Notes under the pieces: model-generated
The model's input: only the letters and a program-made list of their open reading frames with translations
What the model was told of the DNA's origin: nothing
Databases searched by the model: none
Shown: positions 1 through 64,000 of the stretch, piece by piece
Position numbering within the stretch: the stretch's first letter is position 1
Layout: each line of letters begins with the position of its first letter
Assembly: GCA_028288725.1 (NCBI GenBank)
Contig: JAQGIC010000133.1
Location: forward strand, 1-64,000
DNA length: 64,000 nucleotides
Direction of reading: 5' to 3'
DNA from: Rhodospirillales bacterium
GTDB lineage: Bacteria; Pseudomonadota; Alphaproteobacteria; ATCC43930; CGMCC-115725
Position numbers and translations under genes: made by a program

Positions 1-130
1 CTCCGCCGGAGCCCTGTTTGGCCGTGAAATCGGCTTGCCCAACCACGTGGATGGCCGGGTCAAGCCCGGCCATGACGATGTAAAAGACTAACCATCTGAA
101 ATGAAACAGAAAGATATGTACATAGCCTAG
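1..130. repeat. Intergenic repeat, family A (partial copy at window edge)
   Basis: Non-coding. Read on the minus strand, this stretch matches 15908-16039 almost base for base, including the GGCCGGGTCAAGCCCGGCC core and the end AGATATGTACATAGCCTAG at 112-130. The same end motif recurs at 16377-16395. The core is an inverted repeat able to fold into a hairpin. The copy is cut by the window start, so its full length is unknown. No open frame with coding character is visible. Confidence 0.8.
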
Positions 131-145
131 TGCCGATGCGGGAAT

Positions 146-262
146 GACGGCGAAGCGCGATGATATGAGGCCTGCTCGGCCTCATATCTGAATCGCCCAG
201 ATCAAATATTTAGAGACTGATTCACCGATCAAGCCGAGCAGGCTTGATCGGACCAGGCTCTA
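146..262. repeat. Two-hairpin intergenic repeat, family B, copy 1
   Basis: This element of about 115 bp contains two perfect hairpins: arms GATATGAGGC/GCCTCATATC (162-171 and 179-188) and GATCAAGCC/GGCTTGATC (227-235 and 241-249). A second copy in the same orientation lies at 41830-41945. The right end GCTCTAG supplies the stop codon of the minus-strand xylD gene (260-262), so the element abuts a 3' end and may act as a terminator or RNA-stability structure. The second hairpin differs between copies by changes that keep pairing. Confidence 0.85.
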
Positions 263-2044
263 GTGATTGTCCCGCGGCACGCCGAAGGTTTCGGCGATGC
301 GCTGGTATTTGACCGCCGTTTCCAGCACGCCGCCGGTGTCGAGCTGGCCGACATGGGCGCGATAGATCTCCTGCCAGGGCGTCTGGTTGACGAATTCCGG
401 CAGCTTCAGATCCTTGCGCCGCTGGGCCAGTTCGCCGTCGGTGATCAGGATGTTGGCGCTGCGCTTCTTCAGGTCGATGCGCAGCTTGTCGCCGGTCCGG
501 AGCAGCGCTAGGCCGCCGGCCACGCCCGCCTCGGGCGAGGCGTTGAGAATCGACGGGCTGCCCGACGTGCCGCTCTGACGGCCATCGCCGATGCAGGGCA
601 GCTCGTTCACGCCCTGCTTCACCAGCGCGTCGGGCGGCAGCATGTTGACGACCTCGGCCGAGCCCGGATAACCCACCGGCCCGCAATAGCGGATGACCAG
701 GATGCAATGGGCATCGATCTCAAGCGCGGGATCGTTGATCCGGTGGTGATAGTCCTCCGGCCCGTCGAATACGATCGCCCGGCCTTCGAACGCATCCTCG
801 TCGCCCGGTGTCGCCAGATAGCGCCGGCGGAATTCCTCGGAGATGACCGAGGTCTTCATGATCGCGCTGTTGAACAGGTTGCCCTTCAGCTGCACGAAAC
901 CGGCCTTTTCCTTCAGGGGATTGTCCCAGGGGCGGATGACATCCGGGTCGGTCGATTTGGCGTCGCCGGTGATCTCGCCGATGGTGCGGCCGGTCACGGT
1001 CACCGCCTGCTCGCGCAGCTTGCCATGGCGCTTCAGCTCGCCCAGCACCGCCGGCAGACCGCCGGCCCGATAATAGGTCTCGCCCAGATATTTGCCGGCC
1101 GGCTGCATGTTGACCAGCAGCGGGATCTCGTAGCCGATGCGGTCCCAGTCGTCGTTGGTGAGTTCGACGCCGATATGGCGGGCGATCGCATTGACGTGCG
1201 GCGGGCAGTTGGTCGACGCGCCGATGGCCGAGGCCACGACGATCGCGTTCTCGAACGCCGCCCGCGTCATGATATCCGACGGCCTGAGATTCTCGCGCAC
1301 CAGTGCCACCGCGCGCCGGCCGGTCTCGTACGCGATCTGCTGACGCTCGCGATAGGGCCCGGGGATGGCGGCGCAGCCCGGCAGCGACATGCCAAGCGCC
1401 TCGGCCATCGCATTCATCGAACTGGCGGTGCCCATGGTGTTGCAATGGCCGACGCTGGGCGCCGACGCCGCGACCATGTCGATGAATTTGGCATAGTCGA
1501 TCAGGCCCAGGGCATGGCGCCGGCGCGCCTCCCACACGACCGTGCCGGACCCGGCGAGCTCACCCTCGAAATGGCCGTCGAGCATCGGACCGCCGGACAG
1601 CACGATCGCCGGCAGATCGACGGTCGCCGCCCCCATCAGCATGGCCGGCGTCGTCTTGTCGCACCCCGTGGTCAGCACGACGCCGTCCAAGGGATAGCCG
1701 TACAGCACTTCGACCAATCCCAGATAAGCGAGATTCCGGTCGAGCGCCGCGGTCGGCCGCTTGCCGGTCTCCTGGATCGGATGAACCGGAAATTCCATCG
1801 GCAGGCCGCCGGCATCGCGGATGCCGTCCCGGACCCGGCTCGCCAGCTCGATATGATGGCGGTTGCACGGCGACAGATCGCTGCCGGTCTGGGCGATGCC
1901 GATCACCGGCTTGCCCGATTGCAGTTCGTCCCGCGTCAGGCCGAAATTCAGATAGCGCTCCAGATAGAGCGCGGTCATGCCCGGATTGCCGGGATTGTCC
2001 CACCAGAGTTGGCTGCGCAGCTTGGTACGTTGATTGTCAGCCAT
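260..2044 (-). CDS. xylD: IlvD/Edd-family sugar-acid dehydratase, XylD-like (D-xylonate dehydratase)
   Basis: This 594-residue protein belongs to the Fe-S dependent dihydroxy-acid/sugar-acid dehydratase family and probably dehydrates D-xylonate (or L-arabonate) to the 2-keto-3-deoxy acid in the cytoplasm. Cluster cysteines are visible at about residues 60 ([10 protein letters not shown]), 128 ([10 protein letters not shown]) and 201 ([11 protein letters not shown]), the same spacing as Caulobacter XylD, and the C-terminal [20 protein letters not shown] signature is intact. The length and the ending ([10 protein letters not shown]...LDTGGVLE) also match the pentonate branch rather than biosynthetic IlvD. 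A xylose-type transporter, SDR and lactonase lie within 12 kb, which supports a pentose role. Xylonate versus arabonate cannot be settled here. Confidence 0.82.
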
Positions 2045-2231
2045 AATTCCAGAACTCCCTCTTCATTCACGCCCGGCAGCCATGAAGGCCGCCAGTCTTG
2101 CACGCGGTGCCATCGGGCACCAAGTTTCGGGGTCGAGAGGCCGTTGGGGTCGCATTCGCTTGACCGCGATGGCCCTCTGGCCGCAGAACCACGATTCCTT
2201 TCTCACCGCAGAGCGGCGCAGCCCCCACCCC

Positions 2232-5200
2232 ATGGCAATTCCGTATTCGTCCGAGGACCTCGGCCGCGCTTTCGACGCCCGCACGCTGGCCCGCGGCCGC
2301 ACCCTGCTTCTGGCGGGCAACGTCGCCCTGCATATCGACGGCGACACCATCCAGGGCGTCGTCAAGGAAGGCGACCGGCAATATCGCTGTGCCATGGCGC
2401 CCGCCGTGGTCAGCGCCCGCGTCATCTTCCCCGGCCAATGCGCCTGTGGTCAGGCCCATTGCCTGCATCTGGCCGCGTCGGCCCTGGGCGTGCTCGACAA
2501 ATATCCCGAATGGCGCCGGCAGCAGCAGCAGAGCTTTCTCGCCAACCTGCTGTCCGCCCCGCCCAAGGAGCGCACGCGCCTCGTCTTCCTGCTGGAGCCC
2601 GGCACCGGCGGCGCCTGCTGCTTCGTCTCGCCCGTGCTGGAGCATGACCGCACCGGCCAGGTCGAGCCGGTCAGTCCGCGCCGGATTGGTGAAGAGATCG
2701 AACGCTCGCCGGCCGAACGCGCGCTGGCCCGCCTGATCGGCGGCGACGAGACGCGCGTCACCGTCGCAGCCTCCGAACCCCAGGTCGCCGCCCGTCTGCT
2801 CGACCAGCTCGTCGGCTCCGGCCTCGCCCGCTGGAAGCCGTCCAACAAGCGGCTGATCAAGGGCCCGCAGCGCGTGTTCGATGCGGCCCAGGCCCCCGAC
2901 CTGCCGCCGAAATCCGCCGTGCTGCGCGCCGGGACCAGCCTGTGGTACGTCGATGCCCAGAGCGGTCATCTGGGCATGGCCGTGCCGCGGGCGCCGACCG
3001 CCACCGCGGCAAAGCGTCCGGTCGGCCGGCGCGGCACGATCGGCCTGCGCGCCGCCGCCGCACCCGCCCGCCCGATCGTGCCCCGCGCCACGCCGGCCGA
3101 GCTGGTCATCCTCGACAAGCCGATGGTGCCGGTCCTGCGCCTGGGCCGGATCGAGGGTCCGGACGAGATGGGCCGGATCATGCAGATCGACGCGCTGACA
3201 TTGGGCTTCGGCTATGGCGACGGCGTGGCCGAGCCGGACGACGAGCGGCAATTCGTCAAGGTCGAGGACGGCGCGCGCGAGCCCACGTTCCTGCGCCGCG
3301 ACCGGGCCGCCGAGATGAAGGCCGAGGCGCAGCTGCGCGAAGAGGGCTTCATGCAGGTCCGGGTCCAGACCAAGGCCGCCTCCAAGGGCAAGCGCATCTA
3401 TCTGTTCCGCGGCAAGGACGCGGCCGAGCGCTGGCAGCGCTTCGGCGCCGAACGCGTCCCGGCCTTGCAGGCGCTCGGCTGGCGCGTCGATATCGAAGAG
3501 GGCTTCGGGCCCCAGGTCGTCGATGTCATCGGCGAGATCGACATGCGCATCGCCGACGACGAGGGCGGCTGGTTTTCGCTGGAGCTGGGCATCGAGGTCG
3601 AGGGCGTGCGCCTGCCGCTGCTGCCGATCCTGTCGCGCATCCTGGACCAGGGCGGGCTGGACGCCATTCCGCAGGTCGACGGCAAGATCCACACCGTGCT
3701 GGACGACGGCCGCGTATTGGCCCTGCCGGTCGAGCGTATCGCGCGCATGCTGGCGACGATGAGCGACCTGATCGAGGCGTCGCGCCGGACGTCGAGCGGG
3801 GCGCTGCTGCTGCCGGCGAGCGAGGCCCCGGCCGTGCTCGACCTGGAAGAGGTGCTGATCGCCCGCTGGCAGAACGCCGCCCATATCCGCAGCTATGTCG
3901 AACGGTTCCGCGACGATCTGTCGATCGAGACGGTGCCGGTGCCGGCGCTGTTCAAGGGCACGCTGCGGCCGTACCAGGCCCAGGGCCTCGATTGGCTGCA
4001 GCACCTGTCCGGCCATGGCATCGCCGGCATCCTGGCCGACGACATGGGCCTGGGCAAGACGGCCCAGACCATCGCCCATATCGTCGAGGAAAAGCGCGCC
4101 GGCCGCCTGGACCAGCCGGTGCTGATCGTGCTGCCGACCAGCCTGGTTCCGAACTGGACCGCGGAGCTGGGCAAGTTTGCGCCGCATCTGCGCATCGTCG
4201 TGCTGCATGGGCTCGACCGCCACGAACGGCGCGACGCGCTGGGCGAGACCGAGATCGTGATCACGACCTACACGGTCCTGGCGCGCGATATCGAGATCAT
4301 GGCCGAGATGGAATGGCATCTGGTCGTGCTGGACGAGGCCCAGGCGATCAAGAGCCCGGAATCCAAGACCTTCCGCGCCGTCTGCCAGCTGAAGACCCGG
4401 CACAAGCTGTGCCTGTCCGGCACGCCGATCGAGAATAATCTCGAAGAGCTGTGGGCGCAGTTCGCGTTCCTGATGCCGGGCCTGCTGGGCGACCGGCGCG
4501 GCTTCGCCAAGCGCTTCCGCACGCCGATCGAAAAGAAGGGCGACGAGGTCCGCCGCGACCAGCTGATCCGCCGCATCCGGCCGTTCATCCTGCGCCGGAC
4601 CAAGGCCGAGGTCGCGAGCGACCTGCCGCCCAAGCACACGATCGTCCGCCGCGTCTCGCTCGCCCCGGAACAGCGCGAGCTGTACGAGACCATCCGCGTG
4701 ACACTCTACGACAAGCTCCGGCACGAGCTGTCCGAGCGCAATCCGGGCCAGGGCAAGATCGTGCTCCTGGATGCGCTCCTGAAGCTGCGCCAGGTCTGCT
4801 GCGATCCACGGCTGGTCAAGCTGCCGGCCGCCCGCGCGGTCGAAATGTCGAGCAAGCTCGACGAGCTGATGGAGATGATGGTCGAGATGATCGCCGAGGG
4901 CCGGCGCATCCTGCTGTTCTCGCAATTCACCTCGATGCTCGACCTGATCAAGGAGGCGGTCCGCAAGGTCAATATCGACTTCGTCGAGCTGCGCGGCGAC
5001 ACGGCCGACCGGGCGACCCCCGTCCGCCGTTTCGAGGCGCTGGAAGTGCCGCTGTTCCTGATCAGCCTGAAGGCCGGCGGCCGCGGCCTCAACCTCACCT
5101 CCGCCGACACGGTCATCCATTACGACCCGTGGTGGAACCCGGCCGCCGAGGACCAGGCGTCCGACCGCGCCCACCGTATCGGCCAGACCAAGTCGGTCTT

Positions 5201-5375
5201 CGTCTATAAGCTGATCGCCGCCGGCACGGTCGAGGAACGCATCGTCGAGCTGCAGGAGCGCAAGGCGGCGCTGGCCAATATCGCCCTGGGCGCCGAAGGC
5301 GGCGAGTTCGCCGGCATCGAGCTCGACGACATCGATTATCTGTTCGGCGAGGCGAAGGACCAGGAGGCGGCGTGA
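2232..5375 (+). CDS. SNF2-family DEAD/DEAH helicase with N-terminal SWIM zinc finger
   Basis: The product is an SWI2/SNF2-type DNA-dependent ATPase of about 1047 residues. A SWIM zinc finger (CxC...CxH, C70/C72/C77/H79) is followed by a long middle region. The helicase core has Walker A DDMGLGKT (~603), DEAQ (~701), SGTPIENNLEELW, and the C-terminal lobe with LFSQFTSML and DRAHRIGQT (~980). The frame is open back to a TTG at 2034, but that would overlap the start of xylD. The ATG at 2232 begins a plausible SWIM-helicase N-terminus. It probably remodels protein-DNA complexes during repair or transcription, but the biological target is unknown. It is not obviously linked to the sugar genes around it. 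Confidence 0.9.
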   Translation: MAIPYSSEDLGRAFDARTLARGRTLLLAGNVALHIDGDTIQGVVKEGDRQYRCAMAPAVVSARVIFPGQCACGQAHCLHLAASALGVLDKYPEWRRQQQQSFLANLLSAPPKERTRLVFLLEPGTGGACCFVSPVLEHDRTGQVEPVSPRRIGEEIERSPAERALARLIGGDETRVTVAASEPQVAARLLDQLVGSGLARWKPSNKRLIKGPQRVFDAAQAPDLPPKSAVLRAGTSLWYVDAQSGHLGMAVPRAPTATAAKRPVGRRGTIGLRAAAAPARPIVPRATPAELVILDKPMVPVLRLGRIEGPDEMGRIMQIDALTLGFGYGDGVAEPDDERQFVKVEDGAREPTFLRRDRAAEMKAEAQLREEGFMQVRVQTKAASKGKRIYLFRGKDAAERWQRFGAERVPALQALGWRVDIEEGFGPQVVDVIGEIDMRIADDEGGWFSLELGIEVEGVRLPLLPILSRILDQGGLDAIPQVDGKIHTVLDDGRVLALPVERIARMLATMSDLIEASRRTSSGALLLPASEAPAVLDLEEVLIARWQNAAHIRSYVERFRDDLSIETVPVPALFKGTLRPYQAQGLDWLQHLSGHGIAGILADDMGLGKTAQTIAHIVEEKRAGRLDQPVLIVLPTSLVPNWTAELGKFAPHLRIVVLHGLDRHERRDALGETEIVITTYTVLARDIEIMAEMEWHLVVLDEAQAIKSPESKTFRAVCQLKTRHKLCLSGTPIENNLEELWAQFAFLMPGLLGDRRGFAKRFRTPIEKKGDEVRRDQLIRRIRPFILRRTKAEVASDLPPKHTIVRRVSLAPEQRELYETIRVTLYDKLRHELSERNPGQGKIVLLDALLKLRQVCCDPRLVKLPAARAVEMSSKLDELMEMMVEMIAEGRRILLFSQFTSMLDLIKEAVRKVNIDFVELRGDTADRATPVRRFEALEVPLFLISLKAGGRGLNLTSADTVIHYDPWWNPAAEDQASDRAHRIGQTKSVFVYKLIAAGTVEERIVELQERKAALANIALGAEGGEFAGIELDDIDYLFGEAKDQEAA

Positions 5376-5386
5376 TGTCGCTTCCC

Positions 5387-5499
5387 CCGTCATTCCCGCG
5401 CAGGCGGGAATCCAGCATTTACGCGCGGTAGCGCGGATAAAGAGTCTCATCGCCGCAGACGCGGCTCCTGCTGGATTCCCGCTTTCGCGGGAATGACGG
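5387..5499. repeat. Palindromic intergenic repeat, family C (CCGTCATTCCCGCG type)
   Basis: Arms at 5387-5415 and 5471-5499 (about 29 nt each) are near-perfect inverted repeats beginning CCGTCATTCCCGCG, separated by about 55 nt. Each arm also contains its own small hairpin (CCCGCGCAGGCGGG). Related copies are at 16084-16208 and, shortened, at 33799-33829. It lies between convergent genes (helicase and galM). Such elements are common in alphaproteobacterial genomes; any function here would be structural RNA or termination. Confidence 0.85.
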
Positions 5500-5511
5500 A
5501 CAAGAGACACC

Positions 5512-6597
5512 TCAATCCACCGAGAAGCGGAAGATCGTGGTCGACCGGAATTCCTCGCCCGGCCTGAGCACGGTCGAGGGGAATTCCGGATGGTTCGGCG
5601 AGTCCGGGAAATGCTGGGTCTCCAGGCAGAAGGCGTCGCCCTGCCGATAGAAGCGGCCCGACTTGCCGACCCGGTCGCCGACGAGGAAATTCGCCGTATA
5701 GAACTGCATGCCCGGCTGGTCGGTCAGCACTTCCAGCACGCGGCCGGACGCCGGATCGACCACACGGGCCGCCCGCGTGGGATTGCCCGGCTGCCGCTCG
5801 CGCAGCACGAAATTGTGATCATAGCCGCGGCCATAGAGGATCTGCCGGTCGCGTGCGTCGCGGATCCGATCGCCGATCCGCCTGGGCGTGCGGAAATCGA
5901 ATGGCGTGTCCGCCACGGCGCGGATCTCGCCGGTCGGGATCAGGGTCTCGTCGACCGGCGTGAAGCCGTCGGCATCGAGCAGGGCCACATGGTCGAGGAT
6001 GTCGCCCGTGCCCTCGCCCGCCAGATTGAAATAGCTGTGGTTGGTCAGGTTGAGCACGGTCGGCGCCTCCGTCGTCGCCCGATACTCGATCGCGAGCGCA
6101 TTATCGGCGCCGAGCCGGTAGGTCACATGGGTCGTCAGCCGACCGGGATAGCCCTCCTCGCCATCGGCGCTGACATAGCGGAGCCGCAGCAGCGCCTCGG
6201 CACCGTCGCTCGCGGTCTCGACCGCCCAGGCGACCTTGTCGAAACCCACGACGCCGCCATGAAGCGCGTTCGGCGGGTTGGTCAGTGCCAGGCTGTAGTC
6301 CTGGCCCTCGAGCGTGAAATGGCCGCCGGCGATGCGGTTGCCGTAGCGGCCGACCAGCGCGCCGAAGAATTGCGGCTTGTCGAGGTAATCCTGCAGGCTC
6401 GCATAGCCCATGACGAGATCGGCGATCCGGCCCTGGCGATCGGGCGCCTCGATCGCCTGGATGATGGCGCCATAGGTCAGGATGCGCGCGGCGAAACCGC
6501 TGGCGTTGCTGAGATGGTAAGCGTCGATTTCCGTGCCGCCGGCCAAACGCCCGAACGGGGTTCGGACCAGTTTCGCCGTCTTCTCCTCAGCCGACAT
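5512..6597 (-). CDS. galM: Aldose 1-epimerase (galactose mutarotase)
   Basis: This 361-residue protein interconverts alpha and beta anomers of aldoses. Family landmarks are in order: VGRYGNRIAGG and NPPNALHGG in the N-terminal third, TNHSYFNLAG in the middle, then DHNFVL and the C-terminal Glu-containing segment MQFYTANFL. Length is normal for GalM. It is the last gene of a minus-strand run (ROK repressor, SDR, lactonase, GntR regulator, galM), which suggests it supplies the beta-pyranose used by the sugar dehydrogenase. No signal peptide is seen, so it should be cytoplasmic. Confidence 0.92.
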   Translation of the reverse strand: MSAEEKTAKLVRTPFGRLAGGTEIDAYHLSNASGFAARILTYGAIIQAIEAPDRQGRIADLVMGYASLQDYLDKPQFFGALVGRYGNRIAGGHFTLEGQDYSLALTNPPNALHGGVVGFDKVAWAVETASDGAEALLRLRYVSADGEEGYPGRLTTHVTYRLGADNALAIEYRATTEAPTVLNLTNHSYFNLAGEGTGDILDHVALLDADGFTPVDETLIPTGEIRAVADTPFDFRTPRRIGDRIRDARDRQILYGRGYDHNFVLRERQPGNPTRAARVVDPASGRVLEVLTDQPGMQFYTANFLVGDRVGKSGRFYRQGDAFCLETQHFPDSPNHPEFPSTVLRPGEEFRSTTIFRFSVD

Positions 6598-6695
6598 CGG
6601 CCAGTCTCCTCCGGGTCGGGCGCTTCTTTGTTCCCACCAAGGAACGCGCCGCCCGGCGGGCAGGTCAAGTCATTTGTATGAGGATATGATCGGTT

Positions 6696-7502
6696 TCAGC
6701 TACGGCGCAGCGATGCCGACAACACGGTCTTGACCGGATCCGGCGCGCCGGGCTCCCCGGTCCGCGCCCAATCGAGCGCGCGATGGACGTCGATCATGGT
6801 GTTGTCCAACAGCTCGACCATGCGCTGATAAGCGCCCTCGCCATCGCCGGCCGCGACCGCGTCCAGGATCGCCTTATGCATGCCCAACGCATGGCGCGGG
6901 CCGCCGGGCGTCGCGTTCGACAGGCGGAAGCCCATCGCGAGCGCGGTTTCGATCAGCGCGCCCAACGGCTCCATCAGCTCGTTATGGGTCGCCGACAACA
7001 GCGACTGATGAAAGCGCATGTCCGGCTCTTCCCAGCGATCGGCATCGTTGCCGGCCGCCGCCATGCCGGCGTAGGCCTCGTTGAGCCGAACCAGATCCTC
7101 GTCGGTTCGCCGGAGCGCCGCCAGACGCGCGCCCTGCGGCTCGATCATCAGCCTGAGCTCGAACAGGTCCTTGATGAAGCGTTCGACCGGTGCCGCGGCT
7201 AATTGCCAGGCGAGCATGTCCGGGTCGAGCATGTTCCATTCCGAGCGCGGGCGCACGCGCGTGCCGGCCTTGCGGCGCGACTGCACCAGGCCCTTGGCCG
7301 CCATCAGCTTGATCGCCTCGCGCAGCGCCGTTCGGCTGACGCCCAGACGGACGCTCAGCTCCTCTTCGGTCGGCAAAAAGCTGCCGGGCGCCAGTTCGCC
7401 CCGCACGATCTTGAGGCCGATTTCATGGGCGACCTGGCCATGCACGCTGCTGCGGGAAAAGGTCCGATCGGGGCGGGTCGGCGGCTTTGCTCTCGGCATC
7501 AC
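6696..7502 (-). CDS. GntR-family regulator, FadR/FCD subfamily
   Basis: This 268-residue DNA-binding regulator has an N-terminal winged helix-turn-helix (about residues 20-85, with FLPTEEELSVRLGVSRTALREAIKLMAAKGL) and an all-helical FCD ligand-binding domain (about 105-235). FCD proteins typically bind sugar acids, keto acids or other carboxylates. The gene lies between the lactonase and galM in the same orientation, so a sugar acid such as xylonate is a reasonable effector, but this is inference from context. A second regulator (ROK) heads the same run. Confidence 0.88.
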   Translation of the reverse strand: MMPRAKPPTRPDRTFSRSSVHGQVAHEIGLKIVRGELAPGSFLPTEEELSVRLGVSRTALREAIKLMAAKGLVQSRRKAGTRVRPRSEWNMLDPDMLAWQLAAAPVERFIKDLFELRLMIEPQGARLAALRRTDEDLVRLNEAYAGMAAAGNDADRWEEPDMRFHQSLLSATHNELMEPLGALIETALAMGFRLSNATPGGPRHALGMHKAILDAVAAGDGEGAYQRMVELLDNTMIDVHRALDWARTGEPGAPDPVKTVLSASLRRS

Positions 7503-7571
7503 TTCTTCTGGGATGGTGGCTCGATCAGCGGGATCGTCACATTAGGGCATATTCCGTGCTACGGAAATGGC

Positions 7572-8444
7572 TTACCCGGCGAACCGTCTGGGCGGTCGGC
7601 CCTTGATGCCGAGGCCGGAAATGACGAACAGACCGCCCGCGTCCGGATAGGCGGCCAGCGCATCGGCATCCATGCCGATCGCCGCGGTCGTGACATAGAG
7701 CAGGTCCAGATCCCTGCCGCCGAAGCAGGCGCTGGTCACCTGCGGCGCCGGGATCGCCACCACCCGCTCGATCGTGCCGTCCGGCCGATAGCGGGTCAGG
7801 CGCCCGCCGCCCCAATGCGCGCCCCAGACATGGTCCTCGGCATCGACCAGCAGCCCGTCCGGATACCCCGCTTCCGCCGGCACTTGCGCGAAGATCCGCC
7901 GCGCACCCGGCCGGCCGGCCGCCGGATCGAACGCATAGGCGTAGATCCGGCCGCGGTTCGTATCGACGAAGTAGAGCGTGCGGTCGTCCAGGCTCCAGTC
8001 GACCCCGTTGGTGATGGCGAAATGGGTCTCGAACGCGGCGACGCCGCCGTCCGCATCGAGCCGATAGAGATGGCCGGTCGGCGCCCCCTCGCCATCGTCC
8101 ATGGTGCCGGCCCAGAATCGGCCCGCCGCATCGATGCCGCCGTCGTTGAAGCGGTTGCCGGGCAGATGCGCCTCGGGATCGGCCAGCGGCGTCACCGCGC
8201 CGGTCGCCGGATCGATCAGCGCGAAACCGTCCTTGAAGGCGCCGATCAGGCCGCCCTCCTCGCGCAGTTGCACCGTGCCGAGCCGGCTCGGCATCGGCCA
8301 GGACCGATCGGTCCCGGTCGCCGGATTGTAGCGGTGCAGCTTGGGCGACTTGATGTCGATCCACCAGACGACCTGGGCGCGATCATCCCAGACCGGGCCT
8401 TCGCCGACGAGCGACCGGGTCCGGACGACGCAGTCGATCCTCAT
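7572..8444 (-). CDS. SMP-30/gluconolactonase-family lactonase, likely xylono-1,4-lactonase
   Basis: This 290-residue six-bladed beta-propeller belongs to the SMP-30/gluconolactonase/LRE family. The usual blocks are visible: LVGEGPVWDDRAQVVWWIDI near the N-terminus (metal-binding Glu), GNRFNDGGIDAAGRFWAGTM (Asn and Asp ligands), ITNGVDWSLDDRTLYF and YPDGLLVDAEDHVWGAHW. It should hydrolyse a sugar lactone to the aldonate, the second step of oxidative pentose catabolism. The start follows the SDR stop by one nucleotide, so the two are co-translated. Cytoplasmic; no signal peptide. Confidence 0.85.
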   Translation of the reverse strand: MRIDCVVRTRSLVGEGPVWDDRAQVVWWIDIKSPKLHRYNPATGTDRSWPMPSRLGTVQLREEGGLIGAFKDGFALIDPATGAVTPLADPEAHLPGNRFNDGGIDAAGRFWAGTMDDGEGAPTGHLYRLDADGGVAAFETHFAITNGVDWSLDDRTLYFVDTNRGRIYAYAFDPAAGRPGARRIFAQVPAEAGYPDGLLVDAEDHVWGAHWGGGRLTRYRPDGTIERVVAIPAPQVTSACFGGRDLDLLYVTTAAIGMDADALAAYPDAGGLFVISGLGIKGRPPRRFAG

Positions 8445-8445
8445 G

Positions 8446-9201
8446 TCAGGTCCAGCCGCCGTCGACGACGAAATTCTGCGCCGTGACCAGGCGGCTGTCG
8501 TCGGCCGCGAGCCACAGGGTCATGCGCGCGATATCGGGCGGGAACAGCTTCTCGGGGATGCATTGCCCCTTCATCATCTCGGCCTCGGCTTCGGGCGTCA
8601 GCCACAGCTTGATCTGGCGTTCGGTCATGATCCAGCCGGGGAAGAGCGCGTTCACCCGGATCTTGTGCGGGCCCAGATCGCGGGCGAGCGCGCGGGTCAG
8701 GCCGACGATCGCCGCTTTGGCGGTCAGATAGACCGGCATGCCGCCCTGGGCCAGGAGGAAGCTGACCGAGCTCATATTGACGATGGCGCCGCCGCCGGCC
8801 GCGATCATGTCGTCCTTGACCGCCTGGGCCGCGAAGAACTGATGCTTGAGGTTGGTCGCCATCCGCTCGTCCCAGAACTCGGGCGTGACCTGGTCGATCG
8901 AATGGCGGTCGTCGCGCGCGGCATTGTTGACCAGCACGGTGATGGGTCCGAACGCCGCCCGGACCGAGGCGATCGCCCGGCCGAGCGCCGCGATGTCGCG
9001 CAGGTCCGCCGCCTCGAAGCGGACCGCCTCGCCCAGGCGTTGCTGCAGTTCGGCGCCGGCGTCGGCGTCGAGGTCGATGAAACCGACCTTGGCGCCCTGC
9101 TGGGCGAAATGCTCGACGATTGAAGCGCCGATGCCCGAGGCACCGCCCGTGACAAGGACCGTGCGCCCTTTGAGGCTCGGATATGTCGCGAATTCAGTCA
9201 T
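8446..9201 (-). CDS. xylB: Short-chain dehydrogenase, XylB-like (probable D-xylose 1-dehydrogenase)
   Basis: This is a classical SDR of 251 residues. The Rossmann motif TGGASGIGAS is at about 19-28, then NNAARDDRH (~91-99), the catalytic Ser in NMSSVS and Tyr-x3-Lys in VYLTAKAA. The combination NNAxxDDRH plus TAKAxIxGLTRALAR recalls Caulobacter D-xylose dehydrogenase (NAD+). It would oxidise the pentose to its lactone. An AGGAAG ribosome-binding site precedes the ATG, ten bases after the ROK gene. L-arabinose dehydrogenase is an alternative assignment. Confidence 0.8.
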   Translation of the reverse strand: MTEFATYPSLKGRTVLVTGGASGIGASIVEHFAQQGAKVGFIDLDADAGAELQQRLGEAVRFEAADLRDIAALGRAIASVRAAFGPITVLVNNAARDDRHSIDQVTPEFWDERMATNLKHQFFAAQAVKDDMIAAGGGAIVNMSSVSFLLAQGGMPVYLTAKAAIVGLTRALARDLGPHKIRVNALFPGWIMTERQIKLWLTPEAEAEMMKGQCIPEKLFPPDIARMTLWLAADDSRLVTAQNFVVDGGWT

Positions 9202-9211
9202 TTCAATCTTC

Positions 9212-10525
9212 CTAGATCGCCATTTCGATGCGGGCGTTGCGGCTCCACGGCACGCGATACAGCCCTTGCAGAACCAGCGAGGCGGCGCCGCGCGCCCAGA
9301 CCTCGTCGGTCCAATCGTGAAAAATGATCTCGCAGCGGCCGTTCAGCACCTGCAGCGAGCCGGCGGCGACCGCGGCCCGGACCGAAGGTTCCAGAAGATC
9401 GGCGGCGCGCATGCCGGCGCCGGAAATGATGACCTTGCCCGGGTCGATGATGTTGACCAGGTTGGCGATGCCCAGGCCCAGGATTTCGCCGGCGGTATCG
9501 AACACCGCGCGCAGACCCGCATGCCCCGCGCGCGCCATCCGCGTCACTTCGCACACCGCAGCCTCGATCGAGGGTTCGTCCTCGGTCGGCGGCAGATCGA
9601 CGATCTTGCGGGCCTCGCGCAGGATGGCGTAGTCGGCGGTGAACGCCTCGATGCAGCCGTGCTGGCCGCAGCGGCACAGCGGCCCGCGCCGATCGATCTT
9701 GGAATGGCCGAATTCGGTGCCCATGCCATGGTGGCCGCGGTAGAGATCGCCGTTGATGAACAGGCCCATGCCTATGCCGGCCTCGACCGTTACGATCACG
9801 AAATTATCGACGCCCTGACCATGGCCGAACCAGCGCTCGGCCAGCGCCACCAGGTTGGCGTCATTCTCGATCACCGCCGAGACGCCCAGCCGATCGCCGA
9901 GCATCTTGGCAAACGGCACCGGCGTCGGCTCCGCCGCCAGGATCGGGCTCCAATGGGAGATGCCGGCGACCGAATCGATGAAGCCCGGCAAGCCGACGCC
10001 GACGCCGGCGATCTGGGCCATGGTGATGCCGGCCTGGGCGACCGCCGCCCGGATGCCGTCTTCCAGCAGGTCGGCGATCAGCGCGGCGCCCAATCGCCAG
10101 GTCCGGATCGGCAGCACCAGGCAGGACAGCGGATCGGCCCGCAGGTTGGTCACGGTGATCGAGACCTGGTGCATCGACAATTTGGCGCCGACGACATAGG
10201 CCGCATTGGGGTTCATCCGCAGCAGCACGCGGGGCCGGCCGCGCGCGATGACCGCCTTTGCCTGCGGCCCGGACTTCACCGGCAGGCCCGCCGGCTCGCC
10301 CTCGTCGTAATAGATCACGCCCTCGTCCAGGAGCGCGGTGATGATGGCGGACACGGTGGTGCGGCTCAGCTGAGTCCGTTCGCCGATCTCGGCGCGGGAG
10401 ATCGGTTCGAACCGGCGGATCGTATCCAGCACGTGAAAACGGTTGATCGCCCGGATCAGTTCGGTGTCGCCGGTCTGCATCGCATCCATGCCGTATTCCC
10501 GCTTCGGATGAGCCATTGCAGACAA
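9212..10525 (-). CDS. ROK-family transcriptional repressor (XylR/NagC type)
   Basis: This 437-residue ROK regulator has an N-terminal winged helix (about 25-85: RFHVLDTIRRFEPISRAEIGERTQLSR region) and a sugar-kinase-like domain. That domain carries the ROK zinc motif CRCGQHGCIE (about residues 278-287) and the GMGTEFGHSKID segment just before it. ROK repressors of this length bind a free sugar and release their operator. The gene is divergent from xylF with 493 bp between, which contains a 12-bp palindrome and paired GTCGAATT repeats, and it heads the minus-strand catabolic run. It most likely responds to xylose. Confidence 0.88.
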   Translation of the reverse strand: MSAMAHPKREYGMDAMQTGDTELIRAINRFHVLDTIRRFEPISRAEIGERTQLSRTTVSAIITALLDEGVIYYDEGEPAGLPVKSGPQAKAVIARGRPRVLLRMNPNAAYVVGAKLSMHQVSITVTNLRADPLSCLVLPIRTWRLGAALIADLLEDGIRAAVAQAGITMAQIAGVGVGLPGFIDSVAGISHWSPILAAEPTPVPFAKMLGDRLGVSAVIENDANLVALAERWFGHGQGVDNFVIVTVEAGIGMGLFINGDLYRGHHGMGTEFGHSKIDRRGPLCRCGQHGCIEAFTADYAILREARKIVDLPPTEDEPSIEAAVCEVTRMARAGHAGLRAVFDTAGEILGLGIANLVNIIDPGKVIISGAGMRAADLLEPSVRAAVAAGSLQVLNGRCEIIFHDWTDEVWARGAASLVLQGLYRVPWSRNARIEMAI

Positions 10526-11018
10526 TCCCTCCTCGTGCGGGCGGCTGGTCCCGCCCCGGTACCCTTGTTCGTACTCTCGCCTGATTTCTTCCGCGATATC
10601 TACATAAATGGCAATTCAAAAGATTTGGAACTGCTTGCAATTCGCACCGTTTGCTCCGTTTTTGAGCGATCAGCGGCGACTTTCCCGATTATTCTACAAT
10701 TTATACGTATAAGCGTTGCATCAGGCGCTTGACAGCGTCGAATTCATAGTCGAATTATGTTCACGTGATTGACAAAAATAGATCCGAAATCGGGTCGCGG
10801 TTCAGGGAGGGCCCACCAATGGTCTCGAACCACAGGCGATATTTCGCCGTTCACCGGCAGCACATCGTGCGCCTCGGTGCTTCGCCCTGTCGGCGGGCGC
10901 GCTTCCTCCCCATCCAGGCCTAGACTCGTTCAAAGAACCGGCATCCAGCCGATGAGCATCCCTCGACGGACGCTCGACAACACCTCGAAACAAACAGCGG
11001 TCAGGGAGACGCGATAAA
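10526..11018. promoter_or_regulatory. Divergent control region between ROK repressor and xylF
   Basis: This 493-bp gap is AT-richer than the genes around it and shows no convincing coding frame. It holds a perfect 12-bp palindrome TTATACGTATAA (10701-10712), a TTGACA box (10729-10734) and a direct repeat GTCGAATT at 10737-10744 and 10749-10756, spaced 12 bp. A second TTGACA is at 10769-10774. These look like operator and promoter parts for the divergent sugar genes, but exact start sites cannot be assigned. Confidence 0.5.
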
Positions 11019-12077
11019 ATGAGGGGATTTCACCGCCATATTCTCGGCGCCACGGTCCTGGGGCTGGTGCTCGCCGCTGGCCTGCATCCGGCCCAGGCGG
11101 CCGACAAGAAGATCGTGGTCGGCGTCAGCTGGTCCAATTTCCAGGAAGAGCGCTGGAAGACCGACGAGGCGGCGATCAAGGCGGCGCTCGCCAAGGCCGG
11201 CGCCAGCTATCTCGGTGCCGACGCGCAGAGTTCGCCGACCAAGCAATTGTCGGACATCGAAAGCCTGATCTCCCGCGGCGCCACGGCCCTGATCATCCTG
11301 GCCCAGGATGCCGGCGCCATTCAGCCGGCGATCGCCAAGGCCAAGGCCGAGGGCATTCCGATCGTGGGCTATGACCGGCTGATCGAAAGCCCGGGCGTGT
11401 TCTACCTGACCTTCGACAATCGCGAAGTCGGCCGCATCCAGGCCCGCGCGGTCGAAAAGGCGGCGCCCAAGGGCAATTACGTCTTCATCAAGGGCTCGTC
11501 GACCGATCCCAACGCCGACTTCCTGCATGCCGGCAATATCGACGTGCTGAAGCCGGCGATCGACAGCGGTGCCATCAAGGTGGTGGGCGAGGAATATACC
11601 CCCGGCTGGCTGCCCGAGAATGCCCAGAAGGAAATGGAACAGATCCTGACCAAGGCCAACAACAAGGTCGATGCGGTCATCGCCGCCAACGACGGCACCG
11701 CCGGTGGCGCCGTGGCGGCGCTGCAGGCCCAGGGCCTGGCCGGCATCCCGGTCTCGGGCCAGGACGGCGACAAGGCCGCCTTGAACCGCATCGCCCGCGG
11801 CCTGCAGACGGTCAGCGTCTGGAAGGATGCGCGCCTGCTGGGCACGACCGCGGCCGAGGCCGCCGTCGCGATGGCCAAGGGCACGACGCCGGACAAGCTG
11901 CCGAACGTCAAGAAATGGGCCGAGGGACCGAAGAAGGCCAGCATGGACGCGGTGTTCCTGACGCCGGTCGGCATCACCCAGGACAATCTGGACGTGGTGA
12001 TCAAGGCCGGCTGGGTGACCAAGGACGCCGTGTGCCAGGGCGTCGCCCCGGCCAAGGCGCCGGCGGCCTGCAAATAG
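11019..12077 (+). CDS. xylF: D-xylose-type ABC transporter periplasmic binding protein
   Basis: This 352-residue periplasmic sugar-binding protein has an N-terminal signal peptide ending near AQA|AD (residues 27/28). The mature part follows the XylF pattern: [73 protein letters not shown] and [12 protein letters not shown]. The pseudo-repeat lobes are both complete. It captures xylose (or a related pentose) for the XylH/XylG importer encoded just downstream. The ATG follows a GGGAGACG ribosome-binding site. Confidence 0.92.
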
Positions 12078-12143
12078 ACCTTGCCACCGATCGGTCGGCT
12101 CAGCCGGCCGATCGGACCTCAATTTCCAGGACGGACTAGGCCC

Positions 12144-13373
12144 ATGATGTCGTTGGCCCAATCGCCCGCCGCGCATAAAGGCGGCGCCAGAGATCTGAAA
12201 GGTGCGCTCGAGGTCGATCTTCGCCTGCTGGCGATGATCGCCGCCGTCGCCGTGATCTGGGTGGGATTCGATCTCTTGACCGACGGGATCTTTCTGACCG
12301 CGCGCAACCTGTGGAATCTGGCGGTGCAGACCAGCGTCGTCGGCATCATGACGACCGGCATGGTGCTGGTCATCGTGACCCGGCACATCGATCTGTCCGT
12401 GGGCTCGGTCCTGGGCTTCGTCGGCATGGTGATGGCCGTGCTGCAGGCGCAGATCCTTCCGATCGGCACCGGCTGGAACTGGTCGGCGTCGCTGGCCCTG
12501 GGCCTCGGCCTGGGCGTCGTGATCGGTGGCGCGCAGGGCTGGTGGATCGCGCATCGCGGCGTGCCGTCCTTCATCGTCACGCTCGGCGGACTGCTGATCT
12601 TCCGGGGTCTCGCCTGGACCATTACCGAGGGTCAGACCGTGGCCCCGCTCGACGAGACGTTCCAGTTGATGGGCGGCGGCTTGCTGGGCTCGATCGGCGC
12701 GTTCTGGAGCTGGATGGTCGGCGCCGCCGGCATTGTCCTGGTCCTGGTCCGCACCGTCATGGCGCGCCGGCGCCGGCAGCGCTACGGCTTCGCGGTCCGG
12801 CCGATCTGGGCGGAACTGCTGGTCGCGGCCAGCATCGTCGGCGCGATCGTCGGGTTCGTCGTGGTGATGAACGCCTACGATCGGCCGCGCACCGACATCT
12901 CCCAGGGCATTCCGATCCCGGTTCTGATCCTGATCGGCGCGGTCATCATCATGTCGGCCGTCACCAAGGTCACCAAGTTCGGCCGCTACGTCTTCGCGAT
13001 CGGGGGCAATCCGGAGGCGGCCCAGCTGGCCGGCATCAACACGCGCCTGGTCATCATGGCGGTGTTCGCGCTGATGGGCCTCCTGGCCGGCATTGCCGGT
13101 GCCGTGCAGACCGCACGGCTCAATGCCGGCGCCAACTCGACCGGCGAGCTTCTGGAACTGAGCGTGATCGCGGCGGCGGTCATCGGCGGCTCCTCGCTCG
13201 CGGGCGGCACCGGCACGATCTCGGGTGCCATCGTCGGTGCCGTGTTCATGCAGAGCCTGCAGAGCGGCATGATCCTGCTGGGCCTGCCGACCCCGATGCA
13301 GAACGTGGTGATCGGTCTGGTGCTGATCCTGGCGGTCTGGATCGACACCAGCTATCAGCGGCGCCGGCTATGA
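12144..13373 (+). CDS. xylH: Sugar ABC transporter permease (XylH type)
   Basis: This 409-residue inner-membrane permease of the BPD_transp_2/RbsC-XylH family has about ten or more hydrophobic segments and the conserved [21 protein letters not shown] and [14 protein letters not shown] motifs (the latter contacts the ATPase). The open frame extends upstream to 12081, but the ATG at 12144 begins a normal N-terminus. It forms the translocation pore for the substrate bound by XylF. Its stop overlaps an ATG in the xylG frame (ATGA), indicating tight coupling. Confidence 0.9.
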
Positions 13374-13408
13374 GCGGCGCCCCAGGGACCACCGCGGGAG
13401 AGACGAGC

Positions 13409-14176
13409 ATGACCTCCAGCCCCATGGGCGTCGGCCCTCTGGTCGAGATGCGCAACATCTCGATCCATTTCGGCGGCATCAAAGCGGTCGACGACGTCAG
13501 CATCGATCTCTACCCGGGCGAGGTCGTGGCCCTGCTCGGCCATAACGGCGCCGGCAAATCGACCCTGGTCAAGGTCCTGTCCGGGGCCTATCGCGCCAAT
13601 TCGGGCCAAATTCTGATCGATGGCAGGACGGTCGAGATCGGCAGCCCGCGCGACGCCAAGGCGCTAGGCATCGAGACCATCTACCAGACCCTGGCGCTGG
13701 CCGAGAATATCGATGCGCCCGGCAACCTGTTCCTGGGCCGGGAGCTGACGACGCCCTGGGGCACGCTCGACGATGCCGCCATGGAGCATGCCGCGCGTCA
13801 GGCGATCCTGGAGCTCAATCCGAACTTCACCCGCATCAAGGAGCCGGTGAAGAACCTGTCGGGCGGCCAGCGCCAGTCGGTCGCGATCGCGCGCGCGCTG
13901 CATTTCAAGGCCCGCATCCTGATCATGGACGAGCCGACCGCGGCCCTGGGTCCCCACGAAACGCGCCAGGTCGCCGACCTGATCACGCGGCTCAAGGCCA
14001 AGGGGATCGGTATCTTCCTGATCAGCCACGACATCCATGACGTGTTCAGTCTGGCCGACCGCATCAGCGTGATGAAGAACGGCAAGCTGGTCGGCACGGT
14101 CAGGACCCAGGACGTCACCCAGGACGATGTGCTGGGCATGATCATCCTGGGCAAGCGCCCCAAGATCGCGGCCTGA
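13409..14176 (+). CDS. xylG: Sugar ABC transporter ATP-binding protein, single-domain XylG/FrcA type
   Basis: This ATPase of about 255 residues powers the XylFH importer. Walker [10 protein letters not shown] is at 44-52, the signature LSGGQ at 150-154 and Walker B ILIMDEP at 170-176, followed by the SHDIHDV switch region. Unlike E. coli XylG, which has two fused ABC domains, it has one domain, as in FrcA-type alphaproteobacterial sugar importers, so it should act as a homodimer. An alternative ATG at 13370 overlaps the xylH stop. The ATG at 13409 has the better ribosome-binding site (GGGAGAGACG). Confidence 0.9.
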
Positions 14177-14361
14177 GCGCCGGCCGGACAGAGGAGTTGC
14201 CAAGATCGCCCACTGGATCAGAAGCACCTAGCGGACCCCCGGCCGTCGCGGCCTGAGTCCAACGCCAACGAATAAACGAAATCCCACGCGCCGAGACGCT
14301 TCGGCCGCGATAGGACGGGCTTTGCCCGAATGGACGATCGATTTTCAGGGAGGGAAAACAA

Positions 14362-15723
14362 ATGGCAGGGACAAGAATGAGAACTGCGCTCGGCGGGCTC
14401 ACCGCTGTGGCCTTGATGGCACTGGCAGCACCGGCCTCGGCGGAGGTGGTTGCCAATCCGACGGCCTTGACCGATTTCGGCAACCAGCTGCTGAACGACG
14501 GCATTTTCCTGCGCGGCCATTATGTCGGTGAATTCGCCGCCAATCCGTCGGGTGGCCTGTCGCAAAGCGCGCGCTATGCCGGCCAGGTCGATGTCGGCGT
14601 CGATTTCGACATGGGCAAGATCGCCAATCTCGGCAACTCCGCCATCCATGTGACCTTCAGTCAGCGTCACGGCCAGAACCTGGCGGCGACCAACATCGGC
14701 AACAGCATCTCGGTCCAGGAAGTCTACGGCGGCGGCCAGACCTATCGCCTGACCGAGCTGTCGTGGGATCAGGCGATCCTCGACGATCGCGTCGAATTCC
14801 TGGTCGGCCGGACCGACGCGCCCAGCGATTTCGCCGCCTCGTCGTTCTATTGTAACTTCCAGACCAATTCGACCTGCGGCAACTCCAGCCTGTTCGGCCA
14901 GGACAACCAGCTGAACTACTATCCGGTCGGCGTCTGGGGCGGGCGCGTCACGGTGAAGCCGGCCCGGTACCTCTACGGCCAGATCGGCGCCTATGAGCGC
15001 GACCCGTCCCAGGGCAACCGCAACCATCACGGCTTCGACTGGGATACCAGCACGGCCACCGGCTATATCCTGCCGATCGAACTCGGCTATCAGTCGAACT
15101 TCTCGTCGGATGCCTATCCGCGGCACTACAAGGTCGGCGCCTTCTATGAGAACGGCTCGTACAGCGATCCGTTCTTCGACATCAACCACAATTCCGCGGC
15201 CTTGACCGGCCTCGCCCATGCACAGCACCCGGACCGGACCTCGGTCTATGCCCTGTTCGACCAGATGATCTGGAAGACCGATCCGACGTCCCAACGCGGG
15301 CTGTTCGTGTTCGGCGGCATCACGGCGGGCACGGATTCGAGCCAGCTGGCGGATTATTTCCTGCAAGCCGGTCTGCTCGACAAGGGCCCGTGGGCCGAGC
15401 GGCCGGACGATACGATCGGCCTGGTCGTGACCGACCTGCATTGGGGCAACCACACCATGAACTTCCTGCGCGACTCGCGCGTTGCCGCCGGCGGCGTCGC
15501 CACGACGCAGAACCCGAACGAAGTCATGATGGAAGTGAATTACGGCGCCCAGATCACGCCCTGGCTGCGCGTCGTGCCCAACCTGCAATACATCGTCAAT
15601 CCGGACAATCTGCCCGAGCCGAAGCTGAAGTCGAACATCCCCGACACCTTCGTGGTCGGCTTCAAGTTCGCCGTCGGTCTGCCCGAACTGTTCGGCCTGC
15701 CGACCAAGAACTACAACCACTGA
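14362..15723 (+). CDS. OprB-family carbohydrate-selective porin
   Basis: This 453-residue outer-membrane protein has a signal peptide ending near ASA|EV (27/28). The mature sequence has the alternating, aromatic-rich beta-strand pattern of OprB porins, including LTELSWDQAILDDRVEFLVGRTD, VKPARYLYGQIGAYERDP and a terminal strand ending in FKFAVGLPELFGLPTKNYNH. The gene is 185 bp downstream of xylG in the same direction, so it probably admits the pentose across the outer membrane. A strong terminator follows. Substrate specificity is inferred from context only. Confidence 0.88.
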   Translation: MAGTRMRTALGGLTAVALMALAAPASAEVVANPTALTDFGNQLLNDGIFLRGHYVGEFAANPSGGLSQSARYAGQVDVGVDFDMGKIANLGNSAIHVTFSQRHGQNLAATNIGNSISVQEVYGGGQTYRLTELSWDQAILDDRVEFLVGRTDAPSDFAASSFYCNFQTNSTCGNSSLFGQDNQLNYYPVGVWGGRVTVKPARYLYGQIGAYERDPSQGNRNHHGFDWDTSTATGYILPIELGYQSNFSSDAYPRHYKVGAFYENGSYSDPFFDINHNSAALTGLAHAQHPDRTSVYALFDQMIWKTDPTSQRGLFVFGGITAGTDSSQLADYFLQAGLLDKGPWAERPDDTIGLVVTDLHWGNHTMNFLRDSRVAAGGVATTQNPNEVMMEVNYGAQITPWLRVVPNLQYIVNPDNLPEPKLKSNIPDTFVVGFKFAVGLPELFGLPTKNYNH

Positions 15724-15780
15724 GAACAGCTTCCGGCCGGGGCACCGCCCCTGGCCGGACCAGCCCGCTTCCCCGCCTGG

Positions 15781-15818
15781 CCCCGGATCCGCTACCCACG
15801 GATCCGGGGATTTTTTTG
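15781..15818 (+). terminator. Rho-independent terminator after the porin gene
   Basis: A stem with arms CCCCGGATCCG and CGGATCCGGGG closes a short loop and is followed directly by seven T residues (15811-15817). This is a textbook intrinsic terminator for the xylFHG-porin transcript. Confidence 0.93.
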
Positions 15819-15907
15819 CCCTATATTTGGAGGGCGACTGGTCGCGAGCGATGCTCGTCGACTTAGACGAGGGCCGAACCGACCTCATGCCATCGCCCTC
15901 TACTCGC

Positions 15908-16395
15908 CAGGGGATATACATATCTTTCCGTTTTATTTCAGAGAGTTAGTCTTTTTCATCGTCATGGCCGGGCTTGACCCGGCCATCCACGTGGTTGGGC
16001 AAGGCGATTTCACGGCCAAACAGGGCTCAGGCGGAGGCGCGTGGATGCCCGGGTCAAGCCCACGGCTGTCCGGTTTAATTCTTCCGTCATTCCCGCGCAG
16101 GCGGGAATCCAGAGCCATGCGCGAGATCGACGGGCACAAGTTGAGGATTTCCGTCGCTGAGAGAGCCTTTGCGGCCCCCCTGGATTCCCGCCTGCGCGGG
16201 AATGACGGTGAAAAATGCTGACGCGTCGTTCCTGTCTCGGACAGTCCTCGGTTACCGCGAGCCCAAGCCGCGCCTGACCAAAATACAGAGTGGCAAAATC
16301 TAAACCGGACAGTCGTGGGTCAAGCCCGGGCATGACGGAGCGTTAGGGTAACCTGCTGATTTCGATAGACGAAAACAGATATGTACATCCCCTAG
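15908..16395. repeat. ~490-bp composite intergenic element with inverted ends (MITE-like)
   Basis: The left end CAGGGGATATACATATCT and the right end AGATATGTACATCCCCTAG are inverted copies of each other. Inside are a family A repeat (about 15957-16039, matching 1-85 in reverse), a family C palindrome with arms at 16084-16112 and 16180-16208, and a second GGGTCAAGCCCGGGCATGACGG core near 16316. There is no coding frame of substance and no transposase. It fills the gap between the converging porin and cupredoxin genes. It may be a non-autonomous mobile element or stacked repeats. Confidence 0.7.
16084..16208. repeat. Palindromic intergenic repeat, family C, copy inside composite element
   Basis: Arms at 16084-16112 and 16180-16208 are inverted copies starting CCGTCATTCCCGCG, about 67 nt apart. 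The arms closely match those at 5387-5499, while the loop sequences differ. This suggests that the arms rather than the loop define the family. Confidence 0.85.
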
Positions 16396-16398
16396 CCT

Positions 16399-16725
16399 CT
16401 ACTCGGCGATGACGACGCCCTGGGCGGTGTCGGCGTGATATTCGCCGGTGAACGGATATCGGCCGTGGCCCAACGGGCGCAGCCGGACCGTGCCGTAGCT
16501 GCCGCCGGCCACGACCTTCTCGACCTTGAGTGCGGAAGAATCGAACTCCTCGGCGGTCTCGTCGTGGTTCCGTACCGTGATGACGACCGGCTTGCCGGCG
16601 GGGACATGGATCTCGGGCGGCACGAAGCGGTGATCCCGGATGACCAGCTCGACCGGGGTCGGCTCATCCGCCAAAGCCGGGGCCGCGAGGCACAGCAGCG
16701 CCAGGGCCGACGCAATGCGGGTCAT
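16399..16725 (-). CDS. Periplasmic cupredoxin-domain protein (EfeO/P19-associated type)
   Basis: This 108-residue protein has a signal peptide (cleavage near ALA|DE, 19/20) followed by a single cupredoxin fold: ELVIRDHRFVPPEIHVPAGK, VRNHDETAEEFDS and RYPFTGEYHADTAQGVVI. These blocks are characteristic of cupredoxins found beside FTR1/EfeU-type iron permeases or fused in EfeO. The classical blue-copper cysteine is absent, as is common in this subgroup. It is the last gene of the operon begun by the porin at 20656, ten bases after the peroxidase. A role in iron handling in the periplasm is likely; no FTR1 permease is visible nearby. Confidence 0.8.
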   Translation of the reverse strand: MTRIASALALLCLAAPALADEPTPVELVIRDHRFVPPEIHVPAGKPVVITVRNHDETAEEFDSSALKVEKVVAGGSYGTVRLRPLGHGRYPFTGEYHADTAQGVVIAE

Positions 16726-16735
16726 GAATTCCTCC

Positions 16736-18004
16736 TCACGCCGCCTCGAACAGGGCCTGGCCGATATGCTCGCCCGGCTTCACGCCGGGAGGACAGACGA
16801 ACAGACCGCTGCCGACATGGGTGGCGAACTGGTTCAGCATGTCGAATTTCGATGAATGGCCGAAAATCTTGATGAAGCCGGTCCGCGGATCGCGCTGGTA
16901 GGCGATGAACAACAGGCCCGCGTCATACAGCATGCCCTGCTTCCAGGGCGGCCAACGCTCGGCGGTGAAGGCGACGCCGTCGTTGTAGGAATAGCCGCGC
17001 CGGTAGATCTGGGCGCCATCGTTGCTGGCCGAATGGGACAGGCGGACATGGGCGTTCTCCGGCAGCACCGGATTGCCGTCCGCGTCGGTCGCGCTCAGGT
17101 CGACCTCGTCGAACTCGTGATGCCTGCCCAGCGGCGCGCCCGAATGTTTATGCCGGCCGATGGTCTTTTCCTGGAAATCGACGTTCATCCGATCCCAATG
17201 CTCGAGCGAGAGGCGGATGCGGCGCACGACCAGATAGCTGCCGCCGCGCAGCCAGGTCGGCCCCTCGGCGCCGACCCAGACCGTCTCGTCGATCCGGTCC
17301 GGCTGCCGCGTGCCGTCCTTGAAGCCCATCAGATTGCGCGGCGTCTTCTGGCCGGCCGGCTGGGAATTGAAGCCGGATTGGACCCAGCGCATCTCGGCGA
17401 TGTCATAGGCCATGGCCGACAATTGGCGCACGGCATGGAACGCCACCTGCGGATCGTCGGCGCAGGCCTGGACCGACAGATCGCCGCCGGTCCGCGCCGG
17501 CACCAGCTGATCGCCGTTGAAGCGCGGCAGATCGACCAGCGCGTCGGGCCGCTGGGCGGCCAGACCATAGCGATCCTTACCGTCCTTGATGAACAGGCCC
17601 GGGCCGAAGCCGAAGGTGAGGGTCAGCCGGGCCGGGGACAGGCCGATGCCGTCGCCGGAATCGTCGGCCGGAACGCCGGGGTCGGTGCCGAACGGCGCCA
17701 CCGGCTGCCCTTGGGTCAGGCGCGCCGCCGCCTCGGTCCAGAGCCGCAGCAGCTTCATCACATCCTCGCGCTTGGTCGTGGTCAGATCGAACGCGGCGAA
17801 ATAGGTGTGGTTCTGGGTCGGCGTCAGGATGCCGCCCTGGCGCACGCCCCAGAACGGCTCGATCGCCGGCTTGGCGACGGTCTTGGGCGCCCCCGCCGCC
17901 TCGCCCGCCAGAGCGCCGACGCCGCCGGCGGCCACCAGGCTGCCGGCAGCGGTGAGAAAGCCGCGCCGCGACGGGCGCGGCGGCTTCTGATGATGCTCGC
18001 TCAC
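16736..18004 (-). CDS. Tat-exported DyP-type heme peroxidase (EfeB-like)
   Basis: This 422-residue protein has a twin-arginine signal (SRRGFL at residues 12-17, then a hydrophobic stretch and AGEAAGA), which directs folded, heme-loaded protein to the periplasm. The DyP domain shows the GFKDGTRQPD (GxxDG) motif in the middle, RIRLSLEHWDRMNVDFQEKTIGRHKHSGAPLG, and a C-terminal FIAYQRDPRTGFIKIF block. The GTG start overlaps the previous stop (GTGA), so translation is coupled. EfeB proteins take part in ferrous or heme iron uptake with EfeO and EfeU; here the partners are a porin, a beta-propeller and a cupredoxin. Confidence 0.88.
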   Translation of the reverse strand: MSEHHQKPPRPSRRGFLTAAGSLVAAGGVGALAGEAAGAPKTVAKPAIEPFWGVRQGGILTPTQNHTYFAAFDLTTTKREDVMKLLRLWTEAAARLTQGQPVAPFGTDPGVPADDSGDGIGLSPARLTLTFGFGPGLFIKDGKDRYGLAAQRPDALVDLPRFNGDQLVPARTGGDLSVQACADDPQVAFHAVRQLSAMAYDIAEMRWVQSGFNSQPAGQKTPRNLMGFKDGTRQPDRIDETVWVGAEGPTWLRGGSYLVVRRIRLSLEHWDRMNVDFQEKTIGRHKHSGAPLGRHHEFDEVDLSATDADGNPVLPENAHVRLSHSASNDGAQIYRRGYSYNDGVAFTAERWPPWKQGMLYDAGLLFIAYQRDPRTGFIKIFGHSSKFDMLNQFATHVGSGLFVCPPGVKPGEHIGQALFEAA

Positions 18005-19158
18005 CGTGCCTCCATGACCGTATTCATGTCGTCCTCGACGTAATAGAAGCCCTTGCCGTCCGGCGTCAGCGCGATGCCGAACAAGTCGCCGCTGCCGGGC
18101 GGCGATTGCGCCTGATCGGTATCGATCCATTGCGCCGCGATCTGCTTGGCCGCGACCGGGTCGATCTCGACCACCTTGCCGTTCTTGGAATTGCACACCA
18201 GCAGATGGCCGCCGGGCGTCATCACCATGGCGAGCGGCCGGGCGATCAGGCCGTCGCGGGTGATCTCCCGGCCGGTGCCGGCGCTGGTCGTGCGCGTCGT
18301 GGCCTCGGGGATCGCGACGATGCGGTTTTCCAGCGCGTCCGACACATAGAGCATGTCGTTCGCCCCCATGGCCAGACCGGTCGGGCCGATCATGAACACG
18401 TCCTTGTCGGCGCGCTGGCCGAAACCGTTGGCCACCACGGTCCGCTTGACGATCACCGGCGGCCTGCCCTCGGCGATGGCGAGGTCGAGCCTGAGCACGG
18501 TCGCCTTGGCGATCGTCACCGACTGGCCGGTCGCCGGATCATGCACATCGGGCGCCGGCACGTCGAAGCCGGCCATGCTGATGAACAGGCTGGCGGTCGC
18601 ACCCTGGTCGACGGTGGCGATATTGCCCCAGGGTCCGTTGATGTCCGGACCGGTCCAGCTCGCCACCAGCTCGCCGGTCGGGCTGATCACCAGGAGGCAG
18701 CCGTCGCCCTTGGTGCGCGTCGTGCCGTCGTTGCTGGGGGTGCTGCCGACGATGACCCAGCCGCTTTTCAGCATGGTCATGGCCGTGCTCAGCCCGACGC
18801 CGCCGGGACAGGCCGGCTGGTGGCGCGGCACGTGGGCGAACAGGGTGGTCTGCCTGGTCGTCGGATTGTAGTCGACGATGGTCGTGCCCGTCCCCTGCAG
18901 GTTCGACAGATCGTTGAAATTGTCGATCAGCACGTCGTCTTGTCGGATCTTGCCGATCGAAACCGGGGCCACGACGATCGCGTAGGGATTCTGATCGCCA
19001 TTGTCCGGCACGGTCGTGGTCAGGGTCGTGTGCTTGCGGACGGTTTCGAGAAACGCCCGGTTCTCCTGCGCGCGCGCCGGCTGGCCGAGCAGCGCCAGAC
19101 CGGCGACGGCGAGAGCGCCTAAGGCTCGGGTTGGGGTGCATGTCACAAGATGCGCCAT
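18001..19158 (-). CDS. Exported NHL/SMP-30-like beta-propeller protein
   Basis: This 385-residue protein has a signal peptide (about residues 1-30, ending ARA|QE) and several propeller-like repeats. Examples are GPTGLAMGANDMLYVSDALENRIVAIP, ARPLAMVMTPGGHLLVCNSKNGKVVEID and GDLFGIALTPDGKGFYYVEDD. No catalytic signature was recognised. It lies between an OprB porin and a DyP peroxidase in one operon, so it is probably a periplasmic partner in the same uptake function, perhaps a binding scaffold. The start at 19158 gives a clean signal peptide and has AAGGA upstream; the frame is open a little further. Confidence 0.75.
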   Translation of the reverse strand: MAHLVTCTPTRALGALAVAGLALLGQPARAQENRAFLETVRKHTTLTTTVPDNGDQNPYAIVVAPVSIGKIRQDDVLIDNFNDLSNLQGTGTTIVDYNPTTRQTTLFAHVPRHQPACPGGVGLSTAMTMLKSGWVIVGSTPSNDGTTRTKGDGCLLVISPTGELVASWTGPDINGPWGNIATVDQGATASLFISMAGFDVPAPDVHDPATGQSVTIAKATVLRLDLAIAEGRPPVIVKRTVVANGFGQRADKDVFMIGPTGLAMGANDMLYVSDALENRIVAIPEATTRTTSAGTGREITRDGLIARPLAMVMTPGGHLLVCNSKNGKVVEIDPVAAKQIAAQWIDTDQAQSPPGSGDLFGIALTPDGKGFYYVEDDMNTVMEAR

Positions 19159-19186
19159 GGACTTGGGTCCTTTTTCTCTGGGATGG

Positions 19187-20656
19187 CTAGAACAGGATGT
19201 TCGTGCGCAGGCCGAAGACCAGTTCGTTCTTGATGCGCTGACCATCGGCCGAGGGGTTGGCCACGCCGCCGCCCGGGTTCATCACGTATTGGAGATCCGG
19301 CTGCAGCTGCAGCCAGGGTGCTGCGGCATACTGATAGGTCGCCTCGACGAAGGTCTCGTTGCTGCGCACCGGCGTATAGCCGCCGCCGAACGTCTGGGTA
19401 TCGCGGTCGAGACCGGCCGCCGCACTGCTGACCTTGGCATAGCCCATAGCGAGCCCGAACGTGTCGTCGTCGCGGCCGAGGAACGGTTCCTTGAAATTCA
19501 CGCCCAGATTGGCGCTGAAGCTGACCGGATTGCGGTCGACCTCGGGCGTGCCCATCACGCGGGCGAAGATGGCGACGCTGCGGTCCGGCTCGGCCGGATC
19601 GACCCACAGCATCTGATCGACCACGCCATAGATACCGTAGTCGCCGCGATGGGAGCCGGGAATGCCGCTGCTGCCCGGATTGGCCTGCGACAGGCCGATG
19701 CTGTCGAACCGCCGGTCGGCGAAGCGCTCTGTGTCGTACCAGACGCCCAGACGATAGGTGCGCGACAGGGGTTCCGGCTGGTCGGCGTAGAGCATGGTGC
19801 CGAGGGATGGATAGGCATATTGCAGCTCGGCGATGGCGAGCCCGCCGCCGTTGGTCGGGAAGCTGGTGCCCGACGCGTTCTGCACCTGCGGATCGCCGTT
19901 GGGATTGGCGACCGGGCTGCCGTTGAACAGACCGGCCAGGACCGTGATGGAATCGGTCGGCCTGGCCCGAACGCGGACGCCAAGCGCCGATAGCGGATAG
20001 GCCGGCCCCCCGCCGGGCAGGTCCGCCGACGGCACCATCGGCCAGCCGAACATGGTGTTGACGAACAGCAGGGCGTTCTGGCTGACCATGAATTCCTGGT
20101 CCAGGCTCTGCTGGCCGAACTTCACGTCGAGCCGGTCCTCATCGAGGAATTTCTGCTGGTACCACAACTCCCATAGTCGGGTGGCGCGATCCGCTTCGAT
20201 GCCGCTGGAGGTCTGCAGGCTGCCGAGATTGTCGGCACTAAGATTGCGGCCGTGTATCTGCAGCGCGCTGGCATTGAGTGTGCCCCCGTACCAGCCGAAC
20301 GCGCGTTTGGTATCAAGCTGCACCGCCATCTGGGTCAGTCCGTCATAGTCGAACCCGTGATGGGCGCCGCCGGTGACGTTGCCTAGCACCTCGCTGGTTT
20401 CCGCCAGGGCGAAGGTGATGCCGGCAAGCGCCAATCGCGTGCGCAGGCCCCACATGTCGCCCAGCAGATAGCCGCTTCGTTCGAGATTGTCGGTGAAGCC
20501 GAACAAGCCGCCCGAGCCGCGGCCCGATTGCAGGTCTTCATCGGTCGGCGCCAGAAGCTGCGGGGGTGCCGCGATCGCGGCACCGGTCACCAGCCCGAGC
20601 ATCAGGCCAAGAGCGACTGTCGGCATCCGGCCGCGAAAGGGGAGAGGCAGGCGCAT
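19187..20656 (-). CDS. OprB-family porin, first gene of the Fur-box operon
   Basis: This outer-membrane porin of 489 residues has a signal peptide (about 1-30, ending AIA|AP). The beta-barrel is recognisable from SGYLLGDMWGLRTRLALAGITFALAETSEVLGN, ELWYQQKFLDEDRLDVKFGQQSLDQEFM and the final strand ELVFGLRTNILF, which ends in the aromatic Phe expected of outer-membrane proteins. It leads the operon with the propeller, DyP peroxidase and cupredoxin genes, directly behind a Fur-like palindrome. An iron-linked substrate seems more likely than a simple sugar. The ATG at 20656 has a GGAGC ribosome-binding site. Confidence 0.85.
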   Translation of the reverse strand: MRLPLPFRGRMPTVALGLMLGLVTGAAIAAPPQLLAPTDEDLQSGRGSGGLFGFTDNLERSGYLLGDMWGLRTRLALAGITFALAETSEVLGNVTGGAHHGFDYDGLTQMAVQLDTKRAFGWYGGTLNASALQIHGRNLSADNLGSLQTSSGIEADRATRLWELWYQQKFLDEDRLDVKFGQQSLDQEFMVSQNALLFVNTMFGWPMVPSADLPGGGPAYPLSALGVRVRARPTDSITVLAGLFNGSPVANPNGDPQVQNASGTSFPTNGGGLAIAELQYAYPSLGTMLYADQPEPLSRTYRLGVWYDTERFADRRFDSIGLSQANPGSSGIPGSHRGDYGIYGVVDQMLWVDPAEPDRSVAIFARVMGTPEVDRNPVSFSANLGVNFKEPFLGRDDDTFGLAMGYAKVSSAAAGLDRDTQTFGGGYTPVRSNETFVEATYQYAAAPWLQLQPDLQYVMNPGGGVANPSADGQRIKNELVFGLRTNILF

Positions 20657-20692
20657 GTGAGCTCCGAGGAAACCATTGGTCCTCGTTCTCTT

Positions 20693-20733
20693 ATCGATAA
20701 TCACTCTCAATCGCAATGAGAATGATTATCGAT
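20693..20733 (-). promoter_or_regulatory. Fur/iron-box-like palindrome upstream of the porin operon
   Basis: A 41-bp imperfect palindrome begins ATCGATAATCA and ends TGATTATCGAT, with TCTCAAT/AATGAGA in the centre. The half AATGAGAATGATTATC closely resembles Fur hexamer repeats (GATAATGATAATCATTATC-like). It lies 37 bp upstream of the porin start and within an 84-bp gap, so it should control the whole porin-propeller-peroxidase-cupredoxin operon, with repression under iron-replete conditions expected. Confidence 0.75.
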
Positions 20734-20740
20734 TGCGTTG

Positions 20741-22036
20741 TTAGCGCCGACTGAAGCGGCCGATCAGCTCGACATGCGGCGACCAGACGAACTGATCGAC
20801 CGGCAGGACGCTCTCCAGCCGGTAACCGCCATCGACCAGAATCCGCGCGTCGCGGGCGAAGGTCGCGGGATTGCAGGACACGCCGACCAAGGTCGGTACG
20901 GACGAGGCGGCCAGGTTGACCACCTGCGCCCTGGCCCCGGCCCGCGGCGGGTCGAACAGCACGGCATCGAAACGCTTCAATTCCGCCACCAGCAGGGGGC
21001 GGGCGTCCAGATCGCGGCGCTCGGTCGAAACGAAGCCCAGGCCGGCGCGACGCGCGGCGGATGCCAGCGCACCCAGGGCCGCGGGATCGCTCTCGACCGC
21101 ATGCAGCAGGGCCCGCTGCCCCAGCGCCAGACCGAAGGTGCCGCAGCCGGCGAACAGATCGGCGACCCGCTCCGCCCCGGCCAGCGCGTCCACCACCGCC
21201 GCGGTCAGCACCGCCTCGCCCGCCGCGGTCGCTTGCAGAAAGCCGCCCGACGGCGGATCGACCGGCACGGTCCCGAACCGGAGGCCGATCGAGCGGCGCT
21301 GCGCCGCCGGCACGGGCGCCATCCCGTCCGCGCGCCACCAGAGCCGCGCCAGATCCTTGACCTCGGCGAAGGCGGACAGGCGTTCCAGCTGTTCCATGTC
21401 CGGCACGGCGGGCAGCATCAGCCCCAGATCGACGCCCCCCGGCCCGGCGGCGAGCTGGATCGTCGCCCCGGCCCCGGCCGGCAGCAGGACCTTCAGAAGC
21501 TTGCGGAGCGGCGCCAGCAGCGCCGCCAATTCGGGCAGCAGTACCGGGCATTCGCCCAGATCGACGATGTGATGGCTGCTGCGGCCATGAAAGCCCAGCA
21601 GCAGCGTCCCGCCGGCCTGTTTCGCCTCGAGCGTCGCGCGCCGGCGGCTGCCGGGCGGGCTCGCCGCGGTGGCGCCGACCGCGACGTCGCCCAGCCCCTG
21701 GCGCCGCAGCGCCTCGACCACCAGGTCGCGCTTGAACGCCAGATACGGCTCCCAGGCCAGGTGCTGCAGCGCGCAGCCGCCGCAACTGCCGAAATGATGG
21801 CAGGCGGGCGCGATCCGGTCGGTGCTGGCCTCGATCAACTGGGTGATGGCGCCCTGGCCGCCCTCGACCCGGGCCCGCACGCGCTCGCCCGGCAGCGTGC
21901 CCGCGACCAGCACGGGCTTGCCGTCGAGCCGGGCCACGCCGACGCCCTCGCTGCCGAGCTTGTCGATATACAGCTCGATCTCGCGCGCCGGCGCCTTGTC
22001 GGGCTTGCGGCCGGCCGGACGGGGACGTCCCCTCAT
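20741..22036 (-). CDS. Class I SAM-dependent RNA methyltransferase, TrmA/RumA (RlmD-like) family
   Basis: The 431-residue protein methylates C5 of a uridine in rRNA or tRNA. It has an N-terminal TRAM-like domain (about 15-75), four cysteines for a [4Fe-4S] cluster (C79, C85, C88 and C163) and a Rossmann methyltransferase domain with VADLFAGCGTFGLAL. The catalytic-Cys motif GVSCNPATFARDARIL is near residue 388. The start overlaps the tlyA stop by four bases (ATGA), so the two RNA-modification genes are coupled. The exact target base cannot be told from sequence alone. Confidence 0.88.
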   Translation of the reverse strand: MRGRPRPAGRKPDKAPAREIELYIDKLGSEGVGVARLDGKPVLVAGTLPGERVRARVEGGQGAITQLIEASTDRIAPACHHFGSCGGCALQHLAWEPYLAFKRDLVVEALRRQGLGDVAVGATAASPPGSRRRATLEAKQAGGTLLLGFHGRSSHHIVDLGECPVLLPELAALLAPLRKLLKVLLPAGAGATIQLAAGPGGVDLGLMLPAVPDMEQLERLSAFAEVKDLARLWWRADGMAPVPAAQRRSIGLRFGTVPVDPPSGGFLQATAAGEAVLTAAVVDALAGAERVADLFAGCGTFGLALGQRALLHAVESDPAALGALASAARRAGLGFVSTERRDLDARPLLVAELKRFDAVLFDPPRAGARAQVVNLAASSVPTLVGVSCNPATFARDARILVDGGYRLESVLPVDQFVWSPHVELIGRFSRR

Positions 22037-22794
22037 GATCGTTCTCCATCGGTCCGGCGCGCATGGATCAGAAATTCGACATTGCCGTCCGGCCCGCGGA
22101 TCGGGCTTTCGGTCAGGCCGCGCACGCGCCAGCCGGGCCGCGCGTCGAGCCAGGCCGAGATGCGGTCGCAGGTGGCCTTGTGTAGCGCCGGATCCTTGAC
22201 CACACCGCCCTTGCCGACCAGGGCCGGACCGACCTCGAACTGGGGCTTGATCAGCGCCACCAGATCGGCGCCGGGGGCCGCCCGGTCGAGGCAGGCCGGC
22301 AGCAGGATCTCCAGCCCGATGAAGCTCGCGTCGGAGACCAGCAGCCCGACCGGCTCCGGCACCTCGCCTTGCGTCAGATAGCGCGCGTTGACGCGTTCCA
22401 GCACCACGACCCGCGGATCGGCCCGCAGCTTGGGCGCCAGTTGATCATGGCCGACATCGACCGCATAGACCCGCCGGGCATCGCGGGCGAGCAGCACGTC
22501 GGTGAAGCCGCCGGTCGAGGCGCCGATATCGAGCGCCACCCGGCCCCGGACCGGAATGGCGAAGTGATCGAGCGCATGGACGAGCTTGACCCCGCCGCGC
22601 GAGACCCAGGGATGATCCAGACCCGTCAGCACGATCGCGGCATCGGCCGCGACCGTGCGGGATGGCTTGTCGGCGACCACGCCGTCGATCGTGACCAGAC
22701 CGGCCTCGATCAGCGCCCGCGCCCGGCTGCGGCTGTCGGCCAACCCGTGATCGACCAGCCATTGATCGAGCCGGCGGCGTTCCCCGATCTCCAT
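22033..22794 (-). CDS. tlyA: TlyA-family rRNA 2'-O-methyltransferase
   Basis: This 253-residue protein has an N-terminal S4 RNA-binding domain (RRLDQWLVDHGLADSRSRARALIEAG, about 6-65) and an FtsJ-like methyltransferase domain with DIGASTGGFTDVLL (~90-103). Characterised TlyA enzymes methylate the 2'-OH of cytidines in 16S and/or 23S rRNA. It lies four bases after the MATE gene and overlaps the next methyltransferase gene. In related genomes tlyA usually follows dxs; here a MATE exporter precedes it. Confidence 0.9.
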   Translation of the reverse strand: MEIGERRRLDQWLVDHGLADSRSRARALIEAGLVTIDGVVADKPSRTVAADAAIVLTGLDHPWVSRGGVKLVHALDHFAIPVRGRVALDIGASTGGFTDVLLARDARRVYAVDVGHDQLAPKLRADPRVVVLERVNARYLTQGEVPEPVGLLVSDASFIGLEILLPACLDRAAPGADLVALIKPQFEVGPALVGKGGVVKDPALHKATCDRISAWLDARPGWRVRGLTESPIRGPDGNVEFLIHARRTDGERS

Positions 22795-22798
22795 AGGT

Positions 22799-24223
22799 TT
22801 ACCCCCGCTCGGGCACGGCGCCGGTCCCCGTCAGGCCATGGCGCACCTGAACCGCGAGATAGCGGCCCATGAGCGCGCGGAACCGCAGGCAGAGCAGCAG
22901 CGATACCGTGGAGAGGCCGCAGACGAAACCCCACCACAGGCCGACCGGCCCGAGCCCGACCCAGAAGGCGAGCCCGGCGCCCAGCGTCATGCCGAGGCCC
23001 CAATACCCGACCGCGCCAAGCAGCATCGGCACGCGCGTATCCTTGACGCCCCGGAGCGCGCCGGCTGCCACGACCTGGGCGCCGTCGAACGTCTGGAACA
23101 CGCAGGCGACCGCCAGCAGGTTCATGCCCAGGCTCACGACCTGGCCGTAGCTCGGATCGTCGCTCTCAAGATAGAAGGCGAAGACCAGCTGCCGGCCGAA
23201 GGCAATCGCGACCGCGGTGCAGGACATGAAGCCGACGCCGAGTCCGATCGCCGAAAAGCCGGCGAGCCGCGCGCGTGCCACCGCCCCGGCCCCCATATGA
23301 AAGCCCACCCGCACGGTCGCGGCCTGGCCGATGGCGAGCGGCACCATGAAGGTGAGCGAGGCGACGCCGAGGCAGATCTGATGGGCCGCGACCGCGATCG
23401 GGCCGAACCGGCCCATCAGCAGGGACGAGACCGAGAACAGCCCGACCTCGACCGCATAGATGCCGGCGATCGGCCAGCCGAGCCGGAACACGGCAACGAA
23501 GCCCCGCCGCCGTTCGGCCCAAGCGAGCCGCCAGAAATCATGGGGCAGCAGCTTGGCCTGAGCGACGTAGACGGAAAGCACCAGGCCCATCAGCCACCAG
23601 GTCGCCGAGGTGGCATAGCCGGAGCCGGCGAGCCCCAGCGCCGGGGCGCCCAAATTGCCGAAGATCAGCATCCAGTTGAGCAGCAGATTGATGCCGATAC
23701 CGGCAAAGGCCACCATCATGGCCACGCGCGGCCGCTCCATCGCGGACAGGAAATAGCGCAGCAAGCCCATCAGTGCCGCCGCCGGAATGCTCCAGACGAA
23801 CGCGCGCTCATAGACCAGGACCGGTTCCACGATCGCCTCGGGCTCGCCGACCAGGCGCAGGAAATCGTCGATCCGCACGAGCAGCAGCATGATCGGCAGG
23901 ATGGCGAGCGCGCCGATGATGAGCCCGCCCCAGACGGCCCGGCCGATCGGCCGTGCGTCGCCGGCGCCCCGCGCCTGGGCGATCAGCGGCTGGATGCCGG
24001 CCTGCAGACCCTGCATCAGGATGATCAGCATGAAGGCGACATTGGCGCCCAACCCACCCGCCGCGAGCGCGTCGCTCGACAGATGGCCCAGCATCACCGA
24101 ATCGGTGATGGACATCAGCATGGTGGCGACTTGGGCCGCAGCGAGCGGGATGGCCAGCCCGAGGATCTCGGTCAGTTCCCGACGCCGGCTCGGTCGCCCG
24201 GACGGCGTCGGGGTCCCGGTCAT
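22799..24223 (-). CDS. MATE-family multidrug/toxin efflux transporter
   Basis: This inner-membrane protein of 474 residues has about twelve transmembrane segments in two MatE repeats. The first contains ILGLAIPLAAAQVATMLMSITDSVMLGHL and LIILMQGLQAGIQPLIAQARGAGD, the second VEVGLFSVSSLLMGRFGPIAVAAHQI. NorM-like members export cationic drugs or metabolites with Na+ or H+. It lies between ispA and tlyA, the place normally taken by dxs in this conserved alphaproteobacterial cluster. The substrate is unknown. Confidence 0.9.
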   Translation of the reverse strand: MTGTPTPSGRPSRRRELTEILGLAIPLAAAQVATMLMSITDSVMLGHLSSDALAAGGLGANVAFMLIILMQGLQAGIQPLIAQARGAGDARPIGRAVWGGLIIGALAILPIMLLLVRIDDFLRLVGEPEAIVEPVLVYERAFVWSIPAAALMGLLRYFLSAMERPRVAMMVAFAGIGINLLLNWMLIFGNLGAPALGLAGSGYATSATWWLMGLVLSVYVAQAKLLPHDFWRLAWAERRRGFVAVFRLGWPIAGIYAVEVGLFSVSSLLMGRFGPIAVAAHQICLGVASLTFMVPLAIGQAATVRVGFHMGAGAVARARLAGFSAIGLGVGFMSCTAVAIAFGRQLVFAFYLESDDPSYGQVVSLGMNLLAVACVFQTFDGAQVVAAGALRGVKDTRVPMLLGAVGYWGLGMTLGAGLAFWVGLGPVGLWWGFVCGLSTVSLLLCLRFRALMGRYLAVQVRHGLTGTGAVPERG

Positions 24224-24240
24224 CGTCTATCCAATTGCCG

Positions 24241-25155
24241 TCACGAGCGGCGGGCGATCACGAAATGGGCGACCTGGCGCAGCAGGTCCGCCTTGTCGCC
24301 GAAGGTATCCAGATGGCCCAGCGCCTGATCGACCAGGGCACGGGCCTGGGTCTTGGCGCCGGCGAGGCCCAGGATCGAGACGAAGGTCGCCTTGCCGGCC
24401 TCGGCATCGCGGGCGACCGACTTGCCGGTCTCGGCCTCGGTCCCTTCCGCGTCCAACAGATCGTCGGCGATCTGGAAGGCGAGCCCGATGTCATGGGCAT
24501 AGGCATGGAGCAGCTTGCGCGTTTCGGGCGCGGCCTTGCCCAGGATGGCGCCCGCCTCGCTCGAGAAGGCGATGAGCGCGCCGGTCTTCAGACGCTGCAG
24601 GCGGGTGATGGCGCCGATATCCAGCGTCGCATCGTGCTCGGCCTGCAGATCTATCATCTGGCCGCCGACCATGCCGGCCGACCCGGCGCATTTCGCCAGG
24701 TAGGACACCAGCTCGCAGCGCACCGCCGGATCGCCATGGGTGTCGGCGTCCGCCAGCACTTCGAAGGCCATCGTCAGCAGCCCGTCGCCGGCCAGGATCG
24801 CGGTCGCGTCGTCATAGACCTTGTGGCAGGTCGGCCGACCGCGACGCAGGTCGCTGTCGTCCATCGCCGGCAGATCGTCATGGATCAAGGAATAGGTATG
24901 GACCATCTCGATGGCCGCGGCGACCTGCAGCGCGCTGGTCAAGGACACGCCGAACAGCGACGCGCTGGCCAGCACCAGGAACGGTCTGAGCCGCTTGCCC
25001 GGCGCCTGCGCCGAATAGCGCATGGCCTCGTAGACGCGGGCTTCGGGACCATCTGGCACGGCCAACAGCCGATCGATGAGCTGGTCGACCGCGCTCGCCG
25101 ACTCGGCCAATGCCGTCGGCAGGTGGCTCGGATTGGACCAGATCGAGCTAATCAA
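24241..25155 (-). CDS. ispA: Polyprenyl synthetase, farnesyl (or geranyl) diphosphate synthase
   Basis: This 304-residue prenyltransferase condenses IPP with DMAPP/GPP in the cytoplasm. The first aspartate-rich motif is HDDLPAMDDSDLRRGR with the inserted residues typical of bacterial FPP synthase, and the second is FQIADDLLD. KRLRPFLVLA supplies the substrate-binding arginines. Its start overlaps the end of xseB by eight bases, a conserved arrangement in Proteobacteria. Confidence 0.93.
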   Translation of the reverse strand: MISSIWSNPSHLPTALAESASAVDQLIDRLLAVPDGPEARVYEAMRYSAQAPGKRLRPFLVLASASLFGVSLTSALQVAAAIEMVHTYSLIHDDLPAMDDSDLRRGRPTCHKVYDDATAILAGDGLLTMAFEVLADADTHGDPAVRCELVSYLAKCAGSAGMVGGQMIDLQAEHDATLDIGAITRLQRLKTGALIAFSSEAGAILGKAAPETRKLLHAYAHDIGLAFQIADDLLDAEGTEAETGKSVARDAEAGKATFVSILGLAGAKTQARALVDQALGHLDTFGDKADLLRQVAHFVIARRS

Positions 25156-25396
25156 GATTTTGTGCCTCCGTCTTCAACGACCCATCGGCCGCGAACGCGA
25201 TCTTCTCGACCTTCGCCTTGGCTTCGTTGAGCTTGGTTTCGCAATGGCGCTTCAAGGCGGCGCCGCGCTCGTAGGAGCCGATGGCGTCATCGAGCCGGCC
25301 GCGGCCGGCTTCGAGCTGACGCACGATCGCTTCCAGCTCTTCGAGGGCTTCCTCGAAGCTTAGGGCTGCGATCTCGGGCAATTGGGTCTCGGCCAT
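25148..25396 (-). CDS. xseB: Exodeoxyribonuclease VII small subunit
   Basis: This 82-residue, mostly helical protein has the family core LSFEEALEELEAIVRQLEAGRGRLDDAIGSYERGAAL. XseB pairs with XseA to degrade single-stranded DNA from both ends. It is the usual neighbour of ispA and overlaps it by eight bases. XseA is not in the window. Confidence 0.94.
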   Translation of the reverse strand: MAETQLPEIAALSFEEALEELEAIVRQLEAGRGRLDDAIGSYERGAALKRHCETKLNEAKAKVEKIAFAADGSLKTEAQNLD

Positions 25397-25534
25397 CGGG
25401 TCCCCGTGTTCGTTCGCGCAAACCGATCGGCGCGCGGGCGCGAGTGTATGCGGCCGGGCGGGTGGGGAGCAATGGTCGGCGACGAAACCCAGGGGCGCAA
25501 GGGCCGCTGGATCGGCAGGACGATGCTGGTGGGT

Positions 25535-25768
25535 TCAGACGAAGCGGCGGTGCCTGGCGGCTTCGAGACCGGCGGCCAGTTGGCGTAGCATCTGCTCGGC
25601 TTTGTCGTAACGTTCCTGGGCGGTGATCATCTCTTCCATGGCAGCCTGAATCTCCGGCCAGGGTTGCCCGGTCGACGCTTTCTGATAGTGCGTCGTCGCC
25701 GATCGCAACGCCTTTACTGCGTTTTCGAAATGCTCCGTCGCGCGATGCATTGCAGTTTGGTCGACCAT
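25535..25768 (-). CDS. Small helical hypothetical protein
   Basis: This reading frame of about 77 residues, starting MVDQTAMHRATEHFENAV, is predominantly charged and helical with possible coiled-coil character (AAMEEMITAQERYDKAEQMLRQLAAGL). No family was recognised. It stands alone between xseB and the HDAC-like gene. Codon use resembles its neighbours. The frame is open further upstream, but the segment before the chosen ATG lacks coding character. Confidence 0.6.
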   Translation of the reverse strand: MVDQTAMHRATEHFENAVKALRSATTHYQKASTGQPWPEIQAAMEEMITAQERYDKAEQMLRQLAAGLEAARHRRFV

Positions 25769-25851
25769 GTTCTGCTCTCTCGAAAATTGAGGTCGCCGCA
25801 ACATGGCAGAGGCAAAAACCGGGCCATCCCCGGTCGATTCGCAAAGAAGAA

Positions 25852-26778
25852 TTAAGCCGCCATCAGGGCACCGACATGCGCGGCGGTCGAGGCGGCGAGC
25901 GCTTTGAGATCGTAGCCACCTTCGAGTGTCGAAACGAGCTTGCCGCCGCAATAGCGCTCGGCAAATCCCAGAAGCTGTTCCGTCACCCAAATGAAATCGC
26001 TCTCGTCAAGGTTGAGGTTGGCCAACGGATCGGCCCGATGGGCATCGAACCCGGCCGAGATGATGATCATGTCCGGCGCGAACTGACCCAGCGCCGGCAT
26101 GATCCACTCGCCGAACGCGGTGCGAAACGCGTCGCCGCCCGAGCCGGCGCGCAACGGACGATTGACGATATTGCCGAGGCCGGTCTCGCGGGCCAGGCCG
26201 GTCCCCGGATAAAGCGGCGCCTGGTGGGTCGAGGCGTAGAACAGATCGGCGTCCTGCTCGGCCACCGCCTGGCTGCCGTTGCCGTGATGCACGTCGAAAT
26301 CGACGATCGCGACCCGGCGCAGCCCATGGACCGCGCGCGCGTGCAGCGCGCCGACGGCGGCATTGTTGAACAGGCAGAAGCCCATGGCGGTCGAGGGTTC
26401 GGCGTGATGACCGGGCGGGCGCACGGCGCAAAACGCGTTCTTCGCCTCGCCGGACGCGACCGCATCGACCGCGGCGGTCACCGCACCGGCGGCCCGCAGC
26501 GCCGCCTCGGCCGAGCCGGGCGACAGGAAAGTATCGCCGTCGAGCGCCTCGTAGCCGCTCTGGGGCACGGCCGCGAGCGTGCGTTCGACATAGGCGCGGG
26601 GATGGACCCGTCCCAACATCGCGAAATCGGCGCGGGGTGCCTCGCGCCGGATCAGTCCGGCGAATTCGGGCGCGTCGAGCGCCGCCCAGACGGCTTCGAT
26701 CCGGGCGGGACATTCCGGATGACCGGGGCCCGGATCATGGTCTCGGCAGGCGCGATGGGTATAGAGCAGGGTCGTCAT
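25852..26778 (-). CDS. Histone-deacetylase-family amidohydrolase (AcuC/HDAC-like)
   Basis: This 308-residue zinc-dependent deacetylase shows the catalytic histidine pair in GHHAEPSTAMGFCLFNNAA, the metal site DFDVHHGNG and the third ligand in SAGFDAHRADPL. Bacterial members remove acetyl groups from small polyamines or proteins. It precedes xseB-ispA in the same direction, an arrangement seen in other Alphaproteobacteria. The substrate is not determined. Confidence 0.9.
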   Translation of the reverse strand: MTTLLYTHRACRDHDPGPGHPECPARIEAVWAALDAPEFAGLIRREAPRADFAMLGRVHPRAYVERTLAAVPQSGYEALDGDTFLSPGSAEAALRAAGAVTAAVDAVASGEAKNAFCAVRPPGHHAEPSTAMGFCLFNNAAVGALHARAVHGLRRVAIVDFDVHHGNGSQAVAEQDADLFYASTHQAPLYPGTGLARETGLGNIVNRPLRAGSGGDAFRTAFGEWIMPALGQFAPDMIIISAGFDAHRADPLANLNLDESDFIWVTEQLLGFAERYCGGKLVSTLEGGYDLKALAASTAAHVGALMAA

Positions 26779-26808
26779 GGTTCCTCCCAGCCCATGAACC
26801 TAGCGCGT

Positions 26809-28098
26809 TCAGCCGTTTTCGGCGAGCACCCAGCCGGCCAGATAGAGCGTGCCGCAGATCATCACCCGCGCCGGTCCCGGACCGGCCTCGGCCTTGATCG
26901 TCTCCAGCGCCGCCTCGAGCGACGGCGCGGGCCGGGCCGGCAACCCGACCGAGGCGGCACCCTCGACGATGGCATCGGCCGTATGGCTGTTTTCCGCGCC
27001 GGGGATCGCGACGCCTTTGACCGAGGCGGCATAGGGCGCGACGGGCCTGAGGAAATCCGCCGGATTGCGCGTGTTGAGCGCGCCGACGATCAGGTGGGTC
27101 GGTCGGTCGGTCCAGTGGGACAGATGCTCGCCCAGCACGGTGCCGCCGCCCTCGTTGTGAGCGCCGTCCAGCCACAGTTCCCACCCCGCCGGCAGCCGGT
27201 CGATCAGCGGGCCGCGCGTGAGCCGCTGTAGCCGCGCCGGCCATTCGACCGCCCCTAGGCCGCGCGCGATGGCGTCACGGTCGATCCGGAAATCCTCGAG
27301 CCACTCCAGGCAGGCGACGGCACCGCCGGCATTCAGGATCTGGTGCCGGCCGGCCAAGCGCGATAGCGGCAGATCGAACGCCCAGCGCCGGCCCTGGAAC
27401 CGCCAGCCCCCCTCGATCGGTTCGGCGTGCCATTGGGCGCCGGCACGATAGGCCTGGGCGCCGACCGCGCGCACCTCCGCCTCCAGCACGGCCATCGCCT
27501 CGGCCGGTTGCGGATCGATCACCACGGGCACGCCCGCCTTGATGATGCCGGCCTTATCCTCGGCGATCGCGCCCAGCGTGTTGCCGAGGAAATTCATATG
27601 GTCCATGGAAATGGGCGTGATCGCGGTCACCGCCGGCCGCGCGATGACGTTGGTCGCGTCGCGCCGTCCGCCGAGGCCGGTCTCCAGCAGCACGATATCG
27701 GCCTCCTGCCGGGCGAAGGCCAGGAAGGCGGCGGCCGTGGTGATCTCGAAGAAAGTGATCGGCGTCGCGTCGTTGGTCCGCTCGATCTCGTCGAGCAGGC
27801 CCACCAGCGCCTCATCCTCAATCAGGGCGCCGCCCAGCCGGATGCGCTCGTTGAACCGTACCAGATGGGGCGAGGTATAGGCGTGGACCCGGTAGCCCGC
27901 CGCTTCCAGGATGGCGCGGAGCGTCGCGACAGTCGAACCCTTGCCGTTGGTTCCGGCGACATGCACGACCGGCGGCAGCCGATCCTGCGGATTGCCCAGC
28001 CGGTCCAGGAGATGCCGGACCCGGCCCAGCGACAGGTCGATCGCCTTGGGATAGAGCCCGGCAAGCCGGGCCAGCACCGCATCCGGGGAGCGTGTCAT
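26809..28098 (-). CDS. folC: Bifunctional dihydrofolate synthase/folylpolyglutamate synthase
   Basis: This 429-residue Mur-ligase-type enzyme adds glutamate to dihydropteroate and folates using ATP. It has the P-loop HVAGTNGKGSTVA near residue 45, the YTSPHLVRFNERI motif, a metal-binding ISMDHMNFLG, and LDGAHNEGG in the C-terminal domain. It lies downstream of accD, as in many Proteobacteria, separated by a structured repeat. Confidence 0.93.
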   Translation of the reverse strand: MTRSPDAVLARLAGLYPKAIDLSLGRVRHLLDRLGNPQDRLPPVVHVAGTNGKGSTVATLRAILEAAGYRVHAYTSPHLVRFNERIRLGGALIEDEALVGLLDEIERTNDATPITFFEITTAAAFLAFARQEADIVLLETGLGGRRDATNVIARPAVTAITPISMDHMNFLGNTLGAIAEDKAGIIKAGVPVVIDPQPAEAMAVLEAEVRAVGAQAYRAGAQWHAEPIEGGWRFQGRRWAFDLPLSRLAGRHQILNAGGAVACLEWLEDFRIDRDAIARGLGAVEWPARLQRLTRGPLIDRLPAGWELWLDGAHNEGGGTVLGEHLSHWTDRPTHLIVGALNTRNPADFLRPVAPYAASVKGVAIPGAENSHTADAIVEGAASVGLPARPAPSLEAALETIKAEAGPGPARVMICGTLYLAGWVLAENG

Positions 28099-28115
28099 GG
28101 GATACCCTCCATCGT

Positions 28116-28245
28116 CCCTCTACCGCGAAGCGGGAGAGGGAGGGGACCCAGCCTACGGCTGGGTAGGGTAAGGGTCGCGCGGCCTTGGCCACCCTCACCC
28201 GGTTCGCTGTCGCTCACCACCCTCTCCCGCAAAAGCGCTAGAGGG
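28116..28245. repeat. Intergenic repeat between accD and folC
   Basis: A palindromic unit at the left (CCCTCTACCGC/GCGGGAGAGGG, 28116-28140), a smaller hairpin CCCAGCCTACGGCTGGG, and CCCTCTCCCGC at the right can pair with one another. The pattern CCTCACCCGGTTCGCTGTCG is typical of alphaproteobacterial interspersed repeats. It may tune accD-folC read-through. Confidence 0.65.
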
Positions 28246-28255
28246 TTTGGAGCAG

Positions 28256-29137
28256 CTAAGCCCGCTTCTTGGGCGCTTCCAGCACCGGCTTACGCAACAG
28301 CCCGATCAGGCGGCCGATGGTTTCGCCGAGGTCATGGCGGCGGACGACCATGTCGACCATGCCGTGATCCAGCAGATATTCGGCGCGCTGGAAGCCCTCG
28401 GGCAGCTTCTCGCGGATCGTCTCTTCGATGACGCGCGCGCCGGCGAAGCCGATGACCGCGCCGGGCTCGGAGATCTGGATGTCGCCCAGCATGGCGAAGG
28501 AGGCGGTGACGCCGCCGGTGGTGGGGTCCGTCAGCAGCACGAAATAAGGCAGGCCGGCTTCCTTGACCTCTTCCACCGCGATGGTCGTGCGCGGCATCTG
28601 CATCAGGCTGAGGATGCCCTCCTGCATGCGGGCACCGCCCGACGACGGCACAATGACGAGCGCCGCCGACTGCAGCACGGCCAGGCGTGCCGCGGCGACG
28701 ATCGCCTCGCCGACGGCGATGCCCATCGATCCGGCCATGAAGCCGAATTCGAACACGGCGACGACGGCGTCATTGCCGCCGATCTTGCCATGGGCGACCA
28801 GGATGGCGTCGCGGTTCGGCCCATGCTGTGCCTGGGCCTCTTTCAACCGGTCGACATAGCGCTTGCTGTCGCGGAACTTCAGCGGATCGACCACCGGCTT
28901 CGGCAGTTCGATGCGGGCATATTCGCCCTTGTCGAACAGCACGGCCATGCGCTTCTTGGCATCGATGCGCATGTGATGGCCGCAGGCGTGGCAGACGTTC
29001 AGGTTCGCTTCCAGCTCGCGGTGGAACAGCATCTGGCCGCAGGCCGGGCACTTGGTCCAGAGATTGTCCGGCACCTCGCGCTTGGCCGAAACCACGGCAC
29101 GGATCTTGGGCAGGACGACATTGGTAAGCCAACTCAT
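28256..29137 (-). CDS. accD: Acetyl-CoA carboxylase carboxyltransferase subunit beta
   Basis: This 293-residue subunit transfers CO2 from biotin to acetyl-CoA, making malonyl-CoA for fatty-acid synthesis. The N-terminal four-cysteine zinc ribbon (CPACGQ...CHACGH) and the crotonase-fold core ([44 protein letters not shown]) are complete. The ATG at 29137 is followed by the usual MSWLTN. It follows trpA closely, the conserved trpFBA-accD-folC order. Confidence 0.95.
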
Positions 29138-29154
29138 GGCGGGTCTCTCTATCT

Positions 29155-29982
29155 TCAGGCTTTGCGCGCGGCGCGGACGCCGGCGGCCAGCGCGCTGACC
29201 TGGGCCACGACCGCATCGACCAGACCGGGCAGGGGTTTGCCCGCCGTGTCGAGATGGCGGGCGATGTTTTCGACGATGGCGGATCCCACCACGGCCGCAT
29301 CGGCGATGCGCGCGATGGCGGCGGCCTGCTCGGGCGTCTTGATGCCGAATCCGACCGCGACCGGCAGGGCGGTATGGCGCTTCAGCCGGGCGATCGCGGT
29401 GGCGACATCGGCCGGTTCGGCCGAGCGCGTGCCGGTGATGCCGGCGATGGCGACGTGATAGATGAAGCCGCTGGCCGAGGCCAGCACGCGCGGCAGGCGC
29501 CCGTCGTCGCTGGTCGGCGCGGTCAGGCGGATGAAGTCCAAGCCGGCGGCCCGTGCCTGCGGCGTCAACTCGTCGGATTCCTCCGGCGGCAGATCGACGA
29601 TGATGATGCCATCGACACCGGCCGCGACGGCATCGGTGCAGAACCGGTCGACGCCATAGCGGAACACGGGGTTGTAATAGCCCATCAGCACGATCGGCGT
29701 TTCGTCGTCGATCTTGCGGAAGCGCCCGACCGCGGCCAGGATCTGGGCCAGCTTGGTCCCGGCCTGCAGCGCGCGCAGGCCCGCGGCCTGGATCGCCGGT
29801 CCATCGGCCATCGGGTCGGAAAAGGGCATGCCCCATTCGATGATATCGACCCCGGCGGCCGGCAGGCGGGCCAGCAGCGCCTCTGCGGTGGCGAGGTCCG
29901 GATCGCCGGCGGTCATGAAGGTGACGAAGCCGGCGCGATTTTCCGCCTTCAGCGCCTGGAAGCGGCGTTCGATCCGGCTCAC
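29155..29982 (-). CDS. trpA: Tryptophan synthase alpha subunit
   Basis: This 275-residue TIM barrel cleaves indole-3-glycerol phosphate to indole. The catalytic Glu is in [17 protein letters not shown] and the catalytic Asp is near [16 protein letters not shown] and VVGSAIV form the phosphate site. A GTG start at 29982 overlaps the trpB stop (GTGA), so alpha and beta subunits are made in step. Confidence 0.95.
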
Positions 29983-31196
29983 AGCTTCACACCCAGATGT
30001 TCGGCGACGGCAAAGATATCCTTGTCGCCCCGGCCGCACATGTTCATGACCAGCAGATGATCCTTGGGCAGGGTCGGTGCCAGTTTCGCGACATGGGCCA
30101 GCGCGTGGGCCGGCTCCAGGGCCGGAATGATGCCTTCGAGCCTGGCGCAGAGCTGGAAGGCTTCGAGCGCCTCCCGGTCGGTGATCGAGACATAGTCGAC
30201 GCGCCCCAGATCATGCAGCCAGGCATGTTCCGGCCCGATGCCGGGATAATCCAGGCCGGCCGAGATCGAATGGGCGTCGATGATCTGGCCGTCATCGTCC
30301 TGCAGCAGATAGGTCCGGTTGCCGTGGAGCACGCCCGGCACGCCGCCGTTGAGCGAGGCCGCGTGCTTGCCGGTCTCGACGCCGTGACCGGCCGCCTCGA
30401 CGCCGACGATCCTGACCGACGGATCGTCGAGGAACGGAAAAAACAGGCCCATGGCATTGGAGCCGCCGCCGATGGCGGCCACCAGCGTGTCGGGCAGCCG
30501 GCCTTCGGCCTTGTGCATCTGCTCGCGCGTCTCGTTGCCGATCACCATCTGGAAATCGCGCACCATGGCCGGATAGGGATGCGGCCCCGCGACCGTGCCG
30601 ATGATGTAGAACGTGTCGTCGACATTGGCGACCCAGTCGCGCATCGCGTCGTTCATCGCGTCCTTGAGCGTGCCGGTCCCCGACGTCACGCTGCGGACCT
30701 CCGCGCCCAACAGCTTCATGCGGAACACGTTCGGCGCCTGCCGCTCGATGTCGGTCTGGCCCATATAGATGACGCAGGGCAACCCGAAGAGCGCGCAGAC
30801 CGTGGCGGTCGCGACGCCATGCTGGCCGGCGCCGGTCTCGGCGATGATCCGCGTCTTGCCCATGCGGCGGGCGAGCAGGATCTGGCCCATGCAATTGTTG
30901 ATCTTGTGCGCGCCGGTATGATTGAGCTCGTCGCGCTTGAAATAGATCTTGGCGCCGCCGAAATGCTCGGTCAGGCGCGCCGCATGATAGAGCGGGCTCG
31001 GCCGGCCGACGTAATGCTCCAGATAATAATCCAGCTCCGGCTGGAACGCCGGGTCGGCCTTGGCCGCCTCGTAGGCCTTCTCGACCTGGAGGATCAACGG
31101 CATCAGGGTCTCGGCCACGAACCGGCCGCCATAGGGGCCGAAATGGCCGTCCTGGTCGGGACCGGTGCGATAGCTGTTCGGGATCGGATGCGTCAT
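29979..31196 (-). CDS. trpB: Tryptophan synthase beta subunit
   Basis: This 405-residue PLP enzyme joins indole and serine to give tryptophan. The PLP lysine lies in [12 protein letters not shown] and the phosphate-binding loop in [11 protein letters not shown]-terminal [17 protein letters not shown] is typical. It is encoded between trpF and trpA and overlaps trpA by four bases. Confidence 0.96.
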
Positions 31197-31311
31197 GCCG
31201 GGATCATCTCGCTCGGAACGGGAGCCCGGACCCTATAGCCGAGCGCGCACCGCATCAAGCGGTCCCACGTCAAACCCGCCCCGGGATTGGCTCATGGGTG
31301 GTTAAGGGCCG

Positions 31312-31959
31312 TCAGCCGAGCGTGCGCGCCGTCGCGATGAAATCGCGGATCAGGCCGACGTCCTTGATGCCGGGGCTGGTCTCGACGCCGGAGGAGACGT
31401 CGATCGTCGGCACGCCGGTCATGCGCACGGCTTCGGTGATATTGCCGATGGTCAGCCCACCCGACAGCATCCAGGGCAGCGGCCAGGTGCGGCCGGCGAG
31501 CAGCGACCAGTCGAACGGCTCGCCATTGCCGCCGGGCAGCGCGTCCGGCCGCTTGGGCGGCTGCGCGTCGAACAGCAGACGGTCGGCGGCACCCAGGTAG
31601 CGCTGGGCGACTTCGACGTCGGCGGCGGTGCCGACCCGGATCGCCTTCATCACCGGCCGGCGGAAGCGCTCGCGGATCTGCGCCACCCGCTCGGGCGGCT
31701 CCAGGCCATGAAGCTGGATCATGTCCAGGCCGGTCAAGGTCAGCACGCGGTCGAGCAAGGCATCGTCCGGATCGACGAACAGGCCGACCTTGGTGACGGA
31801 CGGTGGCACCGGCCGCACCAGGCGGGCGACCTGCTCCGGCGTCACCGCGCGCGGACTGGGCGGATAGAACACGAATCCCACCAGGCCGGCACCGGCACCG
31901 ATCGCCGCCTCGATCGTTTCCTCAGTCGATAATCCGCAGATCTTGACGCTGAGACTCAT
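31312..31959 (-). CDS. trpF: Phosphoribosylanthranilate isomerase
   Basis: This 215-residue TIM barrel carries out the third step of tryptophan synthesis. The catalytic Cys is in VKICGLST near the start and the catalytic Asp in PTIDVSSGVE. GFVFYPPSPRAV and PWMLSGGLT are also conserved. It is encoded between pyrF and trpB. Confidence 0.95.
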   Translation of the reverse strand: MSLSVKICGLSTEETIEAAIGAGAGLVGFVFYPPSPRAVTPEQVARLVRPVPPSVTKVGLFVDPDDALLDRVLTLTGLDMIQLHGLEPPERVAQIRERFRRPVMKAIRVGTAADVEVAQRYLGAADRLLFDAQPPKRPDALPGGNGEPFDWSLLAGRTWPLPWMLSGGLTIGNITEAVRMTGVPTIDVSSGVETSPGIKDVGLIRDFIATARTLG

Positions 31960-31969
31960 CGGGGCGGGC

Positions 31970-32665
31970 TCATGCCAGGCTGGCGGCGATCGCGCGGGCG
32001 GCGGCTGCCGGATCCGGCGCGTCGGTGATCGGCCGGCCGATGACCAGGCGGCTGGCGCCGGCCTCGATCGCCTGGGCCGGACCCATCACCCGCTTCTGAT
32101 CGCCGACAGCGGAGCCGGCCGGCCGGATGCCGGGCACGACCAGTTGGAAATCCGGGCCCAGTTCGGCGCGGAGCGCCGCGACCTCGAAGGGAGAGCAGAT
32201 GACGCCGTCGAGCCCGCAGGTCCGCGCCAGCGAGGCCAGGCGACGCACCTGGTCACCGGCCGGGCCGCGCTGCCCGATCGCGTCCAGATCGCCGTCGTCG
32301 AGACTGGTCAGCACGGTGACGCCCAGCAGCTTGATCCGATGGCCGGACCGTGCGGCGGCCTCGACCGCCTCCGCGACGGCGGCACGCAGCATCGCAGCAC
32401 CGCCCGAGGCATGGATGGTCAGGAATTCGGGCTTCAGCCCCGCGATGGCGCGGACGGCGCCGGCGACCGTGTTCGGGATATCGTGCAGCTTCAGATCCAG
32501 GAACAAGGGTGCCGCACCGGCGACATCCGCCGTGTTCGCCAGGCCCTGCGCCAGAAAGAATTCCAGGCCCAGCTTCAAGCCGCCGACATGAGGGCTCACC
32601 AGGGCGGCCAATTGTCTGGCGCGCGCGAGGTCGGTCGTGTCGAGGGCCACGAAGACGGGGTTCAT
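31970..32665 (-). CDS. pyrF: Orotidine-5'-phosphate decarboxylase
   Basis: This 231-residue enzyme makes UMP. The catalytic Lys/Asp array is in FLDLKLHDIPNT, with VALDTTD at the start and GRPITDAPDP at the phosphate site. The ATG at 32665 overlaps the stop of the upstream oxidase by four bases. Ten bases separate it from trpF, so pyrimidine and tryptophan genes share a transcript. Confidence 0.95.
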   Translation of the reverse strand: MNPVFVALDTTDLARARQLAALVSPHVGGLKLGLEFFLAQGLANTADVAGAAPLFLDLKLHDIPNTVAGAVRAIAGLKPEFLTIHASGGAAMLRAAVAEAVEAAARSGHRIKLLGVTVLTSLDDGDLDAIGQRGPAGDQVRRLASLARTCGLDGVICSPFEVAALRAELGPDFQLVVPGIRPAGSAVGDQKRVMGPAQAIEAGASRLVIGRPITDAPDPAAAARAIAASLA

Positions 32666-33765
32666 CGGGTCGCTCCTGCCGCCCAGGCGGCGATGTCGCC
32701 GGGCTCGCCGGCATCGATCGCCCCGGCCACGGCACTGCCGAGCAGGGGGCCGAACTTGAAGCCATGGCCCGAGCACGGGCTCATGACATAGGTCGAGAGG
32801 CCGGCCGGCTCAATGATAAACTTCTCGTCGGGCTCGACCGTGTAGAAGCAGGCCTTGAGCCGGTCGATGCGATATTCGTCGAACCGCTTCAGGCGCCGGG
32901 CGCAGGCGGCGAGCGCCACCGCGATCTCGGCCTCGGTGCCGATCCGGTCGCCGTCGGGATCGCCGCTCAGGCTGAACCGGTGGTCGCCGACCTTGAGGCC
33001 CGTGCCGTCGCGCGGCGGCACCGCGTAGAACCCGACATCCGGATCGATATCGAGCAGCATCGGGCTCGCCTGCCATAGCGGCTTCAGATCGTCCGGCGGC
33101 ACCAGATACGCCAGCACCTGGCGCGACGGCTTCACCCGGGGCCTGAGGCTGGGCACCAGACGCGGCGCCCAGGGCCCGGCGGCCACGACCAGCGCGTCGG
33201 CGCCCACGACCGTGCCGTCGGCGAGCGTGACGAAGCCGCGATCCGGGTCGATTTCGACGACCTGGGTCCTGGTCCGGATCTCGACGCCCCGCCCTGCCAG
33301 CCGCCGCGCGAGCGCCGCCACGATCCGTTCGGCGAACAGCACCCCGCCGCTGTCCAGGGAGTAGGCCGCCTCGACATTGGCGGTTTCGATCAGCGGCGAG
33401 CGCTTGGCCAGCTCGGTGCTGCTCAGGCTTTCGACCCGGTGCCCGGCCCGCTCCAGTGCCGCAATGGATTCCTGGTGCCATTTGGCGCCGGTATGGGCGA
33501 GGCAGAGCGTGCCGGTCTGGCGATAGAGCGTCTCGCCCAGATCGGCCCAGACCTGGTCCCAGATCGCGTAGGAATCGCCGACCATCTTCATGTAGCCCTC
33601 GGCGGGGCCGTAGGGATAGCGGATCAACCGATGCTGATCGACCGAGGACCCCTGCGGGTTCGGCACGGTGCCCTGTTCGAAGATCGTCACCTGGTGGCCG
33701 AGCCGCTCGAGCGCCCAGGCGGTGCCCAGGCCCATGATGCCGGCGCCGACGATCGATACTTTCAT
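32662..33765 (-). CDS. FAD-dependent amine oxidase, sarcosine/N-methyltryptophan oxidase-like
   Basis: This 367-residue DAO-fold flavoprotein begins with the dinucleotide motif VSIVGAGIMGLGTAWALERLG. The segment KACFYTVEPDEKFIIEP carries the cysteine that binds FAD covalently in monomeric sarcosine oxidase and SolA, and CSGHGFKF near the C-terminus is the matching active-site loop. It should oxidise a secondary N-methyl amino acid (sarcosine, N-methyltryptophan or pipecolate-like) with O2. It overlaps pyrF by four bases and lies after an ornithine-cyclodeaminase-like gene. Confidence 0.8.
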   Translation of the reverse strand: MKVSIVGAGIMGLGTAWALERLGHQVTIFEQGTVPNPQGSSVDQHRLIRYPYGPAEGYMKMVGDSYAIWDQVWADLGETLYRQTGTLCLAHTGAKWHQESIAALERAGHRVESLSSTELAKRSPLIETANVEAAYSLDSGGVLFAERIVAALARRLAGRGVEIRTRTQVVEIDPDRGFVTLADGTVVGADALVVAAGPWAPRLVPSLRPRVKPSRQVLAYLVPPDDLKPLWQASPMLLDIDPDVGFYAVPPRDGTGLKVGDHRFSLSGDPDGDRIGTEAEIAVALAACARRLKRFDEYRIDRLKACFYTVEPDEKFIIEPAGLSTYVMSPCSGHGFKFGPLLGSAVAGAIDAGEPGDIAAWAAGATR

Positions 33766-33798
33766 GGTCTTCCCTTTAGCCAGTGCCACAATATCCAC

Positions 33799-33829
33799 CC
33801 GTCATTCCCGCGAGGGGCGGGAATGACGG
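33799..33829. repeat. Short hairpin, solo arm of repeat family C
   Basis: CCGTCATTCCCGCG and CGGGAATGACGG form a single compact hairpin between the oxidase and the cyclodeaminase-like gene. It looks like one arm pair of the 5387-5499 repeat collapsed onto itself. Confidence 0.7.
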
Positions 33830-33839
33830 AACTTATAGG

Positions 33840-34826
33840 TCAGTTCCTGAGACTGTCGACCACCAGCTTGGCGGCGGCAAGATCCTCCAGCGCGGTGCCG
33901 ACCGACTTGAACAGCGTGATCTGATCGTAATAGCGCCGGCCGGCGCGGCTGCCGCGCGCCAGATCGAACAGGTCGCCGGCGATGTCATCCTCGGTCAGGC
34001 GGCCGTTGGCGAGCGGTTGCACGATGTCGCCGGCCTCCTTGCAGGCGCCGGCACGGGTATCGACGAACACGCGGGCGCGGCTGATGCAATCGTCGTCGGC
34101 CTCGCGCATGTCCGGCGTGAAGCCGCCGACCAGATCCAGATGCACGCCCTGCGGCAGCCATTCGCCCTTGATCAGCGGCTCCTTGGACAGGGTCGCGCAC
34201 GAGATGACATGGGCGCCGCGCACGGCGCCGGCCAGATCGTCGGTCGCCGCGACCTTGAGATTGCGCCGGTCCAAACGGTGCGCAAGTTTCGCCGCCTTGT
34301 CCTTGTCCCGGCCCCAGATCAGCACGTTGCGGATCGGCCGGACGCGGGCATGCGCCTCGACCAGATGCGGCGCCAGCGCCCCGGTGCCGACGACCAGCAG
34401 CCGCTCGGCATCGGCCCGCGCCAGATAGGAGGCGGCGAGGGCGGAGGCCGCCGCCGTGCGCCGGATGGTCAGCGCCGGCCCGTCCATCATCGCGATCGGC
34501 AGGCCGGTCGTGCCGTTGAGCAGCAGATAGGCGCCCATCACCGCCGGCAACGATTGCTCGCCGTTGCTCGGGAACACCGTGACGATCTTGACGCCGATGT
34601 GACGGCCGGCCTGCCAGGCCGGCATCAGCAGCAGAGTGGCATCTTCGCGTCCCCCGCCGGCCGGGACCGTATGGTGATGGCGCAGCGGCACGGTGCAGTC
34701 GCTGCGGAACATCTGGCGCAGCGCCTCGACCAGTTGCTCGTAATCGAGCGCGCCATGAACCTCGGACGGGCTGATCAGGCGCATGCCGGTCGATGCAGGC
34801 GTCCGGCCGCGCAGGGTTTCGACCAT
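33840..34826 (-). CDS. Ornithine cyclodeaminase/mu-crystallin-family protein
   Basis: This 328-residue NAD(P)-dependent protein has the Rossmann motif LLVVGTGALAPHLVEAHA and the family blocks HIGVKIVTVFP (substrate Lys) and DLVGGFTPDMREADD. Members include ornithine cyclodeaminase, alanine dehydrogenase and ketimine reductase (pyrroline/piperideine-2-carboxylate reductase). Beside a SolA-like amine oxidase, an imino-acid reductase role is attractive. An alternative ATG at 34784 would give 314 residues. It starts five bases after lapA, interrupting the conserved lapA-pyrF junction. Confidence 0.82.
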   Translation of the reverse strand: MVETLRGRTPASTGMRLISPSEVHGALDYEQLVEALRQMFRSDCTVPLRHHHTVPAGGGREDATLLLMPAWQAGRHIGVKIVTVFPSNGEQSLPAVMGAYLLLNGTTGLPIAMMDGPALTIRRTAAASALAASYLARADAERLLVVGTGALAPHLVEAHARVRPIRNVLIWGRDKDKAAKLAHRLDRRNLKVAATDDLAGAVRGAHVISCATLSKEPLIKGEWLPQGVHLDLVGGFTPDMREADDDCISRARVFVDTRAGACKEAGDIVQPLANGRLTEDDIAGDLFDLARGSRAGRRYYDQITLFKSVGTALEDLAAAKLVVDSLRN

Positions 34827-34831
34827 CGGGT

Positions 34832-35152
34832 TCAGCCGAGCGAAACGAGGGATTTGGCCGAAGCCGGGCCCGCGGCCGAATGGAGCCGGCCGAGATCGCG
34901 TTCCAGCTCTTCGATCCGCTTGGCATGGCGCCGGCGCTCGCGCCTGACCGCCCAGCTGCCGACCCAGCCGACAAGCCAGCCGACCAGCAGGCCCAGCAGC
35001 AGCACGACCAGCACGACCAGATAGATCGGGACCGAGAGCGCCAGCGGCAGCGGCCAGAATTCCAGATCGACGGGGGTTCGGTTCGAGACCGCGAAACAGG
35101 CGACGACGATCGCGAACAGGATCGTCAGGCCCCAATAGAGATATCGCATCAT
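34832..35152 (-). CDS. lapA: LapA-family (DUF1049) small membrane protein
   Basis: This protein of about 106 residues has two transmembrane helices (about 4-24 and 44-66) and a charged coiled-coil tail (RRERRRHAKRIEELERDLGRLH). The SNRTPVDLEFWPLP block between helices is typical. LapA homologues help LapB/FtsH control LpxC in lipopolysaccharide synthesis. The position after ihfB is conserved. Two adjacent ATGs (35152, 35149) are possible starts. Confidence 0.85.
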   Translation of the reverse strand: MMRYLYWGLTILFAIVVACFAVSNRTPVDLEFWPLPLALSVPIYLVVLVVLLLGLLVGWLVGWVGSWAVRRERRRHAKRIEELERDLGRLHSAAGPASAKSLVSLG

Positions 35153-35255
35153 TCGCCCCGCTTGCGCCCGGTCTAGATCGCCAGAATGGGCGAGACGGGC
35201 GCATGGTTCAACAGCCGAGGCATCCCCGCATGCCGATGGCGGCGGGGCCGGAGCA

Positions 35256-35543
35256 TCATTCGTCGTCGGCGTTGAGCCGATCGCGCAACTGCTTGCCGGT
35301 CTTGAAATAGGGCACGAACTTTTCGTCGACGCGGACGCTGTCGCCCGTCCGGGGATTTCGGCCGACGCGCGCATCCCGGCGCTTCACCGAAAACGCGCCG
35401 AAGCCGCGCAGTTCGACCCGGTCACCGCGCGCGAGCGCGTCCGCGATCTCGCCGAAGATCGTCGTCACGATGCGTTCGACATCGCGCTGGTAGAGATGCG
35501 GATTGGTCTCGGCAAGGCGCAGGATGAGCTCAGACTTGGTCAT
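35256..35543 (-). CDS. ihfB: Integration host factor subunit beta
   Basis: This 95-residue DNA-bending protein of the HU/IHF family has [25 protein letters not shown] with the intercalating proline in the beta arm. It pairs with IhfA. The location directly after rpsA is the standard proteobacterial one. Confidence 0.95.
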
Positions 35544-35627
35544 GGATCCGACCTTTTCCGGGAAACTCGGTTTTCACCCTCGTGAGCGTAGGGCCCAAGC
35601 CTGCCAAATACCCCGGCCGAGGTCAAT

Positions 35628-35653
35628 AACCCTTTTAGCTTAAAGGGTTTTTT
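35628..35653 (+). terminator. Hairpin with T-run between rpsA and ihfB
   Basis: AACCCTTT and AAAGGGTT form a stem followed by T residues on the plus strand. It lies upstream of ihfB and downstream of rpsA, both minus-strand, so it could alternatively be an mRNA processing or promoter-proximal structure. Function uncertain. Confidence 0.45.
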
Positions 35654-35692
35654 GCAAGCAATCGGCGCCCGATCGGTCAGGCGCCAAAAGAA

Positions 35693-35722
35693 AACGGGCG
35701 GCCTAAGCCGCCCGTTCCCTTT
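35693..35722 (-). terminator. Terminator downstream of rpsA
   Basis: The perfect stem AACGGGCGGC/GCCGCCCGTT with a four-base loop is flanked by A/T runs on both sides (TTTTCTTTT on the minus strand, CCCTTTTTT on the plus strand). It should end the rpsA transcript and may work in both directions. Confidence 0.85.
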
Positions 35723-35758
35723 TTTCGGAGAAATCCGAAATCGCAGAAATCGAGGCTC

Positions 35759-37477
35759 TTACGAGCTCTCCTTCTCCGACTTGGCGCGGTTGAACGCCGC
35801 ACCCAGGATGTCGCCCAGGCTGGCGCCCGAGTCGGACGAACCGAACTCGGCCATCGCCTTCTTGTCTTCCTCGACTTCGCGCGACTTGATCGACAGCGTG
35901 ACCTTGCGGGTCGCGCGATCGATCGCCGTCACCTTGGCGTCGACCTTTTCGCCGACGGCGAAACGGTCCGGACGCTGCTCGCTGCGCTCACGCGACAGCT
36001 CGGCCTTGCGGATGAAGCCCGGCATGCCGTCGGCGGTGGTCACTTCGAGACCGTTCTCGGTGACGATGGTCACCGTGCAGGTCACGACGTCACCCTTCTT
36101 CAGCTTCGACAGGCTCTCTTCGTACGGATCGTCCGCGAGCTGCTTGATGCCGAGCGAGATGCGCTCCTTCTCGACGTCGACGTCGAGCACCTTGACCTTG
36201 ACCTGGTCGCCCTTCTTGAAGTCGGCGACGACTTCCTCGCCCGGGCGCGCCCAGTCGAGATCGGAAAGATGGACCATGCCGTCGATGTCGCCCGGCAGAC
36301 CGACGAACAAACCGAACTCGGTGATGTTCTTGACCTCGCCCTCGAGCTCGGTCCCGACCGGGAACTGCTCGATGAAGCTTTCCCACGGATTGGCCAGGGT
36401 CTGCTTCAGGCCCAGGCTGATCCGGCGCTTCTGCGGATCGACATCCAGCACCATGACTTCGACTTCCTGGGAAGTCGAAACGATCTTGCCGGGATGCACG
36501 TTCTTCTTGGTCCATGACATTTCCGAGACGTGAACGAGACCCTCGACACCCGGCTCCAGCTCGACGAACGCGCCGTAGTCGGTGATGTTGGTGACGCGAC
36601 CCTTGTAGCGGGCGCCCGACGGGTACTTGAGCTCGACGCCCTCCCACGGATCCGCCTCGAGCTGCTTCATGCCGAGCGAGATGCGCTGCGTCTCGGGGTT
36701 GAAGCGGATGACCTGCACCTTGACCGACTGGCCGATATGCAGGGCTTCCGACGGGTGGTTGATGCGGCGCCAGGCGATGTCGGTGACATGCAGCAGGCCG
36801 TCCACGCCGCCGAGATCGACGAACGCACCGTAGTCGGTGATGTTCTTGACCACGCCGTTGAGGATCTGGCCTTCCTTGAGGTTGGCCACCAGCTCCGAAC
36901 GCGCTTCGGCCCGGCTCTCTTCGAGCACGGCGCGACGCGAGACGACGATGTTGCCGCGCGAGCGGTCCATCTTCAGGATCTGGAACGGCTGCGGCGTGCC
37001 GATCAGCGGGGTGATGTCGCGCACGGGGCGGATATCGACCTGGCTGCCCGGCAGGAACGCCACGGCGCCGTTCAGGTCGACCGTGAAGCCGCCCTTGACG
37101 CGACCGAAGATAACGCCGGTCACGCGCTCGTTGGCGGTGAAGCTCTTTTCCAGGAGCGTCCAGGCCTCTTCGCGACGGGCCTTCTCACGGCTCAGCTGCG
37201 CTTCGCCGTGCTTGTCTTCCATGCGCTCGAGATAGACCTCGACGAGATCGCCGATGGCGAGCTCGGCCGGCTTGCCGGCGTTCGCGAATTCCTTGAGCGG
37301 GACACGACCTTCGGACTTCAGTCCGACGTCGATGAGAACCATGTCGTTCTCGATCCCGATGACATGGCCCTTGACGACCGTGCCTTCGAGGCTGGACGAG
37401 GTACCGAGCGAGGCATCGAGGAGCGCCGCGAAGCTCTCCTTCTCGTAGGTCTCGGCGTGAGTGGTTGCAGAAGCCAT
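35759..37477 (-). CDS. rpsA: 30S ribosomal protein S1
   Basis: This 572-residue protein has six S1 RNA-binding domains in tandem; repeats such as ITDYGAFVDLGGVDGLLHVTDIAW, ITDYGAFVELEPGVEGLVHVSEMSW and ITEFGLFVGLPGDIDGMVHLSDLDW are visible. It recruits mRNA to the ribosome. Length is normal for Alphaproteobacteria. It lies between cmk and ihfB in the conserved order, with its own terminator. Confidence 0.97.
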   Translation of the reverse strand: MASATTHAETYEKESFAALLDASLGTSSSLEGTVVKGHVIGIENDMVLIDVGLKSEGRVPLKEFANAGKPAELAIGDLVEVYLERMEDKHGEAQLSREKARREEAWTLLEKSFTANERVTGVIFGRVKGGFTVDLNGAVAFLPGSQVDIRPVRDITPLIGTPQPFQILKMDRSRGNIVVSRRAVLEESRAEARSELVANLKEGQILNGVVKNITDYGAFVDLGGVDGLLHVTDIAWRRINHPSEALHIGQSVKVQVIRFNPETQRISLGMKQLEADPWEGVELKYPSGARYKGRVTNITDYGAFVELEPGVEGLVHVSEMSWTKKNVHPGKIVSTSQEVEVMVLDVDPQKRRISLGLKQTLANPWESFIEQFPVGTELEGEVKNITEFGLFVGLPGDIDGMVHLSDLDWARPGEEVVADFKKGDQVKVKVLDVDVEKERISLGIKQLADDPYEESLSKLKKGDVVTCTVTIVTENGLEVTTADGMPGFIRKAELSRERSEQRPDRFAVGEKVDAKVTAIDRATRKVTLSIKSREVEEDKKAMAEFGSSDSGASLGDILGAAFNRAKSEKESS

Positions 37478-37769
37478 CGGCTCTCCTGATCCCGAGCGAT
37501 TTTAAGACCGATTGCGCCGGGGATCGAGGCGAACCGGTCTACCGCCGACTGGGTCGGGCGCGGCGGTGAAGACCCGTCGTAAGGCTGAGAATGTCGTGTC
37601 GGCCAAGGCCCGATTGAAGACCTTTTGGCCAAGACGAAAGGGAGCCGTCGCCCGACCCCAGCTGATGCCGGGACGGACAAAGCTCCCTAGAACCGCTCTC
37701 AAAGCGGCGGACTCTATACTCTCGCTTGGGCGCCGAAGCAACCGGTTCGGCGCCCGGCCGGCGCGCAGT

Positions 37770-38435
37770 TCAGGCTTGCGAGCCGCTGAACGAGCGAATC
37801 CGCGCCCGCACGATCGAAACCGCCGCCCCGAACGCCTCGTCGGCGTCGAGCCCGCTGGTGTCGAGCACGACCGCATCCGTCGCGGGTTTCAAGGGCGAGG
37901 ACGAGCGTTTGCTGTCCCGTTCGTCGCGCGCCTGCATGTCCGCCAGCACGGCCGCGGCATCGACCGGGCCGCCGGCGGCCTCCAGCTCGCGCAGCCGGCG
38001 GCCCGACCGGGCTTCGAGCGACGCGGTCACGAACAGCTTCACCGTCGCCTGCGGGCAGACCACGGTACCGATGTCGCGGCCGTCCAGCACGGCACCGATC
38101 GTCCCCTCGGGCGGGTGATACGCAAAGTTCCGCTGATATTCGAGCAGAGCCGCCCGCACCGCCGGATGCGCCGAGACGATCGAGGCGACCCGTCCGACGG
38201 CTTCGGTGCGCAAGGCGGGGTCGCCAAGCGTCGCGGGATCGAGCTTGGCCGCGATGGCGGCCGCCGCCTCGGCATCGGCCGGATCGACCCCGGCGGCCAG
38301 CACGTCGCGGGCGGTCGCCCGATAGAGCGCCCCGGTATCGAGATGGGCGAGCTTGTATTCCGTCGCCAGCCGGCGCGACAGCGTCCCCTTGCCGGCCGCG
38401 GCCGGACCGTCGACCGCGATAATCAACGCACCCAT
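37770..38435 (-). CDS. cmk: Cytidylate kinase
   Basis: This 221-residue kinase phosphorylates CMP and dCMP. P-loop DGPAAAGKGTLSRRLA is at about 8-23 and the CMP-binding DGRDIGTVVCP near the middle. It follows aroA directly, with start and stop codons sharing a base, and precedes rpsA. Confidence 0.95.
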   Translation of the reverse strand: MGALIIAVDGPAAAGKGTLSRRLATEYKLAHLDTGALYRATARDVLAAGVDPADAEAAAAIAAKLDPATLGDPALRTEAVGRVASIVSAHPAVRAALLEYQRNFAYHPPEGTIGAVLDGRDIGTVVCPQATVKLFVTASLEARSGRRLRELEAAGGPVDAAAVLADMQARDERDSKRSSSPLKPATDAVVLDTSGLDADEAFGAAVSIVRARIRSFSGSQA

Positions 38436-39760
38436 CAGATTGTTCCTGCTGAAATATCGGCGCCGAGCCCACGCATCAGGCCGGCGAAATCGGGAAAACT
38501 CGTGTCGATCGTCGCCGCGTCGTCGATCTCGACCGGCGCCTTGGCTCCCAGGCCCAACACCAGGAACGCCATGGCGATGCGATGATCGAGATCGGCCGGG
38601 ATCCGGGCACCGCCCGGCACAGGTCCACCGGCACCATGGACCGTCAGCGTGTCGCCGTCGACCGCAACCTGGACCCCGCAGGCGGCGAGGCCCCGGGCGA
38701 TCGCGCTCAGCCGATCGCTTTCCTTGACCGTGAGCTCGCCCAACCCATGCATCACGGTGACGCCGGTCGCCCGCGCCGCCGCGACCGCCAGGATCGGATA
38801 TTCGTCGATCATGCTGGGCGCCCGCTCGGCCGGGACGACGACGCCCCGCAATCCGCTGGCCCGGACGCGCAGATCGCCGACAGGCTCGGCGCCGCTTTCG
38901 CGCGCATTCAGAATATCGATTGCCCCCCCCATTTCGCGAAGCGTGGCGATGAGGCCGGTGCGCAGCGGGTTGAGCCCGACGTCGAGCAGCGTCACGTCCG
39001 AGCCTTCGAGCGTCAGGGCCGCCACGATCGCAAACGCCGCCGACGAGGGATCGGCCGGCAGATCGAGGGCGGCGGGGGTCAGTTCCGGCTGCCCCTCGAT
39101 CTCGATCCGGCCGGCATCGACCGTGACGCGGGCGCCGAAGCTGCGCAGCATGCGTTCGCTATGGTCGCGGGTCGGGTGGGGTTCGATGATCGTGGTCGTG
39201 CCCGGCGTATTGAGCGCCGCCAGCAGGATCGCCGATTTGACCTGGGCCGAGGCCATGGCCAGGCGATAGTCGATCGGCATCGGCAGGGCGGCACCCGTCA
39301 CGGCCAGCGGCAGCAGCCCGCCGCGCCGGCCGGTGAAGCTGGCGCCCATCATTTCGAGCGGCTGGATCACCCGCGCCATCGGCCGGCGCGCGAGCGAGGC
39401 GTCGCCGGTAAGGATCGCGGTCACCGGATGGGTCGCGAGCAGGCCCATCAGCAGGCGCGCCCCGGTCCCGGAATTGCCGAGATCGAGCACCTGGGCCGGT
39501 TCCATCAACCCGCCGACGCCGACGCCGTCGACGGTCCAGAGCCCGTCGCCATGGCGGGTGACGGTGGCGCCCAGCGCGCGCACGGCCGCCGCGGTCGCGC
39601 GCACGTCGGCACCGTCGAGCAGCCCCTTGATGCTGGTCCGGCCGACCGCCAGCGCACCCAGAATCAGCGCACGATGCGACATCGACTTGTCGCCCGGCAC
39701 CCGGACGGTGCCGGTGAGCCCGCCACTCGGACGGGCGATGAGCGGTTGCGGCGGCGGCAT
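38435..39760 (-). CDS. aroA: 3-phosphoshikimate 1-carboxyvinyltransferase (EPSP synthase)
   Basis: This 441-residue two-domain shikimate enzyme joins PEP to shikimate 3-phosphate. [46 protein letters not shown] and [13 protein letters not shown] are the conserved PEP and S3P binding blocks. The [11 protein letters not shown] form (Ala in place of the common Gly-Thr/Met class I pattern) suggests a class II (glyphosate-tolerant-type) enzyme, but this needs alignment. Co-transcribed with cmk. Confidence 0.94.
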
Positions 39761-39987
39761 GAAACGACGGAACCTCTGATGGGCCTAAAGGCGTTGATCG
39801 GTGCCGACCCTACGGCGGAAATCGACCGTCGCGCACGCGAATTGCGTCCGGGACACGGATTTTGCTTTTGACAGGTGGCGACGATCATGGCAATTGCCGC
39901 CGACCATATTCGAAACGGGGTCGTTCGGTTCCGGTCATTGCGACCGGGTCCCGCCGATCCCGCTGCATGTAGAGACGGAGTTTCCCG

Positions 39988-40350
39988 GTGGCAAATCCCG
40001 AATGGGGCACCAAGCGCATCTGCCAGTCCTGCAGTGCAAAGTTCTATGATCTGAACCGCGATCCGATCGTCTGCCCGAAGTGCCAGACCGAATTCGATCC
40101 GGAGGCCTTCCTGAAGACGCGCCGGTCGCGCCCGTCGAGCATCGTCGAGAAGGACGCCGAAGTGGTGCCCGGCGTCGCGGTCGATCCCGAGGTCGAGGAC
40201 GTCGAGGTGGTCGAGGGCGAGGATGCCGTCGTCGCCGATAGCGATGAAGAGGAAGACGAGGACCTGATCGAGGACGCGTCCGAACTGGGCGAGGACGAGG
40301 ACGATCTGGCCGAAGTCATCGAGAATGTCGACGAAGAGGAAGAGCGCTAG
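39988..40350 (+). CDS. FYDLN-acid/TIGR02300-family protein
   Basis: This 120-residue protein has an N-terminal zinc ribbon (CQSC...CPKC) containing the namesake FYDLN, and an extremely acidic tail (runs of Glu/Asp from about residue 60 onward). The family is restricted mainly to Alphaproteobacteria, and its function is unknown. GTG start with GAGACGGAG upstream. It is divergent from aroA, as in related genomes. Confidence 0.92.
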   Translation: MANPEWGTKRICQSCSAKFYDLNRDPIVCPKCQTEFDPEAFLKTRRSRPSSIVEKDAEVVPGVAVDPEVEDVEVVEGEDAVVADSDEEEDEDLIEDASELGEDEDDLAEVIENVDEEEER

Positions 40351-40383
40351 GCGCTCTTCCCCTCGGTTCGAACGAACGTGAGG

Positions 40384-40420
40384 AAGGCCCGGCCGAGCGA
40401 TCGGTCGGGCCTTCGTGCGT
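40384..40420 (+). terminator. Hairpin downstream of the FYDLN gene
   Basis: AAGGCCCG and CGGGCCTT pair around a short loop, with a weak T-containing tail. A second perfect hairpin (GAAGAGCGC/GCGCTCTTC, about 40338-40358) spans the stop codon. Either could end the transcript; the converging membrane-protein gene begins just beyond. Confidence 0.55.
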
Positions 40421-40432
40421 TCTGGGGCCGGG

Positions 40433-41158
40433 TTAGGCCGGTTGGGCCAGGCCGGCCGATGCGATGTCGGCGCGCCCATGGATCAGCAGCCCCGCGGCGG
40501 CGAGGTTCCAGATCGACTGGACCGCCAGGATGGCAATCAGCAGCGGCGGCTCCAAATCGGCCTTGGCCAGGATCAGGAACGCCACCGGCAGCACGCCGGA
40601 GACCAGCCCGGTGCAGCCGACGATGCGCGGGAACCCGCGTTCGCGCAGCAGCGGCAGCGAGACGCCGAGCATGCCGAGCGACATGCCGATGAAGCCGAGC
40701 TTGCTCAGATACTGGATCGCGATCCAGCCATACATCAGCACGGCGAGGGCGACATCGGCCTTTTCCGGCGGGGAGCCGACGAAGGCCGCCGCGAGCGCCG
40801 GCGTGATGAAGCCGTCGTTGAGGGCGGCACCGACCATGCCGAGCGTGCCGATGCCATAGGCGATCAGCCCGAGCAGGACGGGCGTCCGGTGCAGCCCGAT
40901 CCGCGCGGCGAACCCGATGAAGCCGAAGAGATAGCCGCCCATCAGCAGGATGACGGCGGCATGGACATGCTCGTCGGCAGCCCGGCCCTTGACCAGGTCG
41001 ACCAGGATTTGCGACGCACCGCCGCCGCCGGAGACTGTCGGATGCGCAGCGACGGCGATCATGGACAGAAGGGTGCTGGCCACGAGCGCGATCGCGGCGG
41101 GACGGGACGGAGCGGCAGCGGTATGCGTGGTTTCCGGGCGCATCGGGAAAGTCCTCAT
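40433..41158 (-). CDS. Integral membrane protein of unknown function
   Basis: This 241-residue protein has about six hydrophobic segments (for example AIALVASTLLSMIAVAA, AAVILLMGGYLFGFIGFAA, TPVLLGLIAYGIGTLGMVGAA and PLLIAILAVQSIWNLAAAGLL). No family was recognised with confidence. It is divergent from a TetR regulator with a 114-bp gap holding a perfect inverted repeat, so it is probably that regulator's target. Confidence 0.75.
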   Translation of the reverse strand: MRTFPMRPETTHTAAAPSRPAAIALVASTLLSMIAVAAHPTVSGGGGASQILVDLVKGRAADEHVHAAVILLMGGYLFGFIGFAARIGLHRTPVLLGLIAYGIGTLGMVGAALNDGFITPALAAAFVGSPPEKADVALAVLMYGWIAIQYLSKLGFIGMSLGMLGVSLPLLRERGFPRIVGCTGLVSGVLPVAFLILAKADLEPPLLIAILAVQSIWNLAAAGLLIHGRADIASAGLAQPA

Positions 41159-41223
41159 TGCCTCAATGGAACCACGCTTCTATCAAACTATCGCATAGCG
41201 TTGGCGGAGCCGTCCGGCCGGTC

Positions 41224-41237
41224 GTCCGGTTCCGGAC
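41224..41237. promoter_or_regulatory. Candidate TetR operator between membrane-protein gene and TetR gene
   Basis: GTCCGGTTCCGGAC is a perfect inverted repeat (6-bp arms, 2-bp centre), with a further GTCCGGA half-site near 41252. It lies in the divergent gap upstream of the regulator's ATG at 41273, the usual site for autoregulation. Confidence 0.5.
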
Positions 41238-41272
41238 AAAGCCGGCGCGATGTCCGGAAAGGCCCTGCCGCC

Positions 41273-41833
41273 ATGATGTCCGACAAGACCGACCGGCGCA
41301 CCGAACGCACCCGCCAGGCCCTGCTGGCGGCGTTTCGCGACCTGGTGCAGGAATATCCCTACGACACCTTGTCGGTCGGCGACATCGTCGGGCGCGCCAA
41401 TGTCGGCCGCTCGACCTTCTATGAGCATTACGACGGCAAGGACGATCTGCTGAGCCGGAGCGTCGGCACCCCGTTCCGGGCGCTGGCCGCCATGGTCGGC
41501 GTTGCGGAAATGCCGGCATCCCTGGTCGGCACGATCGCGCATTTCCGCGAGAATCAGCGCATCGGCCGGACTTTGCTGACCGGCCCGACGAAGCCGATCT
41601 TGACACGATCCCTCGCCGACATGATCGAAGCCGAACTGGTCGCCTTGGGGCGTAAGGCGCCCGCGTCCGCCCTCATCCCGGACGCGCTCGCGGCCCTGCA
41701 TCTGGCGTCGGGCCAACTGGCTCTCATCGAAAATTGGCTGACGACCCAGCACGCCTGCCGGCCGGAAGTGATCGCCGAGGCGCTGTTCGTCAGCACGAAC
41801 GCGTCGGTGGCGGCGCTGTACCGACGGGGCTAG
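41273..41833 (+). CDS. TetR/AcrR-family transcriptional regulator
   Basis: This 186-residue regulator has an N-terminal helix-turn-helix (LSVGDIVGRANVGRSTFYEHYDGKDDLL, about 33-60) and a variable ligand-binding half. It probably represses the divergent membrane-protein gene. Effector unknown. Its stop codon falls at the edge of the family B repeat. Confidence 0.88.
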   Translation: MMSDKTDRRTERTRQALLAAFRDLVQEYPYDTLSVGDIVGRANVGRSTFYEHYDGKDDLLSRSVGTPFRALAAMVGVAEMPASLVGTIAHFRENQRIGRTLLTGPTKPILTRSLADMIEAELVALGRKAPASALIPDALAALHLASGQLALIENWLTTQHACRPEVIAEALFVSTNASVAALYRRG

Positions 41834-41945
41834 AGCGCGATGATATGAGGCCTGCTCGGCCTCATATCTGAATCGCACTCCAAATCAAATATTCAGAGAC
41901 TGATTCACCGATCAAACCGAGCCGGTTTGATCGGATCAGGCTCTA
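41830..41945. repeat. Two-hairpin intergenic repeat, family B, copy 2
   Basis: Same orientation as 146-262. Hairpin 1 (41842-41868) is identical to copy 1. Hairpin 2 (GATCAAACC/GGTTTGATC, 41910-41932) differs by one base in each arm so that pairing is kept. The ends CTAGAGC and GCTCTAG are inverted copies. It sits between converging TetR and cysteine-synthase-like genes. Confidence 0.85.
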
Positions 41946-41987
41946 GTCCCGCTCTCAACCGTCATGGCCGGGCATGACGCAAATTGA

Positions 41988-42992
41988 TTAGTTCGCCATC
42001 CAATGCGGCACCGGCAGCCCTTTGGAGCGCAGGAATTCCGGGTTGAACAGCTTCGACTGATACCGGGCCCCGCCGTCGGCGAGGATGGTGACGATGGTGT
42101 GGCCCGGCCCGAGTTCGCGGGCGAGCTTGATGGCGCCGGCGACATTGATGCCGCTCGATCCGCCCAGCACCAGCCCCTCATGCTCGACCAGATCGAACAC
42201 GACCGACAGCGCCTCTTCGTCCGACACGCGCAGCGCGCCATCGATTGGCGCGCCGGCCAGGTTGGCCGTGATGCGGCTGTTGCCGATGCCCTCGGTGATC
42301 GAGGCACCTTCGGCTACCAGTTCGCCCCTTGCGTAGTGGTTGTAGAAGACGGAGCCCATCGGGTCGGCCAGCATGACGCGGATCGCCGGATCCTGCGCCT
42401 TGAGCGCGAGCGCCACGCCGGCGATGGTGCCGCCGGTGCCGGCCGAGCAGATGAAGCCGTCGATCCGGCCGGCGGTCTGCTGCCAGATCTCGGCCCCGGT
42501 CGTGCGCCGGTGGCCCTCACGGTTCGCCACATTGTCGAACTGGTTGGCCCAGATCGCGCCATGCTCCGAGGTCCGGGCCAGTTCGGCCGCGAGCCGTTCG
42601 GAGACGCGGACATAATTGCCCGCTTCCTTGTAGGGCGCCGCCGGCACCAGGCGCAGGTCGGCGCCGACCAGCCGCAGGAAATCCATCTTCTCCTGGCTCT
42701 GGGTGTCCGGCATCACGATGACCGTGCGATAGCCGAGCGCATTGCCGACCAGCGCCAGGCCGATGCCGGTATTGCCGGCCGTGCCCTCGACGATGGTGCC
42801 GCCCGGCTTCAACCGGCCGCTCGCCACCGCCTCCTCGATGATGGCGAGCGCTGCGCGATCCTTGACCGAGCCGCCGGGATTGAGGAATTCGGCCTTGCCC
42901 AGAATCTCGCAGCCGGTCGCGTCCGAGGCGCGGGCCAGCCGGATGAGCGGCGTGTTGCCGATGGTGTCGATGAAGCCGTTACGGATGGACAT
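41988..42992 (-). CDS. cysK: Cysteine synthase A-like PLP enzyme
   Basis: This 334-residue fold-type II PLP enzyme has the lysine in NPGGSVKDRAA, substrate loop EGTAGNTGIGLA and phosphate-binding SAGTGGTIAG. O-acetylserine sulfhydrylase is the likely activity. It is slightly longer than classical CysK (about 310), like a known alphaproteobacterial subgroup, so cystathionine beta-synthase-like activity is possible. It follows an Lrp-type regulator eleven bases upstream. Confidence 0.85.
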   Translation of the reverse strand: MSIRNGFIDTIGNTPLIRLARASDATGCEILGKAEFLNPGGSVKDRAALAIIEEAVASGRLKPGGTIVEGTAGNTGIGLALVGNALGYRTVIVMPDTQSQEKMDFLRLVGADLRLVPAAPYKEAGNYVRVSERLAAELARTSEHGAIWANQFDNVANREGHRRTTGAEIWQQTAGRIDGFICSAGTGGTIAGVALALKAQDPAIRVMLADPMGSVFYNHYARGELVAEGASITEGIGNSRITANLAGAPIDGALRVSDEEALSVVFDLVEHEGLVLGGSSGINVAGAIKLARELGPGHTIVTILADGGARYQSKLFNPEFLRSKGLPVPHWMAN

Positions 42993-43003
42993 GAAAGAAC
43001 TCT

Positions 43004-43447
43004 CTAGCGATCGAACTTGGTCGATAGGATGATCGAGGAGACCGTCCGCTCGATGCCGTCGAGGGCACCGATCTCGTCGATCAGGAAATCCATCTGCTCG
43101 ACCGACCCGGCCTCGACCACCGCGATCATATCGTGCGGCCCGCTGACCGAAAAAAGGGCAGTGATCTGGGGAATTTTCCGCAGCGCGGTTTCGGCCTTGG
43201 CGGCAAATTTCGGCAGGACGGTGATCAGCACATGGGCGCGGATCAGCGCGCCCGCCGCCTCGGGCGACAGGCGCACGGTATAGCCGGCGATAATCCCGCT
43301 GCGCTCCAGCCGTTCCAGCCGGCTCTGCACCGTGGTGCGCGACAGGCCGAGCGCGCGGGCGAGATCCGCGGTCGCCCGGCGCGCATCGGCGCGCAACAGC
43401 TGCAGCAAGGCCTCGTCGGTCGGGTCCATCGTCACTTTGCCAGCCAT
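43004..43447 (-). CDS. Lrp/AsnC-family regulator
   Basis: This protein of about 147 residues has an N-terminal HTH (ADLARALGLSRTTVQSRLERLERSGII) and a C-terminal RAM ligand-binding domain (AHVLITVLPKFAAKAETALRKIP...). Effector is probably an amino acid. It is divergent from the saccharopine-dehydrogenase-like gene and upstream of cysK, and may control both. The start is uncertain: GTG at 43468 and ATG at 43429 are alternatives. Confidence 0.88.
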   Translation of the reverse strand: MAGKVTMDPTDEALLQLLRADARRATADLARALGLSRTTVQSRLERLERSGIIAGYTVRLSPEAAGALIRAHVLITVLPKFAAKAETALRKIPQITALFSVSGPHDMIAVVEAGSVEQMDFLIDEIGALDGIERTVSSIILSTKFDR

Positions 43448-43560
43448 ATCGTCGTTCTGCCGAAGCACGCGACTCCGTTCGTCGCTCTGCTACTACAGAC
43501 CGACGAACGGGGATTGTAAAGATGGAGGGAACAGACTTTTGAACGCCCAGAGGAAACCCC

Positions 43561-44655
43561 ATGAAGGACGTGCTCGTCGTCGGTGCCGGCAAGATCGGTT
43601 CGACCATCGCCGAAATGCTCGATGCAACCGGCGATTATCGGGTCGCGATCGCCGATCGCTCCGCCGATCAACTGTCCCGCCTGGGGACCGGTCCCGGCGT
43701 CGAAAGGGTGATGCTCGATATCGCCGACGGCGACGCGCTCGGCCGCGCGCTTGAACGCCGCTTCGCGGTGCTGAGCGCCGCCCCCTACAATCTCACGGGC
43801 AAGGTCGCGCGCGGCGCGCTGGCAGCGGGGACCCACTATCTCGACCTGACCGAGGATGTCGCGACCACGCGGCTGGTGAAGCAGCTGGCGACCGGAGCCG
43901 CCTCGGCCTTCATTCCGCAATGCGGCCTGGCGCCCGGCTTCATCTCGATCGTCGCCAACAATCTCGCCGGCCATTTCGACCGGCTCGACACGGTCAAGAT
44001 GCGCGTCGGCGCGCTGCCGCAATATCCGTCGAACGCGCTCAATTATAACCTGACCTGGAGCACCGACGGCGTCATCAACGAATATTGCGAGCCGTGCGAG
44101 GCCATCGTCAACGGTTCCTTGCGAGAGGTGCCGCCGCTGGAAGAGCTCGAGGAATTCTCGCTGGACGGCGTCAAGTACGAGGCGTTCAACACGTCCGGCG
44201 GTCTCGGCACGCTGTGCGAGACGCTGGAGGGCAAGGTCCGCAATCTCAACTACCGCACCATCCGCTATCCCGGCCATTGCGCCATCGTGAAGATGCTGCT
44301 GAACGACCTGCGCCTGCGCGACCGGCGCGACGTGTTCAAGGACATCCTGGAGAATTCGCTGCCGTCGACCCTGCAGGATGTCGTCGTGATCCTGGTGACG
44401 GTCAGCGGCTGGCAGGGCGACCGCTTCGTGCAGGAGACCTACGCGAACAAGGTCTATAGCCGGCAGATCGGCGGCCGTGTCCATAGCGCCATCCAGATCA
44501 CGACCGCATCGGGCATCTGCACCGTGCTGGACATGCTGGCCGCCGGCCAGCTGGCGCCGAAGGGGTTCGTGCGCCAGGAAGACATTCCGTTCGAAGCCTT
44601 CATCGAGAACCGTTTCGGCAAGGCCTACGCGCCGGATCTGCGCCAGGCAGCCTGA
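43561..44655 (+). CDS. Saccharopine dehydrogenase-like NAD(P)-dependent oxidoreductase
   Basis: This 364-residue protein has an N-terminal Rossmann motif (VLVVGAGKIGSTIAEML) and the saccharopine-dehydrogenase C-terminal domain (APGFISIVANNLAGHFDRLDTVKMRVGALPQ; YRTIRYPGHCAIVKMLL). Family members act in lysine degradation or on related amino acids. Divergence from an Lrp regulator supports an amino-acid role. Substrate not proven. Confidence 0.88.
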   Translation: MKDVLVVGAGKIGSTIAEMLDATGDYRVAIADRSADQLSRLGTGPGVERVMLDIADGDALGRALERRFAVLSAAPYNLTGKVARGALAAGTHYLDLTEDVATTRLVKQLATGAASAFIPQCGLAPGFISIVANNLAGHFDRLDTVKMRVGALPQYPSNALNYNLTWSTDGVINEYCEPCEAIVNGSLREVPPLEELEEFSLDGVKYEAFNTSGGLGTLCETLEGKVRNLNYRTIRYPGHCAIVKMLLNDLRLRDRRDVFKDILENSLPSTLQDVVVILVTVSGWQGDRFVQETYANKVYSRQIGGRVHSAIQITTASGICTVLDMLAAGQLAPKGFVRQEDIPFEAFIENRFGKAYAPDLRQAA

Positions 44656-44721
44656 TCCAGGAAAAGTCCGTCATCCCCGGGCTCGACCCCCGGAGATCCA
44701 GGCCGCGTCAAGCGAACCCGA

Positions 44722-45909
44722 TCAGGCCGGTGGCGGCCAGAACAGATCCGCGATCACGGTCAACCCGCCGAGTGCTGCCGCGTCGTGGTAGATGTACAGC
44801 ACACGCTCGCCCTGGAATCGTGCCTTGAGTTCGTCGGCCAGCACCCGGCGGTCGGTCGGCGACAGCGCCGGCAGATTGTTGGTGACGACCCGCCAGACCT
44901 CGCCGAACTGCTCCAGGAAATTGCGCGAGATCTCATCGCCGAAGGAATCGGCGATGATCAGCAGGCGCGGCCCCGGTTCCGGCCGCGTGTAGCGCTCGAG
45001 CACGAATTCGGCGCCCGGCGTCAGGCCGTCGATCGGGCCGCAGGCGGCACCCTCGCAGGTGCGGATGCCGACCGCGCGCGCGTCGGGCTCGCGGATCGCA
45101 TCGCTGGCCCCCATGCCGGGATTGAGCCCGTTCAAATCGGAATTCCGGCCCTTCGTCCGCAGCGGCAGGGTCAGCGTGCGCGGCAACTGCCAATGCCGCT
45201 CGGCCACATCCTCGGCCACGCGCACCGGCGCCTCGCCGGCCCAATGGAAATGATGGCGCGGGATCGGCTCGGACCCTGCTTTCAGGCCCAGCATCAGATC
45301 GATCGGATAGATCAGGTCCGGTCCGACATCGCTGGCGGCGACCAGTGCCGCGACGCGATCGACCGGCGGCCGGCGGCCGGCGCACGCCGTCGCGAACGGC
45401 TCGGGAATATCCTCGGGATAGAGCCGGGGTGCCGTCGGCACCAGCAGCAGGGCGGCATCGAGCCCGGCTGCGCGCACGCGCTCCAACCCGCGGACGATGA
45501 TGCCGGCACCGCGATCGATCGCGGCATCGTCGGCATCGGCACCGCACAGGCCGGTGATCAGCGTCGCCGGACCATCGTCGTGCCCGGCCAGGAACAGGCG
45601 GCCATGGCGACCGATGATGATGCGGGGCGTCGCGATTTCGCCGAACGCCTGCCAGCGCAGCCAATTGTTGATCCGCACCAGCGGCTGACGCAGGCCGAAC
45701 CGGTCCTTGAGCCAGCCGTCGATGGCATCGGGCAGATGCCGGGCCTGGTCGGGCGTGGCCGGCAGCGCCGGCATCGTCGCCAGCACCCGCCGCTCGTCCC
45801 GCTGCGGATCGGGCAGCAGGATCTGGAACAGCGCCGGGGCGGCGATCAGCAGGAAGAAGGCCGGGATGAACCAGCCGCGGCCCGCGAGCCTGCGCCACAA
45901 CCTCGTCAC
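44722..45909 (-). CDS. AlgJ/AlgX-like SGNH-fold acetyltransferase partner protein
   Basis: This 395-residue protein has one N-terminal membrane anchor (WFIPAFFLLIAAPALFQILL) and a periplasmic SGNH-hydrolase-like domain; LLIIADSFGDEISRNF carries the nucleophilic Ser of the DSF block and HFHWAGEAPVR has the family's His/Trp region. AlgJ/AlgX-type proteins transfer acetyl groups onto exopolysaccharide with an MBOAT partner. The MBOAT gene precedes it by four bases, so the two form a working pair. The polymer is unknown. Confidence 0.75.
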   Translation of the reverse strand: MTRLWRRLAGRGWFIPAFFLLIAAPALFQILLPDPQRDERRVLATMPALPATPDQARHLPDAIDGWLKDRFGLRQPLVRINNWLRWQAFGEIATPRIIIGRHGRLFLAGHDDGPATLITGLCGADADDAAIDRGAGIIVRGLERVRAAGLDAALLLVPTAPRLYPEDIPEPFATACAGRRPPVDRVAALVAASDVGPDLIYPIDLMLGLKAGSEPIPRHHFHWAGEAPVRVAEDVAERHWQLPRTLTLPLRTKGRNSDLNGLNPGMGASDAIREPDARAVGIRTCEGAACGPIDGLTPGAEFVLERYTRPEPGPRLLIIADSFGDEISRNFLEQFGEVWRVVTNNLPALSPTDRRVLADELKARFQGERVLYIYHDAAALGGLTVIADLFWPPPA

Positions 45910-45913
45910 GGGA

Positions 45914-47281
45914 TCAGAACCGGAAATAGATGAAAGGATTGTAGGTGCCGGCCGCCAGGTTGGCCGCCGACAGCACCAGCAACAGCAGGCAGGCCGCGTG
46001 ACCGGCCCAGGCGGGTAGCCGAAGCGGCCGGCCGTCGCGGGGCCAGACCGCCACGATGCTGCCGACGATCAGCGCCGTAGCGCAGCTGGCGGCAAGGTCG
46101 GGCATGGCGCCCGACGTTCCGCCCGCCATGGCCCGAAGCATGGCCGCCGTCCGTCCGAAATCCTCGGCCCGGAACGGGACCCATCCCACCACCACGACCA
46201 GGATCAGATAGGCATGGCGCAGCAGGGGCGGCAGGCGGACCAGCACGCGGGCGAGGCCGATCCGCTCCGCCACCAGAAAGGCGCCGTGATACAGCCCCCA
46301 AAGCGCGAAATTCCAGCTGGCGCCATGCCAGAGCCCGCACAGGAGAAACACGAGCGTGAGGTTGGCGCCGGTGCGCCAGGGCCCGCCGCGATTGCCGCCC
46401 AGCGGGATATAGAGATAGTCGCGAAACCAGGTCGAGAGCGTGATATGCCAGCGCCGCCAGAAATCCGTGACGGACCGGGCGGCATAGGGCCGGTTGAAGT
46501 TCGCCGGCAGCTCGAACCCGATCATGCGGCCGAGCCCGATCGCCATGTTGGAATAGCCGGCGAAATCGAAATAGATCTGCAGCGCATAGCCGGCGGCGGC
46601 GAGCCAGGCCGCCGCCGGCGACAGATCCGCCGGGGGCAGCGCGAACAGCCGGTCGACCGGGCCGGCCAGCGTGTTGGCCAGCAGCACCTTCTGGCCGAGG
46701 CCGATGGTGAAGCTTTCGATGCCGCGCGCCCAGAGCGCCGGCGTGACCGGGCGTCGGTCGACCCGGTCGGCGATCACCGCATAGCGCACGATCGGCCCGG
46801 CGACCAGCGGCGGGAACATCGCCTTGTACATGGCGAAGCGCAGCAAGCTGCGCTGCGGCACGACGATGCCGCGATGGATGTCGATCAGGTAGGAAATGCC
46901 CTGGAAGGTGAAGAAGGAGATGCCGAGCGGCAGGGCCACCTGCGGGATCTCGGGGGCGGCGAGCCCGACCAGCGGCGCCAGCGCCGCCCATTGGGCAACC
47001 AGAAATCCGGCATATTTATAGAACAACAGCAGCGCCAGATTGCCGGCCACGCCGAGGCCCAGCCAAAGCCGACGGTGCCGCCCCGACCGGCCGACCGCCA
47101 GGCCGAAGCCATAGTTCAACAGAATGCAGAACAGCAGCAGCGGCAGCCGGGTCGGATCGCCCCAGGCGTAGAACAGCAGGCTGGCCAGCAGCAGCACCAG
47201 ATTCGGCGCCGGCAGCAGATGGTAGGCCAGAAGAAACAGCGGCAGAAAATAGAACAGAAACGTGATCGAACTGAAAAGCAT
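45914..47281 (-). CDS. MBOAT-family O-acyltransferase (AlgI-like)
   Basis: This 455-residue polytopic inner-membrane protein has about ten to twelve helices. The conserved FWRRWHITLSTWFRDYLYIPLGGNR and the catalytic-His block CGLWHGASWNF identify the AlgI/DltB branch. It moves an acetyl group across the membrane for the adjacent AlgJ-like protein. The ATG at 47281 gives the usual MLFSSITFLFYFLP start. Confidence 0.9.
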   Translation of the reverse strand: MLFSSITFLFYFLPLFLLAYHLLPAPNLVLLLASLLFYAWGDPTRLPLLLFCILLNYGFGLAVGRSGRHRRLWLGLGVAGNLALLLFYKYAGFLVAQWAALAPLVGLAAPEIPQVALPLGISFFTFQGISYLIDIHRGIVVPQRSLLRFAMYKAMFPPLVAGPIVRYAVIADRVDRRPVTPALWARGIESFTIGLGQKVLLANTLAGPVDRLFALPPADLSPAAAWLAAAGYALQIYFDFAGYSNMAIGLGRMIGFELPANFNRPYAARSVTDFWRRWHITLSTWFRDYLYIPLGGNRGGPWRTGANLTLVFLLCGLWHGASWNFALWGLYHGAFLVAERIGLARVLVRLPPLLRHAYLILVVVVGWVPFRAEDFGRTAAMLRAMAGGTSGAMPDLAASCATALIVGSIVAVWPRDGRPLRLPAWAGHAACLLLLVLSAANLAAGTYNPFIYFRF

Positions 47282-47525
47282 AAGGCCGCCGCCGCTCCCA
47301 ACCGGTTTCGGGTCGAGCGGCAGCATGACGAAGCGAGGCGCCGGCCGAAACATCTTTCGCGCGCGTCCGGCGATTTGGCGCGCCGCCGAAGCCATGCCGT
47401 AACGACATTCCCGCTCGGCTTTACCCGGGTGCCGGGCGCTTATTTTTCCCTTGCGCGCGGTCGGTCGTCTCAGTAGTTTCCGGCTCCCGACGCTGGCGTT
47501 TCCGCCGCGGCCGGACCCGAATTTC

Positions 47526-47601
47526 GGGGTCATAGCTCAGTTGGTAGAGCGCTACAATGGCATTGTAGAGGTCTGCGGTTCGATTCCGCATGGCTCCACC
47601 A
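47526..47601 (+). tRNA. tRNA-Ala (GGC anticodon)
   Basis: A 76-nt tRNA with encoded CCA. The acceptor stem GGGGTCA/TGGCTCC contains the G3:U70 pair that defines alanine tRNAs. The anticodon stem-loop CTACA-ATGGCAT-TGTAG gives anticodon GGC, and the T loop is GGTTCGATTCC. The D arm (GCTCAGTTGGTAGAGC) is normal. Confidence 0.97.
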
Positions 47602-47609
47602 TATATATC

Positions 47610-47647
47610 AAGGGGTTAGCTGGCAACGGCTGACCCCTTTGATTTTT
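47610..47647 (+). terminator. Terminator after tRNA-Ala
   Basis: The stem AAGGGGT/ACCCCTT encloses a 16-nt loop with internal AGCTG/CGGCT pairing, followed by TTTGATTTTT. It lies eight bases after the tRNA CCA end. Confidence 0.75.
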
Positions 47648-48307
47648 CACGTAAGCATTGGGTAAGCAGCAGGCGGCGAACCGGGGCAAGCTCTGGGAAA
47701 TAAGATCGTCCGAACGGGAAGGGCAACTTGCCGCTTCCTTGGTCCGCTTAGCTCAGCCGACAATCACCTTCTTCGCCGCTTCCGATGCGACATCCACGAC
47801 GATCTTATAAAGTGTGCCCCCCAACAGCTTCGCCTGCCTTCTTGGTCACTCGTTTGAAACGGCTCGCAGCCAACTCGGTTTTTGGGGGTACCTTGGCGGG
47901 GCAAACAGCAGCAGCGAAGCCCTGCAAGGGCCGTACAGGGTGCGTCTGCTCCGGATAGCACCCAAACGATATGCGCTTTTAGGCGCACGGACGACGCCGC
48001 AGGGCGGAGGATGTCATTCAAAGGTAACGATAGATCCCGTCACGGACCTGATCGGCAAGTTACTCGCCTATGGTATGAATTCACCCGAAGCCGCCGGCCC
48101 CTGACATGCACGCGAACGTTAGAGACGGATGGACTTGCGACAGTCCGCTCTACGACGGCGAGACCAAAAACCGGACGTTCGTCTGGCGGCTCGATCGGGC
48201 CGATAGCAGAACGGTAGCTTTTAGGCGGTGGGAACGCCGAGGCGGACACATGAATGGCAGTTCCTGAGAACCAAACCGCTTCTTCACTAAATCTGGCATT
48301 TCATCAT

Positions 48308-48342
48308 ATTGACCGCATGCTGTCTTTTAGCATACGGTCAAT
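48308..48342. promoter_or_regulatory. 35-bp palindromic operator upstream of gentisate dioxygenase (site A)
   Basis: Arms ATTGACCGCATGCT (48308-48321) and AGCATACGGTCAAT (48329-48342) are inverted copies with one mismatch and a 7-bp spacer. The left arm matches the 13-mer ATTGRCMGMAYRC found at three further promoters in this block. It ends 36 bp before the GTG start. TTGACC could also serve as a -35 box. Confidence 0.75.
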
Positions 48343-48378
48343 CTATGGCCGGATCGAACCGGGCGTAAGGAGGAAGCG

Positions 48379-49432
48379 GTGGAGATCGACATGACCGCCT
48401 CATCGGGGGACCGGACGTCGGAACGCGAGGCGTTCTACGACCGCATCAGCACCAAGAATTTGACGCCGCTCTGGCTGTCGCTGGCCGAACTGGTGACGCC
48501 CGAACCACGTAGCCAGTGCCGGCCGGCGTCGTGGCAGTTCGCCGACATCCGTGCGGCGATGATGGAGGCCGGCGGCCTGATCACGGCCAAGGAGGCCGAG
48601 CGCCGCGTACTGGTTCTGGAGAACCCCGGTTTGCGCGGCCAGTCGAAGATCACCACCGATCTCTATGCCGGCGTCCAGCTGGTGCTGCCGGGCGAGGTGG
48701 CCCCCGCCCATCGCCATACCCAGACCGCATTGCGCTTTGTGCTGGAGGGCAGCGGCGCCTACACCGCCGTCGATGGCGAAAGGACCATCATGCACGAGGG
48801 TGATTTCATCATCACCCCGCCCATGACCTGGCATGATCACGGCAACGAGTCCGACGCGCCGATCTTCTGGCTGGATGGGCTCGATATCCCGGTCGTGCAG
48901 TTCCTGGACGCATCCTTCGCCGAGCATATGGGCGAGGATATGCAGCCGATCACAAAGCCGCTCGGCGACAGCGATTTCCGCTATGGCGCCAACCTGCTGC
49001 CGATCGACCAGGCGCGCGGCAGCGGCACCTCGCCGGTGTTCAACTATCCCTATGCCCGGACCCGCGAGGCGTTGGAACGCATGCGCCGAGCCGAGGCGTG
49101 GGACCCGTGCCACGGGCTGAAGATGCGCTTCAGCAATCCGGTGTCCGGCGGCCATGCCATGGCTACCATGGGCACCTTCATCCAGCTGCTGCCCAAGGAT
49201 TTTTCCACCTCGGCCTATCGCTCGACCGACGCCACCATCTTTGCGCCCATCGAGGGCCGGGGCCGGACCTTCATCGGCGATGATTTCGTGGTCGACTGGC
49301 AGAAGCGCGACGTCTTCGTGGTGCCCAGCTGGAAGAAAGTCCGGCACGAGGCGGCAGAGGACAGCGTGCTGTTCTCCTTCTCCGACCGACCGATCCAAGA
49401 AGCCCTCAATCTTTTCCGGGAAGACCGCGGCA

Positions 49433-49440
<8 letters not shown>
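48379..49440 (+). CDS. Gentisate 1,2-dioxygenase
   Basis: This 353-residue bicupin, Fe(II)-dependent ring-cleaving enzyme converts gentisate to maleylpyruvate. Iron ligands are in the N-terminal cupin: PAHRHTQTALRFVLEG (His111, His113) with WHDHG (His152/154) downstream. The second cupin is in the C-terminal half. A GTG start is supported by AAGGAGGA five bases upstream; an ATG at 48391 is possible. It overlaps the fumarylpyruvate hydrolase gene by eight bases. Expression is probably controlled from the palindrome at 48308-48342. Confidence 0.92.
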
Positions 49441-50140
<700 letters not shown>

Positions 50141-50214
50141 TCGGTGATCACAAATCATAATCCGGGGCGGGCGCGCCGACAGGGCGCCGACCGCGGCCTT
50201 AGACGAGGGAACGA

Positions 50215-51423
50215 ATGATGACGGATGCCAGCAAACCCTTCCTGATCGCCGGCGCCGGCATCGGCGGTCTGGCCGCCGCTCTCGGCCTGGCGCGCAAGGG
50301 CCAGCGCAGCATCGTGCTGGAGAAGGCGCCGCAGCTGGGCGAGCTCGGTGCCGGCATCCAACTGGGGCCGAACGCGTTTCATTCGTTCGATCAGCTGGGC
50401 GTCGGCGATGCCGCCCGCGCGATGGCGGTCTATATCGACCAGTTGCGCCTGATGGATGCGCTGACCGCCGAGGAGATCACCCGCATCCCCCTCGACGAAC
50501 CGTTCCGCCAGCGCTTCGGCAATCCTTATGCGGTGGTCCATCGCGGCGATCTGCACGGCGTGTTCCTGCGGGGCTGTCTGGCCCACGAACTGATCGAGAT
50601 CCGCACGTCCAGCGAGGTCGTGGGTTACGAGCAGGACGCATCGAGCGTCACCGCCCGGATCGCCGATGGGACCGCCGTCACCGGCACGGCGCTGATCGGC
50701 GCCGACGGGCTCTGGTCGAACATTCGGCGCCAACTGGTCAAGGACGGCGCGCCGCGCGTGTCGGGGCACACGACCTATCGCTCGGTCATCCCGACCGAGC
50801 AGATGCCCGAGGATCTGCGCTGGAACGCGGCCACGCTCTGGGCCGGCCCCAAATGCCATATCGTGCATTACCCGCTGTCGGACTGGAAGCTGTTCAACCT
50901 GGTCGTGACCTTCCACAACGACGCGCCGGAGCCGGTCGCGGGGAAGTCCGTGTCGGAGGAAGAGGTCCGCGCCGGCTTCGAGCATATCCACCCGAAGGCG
51001 CGCGACATCATCAGGCACGGCAAGAACTGGAAGCTGTGGGTGCTGTGCGACCGCGAGCCGATCGAGAACTGGGTCGATGGCCGCGTGGCCCTGCTGGGCG
51101 ATGCCGCCCATCCGATGATGCAGTATTTCGCCCAGGGCGCCTGCATGGCGCTGGAGGACGCGGTCTGCCTGGCCGACAAGGTCGCCAACTTCGACCGGGT
51201 CGAGACGGCGCTGGAGCAATATCGCCAGCAGCGGGTGCTGCGCACGGCACGGGTGCAACTGCAATCGCGCGCGATCGGCGACCATATCTATCATCCGGCC
51301 GGCGCTCACGCACAGCTGCGCAACGCCATCCTCGGCGCCAAGTCGCCGGAGCAGATGTACAACGACCTGGCCTGGCTTTACGGGGGGAGCGGGCTCGACA
51401 GCAGCCCGGTGGCGGCGGCTTAG
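50215..51423 (+). CDS. 3-hydroxybenzoate 6-monooxygenase (FAD-dependent)
   Basis: This 402-residue class A flavin hydroxylase has the FAD fingerprint FLIAGAGIGGLAAALGLARKG, the DG motif ALIGADGLWSNIRR and GD motif VALLGDAAHPM. The sequence YFAQGACMALEDAVCLA after it is distinctive of 3-hydroxybenzoate 6-hydroxylases (NagX/MhbM/XlnD) as opposed to salicylate 1-hydroxylase. Product is gentisate, used by the enzymes just upstream. The ATG follows GACGAGGGAACGA. Salicylate 5-hydroxylation is not its family's chemistry. Confidence 0.88.
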   Translation: MMTDASKPFLIAGAGIGGLAAALGLARKGQRSIVLEKAPQLGELGAGIQLGPNAFHSFDQLGVGDAARAMAVYIDQLRLMDALTAEEITRIPLDEPFRQRFGNPYAVVHRGDLHGVFLRGCLAHELIEIRTSSEVVGYEQDASSVTARIADGTAVTGTALIGADGLWSNIRRQLVKDGAPRVSGHTTYRSVIPTEQMPEDLRWNAATLWAGPKCHIVHYPLSDWKLFNLVVTFHNDAPEPVAGKSVSEEEVRAGFEHIHPKARDIIRHGKNWKLWVLCDREPIENWVDGRVALLGDAAHPMMQYFAQGACMALEDAVCLADKVANFDRVETALEQYRQQRVLRTARVQLQSRAIGDHIYHPAGAHAQLRNAILGAKSPEQMYNDLAWLYGGSGLDSSPVAAA

Positions 51424-51899
51424 TCGCCGGCGGCCACTTCCTCCAGACGGCGAAGGGGAGCGCTGGTGACGTCATTATTCACCTGGCCCATCCGATCCAG
51501 CAACCGAACGAAGATCTCGCGCTCGTCTTTGGTCAGCGGGGCCATGATGCGTTCCTGCACCCGTTCGACCAGCGGCGTGATCTTGCGCAGCAGTTCGCGA
51601 CCCTGGTCCGACAGAAACAACAGTTTTTGCCGCCGGTCCTCGGCGCCCGCCTTGCGGGTGACGAGGCCTCGGGTTTCCAGCCGCTCGATGACGTTGCCGA
51701 TCGTGGAACGGTCGAAGGCGATCAGGGCCGACAGACGGGTCGCGTCCACACCGGGACGCTCCTCGATCGCGACCAGGGCGGAATATTGGACAGGAGTGAC
51801 GTTGTAATCCGCGCATTCGTTCACGAACAAGGCCCAGGAAATCTGGTGCGCGCGGCGGATCAGATGCCCCGGCTTCGCATAGAGATCTCTAAGGGACAT
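51420..51899 (-). CDS. MarR-family transcriptional regulator
   Basis: This 159-residue winged-helix regulator has VTPVQYSALVAIEERPGVDATRLSALIAFDRSTIGNVIERLETRGLVTRK, then the wing GAEDRRQKLLFLSDQG. It is embedded in the gentisate block, convergent with the hydroxylase gene and divergent from the SDR gene, the usual position of aromatic-acid-responsive MarR repressors. The frame is open upstream to 52121, but MSLRDLYAKPG at 51899 is the natural start. It may bind the ATTGRCMGMAYRC motif. Confidence 0.9.
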   Translation of the reverse strand: MSLRDLYAKPGHLIRRAHQISWALFVNECADYNVTPVQYSALVAIEERPGVDATRLSALIAFDRSTIGNVIERLETRGLVTRKAGAEDRRQKLLFLSDQGRELLRKITPLVERVQERIMAPLTKDEREIFVRLLDRMGQVNNDVTSAPLRRLEEVAAGD

Positions 51900-52093
51900 G
51901 ACGACGGACTCCAGCGTGTGGCGGCCGAGCGGCGACCGCTCAGGGAAGATTGGCAGAATACTGTACGATAGCGAGCGTTTTTTGACTTCCGACGATCCAG
52001 CGGCTGCGGCACGGCTTCGTTCACGGGAAGAAAGCGCAGGGCGATCAACGAGATTGATGGCCTGCCGGCATCGAAAAGACAAGGGAGAGAAAA
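51900..52093. promoter_or_regulatory. Divergent MarR/SDR control region (site B)
   Basis: Contains ATTGGCAGAATAC at 51949-51961, a copy of the motif shared with three other promoters in this block, and an inverted repeat ATCAA-N5-TTGAT at 52044-52058 just ahead of the SDR ribosome-binding site (AAGGGAGAG). Either could be the MarR operator. Confidence 0.55.
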
Positions 52094-52891
52094 ATGGGTC
52101 GCCTTGAAGGAAAAGTCGCAATCATCACCGGCGGCGCGCGGGGCCAGGGCGAGATCGAGGCCCGGATGTTCGTCCGGGAAGGCGCTGCCGTCGCCATTTG
52201 CGACGTGCTCGACGAGCCCGGCGAAGCGGTCGCGAAGTCGATCCAGGCCGAGGGTGGCGAAGCGCGCTATTTCCATCTCGATGTGACCCAGCAGGCGGAC
52301 TGGGAACGGGTCGTTGGCGAGGTCGTCAAATGGAAGGGACGCCTGACCACTCTGGTCAATAATGCCGGCATACTCAACCGGACCGGGACGATCGGCACAC
52401 CGCTCGACCATTGGAACAGGGTTCTGGCCGTCAACCTGACCGGCGCGTTTCTCGGGCTGCAGACGACCGCGCCGGCCATGCGCGAATCCGGGGGCGGCGC
52501 CGTGGTCAATATCGCCTCGGTCGCAGCCCACGCCGGACACAACGATCCGGCCTATAGCTCGACCAAGGCGGGGCTGCTGGGGCTGACGCGCAGCGCGGCC
52601 ATGGAGTTCATCGACTGGAACATCCGGGTCAATGCGATCTGCCCGGGTATCATCGTGACCGGCCTCAATGCCGGCGGCGCCCATCTCGAGCCGTGGCGTC
52701 GGGGGACCCCGATGGGCCGGTACGGCACGATCGAGGAAGCCGCGAACGTCGTGCTCTTCCTCGCGTCGGACGAGGCGAGCTTCATCACCGGGGAGGACAT
52801 CGCGGTCGATGGCGGATTCAAGGCCGGTGGTGCCGCGCGGCGGATCTCGATCGAGGCCGGCATCGACCTGACCGCATCTCCGGCCCGGTGA
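52094..52891 (+). CDS. Short-chain dehydrogenase/reductase, hydroxysteroid-dehydrogenase-like
   Basis: This 265-residue classical SDR has IITGGARGQGEIEAR (about 10-24), NNAGILNRTG, catalytic Ser in NIASVAAHAG and Tyr-x3-Lys in AYSSTKAG. The GGARGQG form is typical of the 3alpha/20beta-hydroxysteroid and cyclic-alcohol dehydrogenase branch. In this cluster it would oxidise a ring hydroxyl to a ketone, setting up the substrate for the nearby flavin desaturases. Substrate inferred only. Confidence 0.87.
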   Translation: MGRLEGKVAIITGGARGQGEIEARMFVREGAAVAICDVLDEPGEAVAKSIQAEGGEARYFHLDVTQQADWERVVGEVVKWKGRLTTLVNNAGILNRTGTIGTPLDHWNRVLAVNLTGAFLGLQTTAPAMRESGGGAVVNIASVAAHAGHNDPAYSSTKAGLLGLTRSAAMEFIDWNIRVNAICPGIIVTGLNAGGAHLEPWRRGTPMGRYGTIEEAANVVLFLASDEASFITGEDIAVDGGFKAGGAARRISIEAGIDLTASPAR

Positions 52892-52896
52892 CAGCC

Positions 52897-54033
52897 ATGA
52901 CCGCCCCGCTGTTGTTCACGCCGCTCACCTTGTGCGGCGTGGAACTGCCCAATCGGATCGTGGTCTCGCCGATGTGCCAATATTCGGCGATCGACGGGAT
53001 GGCGAATGATTGGCACCTGGTGCATCTCGGCAAGTTCGCCCAGGGCGGGGCCGGCACGGTGTTCGTCGAGGCGACGGCGGTCCGGGCCGACGGCCGGATC
53101 ACGCATGGGGATCTCGGCCTCTGGTCGGACGAGCAGATCATCCCGCTGCGCCGGATCGCGGACTTTCTCGTCGGCCAGGGTTCGATCCCGGCGATTCAGC
53201 TCGGCCATGCCGGCCGGAAGGCCAGCACGCAACGGCCCTGGTACGGCAATGGTCCGCTGGGGCCGGAGGATATGGCGCGCGGCGACAATTCCTGGGCGGT
53301 TGTGGCACCGAGCCCTATGCCGACGGACAGCGGCTGGCTCATGCCCACCGAATTGACCGTCGCCGATCTCGATGGCCTGTGCGATGCGTGGAAGTCCGCC
53401 ACGCTGCGCGCGCTCGAAGCGGGCTTCCAGGTCATCGAGATTCATGCCGCCCACGGCTATCTGCTGCACGAATTCCTGTCGCCGCTGTCCAACTTTCGCA
53501 CGGACGCCTATGGCGGCGAAATCGAGGGCCGGATGCGCTTCCCGCTCGAGGTCGTGGAGGCCGTTCGGTGTGTGCTGCCGAAAGACCTGCCGCTGTTCGT
53601 CCGCATCTCCGCCATCGATGGGGTGGATGGGGGCTGGTCGCTTGACGATTCGGGCGTATTCGCCCGCGCGCTGAAGGTGCGCGGGGTCGATGTCGTCGAT
53701 TGCTCGTCCGGCGGTGTCGGCGGACCGGTGACGGCCGCCCGCATCCCACGCGGGCCCGGCTTCCAGGTACCCTTCGCCGCCAGCGTCCGGAAAGCCGCCG
53801 ACGTCAGGACAATGGCGGTCGGACTGATCCTCGATGGGCAGCAAGCCGAAGACGCTCTTCAAAGCGAGCAGGCCGATCTGATCGCCATCGGTCGCGAGGT
53901 CCTGTTCAACCCGAACTGGCCGGTGCAGGCGCGCGCTGCGCTTGGGATCGAGGGCTCGGAGAATTGGACGAATTGGCCGGCGCAATATGGCTGGTGGCTG
54001 GAACGCCGTGAGCGGATCTTGCGCCGCTCGTAA
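52897..54033 (+). CDS. Old-Yellow-Enzyme-family NADH:flavin oxidoreductase (YqjM-like)
   Basis: This 378-residue FMN TIM barrel has the YqjM-class signature SPMCQYSA near residue 26, the substrate-binding histidine pair in EIHAAHGYLLHEFLSPLSNFRTDAYGG, and VRISAIDG. It reduces, or in reverse desaturates, alpha,beta-unsaturated ketones. It begins five bases after the SDR gene. Members that dehydrogenate cyclohexanone-type rings exist, so it may take part in ring aromatisation here. Confidence 0.9.
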   Translation: MTAPLLFTPLTLCGVELPNRIVVSPMCQYSAIDGMANDWHLVHLGKFAQGGAGTVFVEATAVRADGRITHGDLGLWSDEQIIPLRRIADFLVGQGSIPAIQLGHAGRKASTQRPWYGNGPLGPEDMARGDNSWAVVAPSPMPTDSGWLMPTELTVADLDGLCDAWKSATLRALEAGFQVIEIHAAHGYLLHEFLSPLSNFRTDAYGGEIEGRMRFPLEVVEAVRCVLPKDLPLFVRISAIDGVDGGWSLDDSGVFARALKVRGVDVVDCSSGGVGGPVTAARIPRGPGFQVPFAASVRKAADVRTMAVGLILDGQQAEDALQSEQADLIAIGREVLFNPNWPVQARAALGIEGSENWTNWPAQYGWWLERRERILRRS

Positions 54034-54091
54034 GCCAACGCGGAAAAAGCCAGGCGGGGCCGGCCTCAAGCCATCGATCTCGAATATCTAA

Positions 54092-54104
54092 ATTGACAGA
54101 ACAC
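54092..54104. promoter_or_regulatory. Shared 13-mer upstream of the GST-like isomerase (site C)
   Basis: ATTGACAGAACAC matches ATTGRCMGMAYRC and lies about 95 bp before the ATG at 54199, in an AT-rich gap after the OYE gene. It includes a consensus -35 hexamer (TTGACA). Confidence 0.55.
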
Positions 54105-54198
54105 ATACTAAGAGTAGCCTATTTAAAAGCGGTGCGATCGGCAAATCGAAACAGGGGAGGCGAACCAGGCCGCGGGCGGTCCGGTTCGAAAGCGAGAA

Positions 54199-54828
54199 AT
54201 GAAACTTCACGGCTATTTTCGCAGCAGTGCTGCCTATCGCGTCCGCATCGCCCTCGGCCTCAAGGGCCTCGAAGTCGGACAGGCGTTCCATGTCCGTAAA
54301 GGCGAGCAGCGCGCGCCCGACTATCTCGTGCTGAATCCGCAAGGCCTGGTTCCCGTCCTGGAGACCGATACCGGCGCGCTGACCCAATCGCTCGCCATTC
54401 TCGAATGGCTCGATGAAACCTATCCCGAACCGGCTTTGCTGCCGAAGGCCAACCCGTTCGTCCGCGCCCAGGTGCGTGCCTTCGCGCTTGCCATCGCCTG
54501 CGATATCCATCCGCTGCAGAACCTCCGGGTTCTGGCGCGCCTGAAAGAGATCGGGCTCAACGCGGCCGCGCAGGAAGCCTGGCCGCGTTGGGTCGTCGGC
54601 GATGGCCTGGCTGCCTGCGAACAGCTTCTGGTCGGCCAAACGGGGCCGTTCTGCTTTGGCGCCACACCGACGATCGCGGATATCTGCCTGGTGCCTCAAA
54701 TGGGCAGCGCCCGTCGCTTCAATGTCGATATCACCGGCTTTCCGCGCCTTCGGGCGGCAGAAGCGGCTTGCCTCGCGTTGCCTGCCTTCACGGCGGCCGC
54801 GCCCGACAAGCAGCCCGATGCGGAATAG
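54199..54828 (+). CDS. Zeta-class glutathione transferase, probable maleylpyruvate isomerase
   Basis: This 209-residue protein begins with the zeta-class motif YFRSSAAYRVRIALGLKGL and has the thioredoxin-like LVPVLETDTGALTQSLAILEWLDE block (Gln-Ser glutathione contacts). The all-helical C-terminal domain contains GATPTIADICLVPQM. NagL/MaiA enzymes isomerise maleylpyruvate (or maleylacetoacetate) to the fumaryl form. Beside gentisate dioxygenase and fumarylpyruvate hydrolase, maleylpyruvate is the natural substrate. Confidence 0.88.
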   Translation: MKLHGYFRSSAAYRVRIALGLKGLEVGQAFHVRKGEQRAPDYLVLNPQGLVPVLETDTGALTQSLAILEWLDETYPEPALLPKANPFVRAQVRAFALAIACDIHPLQNLRVLARLKEIGLNAAAQEAWPRWVVGDGLAACEQLLVGQTGPFCFGATPTIADICLVPQMGSARRFNVDITGFPRLRAAEAACLALPAFTAAAPDKQPDAE

Positions 54829-54868
54829 CCGATCGTTCGAGACCAACGAGACAAGCAGGGAGAAGCCC

Positions 54869-56374
54869 GTGGTGGCAGTGACCAGAGAACCGGCAATCAT
54901 CCGGGAAGAAACCGACATCGTCGTCGTCGGTGGCGGCGGTTCCGGTTTGACCGCAGCAATCTTCGCCAAGCAGTCCGGCGCCCGGGTTATCCTGCTGGAG
55001 AAGCATACGGAGTTGCGGGGCAGCACCGGTCTGTCGATCGGCTCGATCACCGCGACGGGCACTTGGCACCAGAAACGGGCCGGCATCGTCGATACGACCG
55101 AATCCCATTTCGAGGACATGGCCAAGTTCGCCGGCAAGCTGGCGATCGATGACAACGTGGAACTGCGGCGTATCCTCGTCGAGAACGTGACGGAAAGCGT
55201 GAACTGGCTCATGGGCCTTGGCGTGACCTTCTATGGTCCGATGCCGGAGCCGCCGCATAGCCAGCCGCGCATGCACAACATCCTGCCGAACTCGCGCGCC
55301 TACATCTATTTCGTGTCGCGCGAGGCGCAGCGGGTCGGCGTCGATGCTCGGGTCAACGCCTCCGTCAGCAAGCTGCTGATCGAAGATGGCCGAGTGGTCG
55401 GCGTTCGCGTCAGCATCGCCGGCAGGGAGCATGAGATCCGGGCGCGTCGCTCGGTCATCCTGGCGACAGGCGACTATTCGTCCAGTGCCGAGTGGAAAGG
55501 CCGGTTCAACCCGGCGGTCGCCGATGTGGATGGCGTCAACACCACGAATGTCGGCGATGGCCACCGATTCGGCGAGGAATTGGGGGCCTCGGTAAAATTC
55601 GGCCAAGTCGTCTATGGCCCCAATCTCCGCTTCATGCCGCCGCCGAAGCCGAGCGTCCTGCTACGGCTGCCGCCGTATCCCTGGTTCACCAAGGCGATGC
55701 GTTTCGCCCTGGAAAAGCTGCCATCCCGACTGTTGCGCCCGTTCATCCTGTCCTTCGTCACGACCTATCTCAGCCCCGAACCCAGCATGTTCAAGCAGGG
55801 ATCCATCCTCGTGAACAAAGAGGGCCGGCGCTTTGCGGACGAGTTGGACAAGCCGACCTATGCGTTCGGCAAGCAGACGGACAAAGTCGGCTTCATCGTG
55901 TTCGACGAACCCGTCGCCAAGAAATTCCGGGGCTGGCCCTACTTCATATCGACGGCGCCCGGCGTCGCTTATGCCTATCTGCAGGACTACAAGCGCACCC
56001 GCCCGGATCTCTATCACAAAGCCGGCACGATCGCCGGGCTTGCCGCCTCGATCGGCGTCCCGGTCGCGGCCATGGAGGCCGAGATCAAGGCGTACAACGC
56101 CTCCGCTCCCGGCACAGGCCGTCCGAAGATCGAAAGGGGTCCGTTCTATGCGCTTGGCCCGGTCAAGAGTTGGATCATCCTCACCGACGGCGGCCTCACC
56201 GTGAACCGGAACCATCAGGTGACGCGTGCCGACGGCAGTGCCATTCCAGGCCTCTATGCGGTCGGCTCGGTCGGACAGGGTGGCCTGCTGCTCGAGGGCC
56301 ACGGCCATCATCTCGCGTGGGCCTTCACCTCGGGTCGGCTCGCCGGCCGCCACGCCGCAGGAGCCAATTCGTGA
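54869..56374 (+). CDS. FAD-dependent fumarate-reductase/KstD-type oxidoreductase 1
   Basis: This 501-residue FAD_binding_2 flavoprotein has DIVVVGGGGSGLTAAIFAKQSGARVILLEK at the N-terminus, the ATGDYSSSAEWKGRF block and a C-terminal LYAVGSVGQGGLLLEGHGHHLAWAFTSGRLAG FAD-binding end. Such proteins introduce or reduce C=C bonds next to a carbonyl. The GTG at 54869 has a GGGAGAAG ribosome-binding site; an in-frame ATG at 54818 overlaps the GST gene. One of three related flavoprotein genes in the cluster. Confidence 0.82.
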   Translation: MVAVTREPAIIREETDIVVVGGGGSGLTAAIFAKQSGARVILLEKHTELRGSTGLSIGSITATGTWHQKRAGIVDTTESHFEDMAKFAGKLAIDDNVELRRILVENVTESVNWLMGLGVTFYGPMPEPPHSQPRMHNILPNSRAYIYFVSREAQRVGVDARVNASVSKLLIEDGRVVGVRVSIAGREHEIRARRSVILATGDYSSSAEWKGRFNPAVADVDGVNTTNVGDGHRFGEELGASVKFGQVVYGPNLRFMPPPKPSVLLRLPPYPWFTKAMRFALEKLPSRLLRPFILSFVTTYLSPEPSMFKQGSILVNKEGRRFADELDKPTYAFGKQTDKVGFIVFDEPVAKKFRGWPYFISTAPGVAYAYLQDYKRTRPDLYHKAGTIAGLAASIGVPVAAMEAEIKAYNASAPGTGRPKIERGPFYALGPVKSWIILTDGGLTVNRNHQVTRADGSAIPGLYAVGSVGQGGLLLEGHGHHLAWAFTSGRLAGRHAAGANS

Positions 56375-56414
56375 CCTCCAGCGGCATTTGCCGGAAAGAT
56401 GCTAGAAGGCAGAT

Positions 56415-56440
56415 ATTGACCGCATACATTTCTTCTGTAT
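56415..56440. promoter_or_regulatory. Shared operator-like motif (site D)
   Basis: ATTGACCGCATAC (56415-56427) is identical to the left arm of site A in 12 of 13 bases. ATACA and TGTAT (56436-56440) form inverted arms around a 7-bp spacer, as in site A. A TATTCT hexamer 16 bp after TTGACC would serve as a -10 box. It lies about 205 bp ahead of the small membrane-protein gene. Confidence 0.65.
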
Positions 56441-56644
56441 TCTTACTGAAATTACGCGGCGTCGTTGCCGCGAAACGCGCTGCGAAAACGAGCGGCGGCG
56501 CCTCCGGGCGCCATTGGTGAGGAACGGCCGGGAAGCAATCTCCAGGACTCGCTGTCCCCCGGCATCTGCTGATGCCGGGGCACCAAAGCGAGCGTCTTGA
56601 TCCGGCATGCTCCGCCCCGCCTGATTTTTGGATCGGAGAGCAAT

Positions 56645-56887
56645 TTGGCTAACGGCGACTATCAGATACCTACCTATCCGACCGTCAAATTCCTGGTCGC
56701 TCACGGCATGCCGTTGGCAATCCTGATCGGCCTGGCCCCCCTGGTCATTGCCGTTGTCCTCGTCGTCCTCGGCTGGTCGGCGTGGGTGATTGCCGCCGGC
56801 GTCGGGATCAGCCTCGTGCTGGGCGTCGTCCTCGTCAGCTACGTCGAAGTTCTGCGCGTCATCTCCGACACTCTGATGCCGAAGTAA
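56645..56887 (+). CDS. Small two-helix membrane protein
   Basis: This protein of about 80 residues is probably initiated at TTG (56645), which follows GGATCGGAGAGC. Two hydrophobic helices are visible (MPLAILIGLAPLVIAVVLVVLGW and AWVIAAGVGISLVLGVVLVSYV). The frame is open to an ATG at 56597. No family was recognised. It precedes a flavoprotein gene by 44 bp and could anchor it or pass electrons to the membrane, but this is speculation. Confidence 0.65.
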   Translation: MANGDYQIPTYPTVKFLVAHGMPLAILIGLAPLVIAVVLVVLGWSAWVIAAGVGISLVLGVVLVSYVEVLRVISDTLMPK

Positions 56888-56931
56888 GGCGCGCGTCGGT
56901 CGTTGATAAACGTGCTGTTAGGGAGGTTGCT

Positions 56932-58365
56932 ATGACGGGAACTGAGCAGATTGATGTCGTCGTCGTCGGCGCCGGGCTGGCCGGTCTGACGGCCGGCATC
57001 CGGGCCGCCGAAGCGGATCTGCGTGTCCGGGTCATCGAGCAGAGCACGGACGAGGCCTATCTCTGCAACAGCCGCTATACCGGCGGCCTGTTCCACATCG
57101 CCATGGAAGACATGACCGGCGATGCCGCCTGGGTCCGCGCCAACATCGAGCGCGCGACGCGCGGCGAAGGGAACGGCGAGTTGGCCACGGCCCTGGCGTC
57201 GAATGCCAAGCGAACGCTGATTTGGCTGAAGCAACAGGGTGTGCGGTTCATCACCGCCGGTCCCGACGGCCTGCGCCGCAATTCGCTGGCGCCGCCGGGC
57301 GTCCGCCAGACGGGCCTGCATTGGCAGGGCCGCGCCGGCGACGTGATGCTCCGGACCCTCGCCGACGCGCTTCGACGCCGAAGCGGCACGCTGACGCGCG
57401 GGGTCGCCGCTCAAAGCCTGGTGATGGAAGACGGCCGCTGCGTCGGCGTCCGGGTTCTTGAGAACGGTCAAGCATCCGAGATCCGCGCCCGTTCCGTCGT
57501 GCTGGCCGACGGCGGCTTTCAGGCCAATGCGGATCTGGTCAAGCGCTTCATCTCGCCGGCACCGGACCGCCTGTTGATGCGCAACGCGCGCACCGGCCAA
57601 GGCTCGGGCCTGAAGATGGCCGAGGACGTCGGCGCGTCGCTGGTCGGGACCGAGAGTTTCTACGGTCATATTCAATATCGCGAGGCCATGACGGACGAAC
57701 GTTTCTGGCCTTACCCGGTGCTCGACTCGCTGGCGACGGCGGGCGTCGTGCTCAACAGCGACGGCGAACGCTTCTGCGACGAAGGCTTGGGCGGCGTCTA
57801 TGTCACCAATGCCATTGCCAAGCTGGCGGACCCCCTGTCGGCGGTCATCCTGTTCGACGACGCCATCTGGAACGGCCCCGGCACCGACTGGCTCCTGCCG
57901 GCGAACCCCTTCTTGCTGAATGCCGGCGGCAAGCTGATCTCGGCCCCGACCATCGAGCAGCTGGCCGCACAGCTTTCGCTGCCGGCGGACAAGCTCCGGG
58001 CGACGATCGACGGCTACAACTCGGGCGTCGCGGCGGGACAGATGGTAGCGGCCCCCCCTCGAACGACCAGCCCCTATAAGCCCTGGCCGGTCGCCAAAGG
58101 CCCATTCCATGCCATCCCGGTTTGTGCCGGCGTGACCTATACCATGGGCGGCATCGCGACCAACGCGAAGGCTCAGGTTCTCTCTCAGGGCGGCGCGGTC
58201 ATTCCTGGCCTCCTCGCGGCCGGCGCCACGACTGGCGGTCTGGAGGGCTTCAGCTTCTCCGGCTACTCGGGCGGCCTGTCGAAATCCAGCGTGTTCGGCC
58301 TGATCGCCGGCGACACCCTGGCCGAGACGCTGTCCGGCACTGCGCGCGCCGCGCAGAGCGCCTGA
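56932..58365 (+). CDS. FAD-dependent fumarate-reductase/TcuA-type oxidoreductase 2
   Basis: This 477-residue FAD_binding_2 protein has DVVVVGAGLAGLTAGIRAAEADLRVRVIEQ, ADGGFQANADLVKRF and the C-terminal GVTYTMGGIATNAKAQVL and GLEGFSFSGYSGGLSKSSVFG. Overall it resembles tricarballylate dehydrogenase (TcuA)-like flavoproteins. GGGAGG precedes the ATG. It is followed nine bases later by the third flavoprotein, so a two-subunit or two-step desaturation is possible. Confidence 0.82.
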   Translation: MTGTEQIDVVVVGAGLAGLTAGIRAAEADLRVRVIEQSTDEAYLCNSRYTGGLFHIAMEDMTGDAAWVRANIERATRGEGNGELATALASNAKRTLIWLKQQGVRFITAGPDGLRRNSLAPPGVRQTGLHWQGRAGDVMLRTLADALRRRSGTLTRGVAAQSLVMEDGRCVGVRVLENGQASEIRARSVVLADGGFQANADLVKRFISPAPDRLLMRNARTGQGSGLKMAEDVGASLVGTESFYGHIQYREAMTDERFWPYPVLDSLATAGVVLNSDGERFCDEGLGGVYVTNAIAKLADPLSAVILFDDAIWNGPGTDWLLPANPFLLNAGGKLISAPTIEQLAAQLSLPADKLRATIDGYNSGVAAGQMVAAPPRTTSPYKPWPVAKGPFHAIPVCAGVTYTMGGIATNAKAQVLSQGGAVIPGLLAAGATTGGLEGFSFSGYSGGLSKSSVFGLIAGDTLAETLSGTARAAQSA

Positions 58366-58374
58366 GGAGCCGTT

Positions 58375-60138
58375 ATGTCCGCGATAGGGAAACAGCCCGT
58401 GTCCGTCGAAACCTTCGACCGTGAGGTCGACTATCTCGTTGCCGGCGCCGGCCCCGGCGGCATGACCACCGCGCTGGTCGGCAAGCTTGAAGGCATGGAT
58501 GTCCTGCTCTGCGAGAAATCCGATCAGATCGGCGGCACCGCCGCGACCTCTGCCGGCAGCCTCTGGATTCCCGGCAATAGTCAGAGCCGCGACGCCGGGT
58601 TCGACGATACGGTCGAGCAGGGCGAGATCTACATGGACGCGCTGGTCGGCGGGGAAACCAATCGGACCTTGCGGACCGCCTATCTGCAGACCGGTCCTGA
58701 AGCCATCGATTACCTGATGGCGCGGACCGACGTTCAGTTCATCCCCTGCGGCCTCCATCCCGATTACCAGTCCAACCGGCCCGGCGCCGCCAAGGCCGGG
58801 CGCGCCATCGTGCCGAAAGGGTTCGACGGCCGCCTGCTTGGCAAAGACTTCGAGCGGGTCCGTCCACCGATCGCCGAGTTCATGGTGTTCGGCGGCATGA
58901 TGGTCGGCAAGGACGACATTCCGCGGCTGCTCGGCAGGTTCAAGACCGTCGGCAATTTCATCTATTCGGCCAAGCTCTTTGCCCGCTACCTCAAGGACCG
59001 GATGAGCTTCACGCGCGGCACCCGCGTGGTCATGGGCAACGCCCTCGTCGCCCGGCTGTTCTACAGCCTGCGCAAGGCGAACGTGCCGATCCTGTTCGGG
59101 GCGCGCATCATCGAGTTGATCAAAGACGAGACCGGCGTCGCCGGCGCCGTGATCGAGCAGGGCTCGATGAAGATCCGAGTCCGCGCGCGAAAGGGCGTGG
59201 TGCTGGCGACCGGCGGCTACGGCCATAACAAGGAATTCCGTGAGGAATTCATGCCGCAGCCGATCCCTTACCTGTCGCTCGCGGCCGGCACCGACACCGG
59301 CGACGGCATGTCGATCGGCAAGCAGTTCGGCGCGCGGATCGCGCCGGAGGAACATGGCAGCGGCGCCTTCTGGACGCCGGTGTCGATCACCAGGCGCAAG
59401 GACGGCAGCAAGGGGCTATTCCCGCACCTGTCGCTGGACCGGGCCAAGCCCGGCTTGATCGCGGTCAACAAGGCGGGACGCCGGTTCGTCAACGAGGGGG
59501 CGTCCTATCACGACTTCGTCGAGGCGATGTTCGAGACGAACAAGCTCAGCCCGACCATCCCGGCCTATCTCATCTGCGAGACCGCCTTCGTGCGGAAGTA
59601 TGGTCTCGGCGCGATCCATCCCGGCACGCGCGATCTGTCGTCGTTCGAGGCGAGCGGCTACATTACGATGGCGCCCACGCTGAGACAGCTCGCGAGCAAG
59701 ATGGGGATCGACCCGCAAGGACTCGATGCAAGCGTTGCCCGGCATAACGGCTTTGCCGTCACCGGCCCGGACCTGGATTTCGGCAAGGGCGATACCGAGC
59801 TGAACCGCTTCAATGGCGATGCGAGGAACAAGCCGAACCCCTGCCTGGCCCCGATCATGTCCGGGCCCTTCTGCGCCATGGAGGTTTGGCCGGCGGAAAT
59901 TGCTTCCAGCACCGGCCTGTCCACCGACGAGAACGCCCGCGTGCTGAATACCGAGGGCCAGCCGATCGGCGGCCTCTACGCCTGTGGCAACGACATGGCC
60001 TCGATCATGGCCGGAACCTATCCTGGGCCGGGAACGACGCTCGGCCCCGCCATCACGTTCGGGTATCGGGCGGCGCTCCATGCCGCTCACTCGGGCCCTC
60101 CCGACGCTGAGCGTCCAAAACTCAAGATCGTTTCTTAG
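58375..60138 (+). CDS. FAD-dependent KstD-like dehydrogenase 3
   Basis: This 587-residue flavoprotein has YLVAGAGPGGMTTALVGKLEGMDVLLCEK and GGTAATSAGSLWIPGN at the N-terminus, ATGGYGHNKEFREEF, and the strongly KstD-like end YACGNDMASIMAGTYPGPGTTLGPAITFGYRAALHA. 3-Ketosteroid and cyclic-ketone delta1-dehydrogenases share this layout. In a cluster with no other steroid genes, a smaller cyclic ketone is a likelier substrate. GAGGAGC precedes the ATG. Confidence 0.85.
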   Translation: MSAIGKQPVSVETFDREVDYLVAGAGPGGMTTALVGKLEGMDVLLCEKSDQIGGTAATSAGSLWIPGNSQSRDAGFDDTVEQGEIYMDALVGGETNRTLRTAYLQTGPEAIDYLMARTDVQFIPCGLHPDYQSNRPGAAKAGRAIVPKGFDGRLLGKDFERVRPPIAEFMVFGGMMVGKDDIPRLLGRFKTVGNFIYSAKLFARYLKDRMSFTRGTRVVMGNALVARLFYSLRKANVPILFGARIIELIKDETGVAGAVIEQGSMKIRVRARKGVVLATGGYGHNKEFREEFMPQPIPYLSLAAGTDTGDGMSIGKQFGARIAPEEHGSGAFWTPVSITRRKDGSKGLFPHLSLDRAKPGLIAVNKAGRRFVNEGASYHDFVEAMFETNKLSPTIPAYLICETAFVRKYGLGAIHPGTRDLSSFEASGYITMAPTLRQLASKMGIDPQGLDASVARHNGFAVTGPDLDFGKGDTELNRFNGDARNKPNPCLAPIMSGPFCAMEVWPAEIASSTGLSTDENARVLNTEGQPIGGLYACGNDMASIMAGTYPGPGTTLGPAITFGYRAALHAAHSGPPDAERPKLKIVS

Positions 60139-60150
60139 AGACAACGCGAA

Positions 60151-60170
60151 CCGCGAAAATTCTTTCGCGG
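60151..60170. promoter_or_regulatory. Perfect hairpin/palindrome upstream of the ABC transporter genes
   Basis: CCGCGAAA-ATTC-TTTCGCGG has 8-bp perfect arms, 12 bp after the flavoprotein stop codon and upstream of a leader-like frame. No T-run follows, so it is more likely an operator or mRNA structure than a terminator. Confidence 0.5.
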
Positions 60171-60197
60171 AAACAATAAGCGACGGAGGAAGCAGTC

Positions 60198-60266
60198 ATG
60201 AGCGTTAGAGCCTCGGCTCGCCTACGCGGACGTGGCGTTCCCAGAGCGGGGTGCGCGCCATGTTAG
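60198..60266 (+). CDS. Possible 22-codon leader peptide ahead of livH
   Basis: ATG at 60198 follows a very good Shine-Dalgarno (GGAGGAAG). The frame encodes a 22-residue, arginine-rich peptide (MSVRASARLRGRGVPRAGC, then APC) and its stop TAG overlaps the ATG of the permease gene (ATGTTAG). This would couple leader and permease translation. Coding status is uncertain; a mis-sited ribosome-binding site is the alternative. Confidence 0.4.
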   Translation: MSVRASARLRGRGVPRAGCAPC

Positions 60267-61108
60267 TGCAAATCCTGAACGGGCTCGTTTATGGCGGCAT
60301 GCTCTATGTGCTGTCGGTAGGCCTCGTGCTGATCTTCGGGCTACGGCGTGTGGTCAACTTCGCCCATGGCGGGCTCTTCATGCTCGGGGCCTACGTCGGC
60401 TATGCGGCCTATGGGATCGGTGGCTTCTGGGCTGCGATCGTGGCTTCGATCGTCGTGCTCGGCATCTTCGGCATTGTGCTCGACCGATTGGTATTCCGTG
60501 CGCTGCAAAAGCAGGAACCTATGGTCACGGTTCTAGTGACGTTCGGCCTGCTGATGGTGCTGGAGGACTTCGTCCAGTCCGTCTGGGGTAAGGATCTGCT
60601 GACCTTCACGACGCCGCCGAGCCTGTCAGGCACGGTAGCGATCGGCGCGGTCAGCTTCCCCGTTTATCGCCTGGTGGTTATCGCCGCTGCGGTGATCGTA
60701 GTCGGCGGCCTGAGTGCGTGGCTGAAACTGAGCCGCGCTGGCCTCTACGTCCGTGCTTCGAGCGTCGATCCGGTGACGACCGCGATGCAAGGCGTCGATA
60801 CCGAGCATCTGAGCGCGCTCGTGGTGGGTGTCGGTGCGGCACTTGCCGGCTTGTCCGGCGTCATTGCCGCTCCGCTCCTCGCACTCTCGCCTTCCATGGG
60901 CAGTACCATCCTGATTGAGAGTTTCATCGTCGTGGTGACTGGCGGGCTCGGCTCGTTCACCGGTGCCTTCGTCGCCGCCATGGTGATCGGTCAACTGCAT
61001 AATCTCGGCGTGGTTTTCGTGCCGAATATCGCCTCCATGGTCCCTCTCATTCTCATGGTCGGCGTGCTGATCTGGCGTCCGGCCGGCCTCCTGGGCGCAA
61101 AAGCATGA
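60260..61108 (+). CDS. LIV-type ABC transporter permease (LivH-like)
   Basis: This 282-residue inner-membrane permease has about eight helices and the family block FGLRRVVNFAHGGLFMLGAYVGY. GIVLDRLVFRALQKQEPMVTVLVTFGLLMVLED is also typical. A GTG at 60251 is an alternative start. It is first of four tightly overlapping transporter genes. Given the neighbours, an aromatic or alicyclic carboxylate is a likelier cargo than a branched-chain amino acid. Confidence 0.9.
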   Translation: MLVQILNGLVYGGMLYVLSVGLVLIFGLRRVVNFAHGGLFMLGAYVGYAAYGIGGFWAAIVASIVVLGIFGIVLDRLVFRALQKQEPMVTVLVTFGLLMVLEDFVQSVWGKDLLTFTTPPSLSGTVAIGAVSFPVYRLVVIAAAVIVVGGLSAWLKLSRAGLYVRASSVDPVTTAMQGVDTEHLSALVVGVGAALAGLSGVIAAPLLALSPSMGSTILIESFIVVVTGGLGSFTGAFVAAMVIGQLHNLGVVFVPNIASMVPLILMVGVLIWRPAGLLGAKA

Positions 61109-62121
61109 GCAGTTCATCCAACATGCCGGCTGCAACCGTCAACAGACCGATGCCCCGCAAGCGGCTTTCGGCGTTTCCTTTCGTGCTGATCGCTATCGCT
61201 GTTTTCGGCTGCATCCTGCCGACGGCGGTCAACTCGCCGCTGCTGCTAACCCTGCTGACGTCGGCCACGATCAACGGCATCTTGGCGACAGCGGTCGGAC
61301 TGCTGATACGCCATAGTGGTTTGGTTAGCTTCGGCCATGCGGCATTCTTCGGTGCCGCTGCCTATGTCATGGTGCTGGCGCTGGAGCGGACCGGCATTTC
61401 CGTCGAAACCGTGATCATTGCGGCGATAGTCTTGCCGACGATCTGTGCGTTCGGTTTGGCGTTCGTCATGCTCCGTGTCTCTGGCGTGGCGTTTTCAATG
61501 CTGACGCTCGCCGTCGCCCAGGCTTGCTATGAGTTGGTGATGCGGTGGCGCGAGTTGGCCAATGGCGAGGACGGCCTCGCGGTCAAGCTGCCGAATCGCG
61601 TTTTCGGGCTTGCCGTCGGCGTGTTTCAGCGACCGGACAGCATGTTCCTGATCTGCTGGATTATCCTGATGATCGTGCTTCTCGGTCTCTGGTTCTTAGG
61701 CCGAAGCCACTTCGGAACTTTAACGCTAGCTATCCAGGACAACGAGGAACGCGCCCGTTTCATCGGGTACGAAACCACCGTGCCGCGCGCGATCATCTTC
61801 GCCCTGTCGGCCGCCGTGGCGGCAACGGCCGGCGTGCTGTTCTCGCTCTACAACGGCTTTGTGACCCCGGACACGCTGCATTGGACGCTTTCGGGCGACG
61901 CTTTGATCATGGCGATCATCGGCGGCGCTCGATCGGTCTGGGGACCAGCGCTGGGCGCAGTCGTCTTCTTCTTCATCCGAGATGCCGCGGGCGGCTACAC
62001 CGAGCACTGGCCGGCGCTCATCGGCATCACTCTGATCCTGGTGACGGTCGCAATGCCGACAGGCCTCAGCGGGGCTTTCGCCCTGGTTCGGACACGGTTC
62101 GGAGGAGCACGAAATGGCTGA
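61105..62121 (+). CDS. LIV-type ABC transporter permease (LivM-like)
   Basis: This 338-residue permease has about nine or ten helices. GLVSFGHAAFFGAAAYVM and the cytoplasmic loop AIQDNEERARFIGYETTVPRAIIFALSAA are typical of LivM. It overlaps livH by four bases (ATGA) and the ATPase gene by eight. It forms the pore together with the LivH-like protein. Confidence 0.9.
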   Translation: MSSSSNMPAATVNRPMPRKRLSAFPFVLIAIAVFGCILPTAVNSPLLLTLLTSATINGILATAVGLLIRHSGLVSFGHAAFFGAAAYVMVLALERTGISVETVIIAAIVLPTICAFGLAFVMLRVSGVAFSMLTLAVAQACYELVMRWRELANGEDGLAVKLPNRVFGLAVGVFQRPDSMFLICWIILMIVLLGLWFLGRSHFGTLTLAIQDNEERARFIGYETTVPRAIIFALSAAVAATAGVLFSLYNGFVTPDTLHWTLSGDALIMAIIGGARSVWGPALGAVVFFFIRDAAGGYTEHWPALIGITLILVTVAMPTGLSGAFALVRTRFGGARNG

Positions 62122-62827
62122 AACCTGGAGCCTCGAAGCGCGCGGCCTGACCAAGCGCTATGGTGGGTTCTTCGCGCTCAACGGCGTCTCGATCACCCTG
62201 AAACGCGGTGAAATCCGAGGCCTGATTGGATCGAACGGCGCCGGCAAGTCTACCTTCATGGACGTGCTATCCGGTCGTGGATCGAACCTCGGCGGCGAAG
62301 TCTTCCTGGAAGGGCAGAATATCACCCCTCTGAGCGAGCGTGCCCGACGGCGCGCTGGTTTGGCCCGGTCGTTCCAGAAAACGAACATCTTCCCGGAATT
62401 GACCGTCCGTCAGCAGGTTGAACTCGCGGCCCGTGCGGCCGAAGAAGACAACAGCGAGGACGTGCTGCGAGAATTGCACCTGCTGCAATATGCCGACCGG
62501 AAAGCCGCCGACATCTCCTATGGCGACCAGCGTCGTGTCGATCTGGCTTTGGCTCTGGTCGGCCATCCGAAAGTGCTGTTGCTGGATGAACCCGCAGCCG
62601 GGCTGACCATGGGTGAGTCGCTCGCCCTGGCCCATTTGCTGCGCGATCTGGCCGAGCGATGGGACCTGACGGTCCTGCTGGTCGAGCACGACATGGAAGT
62701 CATCTTCTCTATCTGCAGCCATATCACCGTGCTCCACCTCGGGCAGCTTCTGACCGAGGGAACGCCCGGAGAAGTGCGGGCCAACCCCGAGGTCGTGCGT
62801 GCCTATCTCGGGAGCGCAGCGGCATGA
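62114..62827 (+). CDS. LIV-type ABC transporter ATPase (LivG-like)
   Basis: This 237-residue ATPase has Walker A IGSNGAGKST, the signature region ISYGDQRRVDLALAL and Walker B VLLLDEPAAGL, with VEHDM as the switch. LivG-type helicals (RSFQKTNIFPELTV Q-loop) are present. It overlaps the following ATPase gene by four bases. Confidence 0.92.
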   Translation: MAETWSLEARGLTKRYGGFFALNGVSITLKRGEIRGLIGSNGAGKSTFMDVLSGRGSNLGGEVFLEGQNITPLSERARRRAGLARSFQKTNIFPELTVRQQVELAARAAEEDNSEDVLRELHLLQYADRKAADISYGDQRRVDLALALVGHPKVLLLDEPAAGLTMGESLALAHLLRDLAERWDLTVLLVEHDMEVIFSICSHITVLHLGQLLTEGTPGEVRANPEVVRAYLGSAAA

Positions 62828-63519
62828 CATTGCTCCAATTTGAAGGCGTTTGCTCGGCCTACGGCTCGGCTCGGGTACTTCACGATGTTTCGCTGTCCGT
62901 ATCCAAGGGTGAGCGCGTCGCCATCCTTGGCCGCAACGGCGTCGGGAAGACCACTGTCGTCAACACCTGCCTCGGGCTCGCCTCGATGCAAAGCGGCCGC
63001 ATGGCGTTCCTCGGCCGGGACGTCAAGGCGGTCCGAACCTTTACGGCGGCGCGTTCCGGTCTCTCGGTCGTTCCGCAGGGGCGGCGCATCGTCTCAAACT
63101 TGACGGTTCGCGAAAACCTGATTCTGGGCGGCGCACCTCAGCGCAAGGGCCGCTGGAGTGTCGATGAGGTGTTCCGGCTGTTTCCGATCCTGAAGGAACG
63201 GGCGGAAACTCCCGGCACGGCCATGAGTGGTGGCCAGCAGCAGATGCTGGCGATCGGGCGCGCACTGATGTCCAACCCCGACCTGCTGATCCTCGACGAG
63301 CCGAGTGAAGGCCTGGCGCCGGTTGTCGTGGATGAGCTTGGCGAGACACTCGTCAAACTCGCCAGCGGGGGCATGAGCATCCTGCTGATCGAACAGAACT
63401 TCGGTCTCGTCCACAAAGTAGCCGAACGCTACTACGTCCTGTCAAAAGGATCGGTGGTCGAGGAGGGGAAACTCGCCGGCCTATCAATGGAAACGCTCAA
63501 AAAACACGTCGCCGTTTAA
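62824..63519 (+). CDS. LIV-type ABC transporter ATPase (LivF-like)
   Basis: This 231-residue ATPase has Walker A LGRNGVGKTT, signature MSGGQQQMLAIGRAL and Walker B LLILDEPSEGL. VPQGRRIVSNLTVRENL is a LivF landmark. It pairs with the LivG-like subunit. Confidence 0.92.
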   Translation: MTLLQFEGVCSAYGSARVLHDVSLSVSKGERVAILGRNGVGKTTVVNTCLGLASMQSGRMAFLGRDVKAVRTFTAARSGLSVVPQGRRIVSNLTVRENLILGGAPQRKGRWSVDEVFRLFPILKERAETPGTAMSGGQQQMLAIGRALMSNPDLLILDEPSEGLAPVVVDELGETLVKLASGGMSILLIEQNFGLVHKVAERYYVLSKGSVVEEGKLAGLSMETLKKHVAV

Positions 63520-63578
63520 GGCAGGCGCCTTCTACGGCTTAGCCAGAATCTTAAGAACGACATGGGGAGGAAAAACAA

Positions 63579-64000
63579 ATGCCTACAAGACGTCAAGTCC
63601 TGTTCGCCTGTGCAGCAACTGTCGCACTCGGTCTGTCGGGCGTTGCTTCCGCAGCGGACAAGGCGCCGCTGCTGATCGGCGTGCCGACCGCTCTGACCGG
63701 TCCCTATGGCGACCTCGGCGAGCAGGTCCGCCGGGCTGTCAATTTTGCTGTAGACGAGGCCAATGAATCCGGTGGCGTTGATGGCCGCAAGGTTCAGGTC
63801 AGCTTTCTTGATACCCAGGCCAAGGCCGAGTTGGCACGCCAGCAGGGCGAGAAGCTCTCGCTGGGCGGATACAAGATCCTGACCGGTTCAATCGCGTCGG
63901 GCGAAGCGCTGGCGATCGGGCCAATGCTTGAGCGCTGGGACGCAATGTTTGTCGCCACGATCAACAAGGCTGACGACATCACCGGCAAGTCCTGCAACAG
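63579..64000 (+). CDS. LIV-type ABC transporter substrate-binding protein (partial)
   Basis: The first 140 residues are present; the gene runs off the window. A signal peptide (MPTRRQVLFACAATVALG, ending ASA|AD near residue 26) is followed by the Leu/Ile/Val-binding-protein fold: IGVPTALTGPYGDLGEQVRRAVNFAVDEANESGGVDGRKV and a GSIASGEALAIGP ligand-site segment. It delivers substrate to the four transporter components upstream. GGGGAGG precedes the ATG. Confidence 0.92.
   Translation, partial: MPTRRQVLFACAATVALGLSGVASAADKAPLLIGVPTALTGPYGDLGEQVRRAVNFAVDEANESGGVDGRKVQVSFLDTQAKAELARQQGEKLSLGGYKILTGSIASGEALAIGPMLERWDAMFVATINKADDITGKSCN

Follow-up and report, generated by a model that had tools for sequence, protein, structure and literature searches.

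A small membrane protein that accompanies one flavoprotein subfamily in a cluster probably aromatizing an alicyclic acid

Catabolic clusters commonly contain FAD_binding_2 dehydrogenases, many of them enzymes for which we know of no natural electron acceptor. Among described systems, succinate dehydrogenase (complex II) illustrates the principle of a small membrane anchor that connects a flavoprotein with the quinone pool, and in the tricarballylate dehydrogenase TcuAB the gene for the membrane/Fe-S protein TcuB directly adjoins that of the flavoprotein (locus L065). For the chemistry, the nearest counterpart is the chc pathway of Sinomonas cyclohexanicum, in which, according to passages of PMC9795900, a dehydrogenase and consecutive desaturases (ChcB1/B2 and ChcC1/C2 in NCBIfam naming) aromatize a ring acid to a hydroxybenzoate that is then hydroxylated; the same passages describe a para route, in which a 4-oxo acid meets two consecutive desaturases and CHC aromatization ends in 4-hydroxybenzoate. 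Related single enzymes are KstD1 (4C3X), AcmB (7P18) and cyclohexanone dehydrogenase (CDH; 8AM3-8AM8), the last assayed with the dye DCPIP in the part of PMC10966990 consulted. From the cluster described here one would expect alicyclic acids to be converted aerobically to 3-hydroxybenzoate, and its unnamed small membrane protein (SMP), co-inherited with one flavoprotein subfamily, is a concrete candidate for a missing membrane link. Titles and abstract beginnings gave no description of an SMP-FP2 pair, and these together with passages of PMC9795900 and PMC5906575 gave none of a 3-hydroxybenzoate-forming alicyclic route through 3-oxo or 3-hydroxy acids.

The window, the whole stretch of 64,000 nucleotides that was analysed, carries the genes listed in Table 1. 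The sequence-only reading had drawn attention to flavoproteins of 501, 477 and 587 residues with an 80-residue frame between the first two, and its lengths and coordinates were all correct.

Table 1. Features of the cluster in the window and just beyond it; L numbers are our handles for loci
Feature	Coordinates	Strand	Description	Support
Gentisate 1,2-dioxygenase	48379..49440	+		TIGR02272 561 bits (cut-off 442); 51% identical in L059, 66% in L037
Fumarylacetoacetate hydrolase family protein	49433..50140 (start chosen)	+		PF01557 181 bits (cut-off 23.9); syntenic in L059
3-Hydroxybenzoate 6-monooxygenase (3HB6H)	50215..51423	+		NF006021 575 bits (cut-off 459); 67-73% identical in L012, L037, L059
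MarR-type regulator	51441..51899	-		PF12802/PF01047 above cut-off; 60% identical to annotated MarR of L038
SDR1	52094..52891	+	short-chain dehydrogenase	PF13561; 65-70% identical in L012, L020, L059
OYE	52900..54033	+	Old Yellow Enzyme family flavoprotein	PF00724 223 bits; 60% identical copy in Azospirillum cluster L037
Maleylacetoacetate/maleylpyruvate isomerase	54199..54828	+	GST fold	TIGR01262 254 bits (cut-off 171); 68% identical in L059
FP1	54869..56374	+	FAD_binding_2 flavoprotein, 501 aa, GTG start at 54869	PF00890 168 bits
SMP	56645..56887	+	80-residue two-helix membrane protein, TTG start at 56645	GGAGA stretch upstream
FP2	56932..58365	+	FAD_binding_2 flavoprotein, 477 aa, partner of SMP	PF00890 183 bits
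FP3	58375..60138	+	KstD/cyclohexanone-dehydrogenase-type desaturase, 587 aa	PF00890 263 bits; 7P18 334 bits
LivH-type ABC permease	60251..61108	+		PF02653; 68-75% identical in L012, L020, L059
LivM-type ABC permease	61105..62121	+		PF02653 113 bits; TIGR03408 147 bits, below cut-off; syntenic
LivG-type ABC ATPase	62114..62827	+		PF00005, PF12399 above cut-off; 73-81% identical in L012, L020, L059
LivF-type ABC ATPase	62824..63519	+		69% identical to L020 LivF
ABC substrate-binding protein	63579..64000, runs off window (L028:3580-4773)	+		PF13458
SDR2	L028:4783-5598		second SDR, after the substrate-binding protein in the contig, beyond the window	PF13561

An SDR, a KstD-type desaturase and a hydroxybenzoate hydroxylase stand together here, as in an aromatization pathway, and the cluster probably serves to convert a ring-shaped acid to a common aromatic one. 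SDR1, whose probable task is the oxidation of a hydroxyl on the ring, has ChcB1 as its best NCBIfam model, at 219.8 bits and below the cut-off of 400. The hydrolase scores 144 bits against NF007967, under the cut-off of 201, and its context makes it a probable fumarylpyruvate hydrolase. Genome G673 has nearly the window's order (3HB6H-GDO-FAH-MarR-SDR-isomerase-FP1-SMP-FP2-FP3-LivHMGF-SBP-SDR2), and Azospirillum carries the same gentisate-pathway genes; no OYE copy was reported in L059. In Neorhizobium petrolearium the place of 3HB6H is taken by a 648-aa hydroxylase that matches the 3-hydroxybenzoate hydroxylase 2DKH with 899 bits. Because one 3-hydroxybenzoate hydroxylase is thus exchanged for another, 3-hydroxybenzoate is the likely product of the cluster. 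In contrast to the chc pathway, the exit leads from 3-hydroxybenzoate to gentisate (or through the other hydroxylase in Neorhizobium), there are three flavoproteins and SMP, and FP1, FP2, FP3 and SDR1 all fall under the NCBIfam cut-offs for Chc enzymes. Nor does the cluster's contig (C69) carry a P450: the genome's two PF00067 matches are on C114 and C115, and the oxygen on the ring must therefore have another source.

All three flavoproteins exceed the FAD_binding_2 gathering score of 20.4 bits, and with pairwise identities of only 26-30% they are not recent duplicates, which bears out the sequence-only reading; its suggestion of successive catalytic steps is plausible for three diverged enzymes that share one conserved catabolic cluster. 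Its label of KstD/fumarate-reductase type, however, suits FP3 and fails for FP1 and FP2 as far as KstD is concerned. Aligned to KstD1, FP3 has Y131, Y378, Y549 and G553 at the positions that we take to be the catalytic Tyr119, Tyr318, Tyr487 and Gly491, and the set is complete in all 10 aligned FP3 sequences, the window's included. Three of these four residues also align to CDH, with catalytic residues as given in the part of PMC10966990 consulted. An insert of about 50 residues is shared with AcmB. In contrast to the KstD and CDH systems, the neighbouring genes that could be identified point to hydroxybenzoate and not to a steroid. FP3 scores 319 and 429 bits against the ChcC1 and ChcC2 models (NF053676 and NF053677; cut-offs 1000 and 900), against 87 and 93 bits for FP2 and 87 and 82 bits for FP1.

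As far as alignment can tell, FP3 alone of the three is KstD-like by its active site. The column of the base tyrosine (Tyr318 of KstD1) holds Pro in FP1 and Gly in FP2, in an alignment at 26-30% identity in which the column could be off, and desaturation by FP1 and FP2 would therefore rest on analogy. By sequence these two are closer to flavocytochrome c, urocanate reductase and TcuA than to KstD, and flavocytochrome c and urocanate reductase supply their best PDB sequence matches (a flavocytochrome c fumarate reductase in the case of FP1). The modelled FP2 resembles both the KstD and the flavocytochrome c/urocanate reductase folds, sharing fold and FAD domain with the latter (VIA Z 32-36), with urocanate reductase the best match (Z 35.6) and KstDs reaching 33. 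Unlike the flavocytochromes, FP1 and FP2 have no haem domain, and in phmmer alignments they do not keep Arg402, Arg544 and the conserved His, which we take to serve fumarate binding in the fumarate reductases (Arg402 is also named in PDB titles). The top-scoring NCBIfam model of FP2 is that of TcuA (NF006130), at 201 bits against a cut-off of 369; FP2 is 31% identical to the L065 TcuA and, where TcuB would stand, the window has a two-helix protein without Cys clusters.

The GGAGA stretch ahead of the TTG codon is a plausible ribosome-binding site for SMP, whose sequence has two hydrophobic stretches and whose AlphaFold (AF2) model is a confident hairpin (helices 12-41 and 47-77; mean pLDDT 88). 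Neither SMP nor five of its homologues had a Pfam, NCBIfam or PDB sequence match, and the best of 12 matches in a fold search with the model had an E value of 3.5. The 28 aligned homologues, most of which adjoin an FP2, are 15-61% identical to the window's SMP (27 of them at 28% or more), and dN/dS against the G673 orthologue is about 0.37 (0.33/0.90). By these sequence comparisons the frame is a real, conserved protein under purifying selection, and the lack of conservation that would have undone the sequence-only reading did not appear. No His or Cys is conserved among the 29 SMPs, the commonest His column reaching 13 of 29, and the idea of a haem or Fe-S carrier was dropped on that ground; if SMP lies on an electron path it would therefore be a docking or anchor subunit, not a redox carrier. 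In this it differs from complex II: it offers no haem ligands or relay, no Fe-S subunit accompanies it, and searches of Pfam, PDB sequences and folds gave it no match (E 3.5 at best for folds). An apparent fusion of SMP to another protein in L061 was rejected, the long frame being the shadow of a neighbouring gene; SMP is separate there and its gene overlaps FP2 by 4 bases.

The sequence-only reading, which saw in the small protein a possible link from desaturation to the quinone pool, called for a co-occurrence search, and genome samples bear it out in part: the small protein does co-occur with a flavoprotein, chiefly FP2, but not with the trio as a whole, while electron transfer to quinone stays a prediction. 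In the sample of 369 genomes that we label Burkholderiales, judging from its seed G780 (the Paraburkholderia genome of locus L011), FP2-subfamily matches occur in 15 genomes and a credible SMP in 15, and the genomes are the same. With the seed left out, the two coincide in 14 of 14 among 368. Independent genomes would give this by chance with a probability of 1.3e-25, but these genomes are not independent: the SMPs form five clusters at 60% identity, and L016 and L019 are nearly identical in sequence. Each of the 15 genomes has one SMP match and one to at least four FP2 matches, adjacent or unlinked. Because the best 4 FP2 and best 14-15 SMP candidates per genome were scored in the large samples, copy numbers are minima and absences hold among the best-ranked candidates. 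Within 1.5 kb of SMP lies a same-strand FP2 in nine genomes, an FP1-type gene in four (on the opposite strand in three) and neither in two. A match in G784 was not counted as SMP; it has E 9.7e-5, covers no more than positions 14-67 and lies within a frame of 598 aa.

The window's class (385 genomes) has SMP in three genomes, each with an adjacent FP2, and FP2 in six; the other three all belong to genus g380 (L045-L047), where SMP is absent genome-wide. FP2 has a co-inherited putative membrane partner, but with L015, L018 and L050 there are six FP2 places without a nearby SMP, and the pairing is therefore not universal. Beside the SMP-less FP2s of L015, L018, L050 and L060 no other small membrane frame was found, and L058 gave one weak candidate. 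The total of 25 includes, unjudged, L017, L021 and L022, where contig ends cut FP2; L023-L026 (24-30% identity, not FP2 orthologues) were left out, L038, L051 and L052 duplicate L020 and L037, and L059 and L061 coincide with L044 and L048. Among 61 relatives SMP occurs in the window's genome and in G007, which has SMP and FP2 on different contigs. A first profile (A1) matched 6 of 398 genomes of the phylum sample, the window's own full-length match being the only credible one. On plasmids, tblastn with SMP gave no match at E 0.01, owing to limited sensitivity, since a profile search later found more diverged SMPs in plasmid records; the plasmid matches used, H1-H9 (43% identity or more), are the best 9 of 460 matched records, H10 onward (31% or less) being left out. 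The company that SMP keeps with FP2 in genome after genome points to a very simple route by which electrons could enter the membrane.

From what was established directly (gene content and order, conservation, co-occurrence and the FP3 residues), we arrive at a reading that we regard as evenly balanced between right and wrong, namely a meta-variant of cyclohexanecarboxylate aromatization with SMP as the membrane partner of FP2, in which substrate, step order, docking and quinone acceptor are predictions. The substrate would be a C7 alicyclic carboxylate with oxygen at C3, either there from the start or introduced later (3-hydroxy- or 3-oxo-cyclohexane/ene-carboxylate). SDR1 or SDR2 would yield the 3-ketone, FP3 would take the hydrogens alpha and beta to it in KstD fashion, and FP2 and/or FP1 may, by analogy, introduce the remaining double bond(s). 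The dienone would tautomerise to 3-hydroxybenzoate, to be degraded through gentisate by 3HB6H, gentisate dioxygenase, isomerase and hydrolase. The SMP hairpin would sit in the inner membrane, its conserved C-terminal stretch (around E68, D75, L77 and P79) acting as a putative docking helix that keeps FP2, and perhaps FP1-type enzymes as well, at the membrane, where the reduced FAD of FP2 would be reoxidised, most likely by quinone. More tentatively, we speculate that SMP acts as a common quinone-docking subunit free of cofactors, a single 75-80-residue hairpin per cell that serves several FP2 and FP1-type dehydrogenases in trans and makes up a minimal flavoprotein:quinone oxidoreductase without haem or Fe-S relay, aromatising a 3-oxygenated alicyclic acid to 3-hydroxybenzoate.

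The absence of cofactor ligands and the single SMP match beside several FP2 copies would equally suit a shared factor for assembly, stability or localisation of FP2, or a metabolon part, in which case ETF, O2 or another soluble acceptor would take the electrons of the reduced flavin. We consider this unlikely though worth keeping in view: the genome does have an ETF pair, but on contig C100, with no ETF gene on the cluster's own contig, and a chaperone of a soluble enzyme would not usually be built as a two-helix membrane hairpin such as the modelled one. A different question is whether the flavoproteins act on another substrate (a terpenoid- or steroid-like ring) or reductively, with FP1, FP2 or OYE reducing an unsaturated acid and the 3-hydroxybenzoate genes as mere neighbours. 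The reductase matches of FP1 and FP2 lean that way, as do SMP-FP2 loci without a match to the hydroxybenzoate/gentisate queries (L040, L089-L091), but the near-complete synteny in G673, the same gentisate genes in Azospirillum, the hydroxylase exchange in Neorhizobium and the KstD/CDH residues kept in FP3 make it improbable.

Small, of membrane type and often near a BUG binding-protein gene, SMP could also be taken for a TctB- or DctQ-like subunit of a neighbouring transporter instead of a flavoprotein's. We dropped this very unlikely idea because the nearby transporter varies between Liv-type ABC and BUG systems while FP2 stays constant, and the two occur in the same 15 of the 369 genomes, also where their genes lie apart. 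For an unrelated bystander or non-coding frame we found nothing in favour, and the conservation, dN/dS, plausible ribosome-binding site and co-occurrence with FP2 leave it scarcely credible.

Further points against the preferred reading of a meta-variant aromatization are that three flavoproteins are one beyond the need of two desaturations, and that OYE is given no part in the proposed route. FP1 has a hydrophobic/basic insert at about residues 250-305, which 10 of the 11 FP1-type sequences aligned (the window's among them) share and that of L039 lacks. Cys45 of FP2, considered as a candidate site for covalent attachment of FAD, is invariant in 13 of 13 aligned FP2s but, in alignment with other FAD_binding_2 proteins, falls one residue ahead of what we take to be the position of the flavinylated His of SDH.

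The three flavoproteins (FP1, FP2 and FP3) and the small membrane protein (SMP) are part of a catabolic operon (see table) on C69, the contig within which the window falls in a host genome of 5.5 Mb and 146 contigs. The sequence-only reading described three diverged flavoproteins accompanied by a small frame, and this observation was right: coordinates and lengths agree, and the three, each a FAD_binding_2 member, are 26 to 30% identical to one another. The FP2 stop and the FP3 start are 9 bases apart. Elsewhere in the genome are three further long FAD_binding_2 matches, all on contigs other than C69, and many short ones covering just model positions within the first 30 to 50. Three amidohydrolase-family genes (PF01979) follow the cluster on C69 past the window end (L028 5990-11206). 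On the minus strand of the window, at 32662-33798, a protein with a dinucleotide-binding motif adjoins what we take to be trpF and trpB genes.

Features of the flavoprotein cluster and its surroundings on contig C69
Feature	Window position	Placement	Size	Score (cut-off), bits
Gentisate 1,2-dioxygenase		upstream of FP1		561 (442)
FAH-family (fumarylacetoacetate hydrolase) hydrolase		upstream of FP1
3-Hydroxybenzoate 6-monooxygenase (3HB6H)		upstream of FP1		575 (459)
MarR regulator		upstream of FP1
SDR, then Old Yellow Enzyme (OYE)		upstream of FP1
Maleylacetoacetate/maleylpyruvate isomerase		upstream of FP1		254 (171)
FP1	54869-56374	same direction as SMP, FP2, FP3	501 aa
FP1 insert	55616-55783	within FP1	~residues 250-305
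SMP	56645-56887	same direction as FP1, FP2, FP3	80 aa
FP2	56932-58365	same direction as FP1, SMP, FP3	477 aa
FP2 Cys45	57064-57066	within FP2
FP3	58375-60138	same direction as FP1, SMP, FP2	587 aa
FP3 insert	58873-59025	within FP3	residues 167-217
LivHMGF-type transporter genes and substrate-binding protein (SBP)		downstream of FP3
Second SDR (SDR2)		downstream, beyond window end on C69

Co-occurrence of the small protein with a flavoprotein, the main testable point of that reading, is clearly supported, and the partner is chiefly FP2. Among 385 genomes of the window's class, FP2 was found in six and SMP in three, each of the latter with an adjoining FP2; with the window's own genome excluded, both remaining SMP genomes carry FP2, compared with 5 of 384 overall (chance 1.4e-4). 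The three genomes of this sample with FP2 only belong to one genus. In 369 Burkholderiales genomes, a search at E 1e-4 gave SMP matches in 16, and 15 of these are credible, with E-values of 6.6e-19 or lower. FP2, searched at E 1e-50, matched in 15 genomes at no fewer than 33 places, each with an E-value under 1e-121. The credible SMP genomes and the FP2 genomes are the identical 15, with one SMP per carrier among the matches listed versus one to at least four FP2. Within 1.5 kb of SMP, a same-strand FP2 is present in 9 of the 15 and an FP1-type protein in 4 (one as fragments only, three on the opposite strand); neither is present in the other two, one on a contig of just 3.2 kb. Because the shared genomes include those without an adjoining FP2, the tie between SMP and FP2 is independent of adjacency.

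At the level of loci, we counted 25 distinct FP2 places, window included, once duplicates and hits at 31% identity or lower were set aside. In 15 of them, SMP is encoded on the FP2 strand no more than about one gene away (the window, L011-L014, L016, L019, L020, L037, L039, L040, L041, L044, L048 and L049), no SMP is near FP2 in six (L015, L018, L050 and L045-L047, the last three from three genomes of genus g380), and three places are truncated by contig ends. In the remaining one, genome G007, SMP and FP2 are on separate contigs. The G007 SMP (L027 8435-9596) adjoins an elongation factor Ts gene (PF00889), and no cluster query matched near it. Placement varies: SMP is mostly 5′ of FP2, follows FP2 in Cupriavidus and follows FP1 in L016 and L019.

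SMP itself matched no model of Pfam or NCBIfam at E 0.001 and none of the PDB sequences at E 10, and five homologues searched against Pfam were likewise unmatched. The family alignment (29 sequences, 84 columns) shows an N-terminal [YF]P...G in most members, two hydrophobic stretches, and a tail conserved around E68, D75, L77 and P79, the last invariant. No His or Cys is conserved, the best such column reaching at most 13 of 29. The AlphaFold model is a two-helix hairpin (pLDDT 88), and divergence between the window and genome G673 is dN 0.33 and dS 0.90.

The cluster recurs, with changes, in other genomes. In G673 (locus L059; same class, different family), the order is 3HB6H-GDO (gentisate 1,2-dioxygenase)-FAH-MarR-SDR-isomerase-FP1-SMP-FP2-FP3-LivH-M-G-F-SBP-SDR2, differing from the window in that no OYE was seen and 3HB6H is ahead of GDO. 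Azospirillum argentinense has most of the cluster genes, including OYE, in rearranged order, with gtdA and 3HB6H annotated and no FAH or isomerase seen in the cluster stretch. Neorhizobium petrolearium keeps SDR-FP1-SMP-FP2-FP3-Liv and has no 3HB6H match across 37 kb; in its place is a 648-aa monooxygenase matching the 3-hydroxybenzoate hydroxylase 2DKH near full length (899 bits). The presence at one cassette of hydroxylases for the same compound that differ in length and subfamily argues that the cassette delivers 3-hydroxybenzoate. FP2 also occurs with an L015-type FAD monooxygenase in L015, L018, L039, L041 and L050 (PRK06126 in L015 and L039); a gentisate-dioxygenase-like cupin is present in four of these, none being found in L018, and FP3 is present in L015 and L018. 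In Cupriavidus pENH92 and several Burkholderiales loci, FP2-SMP lies alongside BUG proteins and a changing mix of PrpD, SDR and CoA-metabolism genes, and the hydroxybenzoate and gentisate queries were unmatched there, so the pair is probably a module serving more than one pathway. FP2 without SMP in G621 (L060 7575-12662) has a different partner set, with a UbiD-family decarboxylase gene and an AbrB-duplication membrane protein nearby. In Azospirillum brasilense MTCC4038 (L051 9938-11295), the FP2 match has no annotated gene and aligns as two overlapping pieces, from a frame break or sequencing error.

FP3 aligns with AcmB (7P18) over nearly its full length (334 bits), and with KstD1 and cyclohexanone dehydrogenase in two pieces. 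Its catalytic set (Y131, Y378, Y549 and G553) is kept in all 10 aligned sequences, window included, and its insert of ~50 residues is common to AcmB and absent from KstD1; the paper on the AcmB structure, as cited in PMC10966990, names in its title a "putative membrane-associated domain." The hydrophobic and basic FP1 insert (LPP...RPFI.SF.T..L.PEP) is kept by all but one of 11 aligned FP1-type sequences and also occurs in FP2-less loci of Ancylobacter and Salipiger. It is absent from FP2 in an alignment with FP1, FP3 and TcuA, and could serve in membrane binding or as an active-site cap. The predicted FP2 model (pLDDT 87) has as fold neighbors urocanate reductase (Z 35.6), flavocytochrome c (32-34) and KstD (32-33). 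In sequence alignments, FP1 and FP2 have neither the KstD base tyrosine nor the fumarate reductase arginine/histidine positions, and thus we infer the chemistry of both from context. None of the three flavoproteins reached the NCBIfam cut-offs for TcuA, ChcC1 or ChcC2. Cys45 of FP2 (YLCNSR, FAD-binding loop) is invariant in 13 aligned FP2s, was found in nine further records, and is Ala in L050, which lacks SMP; a covalent flavin or redox role is possible.

The most likely, and simplest, reading of the pathway is that SDR would oxidize ring carbon 3 to a ketone, FP3 would desaturate beside it, and FP2 and/or FP1 would add a further desaturation, with tautomerization giving 3-hydroxybenzoate for the gentisate pathway. 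This pathway, which leaves the OYE and a third flavoprotein without a fixed role, would be the meta counterpart of the para route already known, acting at ring carbon 3 instead of carbon 4. In that para route, as outlined in the introduction of PMC9795900, a P450 oxygenates carbon 4 and two desaturases aromatize the 4-oxo acid. Both P450 matches in the window's genome are on contigs other than C69, and therefore the cluster substrate is probably already oxygenated. An ETF pair encoded elsewhere in the genome makes a soluble electron route possible. The proposal that the small protein links desaturation to the quinone pool belongs to an interpretation that, taken whole, is partly supported: as the proposed membrane partner of FP2, SMP would bring reduced flavin to the membrane, where quinone would be the most likely acceptor of FP2 electrons.
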